33,460 nucleotides of DNA from positions 1 to 33,460 of the forward strand of contig CANRCE010000009.1 in assembly GCA_947629035.1 (NCBI GenBank). The letters are read 5' to 3'. Shown piece after piece: positions 1-33,460 of the stretch. The notes beneath the pieces were generated by a model, which was not told the origin of the DNA, ran no database searches, and saw nothing but the letters and a program-made list of their open reading frames with translations. The translations under genes were made by a program, and so were the position numbers. Position 1 is the first letter of the stretch; each line of letters opens with the position of its first letter. Origin of the DNA: an uncultured Bacilli bacterium. Lineage in GTDB: Bacteria; Bacillota_I; Bacilli_A; RF39; UBA660.

Positions 1-593
1 TAATAATCCCACAAGGACCAACGGGACCTACCGGAATCGAAGGACCAACCGGACCAACGGGACCTGAAGGAGTAACTGGCCCTACCGGACCAGAAGGACC
101 AACTGGACCAACCGGACCTGAAGGACCTACTGGACCTACGGGACCTGAAGGACCAACTGGTGCTACTGGCGCTTTAGCCACTGCTTATGCTGGATTATAT
201 GGAAATACTCAACAAACAGTATCATTAGATGGAAGCAACCCATCACAAATTGCTTTAGCTAATACAATGGAAAATGCAACTTTAACTACAGGAAATAACG
301 AAATTGAAATAACTGAAGATGGAACTTACTTAGTTACATACTATGCTAGATTTTCTGTAGATAATCCAGCAACCGTTAGTGTATCAGTTAGAGAAAATCA
401 AAATGATATTGATGAAACAACAACTTCACAAGCGTTAACTGCAAGTCAAGTAGCTACATTTACTAATACTAGTATTTTAAATCTTACTGCAGGTCAAACT
501 CTTGATTTAGCAGCTGAAGGTTCTGCATCTACTACAGCTACCCTAACTGCTGGTGCTCTTAATGCAAGTCTTACTGTAACAAGAATAGCTTAA
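1..593 (+). CDS. Collagen-like surface protein, 3' part (5' end outside window)
   Basis: The frame is open from the first bases, so this is the C-terminal part of a longer gene. The first ~55 codons are uninterrupted Gly-X-Y triplets (GPT, GPE, GIE, GVT, GAT), the hallmark of a collagen-like triple-helical stalk. About 140 residues follow that are rich in Thr, Ala and Ser and have alternating beta-type hydrophobics ([19 protein letters not shown], then [12 protein letters not shown] at the end). This resembles the trimerising C-terminal heads of BclA-like bacterial collagens. Such proteins are surface or exosporium filaments. No membrane segment or sorting signal is visible in this portion, so anchoring must come from the missing N-terminus. 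The stalk is coded by GC-rich near-repeats (ggacctac, ggaccaac) that contrast with the AT-rich surroundings. A methionine at 267 is internal to the frame and is not the start. A terminator follows the stop. Confidence 0.85.
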
Positions 594-611
594 ATTATAC
601 TACAATCTTTT

Positions 612-646
612 AAACATTTGGTTACTTAAAAAACCAAATGTTTTTT
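612..646 (+). terminator. Rho-independent terminator of the collagen-like gene
   Basis: A perfect 12-bp stem (AAACATTTGGTT at 612-623 pairing with 632-643) has an 8-nt loop and runs into a T tract. It lies about 20 nt after the stop codon at 593 and isolates the collagen-like gene from the two-component system. Confidence 0.9.
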
Positions 647-732
647 ATATCATCTTATTTTACAATAACATATTTTAACATAATTTATCTATAATTTTGC
701 CATTTTTATTTTTTATAATTACCTCATGAAGA

Positions 733-754
733 AAGGAGATGATATATGAAGTAA
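733..754 (+). other. Shine-Dalgarno followed by a two-codon ORF (ATG AAG TAA)
   Basis: AAGGAG at 733-738 is placed 7 nt before an ATG at 746 that is followed at once by AAG and TAA. The spacing is ideal for initiation, yet the ORF is only two codons long. A TATAAT lies upstream at 714-719, so a leader transcript from about 726 is conceivable, but no matching -35 is present. It could be a minimal upstream ORF or a chance leftover. I see no further gene between 647 and 810. Confidence 0.3.
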
Positions 755-779
755 AAAACTAGAAAATTCTATTAAATAA

Positions 780-788
780 TGTTATACT
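780..788 (+). promoter_or_regulatory. Extended -10 promoter of the two-component operon
   Basis: TGTTATACT (TGn followed by TATACT at 783-788) lies 21 nt before the response regulator ATG. Transcription would begin near 795, leaving a very short leader that still contains the ribosome site GGTGGTGAT. The same ATGTTATACTAA string recurs before rlmN, before the HExxH gene at 29790 and before murI. Confidence 0.6.
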
Positions 789-809
789 AAATACGGGTGG
801 TGATAAATA

Positions 810-1475
810 ATGAATAATACCTTTAATATCGTTCTTGTCGAAGATGAAAAAGACTTAAATGATTTAATAAAAACTTATCTTCAAAAAGAAGGTTATAATG
901 TTATTAGTTATTTAAGTGGCCAAGAAGCTATTAATAACATTAATATCAATGCTCATTTATGGATATTAGATATTATGTTGAAAGATGATATAAGTGGCTA
1001 CGATATTATCAAAAAAATTAGAGAAAATAATGATATGATACCTGTAATATTTACATCAGCACGTGACAAAGATTTAGATAAAATAATTGGTTTAGAATTA
1101 GGAAGTGATGATTACATTACTAAACCATATTCTCCAAAAGAATTAGTTTTAAGAGTCAATAATATTATTAAAAGAGTATATTCTAAAGACTTAAAAAAAT
1201 TAATTTATAACAATTATCTAATTGATATGGACAAAAGAATAGTCTTATCTGACAATAAAGATATAAATCTTACAACTTTAGAATTTGACTTATTATGTAT
1301 GTTTTTAAATAATAAAAATAAATCTTTTGCTAGAGATGACATCCTAACCAATATTTGGGGTGAAGATTATTTTGGAACTGATCGAGTTGTTGATGATTTA
1401 GTTAGAAGATTAAGAAAAAAAATGCCAGATTTGAATATTAATACCATTTATGGTTTTGGATATAGATTAACATGA
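810..1475 (+). CDS. OmpR/PhoB-family response regulator
   Basis: This DNA-binding response regulator partners the sensor kinase that follows. Residues 5-120 are a receiver domain with the acidic pair E11-D12, phospho-acceptor D54 in WILDIML, switch residue T82 and the invariant lysine K105 in ITKPYSP. Residues 128-221 form a winged-helix Trans_reg_C domain ending in the typical TIYGFGYRLT. The length of 221 aa is normal for the family. The ATG at 810 has a GGTGGTGAT ribosome site. The stop overlaps the kinase start by 4 nt (ATGA), so the two are translationally coupled. Its targets cannot be read from sequence. The neighbouring collagen-like gene and the convergent surface-protein genes are plausible, but that is inference from position only. 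Confidence 0.93.
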   Translation: MNNTFNIVLVEDEKDLNDLIKTYLQKEGYNVISYLSGQEAINNININAHLWILDIMLKDDISGYDIIKKIRENNDMIPVIFTSARDKDLDKIIGLELGSDDYITKPYSPKELVLRVNNIIKRVYSKDLKKLIYNNYLIDMDKRIVLSDNKDINLTTLEFDLLCMFLNNKNKSFARDDILTNIWGEDYFGTDRVVDDLVRRLRKKMPDLNINTIYGFGYRLT

Positions 1476-2752
1476 CAAAACCCAAATTAACAGATCAATT
1501 ATTGCTCATTTGTATTGCAATTGTATCAATCGTTATTATTTCTCTTGGTATTATTTTACCTAAAAATTTACTACCAATTTATGAAGAAAACCTATATAAT
1601 TATTTAAAGCAACCATTACAGTTTGTAGAAACTCCTGAAGATATAAGTAATAAGATTAATGCTGAAGTTGCCTATTTATATCTTAATTATGATGAAAATA
1701 ATAATCTATCTGATGTTATAACATCAGATAACTTGTATTCAGTAGTAGATATTAAAGATTTAAAATATATTTTAAATCATATAGACAGCGAATATGGAAA
1801 ATTTAAATACAATAAAGTTACTTATTATTACAATTCCGTAACTAGTACCCATGGTAAAAAAGTTGCTATTACCAATAATGTTTATATCAACAATATGAAA
1901 AAAGATATTTTAAAAATTATATTTTCTGTTGTAGGTATAACATTCATTATTGTTTTGCTTCTTGTCCTTACTTGGTCAAATACTTTAGTTAATAGAATTA
2001 AAAAATTAAAAGAAAAAGTTGATAATATTAATAATGATGATTATAATCATAACTTAAATTTGACTTATGATGATGAATTATATACTCTTGCTGTAGCTAT
2101 CGAAAATATGAGAATATATTTAAAACAGCAAGATGAATATAAAAATCAAATGTATCAAAATATATCTCATGATTTTAAAACTCCTATTACGGTAATGAAA
2201 TCATACATTGAAGCAAGTGAAGATGGGATAGAAACTAAAGATAAAACTTTAGAAATTATCAAAGAACAACTAAATAAATTAGAATCAAAAGTACACTCCC
2301 TACTTTATCTAAATAAGTTAATCTATATTCAAGAACAAAAACAAAACTTAAATATTAAACATGATGTTAGTCTAACAGTAAAAGCATCTGTTGAAAAATT
2401 TAAAATGTCTAGATCTGATGTAGAGTTTATAGTTAACATTGATAAAAAAAGTTCTATATTTCGTGGTAGTGCTGATATGTGGGAAGCCATTATCGACAAC
2501 ATTCTTAACAATTTTATACGGTATGCAAATACTAAAATTAAAATAACAATTAAAAATAACAAAATAATCCTTTATAATGATGGACCTAATATTGATGACA
2601 ATGTATTAAATAATATTTTCACTCCATACGAAAAAGGTATTAAAGGCGTCTTTGGTTTAGGACTATCCATTGTAAAGAAAACACTACATTTCTTACAATA
2701 TGATATAACAATTGAAAATGTAAAAAATGGTGTAAAATTTATAATCAGTTAA
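1472..2752 (+). CDS. Membrane sensor histidine kinase
   Basis: The 426-residue kinase has two membrane segments (about 10-30 and 148-168) bounding a ~115-residue extracytoplasmic sensor of no recognised family. A HAMP-like linker follows, then a HisKA helix with phospho-acceptor H233 in ISHDFKTPI. The HATPase domain shows an N box around N343-N347 (DNILNNF), a G1 box at D370-G371 (NDGPNI) and a G2 box GLGLSIVKK at 395-403. It should autophosphorylate at H233 and pass phosphate to D54 of the response regulator. The gene overlaps the regulator by 4 nt and ends directly at a strong terminator, so the operon is just these two genes. The ligand is unknown. Confidence 0.93.
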   Translation: MTKPKLTDQLLLICIAIVSIVIISLGIILPKNLLPIYEENLYNYLKQPLQFVETPEDISNKINAEVAYLYLNYDENNNLSDVITSDNLYSVVDIKDLKYILNHIDSEYGKFKYNKVTYYYNSVTSTHGKKVAITNNVYINNMKKDILKIIFSVVGITFIIVLLLVLTWSNTLVNRIKKLKEKVDNINNDDYNHNLNLTYDDELYTLAVAIENMRIYLKQQDEYKNQMYQNISHDFKTPITVMKSYIEASEDGIETKDKTLEIIKEQLNKLESKVHSLLYLNKLIYIQEQKQNLNIKHDVSLTVKASVEKFKMSRSDVEFIVNIDKKSSIFRGSADMWEAIIDNILNNFIRYANTKIKITIKNNKIILYNDGPNIDDNVLNNIFTPYEKGIKGVFGLGLSIVKKTLHFLQYDITIENVKNGVKFIIS

Positions 2753-2787
2753 AGAAGAAAGTATTACTCCTTACTTTCTTCTTTTTT
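2752..2787 (+). terminator. Terminator of the two-component operon
   Basis: A 12-bp stem (AAGAAGAAAGTA at 2752-2763 with 2772-2783) and a T tract begin at the last base of the kinase stop codon. Confidence 0.9.
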
Positions 2788-2790
2788 ATA

Positions 2791-2815
2791 AAAAAATAAG
2801 AGATAATCTCTTATT
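2791..2815 (-). terminator. Terminator of the four-gene TasA/CalY-like operon
   Basis: A 9-bp stem (AATAAGAGA at 2795-2803 with TCTCTTATT at 2807-2815) is followed on the - strand by a run of T. It overlaps the stop codon of the gene ending at 2814 and sits back to back with the + strand terminator. Confidence 0.85.
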
Positions 2816-3395
2816 AATATTTTACTTGTACACCTTCTACTCTTAACGAAGCATTAATTCTATTTCCTTGTTCATAATCTTGATTAGTACCATCATCTTG
2901 TAACCATAAAAGCAATGTATAATTTTGAGTTGCTCCTGATGCTAAATATTTATTAGTTAAAAGCACTATATTACCAGTAGAACCAATACCACCTAATGCT
3001 ACTCTATCGTTATTAGTATCATATATGGCATATTTAATTGCATCAGCCCTAAACTCATTAGTTTTTATATCAAGATATATCGTTATACTTTGATCCAGAC
3101 TACCAAGTGCCTTAACACTAAAATTATTTCGATAAACATATTTAGTTTCTTCAAAAGTAGGCTCTTCTCTAGGCACTAGTAATGGACTAACAACTTGACC
3201 ATCAATAAAGTCAATAGCCAAATCTCCAACTTTAACCTGTGTAGCATCTTCTTTTTCACTTGACATTAAACTATAATAAGCCCTAGTCGCTCCAATTACT
3301 GTTATAATACAAAGTAAAAGTAGCAATATAATAAATATAATAATCCATAATATTTTCTTATTTTTATTTTCTGACTTAACATTATTATCTTTCAT
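2814..3395 (-). CDS. SipW-signal TasA/CalY-like secreted protein (divergent, Cys-less)
   Basis: A 193-residue protein with a basic, Asn/Lys-rich N-terminus and one membrane segment (about 15-37) ending in VIGATRAYYS, the pattern of SipW-type signal peptides. The rest is a predicted beta-sandwich with the family landmarks LLVPREE, an alternating beta run, and LLLWLQDDGTNQDYEQGN near the C-terminus. It lacks the cysteine pair found in the other family members of this window and is the most diverged. It is the last gene of a four-gene operon: the ATG has an AGGAG site, the upstream gene ends 12 nt away, and a terminator covers its stop. Family membership rests on motifs and context. A role as a minor fibre subunit is inference. 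Confidence 0.65.
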   Translation of the reverse strand: MKDNNVKSENKNKKILWIIIFIILLLLLCIITVIGATRAYYSLMSSEKEDATQVKVGDLAIDFIDGQVVSPLLVPREEPTFEETKYVYRNNFSVKALGSLDQSITIYLDIKTNEFRADAIKYAIYDTNNDRVALGGIGSTGNIVLLTNKYLASGATQNYTLLLWLQDDGTNQDYEQGNRINASLRVEGVQVKY

Positions 3396-3406
3396 ATCTC
3401 TATCTC

Positions 3407-4042
3407 CTACCTACTTATATTTTCAATTGAAACACTAGCTGAAAAACTTGCACCTTGTTCTTTATTATTGTCATTACCTGCTTCATTTAACCAAATAAGC
3501 ACTTCGTAATCTTTTGTAGTTTTTCTATTTATATTTTGTGTAGTATTTATATCTTCCCCAAAAAGACTAGTTTTAGCTCCAACTGTTTCTGAAAACAAAC
3601 TTGTATTTTTTATTACTTTAGCATCATTATCAGTTACATCATAAACAATATAACTTAAATTAGAAAAAGCACTTCCACCTTGTCCTTTTTCGTTTTTATC
3701 CACTGTTAGAGTTGATTTAATATTGGCATCATAATCACCATTATTAGTTATACTAAATCTATAAACGCCACAAATTGTATAACCGTTATCATCTTTACAT
3801 TGATCAGCAGTTTTATCATAACCTGCCTTAGCAATAGACTCTTTAACAGGAATTAAATTAGCAACACTAATATTCATTCCATCGACATAATCAATTTCCA
3901 CAATAGCTGCCCTAGCATCAATATCTCTTTTACTACTAGCAGTTGCAGTAAAATAAGCAACTGTTGCACCAATAAGAGCAATAATTAAAGTAAATACACA
4001 AATAAGTGCATAAAATAAATTTTTACCAGTATTTGTTTGCAT
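3407..4042 (-). CDS. SipW-signal TasA/CalY-like secreted protein
   Basis: A 211-residue protein starting MQTNTGKNLFYALI with a membrane segment at about 9-30 ending in LIGATVAYFTA, a SipW-type signal. The family landmarks are LIPVKE, the cysteine loop CKDDNGYTIC followed by GVYRFSITNNGDYD, and the C-terminal VLIWLNEAGNDNNKEQG. The GKNLFYALI start resembles the GKGLFYGVI start of the array genes to the right, which links this operon to that array. An AGGAGG site precedes the ATG by 7 nt. It is third in the operon, 40 nt after the previous gene. Likely exported and folded as a beta-sandwich; exact function unknown. Confidence 0.7.
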   Translation of the reverse strand: MQTNTGKNLFYALICVFTLIIALIGATVAYFTATASSKRDIDARAAIVEIDYVDGMNISVANLIPVKESIAKAGYDKTADQCKDDNGYTICGVYRFSITNNGDYDANIKSTLTVDKNEKGQGGSAFSNLSYIVYDVTDNDAKVIKNTSLFSETVGAKTSLFGEDINTTQNINRKTTKDYEVLIWLNEAGNDNNKEQGASFSASVSIENISR

Positions 4043-4082
4043 TCTAAATCCTCCTTCATTTTACTAAATCAATTTATTACTT

Positions 4083-4712
4083 TTAAGGAGTAATAAATGA
4101 TGAAGAAATCTTTGGACCATTAATTGATTCAAATACTAATCTTCCCGTAAATACTTTTCCTTGATCCTCTTTTTGATCACTTTGCGTATTAGTTAGCCAT
4201 ATAACTAAATAATACTTACTACTACCTTTTGCTAGACTAATATTAGCGCTGGAAGAACCTTTTTGAAATGTATTTTTTGAATTAGAATCATTATTAATTG
4301 AGCTAGCATCAGAAACCTTTTCCTTAGAATCATTAAGTAATTGATACTTTAAATTAGAAGTAGTATATGTACTATTTACAGTTTCTAAATAACCTGTCAA
4401 TAACTCTAAATCACCATTATTTGTTAAAGTTACTTCATATAAAGAACAAATATCATATCCCTCTTTACTTACACATTTACCTTCAGCATCAGCAACAGCC
4501 CTTTCAATAGTATCGTCATCTACAGGAACTAATGCTGAACTAGTCTTAATTGCCTTGACACTTACTGATACATCGAAATTATAAGCACTTCCACCAATAG
4601 TATTATTATTTTGAACTTGTGCTAAGAAATATGAAACAGTAACTCCCGTTACAACAGCAATTAAACATAAAACTGCAATAATACTAAATAATATACTTTT
4701 TCTTTTATTCAT
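4083..4712 (-). CDS. SipW-signal TasA/CalY-like secreted protein
   Basis: A 209-residue protein with a membrane segment at about 7-28 ending in VTGVTVSYFLA, slightly off the GATxAYF pattern of its neighbours. It shows LVPVDDD, the cysteine loop CVSKEGYDIC followed by SLYEVTLTNNGDLE, and YLVIWLTNTQSDQKEDQG near the end. The middle is Ser/Asn-rich (SSINNDSNSKN). It is second in the operon; the AGGAG site lies in the 12-nt gap after the first gene. The conserved TNNGD following the cysteine loop argues for a common fold with the other members. Confidence 0.7.
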   Translation of the reverse strand: MNKRKSILFSIIAVLCLIAVVTGVTVSYFLAQVQNNNTIGGSAYNFDVSVSVKAIKTSSALVPVDDDTIERAVADAEGKCVSKEGYDICSLYEVTLTNNGDLELLTGYLETVNSTYTTSNLKYQLLNDSKEKVSDASSINNDSNSKNTFQKGSSSANISLAKGSSKYYLVIWLTNTQSDQKEDQGKVFTGRLVFESINGPKISSSFITP

Positions 4713-4724
4713 AATATCTAACTC

Positions 4725-5318
4725 CTATTCTACACCTGCTATACTACCTGTAAGATGTGAACCTGATGCAGATGTATATGTAACACTTGCTAAAAATGAT
4801 CCATTCATATCTTCAGGTTGATCCTTCCCTGTATCAGGTAACCAAATAAGCAACACAAATTTTTTAGAAGTCGAAGCATTAAGTGTAAAATTATCACCTA
4901 AACTTTGAGAACTATCACTAATAACCTTTATCTTATCAGTATAAGCCTCACCTTTATCATCTAAAACTAAATATTTTAAATTCTCCATATTATCTAACTT
5001 AAAATTTATTATACCAACTAAATCCTGAGTTTCACCTGTATTATTTATCGAAATATTATAAGCTTGACAAGCGCCATTATTATTAATATCCATACATTCA
5101 CTTTTATAAGCATTTAGTATATCTTCATCCTTTATAGGTAGTAAAGCATTTTCAGTATATAAAGGTTCAACTAATAAATCAAAACCCACACTAGCAGCAC
5201 TTACATTTATACCCTTTTCACTCTTCGTTATTGATGTAAAATAAGATATTGTTGCACCTATCATCATAATTATTAATGTCAAAACCCACACCATAGGAAT
5301 TATCATATTTTTTTTCAT
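4725..5318 (-). CDS. SipW-signal TasA/CalY-like secreted protein, first gene of operon
   Basis: A 197-residue protein. I place the start at the ATG at 5318 (MKKNMIIPM) because AAGGGAG lies 9 nt upstream. The in-frame ATG at 5339 would put that ribosome site inside the coding region. The membrane segment ends in MIGATISYFTS. Landmarks are LLPIKDED, the cysteine loop CMDINNNGAC followed by QAYNISINNTGE, and VLLIWLPDTGKDQPEDMNG. It leads the four-gene operon from a promoter at 5355-5383 whose spacer is not repetitive, so unlike the array to its right this operon has no visible phase switch. Confidence 0.7.
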   Translation of the reverse strand: MKKNMIIPMVWVLTLIIMMIGATISYFTSITKSEKGINVSAASVGFDLLVEPLYTENALLPIKDEDILNAYKSECMDINNNGACQAYNISINNTGETQDLVGIINFKLDNMENLKYLVLDDKGEAYTDKIKVISDSSQSLGDNFTLNASTSKKFVLLIWLPDTGKDQPEDMNGSFLASVTYTSASGSHLTGSIAGVE

Positions 5319-5354
5319 TTTCTTATGCTCCCTTACCATTTCTACTCTATGTAT

Positions 5355-5383
5355 ATAGTATCAAATTTTCTAATAAAATGCAA
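5355..5383 (-). promoter_or_regulatory. Promoter of the four-gene operon; AT-rich intergenic stretch
   Basis: On the - strand TTGCAT (5378-5383) is followed after 17 bp by TACTAT (5355-5360), preceded by TGA as an extended -10. The rest of the 5340-5511 gap is very AT-rich with no ORF or repeat that I can support. Confidence 0.6.
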
Positions 5384-5511
5384 GAGATTTAATTACATTA
5401 AAAATAAAAATGTTAATTTTAATAAAAATAATTAAAAAAATTTAATAATATTATTTTAAAATTTTACTAATTAATATTAATGAACTGTAATATATTTTTT
5501 TATTGACAAAG

Positions 5512-5535
5512 AAAAAAAGCATATTGTCTATGCTT
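5512..5535 (-). terminator. Terminator of cassette 1
   Basis: A 7-bp stem (AAGCATA at 5517-5523 with TATGCTT at 5529-5535) is followed on the - strand by seven T. It includes the stop codon of the A1 gene. Confidence 0.8.
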
Positions 5536-6250
5536 ATTCTTGAGTAAAATCTGCTGTTACTTGACCTGTTCCTGCAGCATTTAATGTTACTGTTCCAGTG
5601 TATTGTCCTTTTTCACCTTCCACTTGACTTGTTTGATCAGATTCTTCATTTGCATAATATATCATTACGTAATAAGTTTTTTTATTACTACTATTATCAA
5701 GTGCTCCACGATATATCTCTGTACCTAAACCTGAAATTGAGTTAAAAGTATCATTTTCTTCGACAGTACTAGCAGTTAAAGTGTCTACCTTTCCATTTTC
5801 TGGTGTTTCACTGCCAGTAAATACAACAAAACTATATTTACTTTGACTAGCAAGTTCATCACCTGTTACTTTTAAATCCAAATGAATATTTGCAGCTTCC
5901 AAATACTGACTTGAGCTAGCCGTTATTTTCCATACATGGCATCCAGTAAAGCCACCATCAATGCATTTTTTAGTTAATGCTGCATTAACTTGATCTGTAT
6001 TAAGCTCTTCTAGAGTTTTAAAATCAGCTGGTACTAGTTTATCACTGGCAACTGTTTCAGCATCTGTATTCCATTGTACTTTGGTCACTGTAAGGCTTAA
6101 ATCTGACTTCAAAGTGTTATTAGCTTCACCTTGTATATCACTTGCTGTTTTACTTGCATTAAAATATGCAAAGGTTGCACCTATTATTGCAACAATAAGT
6201 GTAGCTACACCTATTACTCCGTAAAATAGTCCTTTACCATTGTTCTCCAT
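5534..6250 (-). CDS. Cassette 1 A-type TasA/CalY-like protein (A1)
   Basis: A 238-residue protein. Residues 8-30 are the SipW-type signal segment (GLFYGVIGVATLIV, ending IIGATFAYF), with cleavage expected after FNAS. LVPADF at 72-77 precedes the cysteine pair C96-C104 in CIDGGFTGCHVWKI. The C-terminus has YYVMIYYANEESDQ and YTGTVTLNAAGTGQVTADF. It is the second gene of its cassette, 40 nt after B1 with an AGGAGG site. Its closest relative in the array is A4: both share SSQYLEAANI and LDNSSNKKTYYVMIYY. Function is inferred from the TasA/camelysin family, whose members form extracellular matrix fibres. Confidence 0.75.
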   Translation of the reverse strand: MENNGKGLFYGVIGVATLIVAIIGATFAYFNASKTASDIQGEANNTLKSDLSLTVTKVQWNTDAETVASDKLVPADFKTLEELNTDQVNAALTKKCIDGGFTGCHVWKITASSSQYLEAANIHLDLKVTGDELASQSKYSFVVFTGSETPENGKVDTLTASTVEENDTFNSISGLGTEIYRGALDNSSNKKTYYVMIYYANEESDQTSQVEGEKGQYTGTVTLNAAGTGQVTADFTQE

Positions 6251-6290
6251 TTTTTATCTTCCTCCTCTCTTATTATATTAAATATTTTCT

Positions 6291-7028
6291 TTAATCACCA
6301 GATACAAAAGTTGCTTTTACTTGACCAGTACTTGTTGCAGAAAATGTTACAGTTCCAGTGTATTTTCCTTCTTCACCTTCTACAGAAGCAGTTTGATCTT
6401 CACTTTCATCATTTGCTAAATATACTAAAAGATAATATACAATAGCTTTATCTTTTGTTACGGTACGGTCTTGATGAATATTTGTTCCTAGTCCACTAAT
6501 AGAATTAAAAGTATTCTTTTCTGTAACTTCTGTAGCACTTAAACTAGTTACTCCTGTGTCTTTATCATATGAAGATTCATCATCTGCAGTTTTAAATATA
6601 GCATAACTCCATTTAGTATTTTCTGTTAAATTCTTATTATTTACTTTTAAGTCTAAATAAATACTTGCAGTTGTTAAATCTTGCGTTGATTTAGCTTCTA
6701 TTCTCCATACATGACATCCAGTAAAGCCACCAGAAATACATTTTTTAGTTAATGCTTTATTAACTTCTTCAGTGCCAATTTGAGTTGATTCTTTTCCAAA
6801 CTTCGCTGGTACTAGTTTATCACTAACATTAGAATCTGTATCTGTCCATTTTACTTTAGACACGCTTATAGTTAAACCTGATGCTAAATCTGTATTTGCT
6901 GCTCCTTGAATAGTAGTATCGGTTTTACTTGCACTAAAATATGCAAAAGTTGCACCTATTATTGCTACAATTAATGTAGCTACACCTATTACTCCATAGA
7001 ATATTCCCTTTCCGTTATTTTCGTCCAT
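6291..7028 (-). CDS. Cassette 1 B-type TasA/CalY-like protein (B1)
   Basis: A 245-residue B-type member beginning MDENNGKGIFYG; the other B genes begin MNEN. The signal segment at 9-31 ends in FAYFSAS. LVPAKFG starts at 72 and C97-C105 form the loop CISGGFTGCHVWRI. VYYLLVYLANDESEDQ and YTGTVTFSATSTGQVKATF close the protein. It is the first gene of the cassette, expressed from the AT-spacer promoter at 7064-7092 with an AGGAGG site. It matches B4 most closely (WTDTDSNVSDKLVPAKF, SISGLGTNIHQD). With A1 it may form a two-subunit system; that pairing is inferred only from the repeated gene order. Confidence 0.75.
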   Translation of the reverse strand: MDENNGKGIFYGVIGVATLIVAIIGATFAYFSASKTDTTIQGAANTDLASGLTISVSKVKWTDTDSNVSDKLVPAKFGKESTQIGTEEVNKALTKKCISGGFTGCHVWRIEAKSTQDLTTASIYLDLKVNNKNLTENTKWSYAIFKTADDESSYDKDTGVTSLSATEVTEKNTFNSISGLGTNIHQDRTVTKDKAIVYYLLVYLANDESEDQTASVEGEEGKYTGTVTFSATSTGQVKATFVSGD

Positions 7029-7063
7029 TGTTTTTCGTATCCTCCTCTCTATTATATAATTTT

Positions 7064-7092
7064 ATTATATATATATATATATATATTGTCAA
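7064..7092 (-). promoter_or_regulatory. Cassette 1 promoter with (AT)10 spacer, 17 bp
   Basis: On the - strand TTGACA (7087-7092) and TATAAT (7064-7069) are both perfect. The 17-bp spacer 7070-7086 is pure alternating A/T, and the whole AT tract (7067-7086) is 10 repeats. 17 bp is the optimal sigma-A spacing, so this copy is predicted ON. A second TATAAT at 7051-7056 is too far from the -35 to pair with it. Confidence 0.85.
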
Positions 7093-7171
7093 GACTTTTT
7101 TTGCTTTTTGGACAAAATTTGACTATTTTAAACTTCAATAAAATGTCATTACATATTTTTGTATTAGACAT

Positions 7172-7197
7172 AAAAAAAGCATATAAAATTTATGCTT
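7172..7197 (-). terminator. Terminator of cassette 2
   Basis: AAGCATA at 7177-7183 pairs with TATGCTT at 7191-7197 and is followed on the - strand by a T run. It includes the A2 stop codon. Confidence 0.75.
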
Positions 7198-7915
7198 ATT
7201 CTTGAGTAAAATCTGCCGTTACTTGACCTGCTCCTGCAGCATTTAATGTTACTGTTCCAGTATAATTGCCTTTTCCTTCTGTAACTTCACTATTTTGATC
7301 TTGTTCTTCGTTTTTATAATATATCATCACGTAATAAGTTTTTCCAGTGCTATTAAGTGCTCCAGTATATATTTGTGAACCTAAACCTGAAATTGTATTA
7401 AAAGTACCCTTATCGCTAACTACTGTAGCAGTTAATGATGTTATTTCAGTCTCTTCACCATTTGGAGTTTCACTACCAGTAAATACAACATAACTATATT
7501 TACTATCTTCAGTCGCTTCTTGTCCATTTACTTTCAAATTCAAATTAATATTTGCAGCCGTTAAATCTTGATTTGAACTTGCTTCTATTTTCCATACATG
7601 GCATCCAGTAAATCCACCATCAATACATTTTTTACCTAATGCTGCATTAACTTCTGTTTCAGTAAGAGCATTTGCCTCTTTCTCAAAATCAGCTGGTACG
7701 AGATTTTCACTAGCAACTGTTTCTCCTGCTAAATTCCATTTTACTTTTGATACCTTAAGAGTTAAATCTGACTGTAAAGTATTATTAGCCTGCCCAGTAA
7801 TATTGCTTGCTTCTTTACTGGCGTTAAAGTATGCAAAGGTTGCGCCAATTATTGCTACGATTAATGTAGCTACTCCAATCACTCCATAAAATAGTCCTTT
7901 ACCATTATCTTCCAT
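7196..7915 (-). CDS. Cassette 2 A-type TasA/CalY-like protein (A2)
   Basis: A 239-residue A-type paralogue starting MEDNGKGLFYG, the only copy with D at position 3. The signal segment at 8-30 ends in FAYFNAS. LVPADF begins at 72 and C97-C105 form CIDGGFTGC. The stretch after LVPADF (EKEANALTETEVNAALGKK) is nearly the same as in A3, while the exposed segments around 150-200 (VSDKGTFNTISGLGSQI) differ. This is a mosaic pattern. The C-terminus has YYVMIYYKNEEQDQNSEV. It lies 40 nt after B2 with an AGGAGG site. Confidence 0.75.
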   Translation of the reverse strand: MEDNGKGLFYGVIGVATLIVAIIGATFAYFNASKEASNITGQANNTLQSDLTLKVSKVKWNLAGETVASENLVPADFEKEANALTETEVNAALGKKCIDGGFTGCHVWKIEASSNQDLTAANINLNLKVNGQEATEDSKYSYVVFTGSETPNGEETEITSLTATVVSDKGTFNTISGLGSQIYTGALNSTGKTYYVMIYYKNEEQDQNSEVTEGKGNYTGTVTLNAAGAGQVTADFTQE

Positions 7916-7955
7916 TTTTTATTGTCCTCCTTTTTTATTATATTAAACATTTACT

Positions 7956-8699
7956 CTATCCAGCAGATGCAAAACTTGCTTTAACTTGACCAGTACTTGT
8001 TGCTGAAAATGTTACAGTTCCAGTGTATTTTCCTTTTTCTTCTTTTACAGATTCAGTTTGATCTTCATTTTCATCATTTGCTAAATATACTAAAAGATAG
8101 TATACAACTGGTGTGTTTGCTGATATAGTAGTACTATCATGAATATCTGTACCAAGATTATCTATAGAATTAAAAGTATCCTTTTCTGTAACTTGGCTAG
8201 CTGTTAAGCTATCTACTCCTGTATCTGCACTATATGAAGGTTCACCATCTGTAGTTTTGAATATAGCATAACTCCATTTAGTGTCTTCTTCTGCCACATT
8301 CGTACCATTTACTTTTAAATCTAAATAAATACTTGCAGATGTTAAATCTTGCGTTGATTTAGCTTCTATTCTCCATACATGACATCCAGTAAAGCCACCA
8401 GAAATACATTGTTTGCCTAATGCTTTATTAACTTCAGCAACATCAATTTCCGTTGAGCTTTTTCCAAAATTTGCTGGTACTAGATTTTCATTAACAGTTT
8501 CATCTGCATTTTTCCATTTTACTTTAGATACACTAATTTCTAATCCTGAAGCCAAATCTGTATTTGTTTCTCCTTTAATAGTAGTCTTATCTTCTTGACT
8601 TGCACTAAAATATGCAAAGGTTGCGCCGATTATTGCTACGATTAATGTAGCCACACCTATTACTCCATAGAATATTCCCTTTCCATTATTCTCATTCAT
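7956..8699 (-). CDS. Cassette 2 B-type TasA/CalY-like protein (B2)
   Basis: A 247-residue B-type paralogue, the longest of the five. The signal segment ends in FAYFSAS. NENLVPANF precedes the loop CISGGFTGCHVWRI. VVYYLLVYLANDENEDQ and the TFSATSTGQVKASF end are intact. It resembles B5 most in the region after the signal (ASQED, TIKGE, NENLVPA), which suggests block exchange between cassettes 2 and 5. It is the first gene behind the promoter with the longest AT spacer (21 bp), so it and A2 are predicted to be weakly expressed or off in the sequenced state. Confidence 0.75.
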   Translation of the reverse strand: MNENNGKGIFYGVIGVATLIVAIIGATFAYFSASQEDKTTIKGETNTDLASGLEISVSKVKWKNADETVNENLVPANFGKSSTEIDVAEVNKALGKQCISGGFTGCHVWRIEAKSTQDLTSASIYLDLKVNGTNVAEEDTKWSYAIFKTTDGEPSYSADTGVDSLTASQVTEKDTFNSIDNLGTDIHDSTTISANTPVVYYLLVYLANDENEDQTESVKEEKGKYTGTVTFSATSTGQVKASFASAG

Positions 8700-8732
8700 T
8701 TTTTCGTATCCTCCTCTCTACTATATAATTCT

Positions 8733-8765
8733 ATTATATATATATATATATATATATATTGTCAA
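8733..8765 (-). promoter_or_regulatory. Cassette 2 promoter with (AT)12 spacer, 21 bp
   Basis: Perfect TTGACA (8760-8765) and TATAAT (8733-8738) on the - strand are separated by 8739-8759, which is 21 bp; the AT tract 8736-8759 is 12 repeats. This is 4 bp over the optimum, so RNA polymerase contact with both hexamers should be poor. A weaker TATATA inside the tract could partly substitute. Confidence 0.85.
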
Positions 8766-8842
8766 GGTTTTTTTGCTCTTTGAACAAAATTTTACCATTT
8801 TAAATTTCAATAAATATCATTGCATAATTTTATATTAAATAT

Positions 8843-8866
8843 AAAAAAAGCATATTTTCTATGCTT
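8843..8866 (-). terminator. Terminator of cassette 3
   Basis: AAGCATA at 8848-8854 pairs with TATGCTT at 8860-8866, with a T run on the - strand. It includes the A3 stop codon. Confidence 0.75.
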
Positions 8867-9587
8867 AATCTTGAGTAAAATCTGCTGTTACTTGACCTGT
8901 TCCTGCTACACTTAATGTTACTGTTCCAGTGTATTTTCCTTCGCCATTTTCTACTTCACTATTTTGATCAGTTTCTTCATTTTCGTAATATATCATTACG
9001 TAATAAACAGTATCGCTAGAAGTAAGTGCTCCTCCACTATGTATATCTGCAGCTGTACCACCAATTGAATTAAAAGTATCACCATCTTTAACAGTTGTTG
9101 CAGTTAATGATGTTACTTTTTTCTCTGTTCCATTTTCCTCTGTGCCAGTAAATACTACATATCTATACTTACTTTCATCAGAAGCTGGATTTCCATTTAC
9201 TTTTAAATCTAAATAAATACTTGCAGCTTCCAAATTTTGTTGTGAACTAGCTGTTATCTTCCATACATGACATCCAGTAAATCCACCATCAATACATTTT
9301 TTTCCTAATGCTGCGTTAACTTCTGTTTCAGTAAGATCATTTGCTTCTTTCTTAAAATCAGCTGGTACTAATTTATCACTAGCAACAGTAGCATCATTCT
9401 CAAATTCTATCTTAGATACTTCAAGCTTTAAACCTTTTGCTAAATCAGTATTCGTCTGTCCTGTAATTGTACCAGTATTGGTTTGACTAGCATTAAAGTA
9501 TGCAAAGGTTGCCCCGATTATTGCTACGATTAATGTTGCTACACCTATTACTCCATAAAATAGGCCCTTTCCATTATTCTCATTCAT
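8865..9587 (-). CDS. Cassette 3 A-type TasA/CalY-like protein with B-like N-terminus (A3)
   Basis: A 240-residue paralogue. It starts MNENNGKG as B genes do, but continues GLFYGVIG and FAYFNAS as A genes do. The mature part is A-type (LVPADF, CIDGGFTGCHVWKI, YYVMIYYENEETDQ, VTADFTQD). After the signal it has NTDLAKGLKLEVSKIEF, a B-like NTDLA motif where A proteins have NNTL. The end reads TVTLSVAGTGQV, shared only with B3. It is therefore a chimera. It also lies 120 nt from B3 rather than 40 and has its own extended -10 promoter, so it is probably expressed independently of the AT-spacer switch. Confidence 0.75.
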   Translation of the reverse strand: MNENNGKGLFYGVIGVATLIVAIIGATFAYFNASQTNTGTITGQTNTDLAKGLKLEVSKIEFENDATVASDKLVPADFKKEANDLTETEVNAALGKKCIDGGFTGCHVWKITASSQQNLEAASIYLDLKVNGNPASDESKYRYVVFTGTEENGTEKKVTSLTATTVKDGDTFNSIGGTAADIHSGGALTSSDTVYYVMIYYENEETDQNSEVENGEGKYTGTVTLSVAGTGQVTADFTQD

Positions 9588-9613
9588 TTCTTGTATCCTC
9601 CTTTACAATAGAA

Positions 9614-9622
9614 ATTATATCA
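9614..9622 (-). promoter_or_regulatory. Separate extended -10 promoter for A3
   Basis: TGATATAAT on the - strand (TATAAT at 9614-9619 with TG one base upstream) lies in the unusually long 9588-9707 gap, 26 nt before the A3 ATG. The position 17 bp upstream is not a good -35. No AT repeat is present. Confidence 0.55.
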
Positions 9623-9707
9623 AAATTTTTTAGATAATTAGATAAAATAATATTTATCAACCAAATCTCTTTCTTTAATATATTTTATTTATCATATTAG
9701 TTTTCTA

Positions 9708-10445
9708 TTAATTAGCAACAAAGCTTGCTTTTACTTGACCTGTTCCTGCAACACTTAATGTTACTGTTCCAGTGTAGTGTCCATCTTCGCCTGTTACAGA
9801 AGCAGTTTGATCTTGACCTTCATCATTTGCTAAATATACTAAAAGATAATATACAATTGGTGTTTCTTTTGTCATAGTAGCACCACTATGAATGTCTGTA
9901 CCAAGATTACTTATAGAGTTAAAAGTATCCTGCTCTGTAACCTGGGTAGCTGTTAAATTATCCACTTCAGTATCTGCAGAATATGGAGCTTCATCACCAT
10001 TAGTTTTAAATATAGCATAACTCCATTTAGTGTCTTCATCTACTACTTTGGCACTATTTACTTTTAAATCTAAATAAATACTTGCAGTTGTTAAATCTTG
10101 TTTTGAACTAGCTTCTATTCTCCATACATGACATCCAGTAAATCCACCAGAAATACATTTATTACTTAATGCATTATTAACGTCAGTCGCATCAAGACTT
10201 CCTACTTCATTTTTAAATTTAGCTGGTACTAATTTATCACTACCAGCAGTAGCACCTTGCCATTTTACCTTAGATACACTAATACTTAATCCTGATGCTA
10301 AATCTGTATTCGTTTCTCCTTGAATCGTATCATCATTAGTTTGACTTGCACTAAAATATGCAAAAGTTGCACCAATGATAGCTACGATTAATGTAGCTAC
10401 ACCTATTACTCCATAGAATATTCCCTTTCCATTATTTTCGTTCAT
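9708..10445 (-). CDS. Cassette 3 B-type TasA/CalY-like protein (B3)
   Basis: A 245-residue B-type paralogue. The signal segment ends in FAYFSASQT. LVPAKF, CISGGFTGCHVWRI and VYYLLVYLANDEGQDQ are conserved. The last 20 residues read TLSVAGTGQVKASF instead of the TFSATSTGQVKA of other B genes and match the neighbouring A3 gene, a sign of local gene conversion. ALSNKC before the cysteine loop is shared with B4. It is transcribed from the (AT)10 promoter at 10481-10509. No clear terminator separates it from A3. Confidence 0.75.
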   Translation of the reverse strand: MNENNGKGIFYGVIGVATLIVAIIGATFAYFSASQTNDDTIQGETNTDLASGLSISVSKVKWQGATAGSDKLVPAKFKNEVGSLDATDVNNALSNKCISGGFTGCHVWRIEASSKQDLTTASIYLDLKVNSAKVVDEDTKWSYAIFKTNGDEAPYSADTEVDNLTATQVTEQDTFNSISNLGTDIHSGATMTKETPIVYYLLVYLANDEGQDQTASVTGEDGHYTGTVTLSVAGTGQVKASFVAN

Positions 10446-10480
10446 CTTTTTTCGTATCCTCCTCTCTACTATATAATTCT

Positions 10481-10509
10481 ATTATATATATATATATATA
10501 TATTGTCAA
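10481..10509 (-). promoter_or_regulatory. Cassette 3 promoter with (AT)10 spacer, 17 bp
   Basis: On the - strand TTGACA (10504-10509) and TATAAT (10481-10486) enclose 10487-10503, 17 bp of alternating A/T (10 repeats in 10484-10503). Predicted ON. Confidence 0.85.
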
Positions 10510-10563
10510 GGTTTTTTTGCTCTTTGAATGAAATTTTACCATTCTAAACTTCAATAAAATATC

Positions 10564-10600
10564 ATTAAAAAAATTGAAGATTATTATTTAAAATCCTCAA
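10564..10600 (-). terminator. Second hairpin downstream of cassette 4
   Basis: An imperfect 10-bp stem (AAATTGAAGA at 10571-10580 with the complementary TCCTCAATTT near 10594-10603, one mismatch) is followed on the - strand by a T run. It is absent from the other inter-cassette gaps and lies beyond the main terminator, so it may be a back-up. Confidence 0.5.
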
Positions 10601-10614
10601 TTTCACTAGATAAG

Positions 10615-10637
10615 AAAAAAGCATATTATTTATGCTT
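10615..10637 (-). terminator. Terminator of cassette 4
   Basis: AAGCATA at 10619-10625 pairs with TATGCTT at 10631-10637, with a T run on the - strand. It includes the A4 stop codon. Confidence 0.75.
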
Positions 10638-11355
10638 AATCTTGAGTAAAATCTGCTGTTACTTGACCTGTCCCTGCAGCATTTAATGTTACTGTTCCAG
10701 TGTACTGTCCCTTTGTACCTTGTACTTGACTTGTTTGATCATCATTTTCATTTTCATAATATATCATTACGTAATAAGTTTTTTTATTACTACTATTATC
10801 AAGGGGTCCACTGTATATCTGTACACCTGAACCCACAATTGAGTTAAAAGTATCAGTATCTTCGACACTACTAGCAGTTAAGTTTTCTACTCCTTCTGAT
10901 CCAGTTTCACTACCAGTAAATACAACAAAACTATATTTACTTTCACTAGCAAGTGCGTCACCTGTTACTTTTAAATTCAAATTAATATTTGCAGCTTCTA
11001 AATACTGACTTGAGCTAGCTATTATCTTCCATACATGACATCCAGTAAATCCACCATCAATACATTTTTTTCCTAATGCTGCATTAACTTCAGCTTCAGT
11101 AAGTGAAGTTGCATCTTTTTGAAAATCTGCTGGTACTAATTTATCGCTAGCAACTGTTTGACCGTCTAATTTCCAATTTACTTTGGAAACTTCAAGGTTT
11201 AAATCTGACTGTAAAGTATTATTAGCTTCACCTTTAATAGTTTCAGCATCCTTTTGACTTGCATTAAAGTAAGCAAAAGTTGCGCCAATTATTGCTACAA
11301 TTAATGTTGCTACACCTATTACTCCATAAAATAGTCCTTTACCATTGTTCTCCAT
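10636..11355 (-). CDS. Cassette 4 A-type TasA/CalY-like protein (A4)
   Basis: A 239-residue A-type paralogue. The signal segment at 8-30 ends in FAYFNASQKD. LVPADFQ, CIDGGFTGCHVWKI, YYVMIYYENENDDQ and VTADFTQD are all present. The segments SSQYLEAANI and LDNSSNKKTYYVMIYY make it the closest relative of A1 even though four genes of the array lie between them. VGSGVQIYSGP replaces the SGLGTEIYRGA of A1, so divergence is concentrated in the presumed loop before the last strands. It lies 39 nt after B4. Confidence 0.75.
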   Translation of the reverse strand: MENNGKGLFYGVIGVATLIVAIIGATFAYFNASQKDAETIKGEANNTLQSDLNLEVSKVNWKLDGQTVASDKLVPADFQKDATSLTEAEVNAALGKKCIDGGFTGCHVWKIIASSSQYLEAANINLNLKVTGDALASESKYSFVVFTGSETGSEGVENLTASSVEDTDTFNSIVGSGVQIYSGPLDNSSNKKTYYVMIYYENENDDQTSQVQGTKGQYTGTVTLNAAGTGQVTADFTQD

Positions 11356-11394
11356 TTTTTATTGTCCTCCTTTTTTACTATATCAATTTTTTCT

Positions 11395-12132
11395 CTAAGC
11401 ACCAGCTACAAAAGTTGCTTTAACTTGACCAGTACTTGTTGCAGAAAATGTTACTGTTCCAGTGTATTTTCCTTCTTCGCCTGCTACAGAAGTAGTTTGA
11501 TCTTGACCTTCATCATTTGCTAAATATACTAAAAGATAATATACAATAGCTTGATTTTTTGTTACGGTACCGTCTTGATGAATATTTGTTCCTAGTCCAC
11601 TAATAGAATTAAAAGTCTCTTTATCTGTAACACTACTAGCAGTTAAAGTTGCTACTCCTGTTTCTGCATTATATGAAGGTTCACCATCTGCAGTTTTAAA
11701 TATAGCATAACTCCATTTAGTTTCATCTTCCACATTTTGACCATTTACTTTTAAGTCTAAATAAATACTTGCAGATGTTAAATCTTGCGTTGATTTAGCT
11801 TCTATTCTCCATACATGGCATCCAGTAAATCCACCAGAAACGCATTTATTACTTAATGCATTATTAACATCACTTTCATCAAGTTCCGTTGCACTATGTG
11901 AAAATTTTGCCGGTACTAGTTTATCACTAACATTAGAATCTGTATCTGTCCATTTTACTTTAGACACGCTTATAGTTAAACCTGATGCTAAATCAGTATT
12001 TGTTTCGCCTGTAATGCTACTATCGGTTTTACTTGCACTAAAATATGCAAAGGTTGCCCCAATAATAGCTACAATTAATGTTGCTACACCTATTACTCCA
12101 TAGAATATTCCCTTTCCGTTATTTTCGTTCAT
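11395..12132 (-). CDS. Cassette 4 B-type TasA/CalY-like protein (B4)
   Basis: A 245-residue B-type paralogue. It matches B1 over WTDTDSNVSDKLVPAKF and again over SISGLGTNIHQDGTVTK, but shares ALSNKC and ANDEGQDQT with B3, so it is a mosaic. The loop reads CVSGGFTGC, the only copy with V after the first cysteine. The end is TFSATSTGQVKATFVAGA. It is the first gene behind the 17-bp (AT)10 promoter at 12168-12196, with an AGGAGG ribosome site. Confidence 0.75.
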   Translation of the reverse strand: MNENNGKGIFYGVIGVATLIVAIIGATFAYFSASKTDSSITGETNTDLASGLTISVSKVKWTDTDSNVSDKLVPAKFSHSATELDESDVNNALSNKCVSGGFTGCHVWRIEAKSTQDLTSASIYLDLKVNGQNVEDETKWSYAIFKTADGEPSYNAETGVATLTASSVTDKETFNSISGLGTNIHQDGTVTKNQAIVYYLLVYLANDEGQDQTTSVAGEEGKYTGTVTFSATSTGQVKATFVAGA

Positions 12133-12167
12133 TATTTTTCGTATCCTCCTCTCTACTATATAATTCT

Positions 12168-12196
12168 ATTATATATATATATATATATATTGTCAA
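12168..12196 (-). promoter_or_regulatory. Cassette 4 promoter with (AT)10 spacer, 17 bp
   Basis: On the - strand TTGACA (12191-12196) and TATAAT (12168-12173) enclose 12174-12190, 17 bp of alternating A/T (10 repeats in 12171-12190). Predicted ON. Confidence 0.85.
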
Positions 12197-12275
12197 GGCT
12201 TTTTTTGCTCTTTGAACAAAATTTTACCATTCTAAACTTCAATAAAATACCATTACATAATTTTGTATTAAACAT

Positions 12276-12299
12276 AAAAAAAGCATATTGACTATGCTT
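12276..12299 (-). terminator. Terminator of cassette 5
   Basis: AAGCATA at 12281-12287 pairs with TATGCTT at 12293-12299, with a T run on the - strand. It includes the A5 stop codon. Confidence 0.75.
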
Positions 12300-13014
12300 A
12301 ATCTTGAGTAAAATCTGCTGTTACTTGACCTGTTCCTGCAGCATTTAATGTTACTGTCCCAGTGTATTTTCCCTTATCGGATTCTACTTGACTTGTCTGA
12401 TCTAATTCTTCGTTTGCATAATATATCATTACGTAATAAGTTACTCCACTGCTATCAAGATTTCCGTTATGTATCTGTGCACCTAAAGTAGCGATTGAGT
12501 TAAAAGTACCTTTATCTTTAATTTCATTAGCTGATAAAGATGTAACTTTTTCTCCTGAATCTGGACTTTCAGTACCAGTAAATACAGCGAAACTATATTT
12601 ACTGTCTTCAGCAAGTTCGCTACCTGTTACTTTTAAGTTCAAGTTAATATTTGCTGCTTCTAAATATTGAGTTGAGCTAGCTTTTATTTTCCATACATGA
12701 CATCCAGTAAATCCACCATCAATGCATTTTTTAGTTAATGCTGCATTAACTTCTGTTGCAGTAAGATCTGCTCCTTCATTTTGAAAATCTGCTGGCACTA
12801 AATTATCGCTGGCAACTGTTTCATTTGCTAAATCCCATTGTACTTTGGACACTTCAAGTTTTAAATCCGACTTTAAAGTGTTATTAGCCTGACCTTGGAT
12901 ACCTTCAGCTGTTTTGCTTGCATTAAAATATGCAAAGGTTGCACCTATTATTGCTACGATTAATGTTGCTACTCCAATCACTCCATAGAATAGTCCTTTA
13001 CCATTATTTTCCAT
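12298..13014 (-). CDS. Cassette 5 A-type TasA/CalY-like protein (A5)
   Basis: A 238-residue A-type paralogue. The signal segment ends in FAYFNASKTAEG. LVPADFQNEG precedes ALTKKCIDGGFTGC. SSTQYLEAANI resembles A1 and A4, whereas the stretch KGTFNSIATLGAQIHNGNL is its own. The end is VTADFTQD. It lies 39 nt after B5. The - strand gap with its AAGGAGG site is nearly identical to that between B4 and A4. Confidence 0.75.
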   Translation of the reverse strand: MENNGKGLFYGVIGVATLIVAIIGATFAYFNASKTAEGIQGQANNTLKSDLKLEVSKVQWDLANETVASDNLVPADFQNEGADLTATEVNAALTKKCIDGGFTGCHVWKIKASSTQYLEAANINLNLKVTGSELAEDSKYSFAVFTGTESPDSGEKVTSLSANEIKDKGTFNSIATLGAQIHNGNLDSSGVTYYVMIYYANEELDQTSQVESDKGKYTGTVTLNAAGTGQVTADFTQD

Positions 13015-13053
13015 TTTTTATTGTCCTCCTTTTTTACTATATCAATTTTTTCT

Positions 13054-13794
13054 CTAAGCACCAGCTACAAAAGTTGCTTTTACTTGACCAGTACCTGATG
13101 CAAAAAATGTTACTGTTCCAGTGTATTTTCCTTTTTCATCTTTTACAGATTCAGTTTGATCCGTGCTTTCATCATTTGCTAAATATACTAAAAGATAATA
13201 TACAATTTTTTCATCTTTTGTTACGGTACCACTATCATGAATATTTGTTCCTAGTCCAGTAATAGAATTAAAAGTATCTTTTTCTGTAACTTGGCTAGCT
13301 ATTAAGTTTTCTACTCCTGTTTCTGCATTATATGAAGTTTCATCACTATCAGTTGTAAATATAGCATAACTCCATTTAGTTTCATCTTCCACATTTTCAC
13401 CATTTACTTTTAAGTCTAAATAAATACTTGCAGCTGTTAAATCCTGTGCTGACTCAGCCTCTATTCTCCATACATGACATCCAGTAAAGCCACCAGAAAT
13501 GCATTTTTTGGTTAATGCTTTATTAACTTCTTCAGTATCAATTGATTTTGAATCTTTTCCGAACTTTGCTGGTACTAGATTTTCATTAATTTTTTCTTCT
13601 ACACCTTGCCATTTTACTTTAGATACACTAATACTTAATCCTGATGCTAAATCAGTATTTGCTTCTCCTTTAATAGTACTATTATCTTCTTGACTTGCAC
13701 TAAAATATGCAAAAGTTGCACCTATTATAGCAACAATAAGTGTAGCTACACCTATTACTCCATAGAATATTCCCTTTCCATTATTTTCGTTCAT
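13054..13794 (-). CDS. Cassette 5 B-type TasA/CalY-like protein (B5)
   Basis: A 246-residue B-type paralogue and the first array gene in transcription order. The signal segment ends in FAYFSASQED. NENLVPAKFG, CISGGFTGCHVWRI and VYYLLVYLANDESTDQ are conserved; the end is TFFASGTGQVKATFVAGA, with FFASG in place of FSATS. It is driven by the promoter with the shortest AT spacer (15 bp). Long alternative frames on the opposite strand here are shadows of its coding bias. Confidence 0.75.
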   Translation of the reverse strand: MNENNGKGIFYGVIGVATLIVAIIGATFAYFSASQEDNSTIKGEANTDLASGLSISVSKVKWQGVEEKINENLVPAKFGKDSKSIDTEEVNKALTKKCISGGFTGCHVWRIEAESAQDLTAASIYLDLKVNGENVEDETKWSYAIFTTDSDETSYNAETGVENLIASQVTEKDTFNSITGLGTNIHDSGTVTKDEKIVYYLLVYLANDESTDQTESVKDEKGKYTGTVTFFASGTGQVKATFVAGA

Positions 13795-13829
13795 TATTTT
13801 TCGTATCCTCCTCTCTATTGTATAATTTT

Positions 13830-13856
13830 ATTATATATATATATATATATTGTCAA
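13830..13856 (-). promoter_or_regulatory. Cassette 5 promoter with (AT)9 spacer, 15 bp
   Basis: On the - strand TTGACA (13851-13856) and TATAAT (13830-13835) enclose 13836-13850, 15 bp of alternating A/T (9 repeats in 13833-13850). It is one repeat below the 17-bp optimum, so predicted weak or off. Upstream of the -35 the sequence departs from the other four promoters. Confidence 0.85.
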
Positions 13857-13898
13857 GGTTTTTTCTAATATTTTTGGAATTTTACATTTCGTAATTAT

Positions 13899-13934
13899 TA
13901 AAAAAATGTAACACAACATATATGCTGTGTTACA
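13899..13934 (-). terminator. Terminator of the cohesin-like/dockerin operon
   Basis: A perfect 9-bp stem (TGTAACACA at 13907-13915 with 13926-13934) is followed on the - strand by a run of T. It separates the LRR/anchor operon from cassette 5. Confidence 0.9.
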
Positions 13935-13943
13935 CCTAAAATA

Positions 13944-15374
13944 TTATATTTTTTTCTTTTTCTTAATAATTATTAAAGCAATAATTCCTACTAAAACAAG
14001 AGAAAGAATAACGATTGGTAAAATTAAACTATTAGATTTTTCTATATTAATGATATATTCCCTAGATATTCCATCTTCAGCTGTTACTATTACTTTAACT
14101 TGACTTCCATTTGCTAAATTATTATTACCTTCGATTACAACTTTTGCATTCTTATCTTCAGTTACATAACTAATATCTAATCTATCTATCTTTTTAATTT
14201 TTAATGTATATTCCAATTTATTTTTATTAAAATCTAAATTATAATCTTTAACAGATAAACTCTTTAAATAATTATTATGAGATAAATCTTTACCAGCTTC
14301 TAATCTTGTAACAGTTAATTTATAAGTTCTAACTTTACCATCTTCAGATGTTACAATTATATTTATAACATTTGATCCTACTTTTAAAGAAGTATCCCCC
14401 TCTATCTTAACTGTAGCTTTAGAATCTTTAGCCTTATAATCAATTTTAACTTCATCAACATCATTTTCTACATTTAATTTATAATCATTAACATCATCTT
14501 TAAGCGTTAACTCAGTACCATTTACACTTAAACTAGACAATGTATTATTGCTACTCTTACTAGGAGTATTTGTAGTTGTATTATTGTTAGTACTAGGTTT
14601 AGTTGTATTATTATTGTTGTTATTATTACCAGTATCAGGTTTCTTTTCTGGTTCAGGTTTCTTTTCTGGTTCAGGTCGCGTTATATTTATTGTATAAATT
14701 TTCTTAGTTCCAGCTTCACTAGTAACTATTACAGTAAAAGTATTTTTACCATAATTTAATGTCTTAGTACCAGTACCACTTACAGTTGCTTTTGAATCAG
14801 TAGGTTTTGCTCCTATATTAGTACTTGAAACATTAGTACTTACTTGCAAATCATAAGTAGTTTTACTAGAATTAAAACTCAAATTAGTATTAGTTGCTGA
14901 TAAACTAGATAAAGTATCAATTGAAGATGCAATTCTTAAAGTTATTCTTTTAGTATCTATATCATTAGATTCAAAATTTTCATCATTAAGTTGAATATTA
15001 GAAGCAATTAACTCTACATCTGCTCCAGTTGTAATACTTGATGATGCTGTAACACTAAAAGTAGCTATGTTAAAAGTTCCTGACTTGTTATCAGCAGTAT
15101 ATACATCAATATTTCCTGAAGCTGTATCTCCATTTTCCCAATTACTTGTTTTACTAAAATTACTTAACGTTAAACCATATCCCCCACTAACTTCAACATG
15201 CACTGAAGAAACACTACCTCCACTAGCACTTCCACTTAAAGTACATGTCGTACTTGCTCCTGGTGCTAATTTAGTATTATTACAAGATATGTTTACACTA
15301 CCTGTTAAAGCACTTACCTTAAATGGTATTATCATAAATAATACACTAATAAATATTATTACTACTTTTTTCAT
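13944..15374 (-). CDS. Membrane-anchored cohesin-like and cadherin-like beta-sandwich protein
   Basis: A 476-residue surface protein. Residues 1-22 are a signal peptide ending FKVSA. Residues 25-148 look like a cohesin domain: a Gly/Ser-rich beta-sandwich with LAPGAS near the start, LTLSNFSKTSNWENG in the middle, SGTFNIATFSVTA, and a closing IQLND. Three cadherin-like beta-sandwich repeats (about 155-234, 279-358 and 369-445) each end in TSEAG/TSEDG/TAEDG plus YxxxI/VxR-type strands. A Pro/Glu and Asn/Thr linker (235-277) separates the first two. Residues 450-470 are a C-terminal membrane helix followed by KKKKKI, so the protein is membrane-anchored and faces outward. It starts 3 nt after the LRR-dockerin gene, which suggests they work as a pair. 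The cohesin call is by motif and context. Confidence 0.7.
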   Translation of the reverse strand: MKKVVIIFISVLFMIIPFKVSALTGSVNISCNNTKLAPGASTTCTLSGSASGGSVSSVHVEVSGGYGLTLSNFSKTSNWENGDTASGNIDVYTADNKSGTFNIATFSVTASSSITTGADVELIASNIQLNDENFESNDIDTKRITLRIASSIDTLSSLSATNTNLSFNSSKTTYDLQVSTNVSSTNIGAKPTDSKATVSGTGTKTLNYGKNTFTVIVTSEAGTKKIYTINITRPEPEKKPEPEKKPDTGNNNNNNNTTKPSTNNNTTTNTPSKSSNNTLSSLSVNGTELTLKDDVNDYKLNVENDVDEVKIDYKAKDSKATVKIEGDTSLKVGSNVINIIVTSEDGKVRTYKLTVTRLEAGKDLSHNNYLKSLSVKDYNLDFNKNKLEYTLKIKKIDRLDISYVTEDKNAKVVIEGNNNLANGSQVKVIVTAEDGISREYIINIEKSNSLILPIVILSLVLVGIIALIIIKKKKKI

Positions 15375-15377
15375 TTT

Positions 15378-18300
15378 TTACCCCTCCAAACTATCTATTT
15401 TACCACGATAATATTGAAACAATTTCGTAACATCATTTAAAGTTATATTTTTATTTTTATCAATAACTTTACCTGCTTTTATAAAATAATCTTCCATTTT
15501 TATTTTCTTTCTATAATATTGGAAATCTTTTGTAACATCATTTAAATCAATCTTTCCATCACCAGTTGTATCTCCCCTAACAATTAGTGTATACTCAATA
15601 GATTCTCCATCCTTAAATTTTATTTTAAGTACACATCCTGTTCCTATAATATTTGTACCTTTTCCTTTTCGATCAACTACTGTAATATCTCCAGTTGTAT
15701 CTATTTTTTCTTTCAATGCATCAACAGTAATATTAGTACCTAAATTTAAAATATATTTCTTGCCATCTTCCTCATTTGAACTTAAATCTAAATCATGAAA
15801 GTCAACATATTCTTCATCTATTTCATTTAAAATAGTATAAGTATGTAATACATTGTTATTATATTCTATCTTAACTTGCATATTTCTTGTAATATCTCCA
15901 CTTGTAACCAATTTTCCATCTTTATCATAAACACTAACTTTCAACTCATTATTACTAGGATTTATCTTAGTTATAAAATCTTGATATTCATATTTTTGAT
16001 TCTTTAAACTTATTATATGTGCTGTATGTTCTAAATCCTCATCAATTGTAAGTTTAAACAATTTATATTTTTTTACTACCTCTTGATTATATTTTATTTC
16101 TAATTCTGTATCAGTAGTATCTATCGTAACATTACTAGATTTTGTAATATTTCCCTCATGATAATTTTCAGTACCTAAATAAATATAATCTTTATTTAAA
16201 TCATACACTGTAGAATTATAAGTTATAATATCTAAAGAATCTATAACACTATTACCATACATAATCTTTAAAGTATCTTCTTCATAAATAACACTTGCTT
16301 TACTCACTACAGGGTAAACAGTTATATCTGACCTACTATAAGAATTAGTACCTAAATCATAATATTTTTGCGAAAAATCATATTTTGATGACTTATATGA
16401 AACAACATCCAATGTCTCTAAAGCTATTTTATTACTATTATCATTATAATAAATTACAATATTTCTACTATAACCAGTATTGTTATATGTTATATCATTA
16501 TTATTAGCATTAGTAATATCTATTTTCGTTTTATCAAAAGTACTATCTTTGCCAATATAAACATAACCATCACCAAATTTATAAGTATCACTAGAATAAG
16601 TAATTATTTTAATTTTATCTAAAGATATATCATTATATTTAATTTCTAAAGTATTATCTTCATCATTAACTACTAAATCATTAGTATCAACATTAGTTAC
16701 AGTAATATCTTTTTCCTTATCAAAAGTATGATATTTAGTAAAGATATATACAGATGCTGCTTTGTAATTAGTATTAGTAACATTATAAGTTACAATCTTA
16801 TAAGTAACTACTACTTTACCCTTATAAGTAATTGTCAATGTATTAGCATTACTATCATAATTTTTAACAGCTCCAGTTAAACCTTTTATCGAAATACTAT
16901 TTTCTTTAAATTCTTTATCTTTAGTATAAATATAACCAGTATTTCCTGTATTTCCAAATTTATAGCTATCACTATTAACTACAATTACAGCAATTGTTGT
17001 AATTAAATCATTAGTATCATCCAATTCAATTTTGATAACATTATTGTTATTATCGTAACTAAGGGTTGCATTACTAGCAGTAATACCCCCATCATAATTA
17101 TTATTTCCTAAGAAAATATAACCATCTCTTAGTGTTTCTTTATAATTTTCATTAGCTTCTTCAATATTAATGTGTACAAGCTTAAATACCTTTATGGCAT
17201 TACCATTCTCATCTTTAACAGTTAAAGTATTAGCATCAGAATTTACTTCAAAGGTTGCATTACTATCACTAGTTAATTCTAATTTAGACTCAATCGTATC
17301 TTTATCAATGTCAAACGCTGTATAAATATATCCTTTTTCATTATTAATGATATAACCAGTATTATCAGATTTAGTAGTAAGCTCAACTACTTTAAGATTA
17401 TCATATTTAATTTTAAATTTTGTACTAGTTGCTAAAGTACCCATATCACTAATATAAAGATTGTGATTATATATAGCATTAAAAGAATAAGTACCAGTTT
17501 TTGATACTGTAATTGTATTATTTTTTATTACTACATTTTTATCACCATTAATAGATGAATATGTAACTTTAATATCTTCTTGTTTTACATTTTTCAAAAA
17601 AGGCATTTTTATAGAATCAGAAATTTCTACATATTTTTCATTAGTTTCACTTTGTTTTTCACTAATTTCACTTGTTAAAATATTACTAATATCAAATGGC
17701 GTATCCTTATAAACCGTTATTGCTTTAGAAGAAACAAAATTATTACCATCTAATTTTAAAGCAATTAATTTTTTAAAATTACTAAGATCTATACTTGTTA
17801 ATTGGTTATTATCTATATATAATTTTTGTAATAATTTATTTTCGCTATGATTTATATTAAATTCACTAATTTTATTATTTGATAAATTTAGTGATGTTAA
17901 ATTAGTATTATTTTTTAAATCAATATTAGTTAAATTATTATTAGCAACTGATAAATTAATCAAAGACGTACTATCTGAAACATCAATTTTATCAAGATTA
18001 TTATCATTAAGATTTATATATAATAATCCTGTACAGCCATTAAGATTAACACTTGTTAATTTTTTATTGTTATATACTTCTAGTCGAGGCAAATTACTAA
18101 TACCACTAAAATCTAAACTAGTCAATTGAGGATTATTAGTTATATCTGGATATTGTAATCTAGCATAATTCTTATAATCAGCATCTTTACCAGCATATTT
18201 ACCATCTGTACCACCAACAAATTTAATACTTACTAAATCTGAATTATTTTTTATTCTTTCTGTAGTTAATTTTGTAAGATTACTTAAATCAAGTGATTTA

Positions 18301-18779
18301 GCATCACTATTCATTACTTCAATTACAATTAATTGAGGTAAATCAAGTACTACATCTTTATTAGAAAATGTAATATACTGAAAAGATAAATATTCAAGTT
18401 TTTTTAATTTATTTATATTTGTTATATCAATTGTCATATTACTTAAAATTAAATTCTTTAAATTAGTTAACTTATCAATACCAGTTAAATCAGTAATAGG
18501 ACTATCTTTACTTCCACATGTTAACTGAGTTATTTTATTAAGTTCACTATCATTCAAATCATCTTGTTCTGTCTTCTTTTCTACATCAGTTAATTTATTG
18601 TAACTATCAACAACACATTTATATAAATTAGCATCATTAAAGGGATTACCTTCTCTTAAAGTCAACCTATCATTATTAATATCTATACTACTCATTATTT
18701 GTATAGAATTATTTTCTCCAATGAACATTAAAATTGCTATTCCCAAAAATAGAAATAACATTATCATTCTTTTTTTCAT
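15378..18779 (-). CDS. Giant secreted leucine-rich-repeat protein with C-terminal dockerin-like module
   Basis: 1133 residues from the ATG at 18779, chosen because AAGGAG lies 9 nt upstream; the in-frame GTG at 18797 would contain that ribosome site. Residues 1-22 are a hydrophobic signal segment. About residues 70-345 are leucine-rich repeats of ~21-24 aa (LTSLNLSNNKISEF, LTSIDLSNFKKLIALKLDGN). About seven diverged ~70-aa beta modules follow, each with a YIYLG/YVYIG-type strand and an ITYNS-type strand. The C-terminal ~65 residues are dockerin-like: GDTTGDGKIDLNDVT fits the calcium loop, and a second copy DKNKNITLNDVT is two residues short. Each is followed by FQYYR. It likely binds a partner through the LRRs and docks onto the cohesin-like protein encoded 3 nt downstream. 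Ligand unknown. Confidence 0.8.
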   Translation of the reverse strand: MKKRMIMLFLFLGIAILMFIGENNSIQIMSSIDINNDRLTLREGNPFNDANLYKCVVDSYNKLTDVEKKTEQDDLNDSELNKITQLTCGSKDSPITDLTGIDKLTNLKNLILSNMTIDITNINKLKKLEYLSFQYITFSNKDVVLDLPQLIVIEVMNSDAKSLDLSNLTKLTTERIKNNSDLVSIKFVGGTDGKYAGKDADYKNYARLQYPDITNNPQLTSLDFSGISNLPRLEVYNNKKLTSVNLNGCTGLLYINLNDNNLDKIDVSDSTSLINLSVANNNLTNIDLKNNTNLTSLNLSNNKISEFNINHSENKLLQKLYIDNNQLTSIDLSNFKKLIALKLDGNNFVSSKAITVYKDTPFDISNILTSEISEKQSETNEKYVEISDSIKMPFLKNVKQEDIKVTYSSINGDKNVVIKNNTITVSKTGTYSFNAIYNHNLYISDMGTLATSTKFKIKYDNLKVVELTTKSDNTGYIINNEKGYIYTAFDIDKDTIESKLELTSDSNATFEVNSDANTLTVKDENGNAIKVFKLVHINIEEANENYKETLRDGYIFLGNNNYDGGITASNATLSYDNNNNVIKIELDDTNDLITTIAVIVVNSDSYKFGNTGNTGYIYTKDKEFKENSISIKGLTGAVKNYDSNANTLTITYKGKVVVTYKIVTYNVTNTNYKAASVYIFTKYHTFDKEKDITVTNVDTNDLVVNDEDNTLEIKYNDISLDKIKIITYSSDTYKFGDGYVYIGKDSTFDKTKIDITNANNNDITYNNTGYSRNIVIYYNDNSNKIALETLDVVSYKSSKYDFSQKYYDLGTNSYSRSDITVYPVVSKASVIYEEDTLKIMYGNSVIDSLDIITYNSTVYDLNKDYIYLGTENYHEGNITKSSNVTIDTTDTELEIKYNQEVVKKYKLFKLTIDEDLEHTAHIISLKNQKYEYQDFITKINPSNNELKVSVYDKDGKLVTSGDITRNMQVKIEYNNNVLHTYTILNEIDEEYVDFHDLDLSSNEEDGKKYILNLGTNITVDALKEKIDTTGDITVVDRKGKGTNIIGTGCVLKIKFKDGESIEYTLIVRGDTTGDGKIDLNDVTKDFQYYRKKIKMEDYFIKAGKVIDKNKNITLNDVTKLFQYYRGKIDSLEG

Positions 18780-18793
18780 ACTAACAAACTCCT

Positions 18794-18818
18794 TCACAAC
18801 ATAAATTTATTTCTCCTT
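18794..18818 (-). other. Two-codon ORF (ATG TTG TGA) with ribosome site ahead of the LRR gene
   Basis: On the - strand AAGGAG (18813-18818) precedes ATG TTG TGA (18802-18794) by 10 nt, and the ORF runs up against the second AAGGAG that serves the LRR gene. It lies inside the expected mRNA leader, so it could be translated. Confidence 0.3.
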
Positions 18819-18819
18819 A

Positions 18820-18849
18820 ATTATATCCTTTAAAGCACTTTTTTGTCAA
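18820..18849 (-). promoter_or_regulatory. Promoter of the LRR-dockerin/cohesin-like operon
   Basis: Perfect TTGACA (18844-18849) and TATAAT (18820-18825) on the - strand with an 18-bp, non-repetitive spacer. This is a useful contrast with the AT-spacer promoters of the array. Confidence 0.85.
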
Positions 18850-18896
18850 GAAAATTCTATATGTTTTTCATAACATTTTCTTCCAAACTCTATTAA

Positions 18897-18923
18897 AAAA
18901 ATAAAAACCTGATTATTCATCAG
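18897..18923 (-). terminator. Weak terminator after the acidic protein gene
   Basis: A 5-bp stem (CTGAT at 18909-18913 with ATCAG at 18919-18923) is followed on the - strand by T-rich sequence. It overlaps the stop codon. Short, so only moderately convincing. Confidence 0.5.
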
Positions 18924-19188
18924 ATTTATTTTCTTCATCACTAGTTTCTTCATAATAAGAAACTCCTTTTTCATACTCTTCTGCAATTTCATCTTCGTCA
19001 TCATCGTCATTATCGTTTTCGTCATCTTCTTCTAATTCGTCATCTTCTTCATCTTCATCTTCTTCATTGTCGTCATCTTCATCTTCAAAATCTTCATCAC
19101 AATTACACTCATCACATTCACAATTTTCGTTTTCTAAATCTTCTTCATATTCTTCTTTTTCTTTTAATTCTTTTTTTTCTTTGTCCAT
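18913..19188 (-). CDS. Very acidic small protein, unknown function
   Basis: 91 residues from the ATG at 19188, which has AAAGGA 9 nt upstream; an ATG further upstream would add an unlikely leader. After a Lys/Glu start (MDKEKKELKEKEE) comes a short cysteine cluster (CECDECNCDED), then ~45 residues almost entirely Asp and Glu, ending EKGVSYYEET and SDEENKSDE. No signal or membrane segment. Compositions like this suggest a disordered polyanion, possibly metal-binding or an RNA-polymerase-delta-like tail, but no family is recognisable. It is the last gene of the rlmN-stp-prkC-rsgA-rpe operon. The coding DNA is a near-repeat of tcatcttc, prone to slippage. Confidence 0.7.
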   Translation of the reverse strand: MDKEKKELKEKEEYEEDLENENCECDECNCDEDFEDEDDDNEEDEDEEDDELEEDDENDNDDDDEDEIAEEYEKGVSYYEETSDEENKSDE

Positions 19189-19251
19189 TTTTATCATTCC
19201 TTTCATTTTATTATATGAGTTAATAAAATAAATATACATAAAAATGCATAT

Positions 19252-19884
19252 TTATTTTAATTGTTTTAATTTTTCTTCAATATTATCACTATTTGTAAGA
19301 TAAGTTCCCATAACTACAATATCAACTTTTAATTCTTCTAAATTTTTGTAGTTAGTATCATTAATACCACCATCTACTTCAATTTCAAATGTATAATTAC
19401 CTTTAACCCTTAATTTAGTTAACTCTTTTAGTTTATTATAAGTATTTACAATAAATTCTTGTCCACCATAACCAGGTTCAACACTCATAATTAGTAATAA
19501 ATCTATCTTATCTAAATAAGGAATAACCTCTTCAATAAGAGTATCAGGTTTTATAGCCATTCCAACTTTATAACCTAAAGCTTTTATTTCTTCTATTATT
19601 TTATTAATATCTTGTTTTACTTCATAATGAAAAGTTATATATTCTATATTTCGTAAATTAATTTTTTCTATATACTCTATAGGATTTTCCACCATCATAT
19701 GTAAATCTATTTTTTTTCTACTTACATCACTTAATTTATCTATTTCATAAATACTAAATTGTTTATTACTTACAAAACTACCATCCATTAAATCAATATG
19801 AAGATAATCTATCCTACTGTCATTTAACCGTAAAACATCTTCTATTCTATTTTTTGAATTTAACACTGATACTGCTATTTTCAT
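19252..19884 (-). CDS. rpe: Ribulose-phosphate 3-epimerase
   Basis: The cytosolic TIM-barrel enzyme interconverts ribulose 5-phosphate and xylulose 5-phosphate in the pentose phosphate pathway. The 210 residues carry metal ligands H29 and D31 (HIDLMDGSF), H62 (DLHMMVENP), the phosphate loop SVEPGYGGQEF, and catalytic D171 in VDGGIN. The ATG overlaps the rsgA stop by 4 nt (ATGA). The order prkC-rsgA-rpe is common in Firmicutes and supports the call. The usual downstream thiamine pyrophosphokinase gene is absent; the acidic protein gene lies there instead. The length is slightly short for the family but complete. Confidence 0.93.
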   Translation of the reverse strand: MKIAVSVLNSKNRIEDVLRLNDSRIDYLHIDLMDGSFVSNKQFSIYEIDKLSDVSRKKIDLHMMVENPIEYIEKINLRNIEYITFHYEVKQDINKIIEEIKALGYKVGMAIKPDTLIEEVIPYLDKIDLLLIMSVEPGYGGQEFIVNTYNKLKELTKLRVKGNYTFEIEVDGGINDTNYKNLEELKVDIVVMGTYLTNSDNIEEKLKQLK

Positions 19885-20720
19885 TTTTTATCAAGCCTCA
19901 CAAAATTAATATAATTATTATATCTACTTTCTAATATTTGTCCTTTTTCTACAAGTTTCTTTACATAACAACCATCTTCATTTAAATGCATACAATCACG
20001 ATATTTACAATATTCCAAATTATCAAACATATCTTTCATATTATCCCGAATATCAATTGGTTTCATATCATAAAACTCTAATGAAGAAAAACCTGGTGTA
20101 TCCACAACTAATCCTCCATTTAATTCAAATAATTCAACATGCCTAGTCGTATGACGTCCTCTTCCTAAAGCCTTTGATATTTCCCCTGTTTTAAGCTTTA
20201 AATTACTATCTAATTTATTTAATAAACTAGATTTACCAGCCCCTGTTTGCCCTGTAAAAACTGTAAGTTTATCAGTAAATAAATTATTAAAATTATCTAT
20301 TTTTTCATTTGTCGTTACAACATAACCAATACTTTTATAATAATTTATATATTTATCAATGTTTTTCTTTTCATCTTTCTTAAGCAAATCCAACTTAGTA
20401 AAACAAATAATAGGTTTTATATTATTAAAAGATATTATCGTTAACATTTTATCTAAAAGACTACTATTAAAATCAGGATCTTTAACACTAGTTACAATTA
20501 AGGCTTGATCGATATTAGCAACACTTGGTCTTATAAGTTTATTTTTTCTAGGGTATATTTCTAAAATATAATTATTAACATCATCAATTTCTACTATATC
20601 CCCTACCAAAGGAGTAATATTTACATTCCTAAATTTTCCTCTTGGTTTACACACATATTTACCATTTTTAGTCTTTACAACATAGTCATTACTAATATTT
20701 TTAATAATCACGCCTTGCAT
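19881..20720 (-). CDS. rsgA: Small-subunit ribosome biogenesis GTPase RsgA
   Basis: The 279-residue circularly permuted GTPase acts in late 30S maturation. An N-terminal OB fold (about 1-65) is followed by the permuted G domain: G4 TKLD at 108-111, then G1 GQTGAGKSS at 157-165, the switch with GRGRHTTRH, and G3 DTPGF at 207-211. A zinc site follows (C238, C243, H245, C251 in CKYRDCMHLNEDGC). Start and ribosome site lie 9 nt after prkC. All family motifs are intact. It overlaps rpe by 4 nt. Confidence 0.95.
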   Translation of the reverse strand: MQGVIIKNISNDYVVKTKNGKYVCKPRGKFRNVNITPLVGDIVEIDDVNNYILEIYPRKNKLIRPSVANIDQALIVTSVKDPDFNSSLLDKMLTIISFNNIKPIICFTKLDLLKKDEKKNIDKYINYYKSIGYVVTTNEKIDNFNNLFTDKLTVFTGQTGAGKSSLLNKLDSNLKLKTGEISKALGRGRHTTRHVELFELNGGLVVDTPGFSSLEFYDMKPIDIRDNMKDMFDNLEYCKYRDCMHLNEDGCYVKKLVEKGQILESRYNNYINFVRLDKK

Positions 20721-20729
20721 ATTAAACTC

Positions 20730-22466
20730 CTATTCATCATCCTTTGGAAGTAAATCTTCAATTGGATCATCCTTCACTTTAACCTTTGCTATCTTAATTC
20801 TCAAAGTAATTCCTTTAATGATAGTATCTCCAGCACTTCTACTCTGATAGATTACTTTTCCAGCTTCATACTCATCTGTCTCAACTTCTTCAAAATTTAA
20901 TTCAATACCATATTCTTTAGCAAAAGCCTGTGCATCTGATAAAGTCCATCCCTCTTTTACCATATCAGGATATGTATTATTTATTTTTGGTATATATAAA
21001 ATTATACTATCATCTTTTACTAATTTTTTCTCTTCATCTTTATTATATTTTATACTCTGATCAATAATTAAATCTTCTTTACCTTCATATTTTTCTTTAT
21101 CATCAACATCTTTTTTCTCAATTGAAACTTTTATTCCTATAGCTTCAAGTTTACCCTTTATTTCATAAGCATTCATACCAGTAAAATCTTCAAGCAAATA
21201 ATAAGTTGAACCTGTAGATTCCACAATTACAATCGTACTTCCTTTAGTTTTCGTACTTCCTGCTTTAGGCTTTGTCGTAATTACCAAACCCTCTTCAACC
21301 GTATCACTAGATTGAGATTCTGTAGTATATTTTAAACCAGATTTTTCTATTTGAGATATAGCATCCTCTAAAGTTAAACCTACAACATTAGGTACTCTTA
21401 TTTCTTTTACATCCTGATTAAATATAAAAAGCATAAATATAGCTCCAATAATTAATAAAACTAGTAATACTATAGCCAAAATAAATGGTAACTTACTTTT
21501 TTCATTTTTCTTTAAAATTAATTCTTCATCCATTTTAGGCTTATCCACTACACTTGGCTTTTCTGGTTTGTTTATAACAGGCATTACTTTAGTTTCATCT
21601 AAATCATTCTCTGGATACTCATAAACAACTCTTTTTTCGTTTTCTTTATCTAAAGCTGTTACTAAATCATTATGCATCTGTCTTACTGAATCATAACGAT
21701 TTTTAGGATTTTTTGCAGTAGCTTTTAAAATAATATTTTCAACACTTTGGGGAATAGTTGGATTCTGTCTTCTAACACTTGGTATTTTCTCTTTCATATG
21801 TTTAAGAGCAATTTCTACAGCATTATCACCTTTAAAAGGAACAGAACCTGTTAGTAATTCATACATAAGAATACCTAAAGAATAAATATCACTTTTAATA
21901 GTTGCACCTTTACCATTTGCTTGTTCTGGAGGTAGGTAGTGAACACTTCCCATTACCGAATTAGTCTGGGTAAGCTGTGTAGCATTAATAGCCATAGCAA
22001 TACCAAAATCAGTAATTTTAACAATACCATTGTCCATAATTATTACATTTTGGGGTTTAATATCCCTATGAATTATATAAGCTTCATGAGCATGAGCCAA
22101 ACCATCCGTAAGTTGACTCATAATATCTATCACTTCACTCAAAGTAAGAGCTCCCCGTTTTTGAATTAATTGTTTTAAAGTCTTACCTTCAATATATTCC
22201 ATAACGATATAATGATTACCATCTTCCACACCTACATCATAAACTTCAACTATATTAGGATGTGATAAATTTGATACCGATAAAGCTTCTCTTTCAAAAC
22301 GACGAATAAATTTTTCATCCCCTGATAAATCTCCTCTTAATACTTTAATAGCAACTTTTCTATCCAAAATATTATCTTGAGCTAGATATACATTTGCCAT
22401 TCCACCTTCGCCAATTGATCTAATGATTTCATATCTACCATTAATCTTCTGCCCCTTTGATAACAT
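20730..22466 (-). CDS. prkC: PASTA-domain Ser/Thr protein kinase
   Basis: The membrane kinase couples cell-wall status to growth. Residues 12-270 form a Hanks-type kinase with G-loop IGEGGMANV, catalytic lysine K41 (AIKVL), HRD at 133-135 in HRDIKPQN, and DFG at 153-155. A juxtamembrane linker leads to a membrane helix at 327-348, then three extracellular PASTA domains (about 356-423, 424-495, 497-568) that would bind muropeptides or lipid II. The C-terminus is acidic. It overlaps the phosphatase gene by 1 nt (TAATG), the classic stp-prkC arrangement. 578 aa with three PASTA repeats is within the family range. Confidence 0.95.
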   Translation of the reverse strand: MLSKGQKINGRYEIIRSIGEGGMANVYLAQDNILDRKVAIKVLRGDLSGDEKFIRRFEREALSVSNLSHPNIVEVYDVGVEDGNHYIVMEYIEGKTLKQLIQKRGALTLSEVIDIMSQLTDGLAHAHEAYIIHRDIKPQNVIIMDNGIVKITDFGIAMAINATQLTQTNSVMGSVHYLPPEQANGKGATIKSDIYSLGILMYELLTGSVPFKGDNAVEIALKHMKEKIPSVRRQNPTIPQSVENIILKATAKNPKNRYDSVRQMHNDLVTALDKENEKRVVYEYPENDLDETKVMPVINKPEKPSVVDKPKMDEELILKKNEKSKLPFILAIVLLVLLIIGAIFMLFIFNQDVKEIRVPNVVGLTLEDAISQIEKSGLKYTTESQSSDTVEEGLVITTKPKAGSTKTKGSTIVIVESTGSTYYLLEDFTGMNAYEIKGKLEAIGIKVSIEKKDVDDKEKYEGKEDLIIDQSIKYNKDEEKKLVKDDSIILYIPKINNTYPDMVKEGWTLSDAQAFAKEYGIELNFEEVETDEYEAGKVIYQSRSAGDTIIKGITLRIKIAKVKVKDDPIEDLLPKDDE

Positions 22467-23206
22467 TATAAATCACCACTTTCCTTTTTTAAATAAGCAA
22501 TTGATATATTATCTGTTCCTCCACGACTATTACTTTTTCTAATTAATTTAACAACCATATCCTCAATAGACATATCACTATTTAAAATCTTTTCAATTTG
22601 TTCCTGTGTTAACATATTAGTAAGACCATCACTACATAAGAAAATACCCTTTACCATTGTATCAACATCAAAAATATCTATTTCAATAGGATCATTAGCT
22701 CCAAGGGCTCTCATTAATACATTTTTTCTTGGATGATATTTTGCTTCTTCTTCAGTAAGTTCTCCTGTTGTAACTAATAAATTTACTAAAGTATGATCAT
22801 GTGTTACTTTATGTAATTTATCATTTTTGATAACAAAACCAGAACTATCCCCAATATTTCCAAATAAAATATAATCATTAGTTTTTATAGCTACTACTAA
22901 AGTAGTTCCCATCCCTTTACTTTCAGGATGTTGTGCTGTATATTTAAATATTTCATTATTTATTTCTGTTACTTTTTCTCTTAACCATTCAATAGCATCT
23001 TCTTTTTTACCAATCGTATCTAATTTATAAAATTCATCAGTTAAGTGTTCAATAGCAATACTAGAAGCAACTTCTCCTGCTTTATGACCACCCATACCAT
23101 CAGCTACTGCTAAAATATATTCATCTTTATCATTATTAATTATTGTTACATTATCTTCATTATGTGTTCTAACCTTCCCTGCATCAGTTAAATAAAATGT
23201 TTGCAT
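22466..23206 (-). CDS. stp: PP2C-family Ser/Thr phosphatase
   Basis: 246 residues from the ATG at 23206, which has GGAGG 5 nt upstream; the in-frame GTG at 23218 overlaps that ribosome site. It has the PPM metal-site motifs: HNEDN near the start, VADGMGGHKAGE, GNIGDSS, CSDGLTNM and GTDNIS. It is the soluble partner that reverses PrkC phosphorylation. It sits between rlmN and prkC, 1 nt overlapping the kinase. Confidence 0.94.
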   Translation of the reverse strand: MQTFYLTDAGKVRTHNEDNVTIINNDKDEYILAVADGMGGHKAGEVASSIAIEHLTDEFYKLDTIGKKEDAIEWLREKVTEINNEIFKYTAQHPESKGMGTTLVVAIKTNDYILFGNIGDSSGFVIKNDKLHKVTHDHTLVNLLVTTGELTEEEAKYHPRKNVLMRALGANDPIEIDIFDVDTMVKGIFLCSDGLTNMLTQEQIEKILNSDMSIEDMVVKLIRKSNSRGGTDNISIAYLKKESGDL

Positions 23207-23221
23207 ATTTTCCTCCACTTC

Positions 23222-24232
23222 TTAAAAATTGGCTCTAAGTTGACCACAAGCAGCATCGACATTACTACCAAACTCACGCCTTATTGTTACACTTATTCCA
23301 CTTTTCTTAAGTATATCATAAAATTTCATAATTTGAAAGTGCCTTGAACGCTTAAAACAAATATTTTCAGTTTCATTATAAGGAATTAAATTAACATAGC
23401 AATTCAATCCCTTAAGTAAACTAGCAAGTTTTAAAGCATCACTATCTTTATCATTTACATTTTCCAATAAAATATATTCAAAAGTTACTCTTCTATTAGT
23501 AATAGCGATGTATTCTTTAATAACTTCCATTAATTCATTCAAAGGATATGCTTTATTAATAGGCATAATTTCACTTCTTAATTCATCAGAAGGAGCATGA
23601 AGACTTATTGCCAAATTAACTTGACCTTTTTCTTTCATAAATCTTTTAATCCCAGGAATAATTCCACAAGTTGATACCGTAATATGCCTTGTTCCTAAAT
23701 TAATACCCTTATTATCATTTACAATTTTAATAAAATTCATAACATTATCGTAATTATCAAAAGGCTCTCCAATACCCATTATAACAACATGAGTAATTCT
23801 TGCTTTAATATCCTCTTCGATAAGAAGTATTTGTTCAACCATCTCATAAGTATTTAAATTTCTTACTTTTTTAAGTCTTCCTGATTCACAAAAACGACAT
23901 CCCATATTACATCCTACTTGTGAAGATACACAAATACTTATACCATAATCATGATACATTAAAACAGATTCTATTTTATTACCATCACAAAGTTCAAATA
24001 AATATTTCTTAACATCCTTATCCTCTTGTTTTTTAACAATTTTTATTTTCTTTAAAGTAAAATCGGCTTTTAACATATCTTTTATATTATTACCAAGATT
24101 ATTAATTTCATCAAAATTATTTACCCTTTTTTTATATAAAGCCTCAAAAACTTGCGTTGCTCTAAATTTTTTATCCTGTTTTTCTACAAAATATTGTTCT
24201 AAATCCTCTTTTGTTGTACCATATATATTCAT
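23222..24232 (-). CDS. rlmN: Dual-specificity 23S rRNA/tRNA adenine-C2 methyltransferase RlmN
   Basis: A 336-residue radical-SAM enzyme that methylates C2 of A2503 in 23S rRNA and A37 in tRNAs. The CxxxCxxC cluster ligands are C108, C112 and C115 (CNMGCRFC), followed by IMGIGEP (SAM contact) and a C-terminal catalytic cysteine near 330 in AACGQLRANF. It is the first gene of the housekeeping operon, transcribed from the extended -10 promoter at 24257-24265. The next gene follows within 20 nt. Confidence 0.95.
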   Translation of the reverse strand: MNIYGTTKEDLEQYFVEKQDKKFRATQVFEALYKKRVNNFDEINNLGNNIKDMLKADFTLKKIKIVKKQEDKDVKKYLFELCDGNKIESVLMYHDYGISICVSSQVGCNMGCRFCESGRLKKVRNLNTYEMVEQILLIEEDIKARITHVVIMGIGEPFDNYDNVMNFIKIVNDNKGINLGTRHITVSTCGIIPGIKRFMKEKGQVNLAISLHAPSDELRSEIMPINKAYPLNELMEVIKEYIAITNRRVTFEYILLENVNDKDSDALKLASLLKGLNCYVNLIPYNETENICFKRSRHFQIMKFYDILKKSGISVTIRREFGSNVDAACGQLRANF

Positions 24233-24256
24233 AAAATCTATTCCATCTCCAACTTT

Positions 24257-24265
24257 AGTATAACA
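24257..24265 (-). promoter_or_regulatory. Extended -10 promoter of the rlmN operon
   Basis: TGTTATACT on the - strand (TATACT at 24257-24262) lies 25 nt before the rlmN ATG. No good -35 is visible. Identical core to the promoters of the two-component system, the HExxH gene and murI. Confidence 0.6.
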
Positions 24266-24271
24266 TATTTT

Positions 24272-24313
24272 AAAAAAAAGAAAAAGAAAGATTTAAATTC
24301 TTATTGCTTTCTT
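24272..24313 (-). terminator. Possible terminator of the zinc-ribbon membrane protein gene
   Basis: A 7-bp stem (AAGAAAG at 24284-24290 with CTTTCTT at 24307-24313) has a 16-nt loop that includes the stop codon and is followed on the - strand by T-rich sequence. The loop is large, so confidence is limited. Confidence 0.4.
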
Positions 24314-25029
24314 AAATAATAGCCATCTTTCTCATTCACATTAAATGCATACATATCTTTATTGTTATTATTAATTCCAATTAAAAACTTAAATTCTTTC
24401 TTTTTTATATCCAAAACAGTATTCCCATTTTCATCTATTAAATTTTCAACTTTAAGAATAAATGTATAATATGTATAGTTTTCTTCTTTTTTTATTAATT
24501 TTAAATCAGAATCTTCAATATTTTTATCATAACTATATTTTCCCATATAAATACCTTCATCTGTTTTAGCATAATGAAAAGTACCATCCGAATTAAAAGA
24601 AAAATAATTACCATTTATAAGTATTCCATCTTCATTTAAAAACCAATCACCAATAAATGTTTGTTTTGTTTGATTACCATCCTTGGAAATATCTAAGTTT
24701 TTATTTCCTAAAGATTTTAATCCAAATATTAAAATAACACTAACTATTAAAACAACTAAAATAATCAATAATATCTTTTTATTAACTATATTCTTTAACT
24801 TTCCTTTTTTATCTTTCACTACTTTTTTATTTATTATTTTATCGTTTACAACATCATCTTTAAAAATATCATTATTTTTTTTCTGAAACATAAAATCTAG
24901 CTTATCACTATCCATTTTAGATTCTTTTTTAGAACCTAAATTTTCACTTTTTTTATCAATACTAAATCCACAATTAGTACAAAAACTATATTTTTCATCT
25001 AATTTTTTTCCACAATTAACACAACGCAT
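24301..25029 (-). CDS. Zinc-ribbon membrane protein, function unknown
   Basis: A 242-residue protein with an N-terminal zinc ribbon (C3, C6, C17, C20: CVNCGKKL then FCTNCGFSI). A long Lys/Asp-rich linker follows, then one membrane helix (about 85-104) and an outside domain of ~135 residues. That domain begins FIGDWFLNEDG and contains YFSFNSDGTFHYAK and GIYMGKYSYD, a beta-barrel pattern reminiscent of lipocalin-like or copper-resistance-type extracytoplasmic domains. The topology puts the ribbon inside and the barrel outside. Such zinc-ribbon-TM proteins are frequent in Firmicutes but are functionally uncharacterised. It is monocistronic between its own promoter and a possible terminator. Confidence 0.75.
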   Translation of the reverse strand: MRCVNCGKKLDEKYSFCTNCGFSIDKKSENLGSKKESKMDSDKLDFMFQKKNNDIFKDDVVNDKIINKKVVKDKKGKLKNIVNKKILLIILVVLIVSVILIFGLKSLGNKNLDISKDGNQTKQTFIGDWFLNEDGILINGNYFSFNSDGTFHYAKTDEGIYMGKYSYDKNIEDSDLKLIKKEENYTYYTFILKVENLIDENGNTVLDIKKKEFKFLIGINNNNKDMYAFNVNEKDGYYLRKQ

Positions 25030-25067
25030 CTATTCATATCATCCTTTCTTATTCTTTTTTCAGTATT

Positions 25068-25096
25068 ATTTTAACACAACAAATAATAAATAGCAA
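25068..25096 (-). promoter_or_regulatory. Promoter of the zinc-ribbon membrane protein gene
   Basis: TTGCTA (25091-25096), a 17-bp spacer, then TAAAAT (25068-25073) preceded by TGT as an extended -10, all on the - strand. Confidence 0.55.
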
Positions 25097-25119
25097 TATT
25101 ATATTTTAATTATAATAAA

Positions 25120-25782
25120 TTAATATTTTATTATCTTTTTCTTCAAAGCTAATTCTAACACTTTATCAGATTTCTTTTCAATACCAGTAAAATTTACTAT
25201 ATTATATTTACAAGCCTCTTCTAAATAAGCTTTTGTTATTACTCTTTTACCATTATAATCATATAAACTTAAACATTCAGCTATATCAGCATCATCTTCC
25301 AAGTCAAAAGGATTAGTTAAAAATTTCTCTAAATAATATAAAGATTTAGGTATATTAATAATATTATCCATAACATAATTTCCATTACAATCTTTTAAAT
25401 GATAATCGGAAAGCAGTAAAAAATACAAATCATCACCATCTTTATCTGGTATAACATGACATACATTATGACTTCCTAAAGATTTATAATATTCCTCTAA
25501 TAACTTTTGTTGTCTTTCTCTTTCTTCTAATGATAATGAATATCCTAAAACTCTATGATAGATTAACTTTAAAGAATAATCACTATCAAGTCGATAATTT
25601 AATTTAAAAGCTTCAACATTATCTCTTTGAAGTAATTTTAAATCATTAGTAAGTGCTCTTAAAACTCTATTATCTTCTGCTATTTGTTGCATTTTATCTT
25701 TTTTATAATCATACACTTTTCTTTCATTGATGGAAAACATATATATCGTTATTTTATTATCACTATTTTCATATAAATACAT
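25120..25782 (-). CDS. Protein of unknown function
   Basis: A 220-residue soluble protein that I do not recognise. There is no signal peptide or membrane helix. The N-terminal half is mixed beta/alpha with many charged residues (MYLYENSDNKITIYMFSINERKVYDY, then helices with QRDNVEAFKLNYRLD). The central part has LSLEERERQQKLLEEYYKSLG. The C-terminus has three basic/hydrophobic helices ending ALKKKIIKY. The ATG has a strong GGAGG site 8 nt upstream, so it is a real gene. It stands alone between the zinc-ribbon gene and the vanY terminator. Confidence 0.6.
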   Translation of the reverse strand: MYLYENSDNKITIYMFSINERKVYDYKKDKMQQIAEDNRVLRALTNDLKLLQRDNVEAFKLNYRLDSDYSLKLIYHRVLGYSLSLEERERQQKLLEEYYKSLGSHNVCHVIPDKDGDDLYFLLLSDYHLKDCNGNYVMDNIINIPKSLYYLEKFLTNPFDLEDDADIAECLSLYDYNGKRVITKAYLEEACKYNIVNFTGIEKKSDKVLELALKKKIIKY

Positions 25783-25851
25783 ATATTATACCTCCAACTT
25801 TATACTAACACAAAATTTAAAAATTAAAAATCTTTTTTACATCAATTTTAC

Positions 25852-25883
25852 AAAAAGAAAACATATCATTTAAATATGTTCTC
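25852..25883 (-). terminator. Terminator of the HExxH-pcrA-vanY operon
   Basis: A 7-bp stem (AACATAT at 25860-25866 with ATATGTT at 25874-25880) overlaps the vanY-like stop codon and is followed on the - strand by TTCTTTTT. Confidence 0.65.
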
Positions 25884-26424
25884 TTAAAATATACTCTTCT
25901 AAAGTCTCATTATTTTGATATAAATATGTTGCTTTATCTCCAATGTATCTTAAATGCCATGGTTCATAATTATATTCAGTAATCTCTTCTTTATCAATAG
26001 GATATCGTAAAATAAAACCAAATCTATGAGCATTTTCATGTACCCATTTTGTTTCTTCTAAATTTTCTATTTCATGTTCAATATAACATTTATCATCCTT
26101 ATAAACACAAAAATCAATAGCTAACCCTGTTTGATGTTCTGATCTACCAGGAAGTGCTACACTTCTAAAAGCATAACTAAAACCTTTTTCTTTTAATAAT
26201 TTATTATAAAGTTTATCTTGATAACTATATGTTCGATAACCACTCATTACATCAATATGATATCCCTGTTTCAAAGCCTCTTCTTGTAATTTTTTAAAAC
26301 TAGCTAGCGTTTTACTTTCTAAAAGAATATTCTCTTTATATTTACTATCTACTTCCTCTAAATTAGAAGGTACATAAGCCTCAAAGAGGGGATGATCTTT
26401 GTTTACTAACATCATATAATCCAT
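25870..26424 (-). CDS. VanY-family D-alanyl-D-alanine carboxypeptidase, apparently without signal peptide
   Basis: 184 residues from the ATG at 26424, which follows AGGTGA; an ATG at 26439 has no ribosome site. The LAS-family zinc peptidase motifs are complete: SGYRTYSYQ, SEHQTGLAID with H97 and D104, and EPWH with E154 and H157. The family trims the terminal D-Ala from peptidoglycan peptides or works on free dipeptides. No signal peptide or membrane anchor can be seen, so it either acts in the cytosol on recycled peptides or the export signal is atypical. It follows pcrA by 27 nt and ends the operon. Confidence 0.85.
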   Translation of the reverse strand: MDYMMLVNKDHPLFEAYVPSNLEEVDSKYKENILLESKTLASFKKLQEEALKQGYHIDVMSGYRTYSYQDKLYNKLLKEKGFSYAFRSVALPGRSEHQTGLAIDFCVYKDDKCYIEHEIENLEETKWVHENAHRFGFILRYPIDKEEITEYNYEPWHLRYIGDKATYLYQNNETLEEYILREHI

Positions 26425-26451
26425 AAAATCACCTAACATATTATATGCGAT

Positions 26452-28539
26452 TTATATTTTTGAGATACTAGGATGTCCTTTCATAATTTTTCTTATCCCA
26501 ACTGGATGAGCAAAAGCAACGGTTATAATTGATTTATCAACCATAACAACTACCCCCTCTCCAAATTCATTATGTCTTACATTATCTCCTACTTGATAAT
26601 CAATAGTAGTATCTATTTTTACCTTAATTTTAGTATTTAATTTATCTAATAAGCTAGGTTTTTCATCAATAACCTCTAAATATTTAGGATCAATTTCTTC
26701 TAAAAATCGACTTGGAAGATTGGCTTGAGTATTTCCAAATAACATTCTTCTTTTAGCCGTAAGTAACCATAGTTTCTTTTTTGCTCTTGTTATAGCTACA
26801 TAACATAGACGTCTTTCTTCTTCAATTGCAGAATTTGTACCATCGTTAATAGCATTATAATGAGGAAAAATTCCCTCTTCCACACCTGCTACAAAAACAT
26901 AGTCAAATTCTAAACCTTTGACAGAATGAATTGTCATTAAATTTACTTTATTAGTTCCATTTTGGTGTTCACTCATATCACTAACTAAAGATATTTCATC
27001 TAAAAAATCATTAAGAGATATGATACCATATTCATTTTCATAATTTAATGTAATAGATTTAAATTCATTTAAGTTCTCTAATCTTATCTCACTTGTAATA
27101 TCACTAGAACTTTCTAATTCTTTTCTAATACCTGATTTATCCAATACTAAATCAACAAGCTCTGTTAGTGATAAATTTTCACTTTGCTTTTTTAAATCTA
27201 ATATCAAATTTTTAAATATTAACTCTTTACCACTTTCAATTGCTTCAAATAAAGATATTTTCTTATCAATAGCTTTTTGAGTTAAATTTTCTATTGTCTT
27301 TTGCCCAATACCTCTTTTTGGAGTATTAATAGCTCTAAGTAAACTTATATCATCTTTATTATTGGCAATAAGTCTTAAATAGCAAAGTAAATCTTTTATT
27401 TCACTTCGGTTATAAAAATAAAAACTTCCTATAATTTTATATGGAATATTATTTTTTAACATAGCTTCCTCTAAAGTTCTAGATTGAGCATTAGTTCTAT
27501 ATAAAATAGCTATATTATCAAGCATTACTCCATTATTTTTTAACTTCATTATTTCATCTGCTATATACTTGGCTTCACTTTTTTCATCTAGAGTTTTAAT
27601 ATAAGTAATTTTTTCACCTTGTTCATTATTACACCATAAATTTTTATCTTTTCTAGCTCTATTATGTTTTATAACTGAATTAGCAGCATTTAAAATCATT
27701 TTTGTCGAACGATAATTTTCTTCAAGCATAATTACTTGACAATTTGGATAATCATTTTCAAAATTTAAAATATTTTTATAATTAGCTCCCCTAAAAGCAT
27801 AAATAGACTGATCATTATCTCCAACAACAAATATATTTTTATATTTATTAGATAACATTTTACTTAAGGTATATTGAGCCATATTTGTATCTTGATATTC
27901 ATCAATTAAAAGATAATGATATCTATCTTGATAATATTCTAAAACATTAGGATAAGCTTTAAATAATTTAATTGGTAAAATTAATAAATCATCAAAATCA
28001 ACTGAATTATTATTTTTTAACTTTTGAAGATATTTTTCATATACTTCAACTACTTTATGATCATATTCTAATCTAGCAAAATTATCTACATCCATAAGTT
28101 CATTTTTCGCAGAACTTATCTTATTTCTAATTTCACGCGCATTATAATATGCACTACTCATATTCATATCTTTCATTATCTTTTTAATAATAGTTAGAGC
28201 ATCATCACTATCAATTATAGTAAAATTTTTATCATAATTTAATTTTTCATAATTTTCTTTAATTATTTTTAAACCAAGTGAGTGAAATGTTGATATTTGA
28301 ATATTATAAGCAACACTTCCAATTAATGATATAACTCTATCTTTCATCTCTTTTGCTGCCTTATTAGTAAAAGTTATGGCCAAAATTGAAGATGGATCAA
28401 CTTCATCTTCAATTAATTTAGCAATACGATTGGTTAAAACTTTAGTCTTACCACTTCCTGCTCCGGCTAAAACTAACATTGGACCATCTTTATGCAAAAC
28501 AGCTTTTTTTTGTTGCTCATTTAAAGTATCCAAATTCAT
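26452..28539 (-). CDS. pcrA: UvrD/PcrA-type superfamily 1 DNA helicase
   Basis: The 695-residue 3'-5' helicase acts in repair, rolling-circle replication and removal of recombination filaments. Walker A is GAGSGKT at 26-32; motif II is DEYQDTN, motif III GDNDQSIYAFRGA, motif IV ENYRST, motif V TIHSVKGLEFDYVF and motif VI VAITRAKKKLWL. The C-terminus (GDNVRHNEFGEGVVV) is the tudor-like RNA-polymerase-binding domain typical of PcrA. The length is close to that of Bacillus PcrA. The usual neighbour ligA is not in the window; a zinc-ribbon/HExxH gene precedes it instead. The ribosome site GAAGGA is about 13 nt from the ATG, with an intervening short ATG ATG TTT GTA TGA reading into the start. Confidence 0.95.
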   Translation of the reverse strand: MNLDTLNEQQKKAVLHKDGPMLVLAGAGSGKTKVLTNRIAKLIEDEVDPSSILAITFTNKAAKEMKDRVISLIGSVAYNIQISTFHSLGLKIIKENYEKLNYDKNFTIIDSDDALTIIKKIMKDMNMSSAYYNAREIRNKISSAKNELMDVDNFARLEYDHKVVEVYEKYLQKLKNNNSVDFDDLLILPIKLFKAYPNVLEYYQDRYHYLLIDEYQDTNMAQYTLSKMLSNKYKNIFVVGDNDQSIYAFRGANYKNILNFENDYPNCQVIMLEENYRSTKMILNAANSVIKHNRARKDKNLWCNNEQGEKITYIKTLDEKSEAKYIADEIMKLKNNGVMLDNIAILYRTNAQSRTLEEAMLKNNIPYKIIGSFYFYNRSEIKDLLCYLRLIANNKDDISLLRAINTPKRGIGQKTIENLTQKAIDKKISLFEAIESGKELIFKNLILDLKKQSENLSLTELVDLVLDKSGIRKELESSSDITSEIRLENLNEFKSITLNYENEYGIISLNDFLDEISLVSDMSEHQNGTNKVNLMTIHSVKGLEFDYVFVAGVEEGIFPHYNAINDGTNSAIEEERRLCYVAITRAKKKLWLLTAKRRMLFGNTQANLPSRFLEEIDPKYLEVIDEKPSLLDKLNTKIKVKIDTTIDYQVGDNVRHNEFGEGVVVMVDKSIITVAFAHPVGIRKIMKGHPSISKI

Positions 28540-28560
28540 ACAAACATCATCTTCCTTCTT

Positions 28561-29790
28561 TTATTTCTTTGTTTTATCTCTATCTAATTCAGCAAACAAT
28601 CTTTCATAAAGTACATCAATTTGTTCATCTATAACAGCATTCACATCTATTTTAGCAAATTGATTTGCAATAGATCTTAAAAACTCTTCTTTATTAGTTT
28701 TATATCTTTGATAATCTTCTTCAAGTTCTTTTTTGGTTTTTTTGACAATTCTTCCACTTTCATCTTTATATTGTAATTTTAAAAGTGGATATTGAAAAAG
28801 CATATCACTATTTATTACTAATTTATCAAATATCTCCGATACTGTAACGTTATTTCCATCTAAAATACGACTTTCATCATTAATTAAAGCACTTTCTCTT
28901 CTCATAGTATCTTCAAAATATTTTGAATTTACAAATGTTAAATTACAAGCATGTAAATATTGTAAAATACCTTGTGCTCCTGAAAACCTTGCATCTACTT
29001 CACTTGAATATTTTTCATAATTATCATAATAATACTCTCGATAGGTTTTACTTATTAATTCTTCTTTCGTCATAAGTAATAAAGTATAACAAGGAACATT
29101 TCCCTCGGAAATACACACATTTTGATAAATATGTGCGCATTCATGAAATATTGTATCTAAAAGTGACATGTAATAGCCATTTTTCAAAAAATTGGTAATA
29201 TCGATCTCATTTAAAGTTATAGTATTTAAAAGAGCATTGCCAATGACATCAGAACCAAGATTATCATAAACACATCTAGAATTAGGTAGTTTCTGTTGCA
29301 TCCAAAACTCGGTAAAATGCCTTATTAATATCTTTTTATCAAAAATTGGAACATCATCCATTTTTGAAGTTATTAAATCTTTAATCAATATATTTATGAA
29401 ATAAGATTTTCCCTGTTTTTCCATTATATCATTATTCGTATCCATTAAATAAATAATATATAGATAATCATCTTTGGTAAAATCTTCATTCATACTTCTT
29501 TTTTTCAAAACATAAGAATATCTTTGCATAAACCTTTCTTTACAATTATTATCCTCAAGTATTTTATCAACTAAAGGTATCTTTATACTTTTTAATGAAT
29601 ACAAACACATAAGAATTTCTTCATTGATATTAGTTTTTTCTAATATTGAAGTAAGTTTAGCTTGCAACTTTTGCATATCATCACTAACAGAACCACAATA
29701 TATACAAGTTGCTTGTTCAAAAACACCACCACAATTAGGACATTTATTATGTTTTATAATTTCATCACATATCTTTTTTACTTCATCCAT
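28561..29790 (-). CDS. Zinc-ribbon protein with HExxH metallopeptidase-like core
   Basis: 409 residues of no family I can name. An N-terminal zinc ribbon uses C17, C20, C29 and C32 (CPNCGG then CIYCGS). A helical region follows, then HECAH at 216-220 in LLDTIFHECAHIYQN, the zincin signature, with E264 in SSEVDAR as a possible third ligand 44 residues later. The C-terminal third is charged and helical (KKTKKELEEDYQRYKTNKEEF). There is no signal peptide, so it would act inside the cell. It leads the operon with pcrA and the VanY-like gene from the promoter at 29827-29855. Peptidase activity is inference from the motif. Confidence 0.7.
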   Translation of the reverse strand: MDEVKKICDEIIKHNKCPNCGGVFEQATCIYCGSVSDDMQKLQAKLTSILEKTNINEEILMCLYSLKSIKIPLVDKILEDNNCKERFMQRYSYVLKKRSMNEDFTKDDYLYIIYLMDTNNDIMEKQGKSYFINILIKDLITSKMDDVPIFDKKILIRHFTEFWMQQKLPNSRCVYDNLGSDVIGNALLNTITLNEIDITNFLKNGYYMSLLDTIFHECAHIYQNVCISEGNVPCYTLLLMTKEELISKTYREYYYDNYEKYSSEVDARFSGAQGILQYLHACNLTFVNSKYFEDTMRRESALINDESRILDGNNVTVSEIFDKLVINSDMLFQYPLLKLQYKDESGRIVKKTKKELEEDYQRYKTNKEEFLRSIANQFAKIDVNAVIDEQIDVLYERLFAELDRDKTKK

Positions 29791-29826
29791 AAATTACCTC
29801 TTCTCATATATCTATCATCATTTTTT

Positions 29827-29855
29827 AGTATAACATAATATTTTTTGTTTAACAA
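29827..29855 (-). promoter_or_regulatory. Promoter of the HExxH-pcrA-vanY operon
   Basis: TTGTTA (29850-29855), 17 bp, then TATACT (29827-29832) with TGT upstream as an extended -10, on the - strand. Confidence 0.65.
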
Positions 29856-29860
29856 CAAAT

Positions 29861-30580
29861 TTAATCTAAAGTTAATTTTTCAATATTAACATCCTTATCT
29901 AATATATTTTTTACTTTGTTTTCTAAATTAGGATAAATTTTACTAAAATAAATTTCTAACTTAAAATAATCATCTCCTAAAATAATGTTATTTGATAAAA
30001 TTGTTCCCATATCATAATAAGTTGTATTAAAATATTTTTTTAAATTATTAATAATTAATGGATAATGTGTACATCCAAGTACAATACTTGATTTTTCTAC
30101 ATCATGTAAATATTTATCTATTGCTTTGTTTATTTTTTCATTATCTAGATTATCTTCTTCTATTAAATCAACAAAAAGAGGACAAGCAATTTCAACAACA
30201 TTAGCTAAATTTTCTTTAAATATATGAGTATTTATAGTATTTTGAGTAGCTAAAACAGTAATATTTTCTTTTTTTTCTTTTAAATAATCAATTGTCAAAT
30301 AAACAACATTTATTAACTTTATTTTATATTTAGAAACTAATTCATCATATATTGTAGAACATATTGTTCCACAAGCAATTACAATCATATCAACTTCTCT
30401 TTTTATAAAATAATCAATTATTCTACTTACTAAAGTAATAAGCTCATCCTTATTTTTATTTCCATAAGGTAAATTAGCTATATCACCATAATAAATATAA
30501 TGATTATTAGGATACTTTTTTATTAGCTTTTTTAAAATAGTTAAGCCACCAAGTCCAGAATCAAATATACCAACTTTCAT
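29861..30580 (-). CDS. murI: Glutamate racemase
   Basis: It converts L- to D-glutamate for peptidoglycan. The 239 residues show FDSGLGGL (D7, S8), GDIANLPYG, the first catalytic cysteine C70 in IACGTICS and the second C170 in LGCTHYPL with H172. In most family members the residue after the first cysteine is Asn (ACNT); here it is Gly. Otherwise the protein is complete though slightly short. It is transcribed alone from an extended -10 promoter, divergently from the ABC locus to its right. Confidence 0.92.
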   Translation of the reverse strand: MKVGIFDSGLGGLTILKKLIKKYPNNHYIYYGDIANLPYGNKNKDELITLVSRIIDYFIKREVDMIVIACGTICSTIYDELVSKYKIKLINVVYLTIDYLKEKKENITVLATQNTINTHIFKENLANVVEIACPLFVDLIEEDNLDNEKINKAIDKYLHDVEKSSIVLGCTHYPLIINNLKKYFNTTYYDMGTILSNNIILGDDYFKLEIYFSKIYPNLENKVKNILDKDVNIEKLTLD

Positions 30581-30598
30581 TTTTAATCATACCTTTCC

Positions 30599-30617
30599 TT
30601 ATACTTTTAGTATAACA
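30599..30617 (-). promoter_or_regulatory. murI extended -10 promoter within a palindrome
   Basis: TGTTATACT on the - strand (TATACT at 30609-30614). The surrounding TTATACTTTTAGTATAA at 30599-30615 is a perfect inverted repeat, so a TATACT is also present on the + strand at 30600-30605. Divergent overlapping promoters or an operator are possible. Confidence 0.5.
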
Positions 30618-30662
30618 TATTTTTTAAATTATCTATATTATCACTTAATTTTACATTTAGAA

Positions 30663-30668
30663 TATAAT
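30663..30668 (+). promoter_or_regulatory. -10 element of the ABC transporter locus
   Basis: TATAAT lies 24 nt before the substrate-binding protein ATG, ahead of an AAGGAG ribosome site. The corresponding -35 is poor. No riboswitch fits in the gap to murI. Confidence 0.4.
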
Positions 30669-30692
30669 AACTATGATTAAGGAGTTGAAAAA

Positions 30693-31691
30693 ATGAAAAA
30701 AATTATTGTCAGTTTTATTTTGCTTTTAATAATAGCAATTGCCATTGTCTTTTCTGTTATCAATAAAAAAGATGATAGTAAGCTTACAAAAGTTAGTTTA
30801 GCTGAAGTTACTCATAGTGTATTTTATGCACCTCAATATGCTGCTATTAATAATGGTTATTTTGAAGATGAAGGAATTGATATTGATTTAGTATTAGCAT
30901 CAGGAGCAGATGCTGTTATGGCCTCAGTATTATCTGGTGATGTTGATATTGGCTTTTCTGGTACTGAAGCAACAATTTATGTTTATCAAGGTGGTGAAGA
31001 GGATTATGTTATGACATTCGCAGGTCTTACTCAAAAAGATGGTTCTTTCCTTGTATCTAGAGAAAAAATAGATAATTTCACCCTTGATGATTTAAAAGGA
31101 AAATACGTGATTGGTGGTCGTGAAGGTGGTATGCCTGAAATGACTTTTGAATGGGCTCTTCGAGAACATGGCATTGATCCTAAAAAAGATTTAACAATTG
31201 ATACTTCAATAGCATTTGCTGCTATGCAAGGGGCTTTTATCGGAGGAACCGGAGATTTCGTAACTTTGTTTGAGCCTAATGCAACAAGTGTTGAAAAAGA
31301 AGGACTAGGATATGTTGTTGCTTATATTGGAGATTTAGGTGGATTTGTTCCTTATACAGCTTATAATGCAAGAAAAAGTTTCATTGAAAAAAATCCAGAA
31401 ATTATAAAAGGATTTTCAAAAGCTATTAATCGAGGATTAGAATTTGTTAATAATAGTAGTGCTGAAGAAATTGCTAATGCTATTGTTGACTTTTTCCCAG
31501 ATACATCACTTAATGATTTAGTTACGATAGTAAATCGTTATAAAGATGGAAAAGCATGGAAAGAAAATATTACAATCAATGAAGATGAATGGCAACATAT
31601 TCAAGAAATCGTTATTGCTGCAGGAGAACTAGAAGAATATGCACCATTTGAAGATTTAATATACACAAAATATTTTAAAGACTATGAATGA
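30693..31691 (+). CDS. ABC transporter substrate-binding protein, NMT1/THI5-like
   Basis: 332 residues. Residues 4-23 form an N-terminal membrane anchor or signal. No lipobox cysteine is present, so it is probably held by the uncleaved helix. The mature part has the NMT1/SsuA fold landmarks: AEVTHSVFYAPQYAAINNGYF, VDIGFSGTEA, LKGKYVIGGREGGMPE, and ending in a 'DLIYTKYF' segment. The family carries pyrimidine thiamine precursors, nitrate, sulfonates or riboflavin; the ligand cannot be fixed here. It overlaps the ATPase gene by 8 nt, so the two were one operon. The partner permease is not seen because the locus is interrupted downstream. Confidence 0.85.
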   Translation: MKKIIVSFILLLIIAIAIVFSVINKKDDSKLTKVSLAEVTHSVFYAPQYAAINNGYFEDEGIDIDLVLASGADAVMASVLSGDVDIGFSGTEATIYVYQGGEEDYVMTFAGLTQKDGSFLVSREKIDNFTLDDLKGKYVIGGREGGMPEMTFEWALREHGIDPKKDLTIDTSIAFAAMQGAFIGGTGDFVTLFEPNATSVEKEGLGYVVAYIGDLGGFVPYTAYNARKSFIEKNPEIIKGFSKAINRGLEFVNNSSAEEIANAIVDFFPDTSLNDLVTIVNRYKDGKAWKENITINEDEWQHIQEIVIAAGELEEYAPFEDLIYTKYFKDYE

Positions 31692-32109
31692 TATTTTGAT
31701 TGTTAATAACCTATATAAAACTTATCACAATCTTGAGGGCGAAACAATTGCTATTGATAATCTATCATTTAAAGTAAAGGATGGAGAATTTATAGCTATC
31801 GTTGGCCCTTCAGGCTGTGGTAAATCAACCCTTCTATCAATTTTATGTAATTTAGAAGATAAAACAAGTGGTGAAGTTATTTTCCCAATTAAAGATAAAC
31901 AAAAACTAGGCTATATGTTACAACAAGATTGTCTATTTCCATGGCTTACAATATTAGATAATTGTCTTTTAGGATTAAAGGTTCAAAATAAAATTACTAA
32001 AGAGGCTAAAAATAGAGTTATTAAATTACTAGATACTTATGGATTAAAAGATTTTAAAAATAAATATCCAAGTAGTCTATCTGGAGGTATGAAGCAAAGA
32101 GTTCTTTGA
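31684..32109 (+). pseudogene. ABC transporter ATPase, truncated by an insertion
   Basis: The 5' 141 codons of an SsuB/TauB-type ATPase: Walker A GPSGCGKST at 41-49, Q-loop near Q80-Q81, signature LSGGMKQR at 132-139. The homology ends abruptly after RV and the frame stops at 32107. Walker B, the D-loop and the H-loop are missing, so the product cannot hydrolyse ATP. The break coincides with the start of mobile-element sequence. The rest of the ATPase and a permease may continue beyond the window. Confidence 0.85.
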
Positions 32110-32184
32110 ATACTGTGTACACACAAAAATAGTAACAATTAAGTAAGTAACTTATAACTAAAAATAGAAAGATAGAGGTAAAAT

Positions 32185-32580
32185 ATGTTGTTAGATAATA
32201 ATAGGGTTAAAGTAATAAATTTATTAGATATGTTTGATAATTTAAATAATATAGATAAGATAAGACTCGCTATATATATTTTAGAAAATAAAAACTTTGA
32301 TACTAATTTTAATATCAAAGATATAATTATTCTTTTAAAAGAAGTTTTAACAAAATTAGATCCGAGTTATAGTAAGGTAATTGTTAATTTTGCTAAATAT
32401 AAGCACTTATTACTTTTTTCAGCCAAGTATTTAGAGTTGAATTTAGAAGAAAAAAAGAAATTTACAATTGAGATGTTATTTAATATCTATGAAACAGATT
32501 TTAATGATAAAAAAATCAATAAAATGATAAATAAACATTTATATATTTATGATTATTGTTATGTAGTTTTAAATAAATAA
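32185..32580 (+). CDS. Small accessory protein of the inserted element, unknown function
   Basis: A 131-residue, helix-rich, Leu/Ile/Lys/Asn-rich protein with no recognisable domain (MLLDNNRVKVINLLDMF, then VLTKLDPSYSKVIVNFAKY, YLELNLEEKKKFTIEMLF). The ATG has AGAGG 6 nt upstream. It has no signal peptide. Its stop overlaps the open frame of the recombinase remnant, so a deletion may have joined the two. Such small ORFs commonly sit directly before the recombinase gene in these elements. Confidence 0.5.
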   Translation: MLLDNNRVKVINLLDMFDNLNNIDKIRLAIYILENKNFDTNFNIKDIIILLKEVLTKLDPSYSKVIVNFAKYKHLLLFSAKYLELNLEEKKKFTIEMLFNIYETDFNDKKINKMINKHLYIYDYCYVVLNK

Positions 32581-33029
32581 ATAAAATTCAAAAATTTTAT
32601 GAAGAAGAATTAGAAAATTTGAATCCAAAAAAAAAGAAAAATAGATTTAATGAAAAGACTAAAGCATTAGAACATCAAAAAATAGACATAGAAAAACAAA
32701 TATCTAAAACAAAAAACTATTTAAAAAATATTTACGAAGATAAAGTAAATTGTATTATTACAGCTAGACAATTTAAAGATTTAGTTATAGAATATAATAA
32801 GAATGAAGATATATATAACAACCAAATTAAATCTATTACTAATGAAATTACTTATTATAAAATAAAAGAAGAATCGCTAGAAAATAATAAAGAAATATTT
32901 AGTAAATATCAAAAATTAGAAAAGTTAAACAGAGTTATTATCCAAGAATTTATTGATAAGATTTATATTGGTAAATTAAATGAAAAAACAAATAATAGAG
33001 ATATACAAATTAAATGGAATTTTAAATAA
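32577..33029 (+). pseudogene. C-terminal remnant of a large serine recombinase
   Basis: The frame is open from 32577 and shows only the last ~150 residues: a long coiled coil (QKFYEEELENLN, then EKQISKTKNYLKNIYEDKV) and the terminal LNRVIIQEFIDKIYIGKLNEK, typical of TnpX/Tn4451-type recombinases. The N-terminal serine catalytic domain, the recombinase domain and the zinc ribbon are absent. A TTG at 32619 could start a shorter product, but no ribosome site supports it. Not functional as a recombinase. Confidence 0.7.
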
Positions 33030-33077
33030 CTCTCTACTATTACATAACCAAATATTAAAGCGAAAGGATGTGAAAAA

Positions 33078-33410
33078 ATGGAACATAACAAATTAGAAGC
33101 AATTACTAATCTATTTGAGGGCAAAGAAATAAGAAGTGTTTGGGATAGCGAAAAAGAAGATTATTATTTTAGTGTCGTTGATGTTATTAGTGTATTAACA
33201 GAAAGCCCTAGACCAAGAAAATATTGGAATGCTTTAAAAACAAAATTAGATAATGAGGGAAGTCAGTTGTCCTCAAAATTGGGACAACTGAAATTAAAAT
33301 CTCAAAAAGATGGAAAAAATTATTTAACAGATGTTCTAGATACAAAAGGAATACTAAGATTAATTGAATCAGTTCCTTCACCTAAAGCAGAAGTGTTTTG
33401 TACAAAATGA
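33078..33410 (+). pseudogene. BRO-N family (phage antirepressor-type) gene, 3' truncated
   Basis: The first ~105 codons of a BRO-N domain: FEGKEIRSVWDSEKEDYYFSVVDVI, then PRKYWNALKTKL and TDVLDTKGILRLIESVPSPKAE. The usual continuation after PKAE (a conserved helix with F-x-x-W) is replaced by VFCTK and a stop, so the reading frame is broken at about 33392. The ATG has an AAAGG ribosome site. In phages and elements these proteins act as DNA-binding antirepressors. Confidence 0.75.
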
Positions 33411-33460
33411 CATAGTTGTTTTAATGCCATTTAGATAACATACTACGATATTGGCTTGCC

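Follow-up and report, generated by a model that had tools for sequence, protein, structure and literature searches.

The locus described here raises the question of whether five adjacent surface-protein cassettes can each be switched by a change in the length of a promoter repeat. The locus lies in the window, that is, the whole 33,460-nucleotide stretch of DNA analysed, from an uncultured Bacilli bacterium. The original prediction placed perfect TTGACA and TATAAT hexamers ahead of each cassette, with spacers of 17, 21, 17, 17 and 15 bp, and the hexamers, positions and lengths proved to be exact, all on the minus strand (Table 1). In each of the five promoters, nothing but alternating AT is found between the hexamers, and TRF gave 10.5, 12.5, 10.5, 10.5 and 9.5 copies of the repeat for cassettes 1–5, at 100% purity in each. 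TTGACA-N13-23-TATAAT sites number six in the window against 0.47 expected, and none of 100 shuffles reached six, so chance is ruled out. The sixth site, at 18820-18849, is an ordinary promoter with an 18-bp spacer. AT tracts of at least 14 bases in the 1.25-Mb genome are confined to the five promoter spacers, and a search of that genome for ATATATATATATAT found no copy beyond these five. The spacers differ by whole repeats, as had been pointed out, but the whole-repeat steps are not independent evidence because no other change in length is open to an uninterrupted AT tract whose flanking hexamers are fixed. Downstream of every promoter lies a short leader that contains the ribosome site GGAGG. 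The 28-nt leaders of cassettes 2 and 3 are identical, and an ungapped comparison of the two showed 2 mismatches across 30 bases upstream; the spacers are 21 vs 17 bp.

Table 1. Positions of promoters, genes and terminator-like hairpins of the five cassettes in the window
Feature	Position	Strand	Remarks
Cassette 1 promoter	7064..7092	minus	TTGACA + 17-bp (AT)n + TATAAT; predicted ON
Cassette 1 gene 1 (MDENNGKGIFYG..)	6291..7028	minus	one N-terminal TM helix and beta-rich ectodomain; AlphaFold2 mean pLDDT 79
Cassette 1 gene 2 (MENNGKGLFYG..)	5534..6250	minus	SipW-type signal, TIGR04088 20.5 bits
Cassette 1 hairpin AAGCATA-loop-TATGCTTTTTTT at stop codon	5512..5535	minus	likely intrinsic terminator; 2 G-C pairs in stem
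Cassette 2 promoter	8733..8765	minus	(AT)n spacer 21 bp; predicted OFF/weak
Cassette 2 gene 1	7956..8699	minus
Cassette 2 gene 2	7196..7915	minus
Cassette 2 terminator-like hairpin, same type	7172..7197	minus	direct folding
Cassette 3 promoter	10481..10509	minus	(AT)n spacer 17 bp; predicted ON
Cassette 3 gene 1	9708..10445	minus
Cassette 3 gene 2	8865..9587	minus
Cassette 3 terminator-like hairpin, same type	8843..8866	minus	direct folding
Cassette 4 promoter	12168..12196	minus	(AT)n spacer 17 bp; predicted ON
Cassette 4 gene 1	11395..12132	minus
Cassette 4 gene 2	10636..11355	minus
Cassette 4 terminator-like hairpin, same type	10615..10637	minus	direct folding
Cassette 5 promoter	13830..13856	minus	(AT)n spacer 15 bp; predicted weak
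Cassette 5 gene 1	13054..13794	minus	TIGR04088 17.6 bits, just below cut-off
Cassette 5 gene 2	12298..13014	minus	SipW-type signal, TIGR04088 22.4 bits
Cassette 5 terminator-like hairpin, same type	12276..12299	minus	direct folding

The cassettes are arranged in tandem, each 1.7 kb long, 74-88% identical and with near-identical leaders. Together they contain ten genes for proteins of about 240 aa each, in which two subfamilies alternate. With TIGR04088, the model for the SipW-dependent signal, which has a cut-off of 19 bits, the two second-gene proteins tested exceeded the cut-off and two first-gene proteins were 1-2 bits short of it. The cassette proteins are of the SipW-signal surface type, with one N-terminal TM helix and a beta-rich ectodomain, and they are predicted to be exposed on the cell. 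Assignment of the ectodomain to a named PDB fold was rejected, as Foldseek TM-scores were only about 0.3; the TasA fibre 8aur_A was among these weak matches (rank 18, TMq 0.29, rmsd 15.9). The window proteins resemble the TasA/CalY SipW-dependent fibre proteins in the signal carried by two of the tested proteins and in the beta-rich ectodomain, but given these TM-scores and the lack of a match to any Pfam family, membership is not established. It was also considered whether the (AT)n promoter is conserved with the protein family. This was rejected: the closest homologues in other species (L006-L017) are without AT-tract promoters, so the (AT)n feature is not tied to the window gene family.

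At the end of gene 2 in all five cassettes, direct folding revealed an AAGCATA-loop-TATGCTT hairpin followed at once by 6-7 T. A generic terminator scan found nothing at the cassette ends, missing these hairpins because the stem is AT-rich and has only two G-C pairs. A U-tailed, AU-rich hairpin of this kind is probably an intrinsic terminator, and since every cassette has its own, each of the five is probably transcribed as a unit of its own.

The predicted states of the cassettes depend on 17 bp being the preferred promoter spacing, and this is borne out by the genome's own promoters. Among the 57 other perfect-hexamer sites of the source genome (G000), none of which contains a tract, 26 have a spacing of 17 bp and 37 fall at 16-18 bp; spacings of 15 bp (n=1) and 21 bp (n=2) are at the background level. 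Six interrupted AT-rich promoters in the phage-like region of the same genome are all at exactly 17 bp, and the promoters of two other genomes, G153 and G414, likewise show a spacing peak at 17 bp. The window tracts of 15, 17 and 21 bp straddle the genome-wide peak. With 17 bp preferred and 15 and 21 bp at noise, established promoter biology predicts that three cassettes are ON and two are weak or OFF (Table 1). In genus g45, 15 bp is the commonest (AT)n promoter length, accounting for most tracts in several species. This suggests that the g45 tracts change slowly, with 15 bp perhaps a stable low state, or that the 15-bp state is functional there, and it calls for caution in designating 15 bp as OFF.

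The family of the source bacterium was searched for the pattern TTGANA-(TA)6+-TATAAT. Of its 386 genomes, 13 had such sites, whereas the reversed-pattern control gave 0; outside the family, 2 of about 340 other members of the class had one site each. Unrelated genera of the family have the same (AT)n promoters ahead of non-homologous surface genes. By a simple hydrophobicity and lipobox rule, 20 of 21 (AT)n-driven genes were surface-like vs 39 of 176 background ORFs (Fisher p 4e-11), counts that include non-independent paralogues; when counted per genus, the figure was about 9 of 13 (p 7e-4). As in the window, spacer lengths differ within genomes. G153 has four lipoprotein paralogues with spacers of 19, 11, 15 and 19 bp, the 40-nt leader being identical in 19- and 11-bp copies, and G414 has spacers of 13 vs 15 bp behind identical 40-nt leaders. 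Three dispersed membrane-anchored paralogues of G143 have spacers of 19, 17 and 15 bp, and three wall-anchor-type proteins of G007 have spacers of 19, 19 and 17 bp; most of the genomes in these comparisons are metagenome assemblies, in which the consensus hides minority tract lengths. The identical leaders with unequal spacers in the window, G153 and G414 indicate, at the level of sequence comparison, that tract length changes faster than the sequence beside it. Most (AT)n leaders contained no Rfam element, the exception being a group II intron domain in genus g45. In the viral contigs searched, neither the window leader nor the cassette gene family was present. One AT-tract promoter, imperfect and unrelated, was seen in the viral contigs.

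A second class of promoters, with a poly-G run of at least 8 between the hexamers, was found in 63 of the 386 family genomes, representing 44 of 150 genera, and the reversed control again gave 0. Up to 23 such promoters occur per genome, mostly ahead of pilin-like, lipoprotein-like or membrane-anchored surface genes. Within genomes, poly-G tracts that have matching flanking bases are one G apart in length, and orthologous poly-G promoters of two congeneric species have G10 vs G9 with the flanks otherwise conserved. Both (AT)n and poly-G spacers are present in G153. In several genomes the poly-G spacers cluster around 18-20, so the best spacing may vary with the geometry of the spacer, and caution is needed before 17 is taken as a general rule. 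We lean towards the view that promoter-spacer microsatellites, with (AT)n and poly-G interchangeable and a maximum of about 23 promoters per genome, serve this entire family of uncultured Bacilli with small genomes as a general stochastic switch for surface proteins.

For the window itself, we favour a promoter-spacer phase-variation array of five units as the best explanation and put its probability at about 0.77. Each of the five surface-protein cassettes would be transcribed independently, with its promoter spacer as the contingency element. When (AT)n is copied with strand slippage within the population, 2-bp units would, we infer, be gained or lost, and the resulting shift of the -35/-10 distance about 17 bp, the optimum for the sigma factor, would move transcription up or down for the affected cassette alone. 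Five such promoters on diverged paralogues could generate many surface combinations, and the benefit might be evasion of host, phage or competitors. The switch that had been predicted thus has strong comparative support, from recurrence at surface genes, length differences among paralogues, the poly-G class, the 17-bp preference and the hairpin of each cassette, but it is not proven. Slippage of mono- and dinucleotide repeats is normally held in check by mismatch repair. The idea that slippage results here from a lack of mismatch repair was rejected, as the source genome has MutS1. In the meningococcus, poly-G switching goes up about 1000-fold on mutS loss (PMC3639595), and with MutS1 present, switching rates in the source organism may be modest.

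The tracts might instead be part of a fixed promoter architecture, in which an easily melted or supercoiling-sensitive AT spacer spread with the duplicated cassettes, its length drifting on evolutionary time to give graded, inherited expression and no switch. The presence of MutS1 and the retention of 15 bp in several g45 species would fit such an arrangement. Poly-G, however, is not easily melted, and it occupies the same position in 63 of 386 relatives; the interrupted AT-rich spacers are equally meltable, and they remain at 17 bp. Further, promoters with identical leaders have lengths up to 8 bp apart. We consider a fixed architecture unlikely. AT repeats arise readily in low-GC genomes, and the tolerance of differing tract lengths is what would be expected of neutral microsatellites that arose by slippage and persist between the hexamers with no regulatory effect. 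This explanation is extremely improbable given that the genome is without any other AT tract of at least 14 bases, that the reversed-pattern controls were zero and that the downstream genes are strongly enriched for surface genes.

The tandem 1.7-kb cassettes with their near-identical leaders would also fit an array in which recombination among cassettes 74-88% identical, by gene conversion and copy-number change, is the main source of variation and the promoter tracts play a lesser part. Recombination leaves unexplained the differences in tract length, the dispersed copies in G143 and G414, and the poly-G spacers, and as the main source of variation it is quite improbable. Recombination is nevertheless compatible with promoter-spacer phase variation, and both may act side by side.

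Promoter-spacer phase variation is known from a small number of cultured pathogens, where it usually affects a single locus or a small set of loci. In the vlp system of Mycoplasma hyorhinis, reportedly described by Rosengarten and Wise in 1991 (a reference listed in PMC11868660), adjacent surface lipoprotein genes have their own repeat-spacer promoters and are expressed combinatorially. The window shares with Vlp a row of surface genes under separate repeat-spacer promoters, an arrangement that would allow combinatorial expression, but Vlp has poly-A and repeat-rich lipoproteins in place of (AT)n and bicistronic SipW-signal-type proteins. The original prediction, which did not name Vlp, took the Haemophilus influenzae hif system as its model; this was right for the repeat, but the multi-gene design is closer to Vlp. 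The hifA/hifB promoter region contains (TA)9-11, which is proposed to affect both the -35/-10 distance and the expression of surface fibres (PMC2651432). The TA dinucleotide repeat of hif, at 9 to 11 copies, is similar to the 9.5 to 12.5 copies in the window, but hif has a single, divergent promoter region and belongs to a proteobacterium, whereas the window, from an uncultured lineage of the class Bacilli, has five separate promoters, one for each of its tandem paralogous cassettes. In Neisseria meningitidis porA, a poly-G tract between -35 and -10 grades expression by its length (PMC3639595). The repeat position is the same as in the window, and the poly-G design recurs in relatives of the source genome, but porA is a single Neisseria gene with a mononucleotide repeat, and the window itself uses AT.

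The kind of switch is therefore already known from hif, porA and Vlp. A literature search of incomplete coverage found no report of phase variation in RF39 or in comparable uncultured Bacilli, and multi-locus, family-wide use of two repeat chemistries in uncultured Bacilli appears to be undescribed. Such a multi-locus system, with two interchangeable repeat chemistries, would belong to a large uncultured family apparently of animal guts. The tracts are all short enough for ordinary metagenome reads, so that no culture is needed to test switching, its rate and selection on it in data that already exist. The homologous loci are indicative of Bacilli from gut and rumen, and the source bacterium is probably gut-dwelling.

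Poly-G was found in promoter spacers in 63 of the 386 family genomes, upstream of pilin-like and other surface genes, with as many as 23 such promoters in a single genome. The spacers were mostly 15–23 bp long, and near-identical poly-G promoters differed in length by a single base. Many repeat-spacer promoters among the poly-G sites lie at contig ends, where the assemblies seem to have broken. These positions could be due to repeated flanks or to length heterogeneity in the population.

In genus g45, a group II intron domain (RF00029) follows the (AT)n promoter and precedes the surface gene. The leaders at loci L145 and L153 are related to these RF00029-bearing leaders, and the g45 element is apparently a short leader derived from an intron. 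At L108, the 728-aa surface protein associated with an (AT)n promoter strongly matches PF12810 (E 8e-46), the glycine-rich domain of the ALK/LTK type, which is familiar chiefly from receptors of animals.

In the genome of the window, contig C3 (loci L110 and L111) carries six near-identical promoters of the TTGACAAATTATATTATATATTATATAAT type, and the spacer was 17 bp in all six. These promoters are scattered across a phage-like gene region. Within the window itself, the four small proteins next to the five-cassette array lack AT-tract promoters, and the leucine-rich-repeat protein is preceded by an ordinary promoter with an 18-bp spacer.

Locations of the features described
Feature	Location	Remark
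Four further small proteins	window 2814-5339	immediately downstream of array; N-terminal membrane-helix architecture as in array proteins
Cadherin-like-domain (PF12733) membrane protein; 1139-aa leucine-rich-repeat protein	window 13944-18797	upstream of array
Leucine-rich-repeat protein promoter	window 18820-18849	
Collagen-like (GPTGPT) repeat protein, then response regulator and histidine kinase pair	window 3-593 and 810-2752	near array
RF00029 between promoter and gene	L061, L071/L108, L143	g45
ALK/LTK-like domain protein	L108 320-2506	
Poly-G spacers, examples	contigs C4, C25, C35, C88, C113	relative G153; L162-L166
Contig-end repeat-spacer promoters, examples	G153:C88:6, G118:C45:1, G383:C19:16, G131:C51:40	relatives in family

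Follow-up and report, generated by a model that had tools for sequence, protein, structure and literature searches.

The window analysed here is a stretch of 33,460 nucleotides (positions 1-33460 of contig C9) from an uncultured gut bacterium with a small genome (1.25 Mb in 80 contigs; assembly 90% complete). It contains two adjacent genes that are likely to form a private tether, in which a leucine-rich-repeat (LRR) protein is docked by its dockerin to the cohesin of a neighbouring anchor. Comparison of sequences and predicted folds indicates that the cohesin-dockerin modules found here are very probably private surface tethers and not cellulosomal ones. We establish the identities of the domains, the operon structure, its recurrence across genomes, the co-inheritance of the two modules and their coupled loss.

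In the mechanism that we propose, the LRR protein would be exported, and its C-terminal dockerin would attach in a calcium-dependent manner to the cohesin that forms the tip of the co-translated anchor. The anchor would be held in the membrane by its C-terminal transmembrane (TM) helix and raised by three cadherin-like spacers, and the LRR and beta-repeat part would be presented on the cell surface without a covalent bond, where the LRR part may recognise something. The LRR pair would be one branch of a lineage-wide system of secreted dockerin proteins, each with a neighbouring cohesin anchor, whose most widespread cargo would be a SagB-like cell-wall glucosaminidase. An earlier, sequence-only reading had suggested a surface-displayed LRR recognition protein; the display is supported as a proposal, whereas recognition by the LRR part is something we infer.

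The LRR gene and its anchor gene

The features of the two genes are collected in Table 1. As first read, the anchor gene lies 3 nt downstream of the LRR gene, with bases 15375-15377 between the stop and the next ATG. A Shine-Dalgarno sequence within the end of the preceding gene, as found here, is a classic mark of translational coupling. An upstream GTG at 18797 is an alternative start for the LRR gene and would give a protein of 1139 aa.

Table 1. Features of the LRR-dockerin gene and the anchor gene, in window coordinates
Feature	Position	Strand	Basis or detail
Secreted LRR-dockerin protein gene	15378..18779	-	ATG start, 1133 aa
LRR region, residues ~97-356	17730..18509	-	PF12799 LRR_4 E 5.6e-9; LRR_EndoS E 6e-5
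About 8 tandem beta-rich repeats, roughly 55-85 aa	15576..17390	-	Translation read directly
C-terminal dockerin and stop codon, two repeats	15378..15578	-	Orthologue profile vs PDB; PF00404
Shine-Dalgarno of the anchor gene, GGAGGGG	15381..15387	-	Inside the last codons of the LRR gene
Membrane anchor gene	13944..15374	-	476 aa
Predicted signal peptide, residues 1-23	15306..15374	-	Hydrophobicity; conserved in orthologues
Cohesin domain, residues 24-150	14925..15305	-	AlphaFold2, Foldseek, VIA, hhalign
Three cadherin-like beta-sandwich repeats (PF12733) and Asn/Thr/Pro-rich linker	14037..14924	-	Pfam E 1.3e-25
Predicted C-terminal TM segment, then Lys tail	13965..14027	-	Hydrophobicity 3.3; direct reading

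The LRR protein had been noted to end in a dockerin-like pair of calcium loops, and comparison of an orthologue profile with PDB and Pfam identifies this tail as a genuine type I dockerin. The profile, built from 15 LRR-type tails, matched PDB type I dockerins over nearly the whole module (5nrm_B 3.4e-6, 2ccl_B 4.3e-6, 1ohz_B 7.7e-6), and 13 of the 15 orthologous tails matched Pfam Dockerin_1 (PF00404) at E 0.1 or better. The module occupies the C-terminal 66 aa, and its two repeats are identical at 14 of 24 positions, including 13 of the last 16. Loop 2 is degenerate, having lost the Asp at position 1, which may explain why the window's own copy gave no PF00404 match. Loop positions 10-11, which we take to be the known specificity positions of type I dockerins, are LN in both repeats; within this one genome, they read LN/LN in the window protein, AV/AV in a protein on contig C7, and VA/VA in one on C5. 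The three-helix pattern of a dockerin also appears in an AlphaFold2 fusion model (see below), in which the dockerin is of low confidence.

The LRRs themselves are genuine by Pfam. The beta-rich repeats had no Pfam match, and the last of them runs straight into the dockerin. An LRR paralogue on contig C39 of the same genome is 51% identical to the window protein, and its dockerin is 91% identical over the last 66 residues. No anchor gene lies alongside the paralogue; with a nearly identical dockerin and no anchor of its own, it may share the anchor on C9.

The downstream gene encodes a membrane-anchored protein, as the sequence-only reading had it, judging by a predicted signal peptide and C-terminal TM segment. 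Its first domain is indeed a cohesin, and a search for another fold returned the cohesin fold. Neither cohesin nor dockerin was named when the window proteins were scanned as single sequences against Pfam, NCBIfam and PDB, and a PDB search with the cohesin profile returned nothing relevant; thus, sequence alone does not reach the solved cohesins. AlphaFold2 predicted the domain at pLDDT ~97 (in a dockerin-cohesin fusion chain, folded with 29 relatives), and the best matches of the predicted structure were 2jh2 in Foldseek (E 1.9e-6) and, in VIA, 2vo8 (Z 15.4, 122 residues at 1.9 A). The top structural ranks were nearly all cohesins, the best of them being the non-cellulosomal ones of Clostridium perfringens. 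In addition, hhalign matched the anchor N-terminal domain to Pfam-recognised cohesins of the same family (93.5%, E 2.2e-7). Other structure matches (CLIPPER, pilins, integrins, alpha-2-macroglobulin) ranked mostly below the cohesins and were taken as members of the same broad jelly-roll class. Two cysteines are invariant among LRR-type cohesins (C10 and C23 in alignment A8) and perhaps form a disulfide.

No cellulase-type enzyme was seen in the window, which agrees with the original remark that no glycoside hydrolases are near. Directly upstream of the LRR gene is a housekeeping cluster (19252-24232, reverse strand) with rlmN, a PP2C phosphatase, a PASTA kinase, ribulose-phosphate epimerase and, by eye, a probable rsgA-type GTPase (19881-20720). 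About 14 small secreted proteins follow one another at 2814-13794 (reverse strand), most with SipW-type signal peptides and at least two above the cut-off for TIGR04088. Ten of these (5534-13794) resemble tandem duplicates of an alternating pair, whose members begin MENNGKGLFYG... and MNENNGKGIFYG..., respectively. The start of the contig (3-593, forward strand) encodes collagen-like GPTGPTG repeats and then a BclA C-terminal domain (PF18573 E 1.9e-14).

Recurrence of the pairing and its cargoes

In related genomes, the pairing of dockerin gene and anchor gene recurs across many genera. GTDB genome contigs were scanned with a dockerin-only pattern, [LIM][NTG]D[VI]xKL[YF]Q[YF], and the 14 loci obtained all come from MAGs with Bacilli, Tenericutes, Erysipelotrichaceae or Firmicutes in their titles. 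These loci are united by dockerin type, and not all of their cargoes are established LRR proteins. An anchor-type gene lies downstream at 14 of 14, either directly or past a further dockerin gene; at L124, a single anchor gene follows two tandem LRR-dockerin genes, and at L134, the LRR-type dockerin gene and the anchor are separated by a dockerin gene of a different type.

We then considered all Pfam-grade modules in a family sample of 117 genomes, each its own genus, of which 50 had a cohesin and 89 a dockerin. Among 62 tabulated cohesin matches over the cut-off, 30 were preceded by a same-strand Pfam-grade dockerin 82-367 bp to the 5' side, 8 were followed by a dockerin on the 3' side, spaced as a single large ORF would allow, and in no case did a dockerin lie on the opposite strand within 2 kb. 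The chance expectation is about 0.05 by our own estimate. Single-chain ORFs with both dockerin and cohesin, often very large, are possible self-docking or chain-forming proteins. An 827-aa TM protein (L015:4425-6908, G000:C12) has a degenerate dockerin-like stretch directly before a Pfam-grade cohesin.

Judged from profile matches and gene order, the same arrangement serves a second cargo, a SagB-like cell-wall glucosaminidase, almost family-wide. The most widespread dockerin protein of the family, whose copy in this genome is on contig C7, matches the glucosaminidase SagB (NF052642, 74 bits, below the narrow model's cut-off), and the glucosaminidase label denotes such below-cut-off profile matches. 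A C-terminal Pfam dockerin was present in 67 of 69 SagB-like glucosaminidase ORFs (68 genomes). At all 60 glucosaminidase loci examined, the start of the following gene lies between -50 and +25 nt, and its product is a secreted protein with a signal peptide, an anchor of the cohesin/cadherin-like/TM kind; PF12733 was found in 59 of the 59 such genes scanned, and Pfam Cohesin also in 13.

Beyond the family, a full-length anchor profile found 15 genomes in two further families of the class (f13 and f19). At the inspected loci in which the N-terminal region of the anchor is kept, a dockerin-bearing gene precedes it, and four dockerin proteins scanned from these two families gave weak matches to peptidoglycan-hydrolase models. 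The absence of glycoside hydrolases, as originally read, is true of the locus but misses the wider context: with a cell-wall glucosaminidase as its commonest cargo, the system has an enzyme of glycoside-hydrolase type at its centre. On balance, we lean towards the view that not only this family but also two or more others in its class use cohesin-dockerin as a standard modular tether, with the SagB-like pair as core cell-wall machinery and duplicates of changed specificity displaying LRR proteins and other cargo.

Several variants of the arrangement were seen. At L013:4999-8884 (G000:C5), two dockerin genes stand before one for a 220-aa protein that combines an Ig/cohesin-like domain with an NPNTG-TM tail, an arrangement that suggests a sortase-anchored version of the dockerin/cohesin-anchor pair. 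At L084:4014-13953 (G043:C11), three consecutive dockerin proteins, two of them near-identical, precede one 948-aa anchor-like protein. Dockerin/anchor pairs at L087:866-5397 and L092:1-7908 adjoin genes that by eye are of capsule-type regulatory kind (PHP phosphatase-like and CpsD-like), and L092 also has a type IV pilin-like gene.

Co-inheritance, docking models and competing readings

Trees of 35 dockerins and 34 cohesins were compared. Both split the LRR type from the glucosaminidase type by one well-supported branch (97/90 in the dockerin tree, 100/98 in the cohesin tree), and they have several sub-groups in common. Both types occur together in some genomes, among them the present one, so the pairs have been duplicated or inherited as units. 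In two f13 genomes (G276 and G287), the cohesin is gone and the anchor starts directly with a cadherin-like repeat. A search at E 0.01 found no dockerin in either genome. The anchor also lacks an adjoining glucosaminidase-dockerin gene, while its metA-like neighbour (by eye) is still present; five other f13 genomes have both cohesin and dockerin. There is one counter-example, G065, in which the glucosaminidase ends without a dockerin but the neighbouring anchor keeps a cohesin-like domain. In principle, a joint function of the two partners could be enough to explain their co-inheritance and coupled loss, even if they did not bind each other directly.

We sought the contact itself in structure predictions. 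Because both window genes share one frame, replacing the stop codon by Gly yields a continuous chain of dockerin, signal peptide and cohesin, which was folded using alignments A5 and A6; A3 was left out, as its cohesin rows were aligned onto the dockerin. No confident interface emerged from either AlphaFold2 run on the fusion (pTM 0.59 and 0.64). The cohesin was predicted surely and the dockerin unsurely (pLDDT ~35-75; shallow dockerin alignment), and this low confidence accounts for the lack of an interface in the models.

This result bears on an unlikely alternative in which the two proteins belong to a common pathway without docking to each other. The target of the anchor's N-terminal beta-sandwich would then be a glycan or some other surface protein, and the dockerin-like tail would be just a calcium-stabilised end module. 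This reading would fit the fusion models with no predicted interface, the window sequences falling below the Pfam cut-offs for both domains, and the structure lists, where other surface domains similar to the cohesin-type jelly roll also turn up (the CLIPPER adhesin domain, pilins and integrins). However, the best matches are specifically cohesins, and the nearest solved relatives of the partner module are type I dockerins. Loss of the cohesin is also accompanied by absence of the dockerin, and the module trees run parallel.

The means by which the LRR protein is held can also be questioned, as its N-terminus in the window (MKKRMIMLFLFLGIAILMFIGENNSIQIMSS) has no clear A-x-A signal-peptidase site, so the protein might itself remain in the membrane. 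It could then be held by its own uncleaved N-terminal segment, with the cohesin-dockerin contact serving clustering or orientation and not tethering. We regard this as improbable, since in most LRR orthologues the hydrophobic stretch is followed by a plausible cleavage site (VYA, VLA, TYA, INA, VNA).

Finally, it is very hard to sustain that the pair is part of a cellulosome-like multi-enzyme complex degrading polysaccharides, with a scaffoldin elsewhere in the genome: other dockerin/cohesin proteins do exist there, including the 827-aa chain of cohesin and degenerate dockerin, but the 90% complete assembly yielded one Pfam-grade cohesin, a handful of dockerins and no multi-cohesin scaffoldin, the anchors examined hold one cohesin each beside their own cargo, and the cargoes are LRR proteins, a peptidoglycan glucosaminidase and two proteins without enzyme matches. 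No dockerin-bearing plant-polysaccharide enzyme was found among the Pfam-detected dockerin proteins of the genome, which are the glucosaminidase-like one and the same two proteins; the remaining dockerins found are those of the window and C39 LRR proteins. With neither scaffoldin nor polysaccharide enzymes, the cellulosome reading was rejected. The non-cellulosomal use of the modules that the sequence-only reading had suggested is supported, and it recurs across many genera. Taken together, real domains, recurrent pairing, coupled loss and parallel trees argue for private tethers rather than cellulosomes.

Relation to known systems and implications

To our knowledge, nearly all described cohesin-dockerin pairs belong to cellulosomes or to relatives that digest outside polymers. 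Peer et al. (2009) reportedly surveyed non-cellulosomal modules. According to structure titles, such cohesins and dockerins are already known from C. perfringens and Archaeoglobus. The C. perfringens cohesins (2jh2, 2vo8, 2w1n) have the same fold, are the nearest solved relatives and are likewise used pairwise outside cellulosomes. There, judging in part by PDB titles, both modules reside on secreted glycoside hydrolases, whereas in the present case the cohesin is carried by a TM anchor whose gene lies beside that of its own cargo.

Secreted LRR proteins with dockerins also occur in Ruminococcus flavefaciens, with 28 LRR modules among its dockerin proteins, but that genome has a large cellulosome with scaffoldins, and the accessible part of the account does not note a private single-cohesin anchor gene (PMC2930009). 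In cellulosome surface anchoring, a cohesin surface protein holds a dockerin complex (CipA type II dockerin to SdbA), although it is anchored by SLH modules and serves a multi-enzyme scaffold; the portion available of this review of monoderm surface display treats cohesin-dockerin only under cellulosomes (PMC5817068). On the glucosaminidase side, the SagB-like commonest cargo of the related pairs recalls Staphylococcus aureus, where the membrane protein SpdC scaffolds the SagB glucosaminidase that trims nascent peptidoglycan (PMC10581084). SpdC is a CAAX-protease homologue, whereas in the present system its role would fall to a single-TM cohesin anchor. The Limousia mucinolysome is another cohesin-dockerin system of gut Firmicutes outside plant-fibre breakdown, but it has multi-cohesin scaffoldins with mucin-degrading enzymes (PMC12997984). 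Both modules were present in 4333 human-gut genomes in one survey, which pursued only mucin enzymes.

We found no paper on dockerins in RF39 in the open-licence literature. In the portions of that literature available, the system is not described among dockerins in Erysipelotrichaceae or with peptidoglycan hydrolases, and there is no account of private single-cohesin TM anchors beside their cargo or of a near-universal dockerin-bearing glucosaminidase.

If the proposed tethers are real, cohesin-dockerin would be a general-purpose surface tether in gut bacteria with reduced genomes, and its commonest pair would fix a peptidoglycan hydrolase at the membrane, for which Staphylococcus uses the unrelated SpdC. 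Many natural, compact and probably orthogonal cohesin-dockerin pairs would be on offer for engineering, and proteins currently named "cadherin-like" would gain a testable function. Such tethers could also help explain the dockerins and cohesins in thousands of gut genomes, most of which were set aside by the mucin-enzyme survey.
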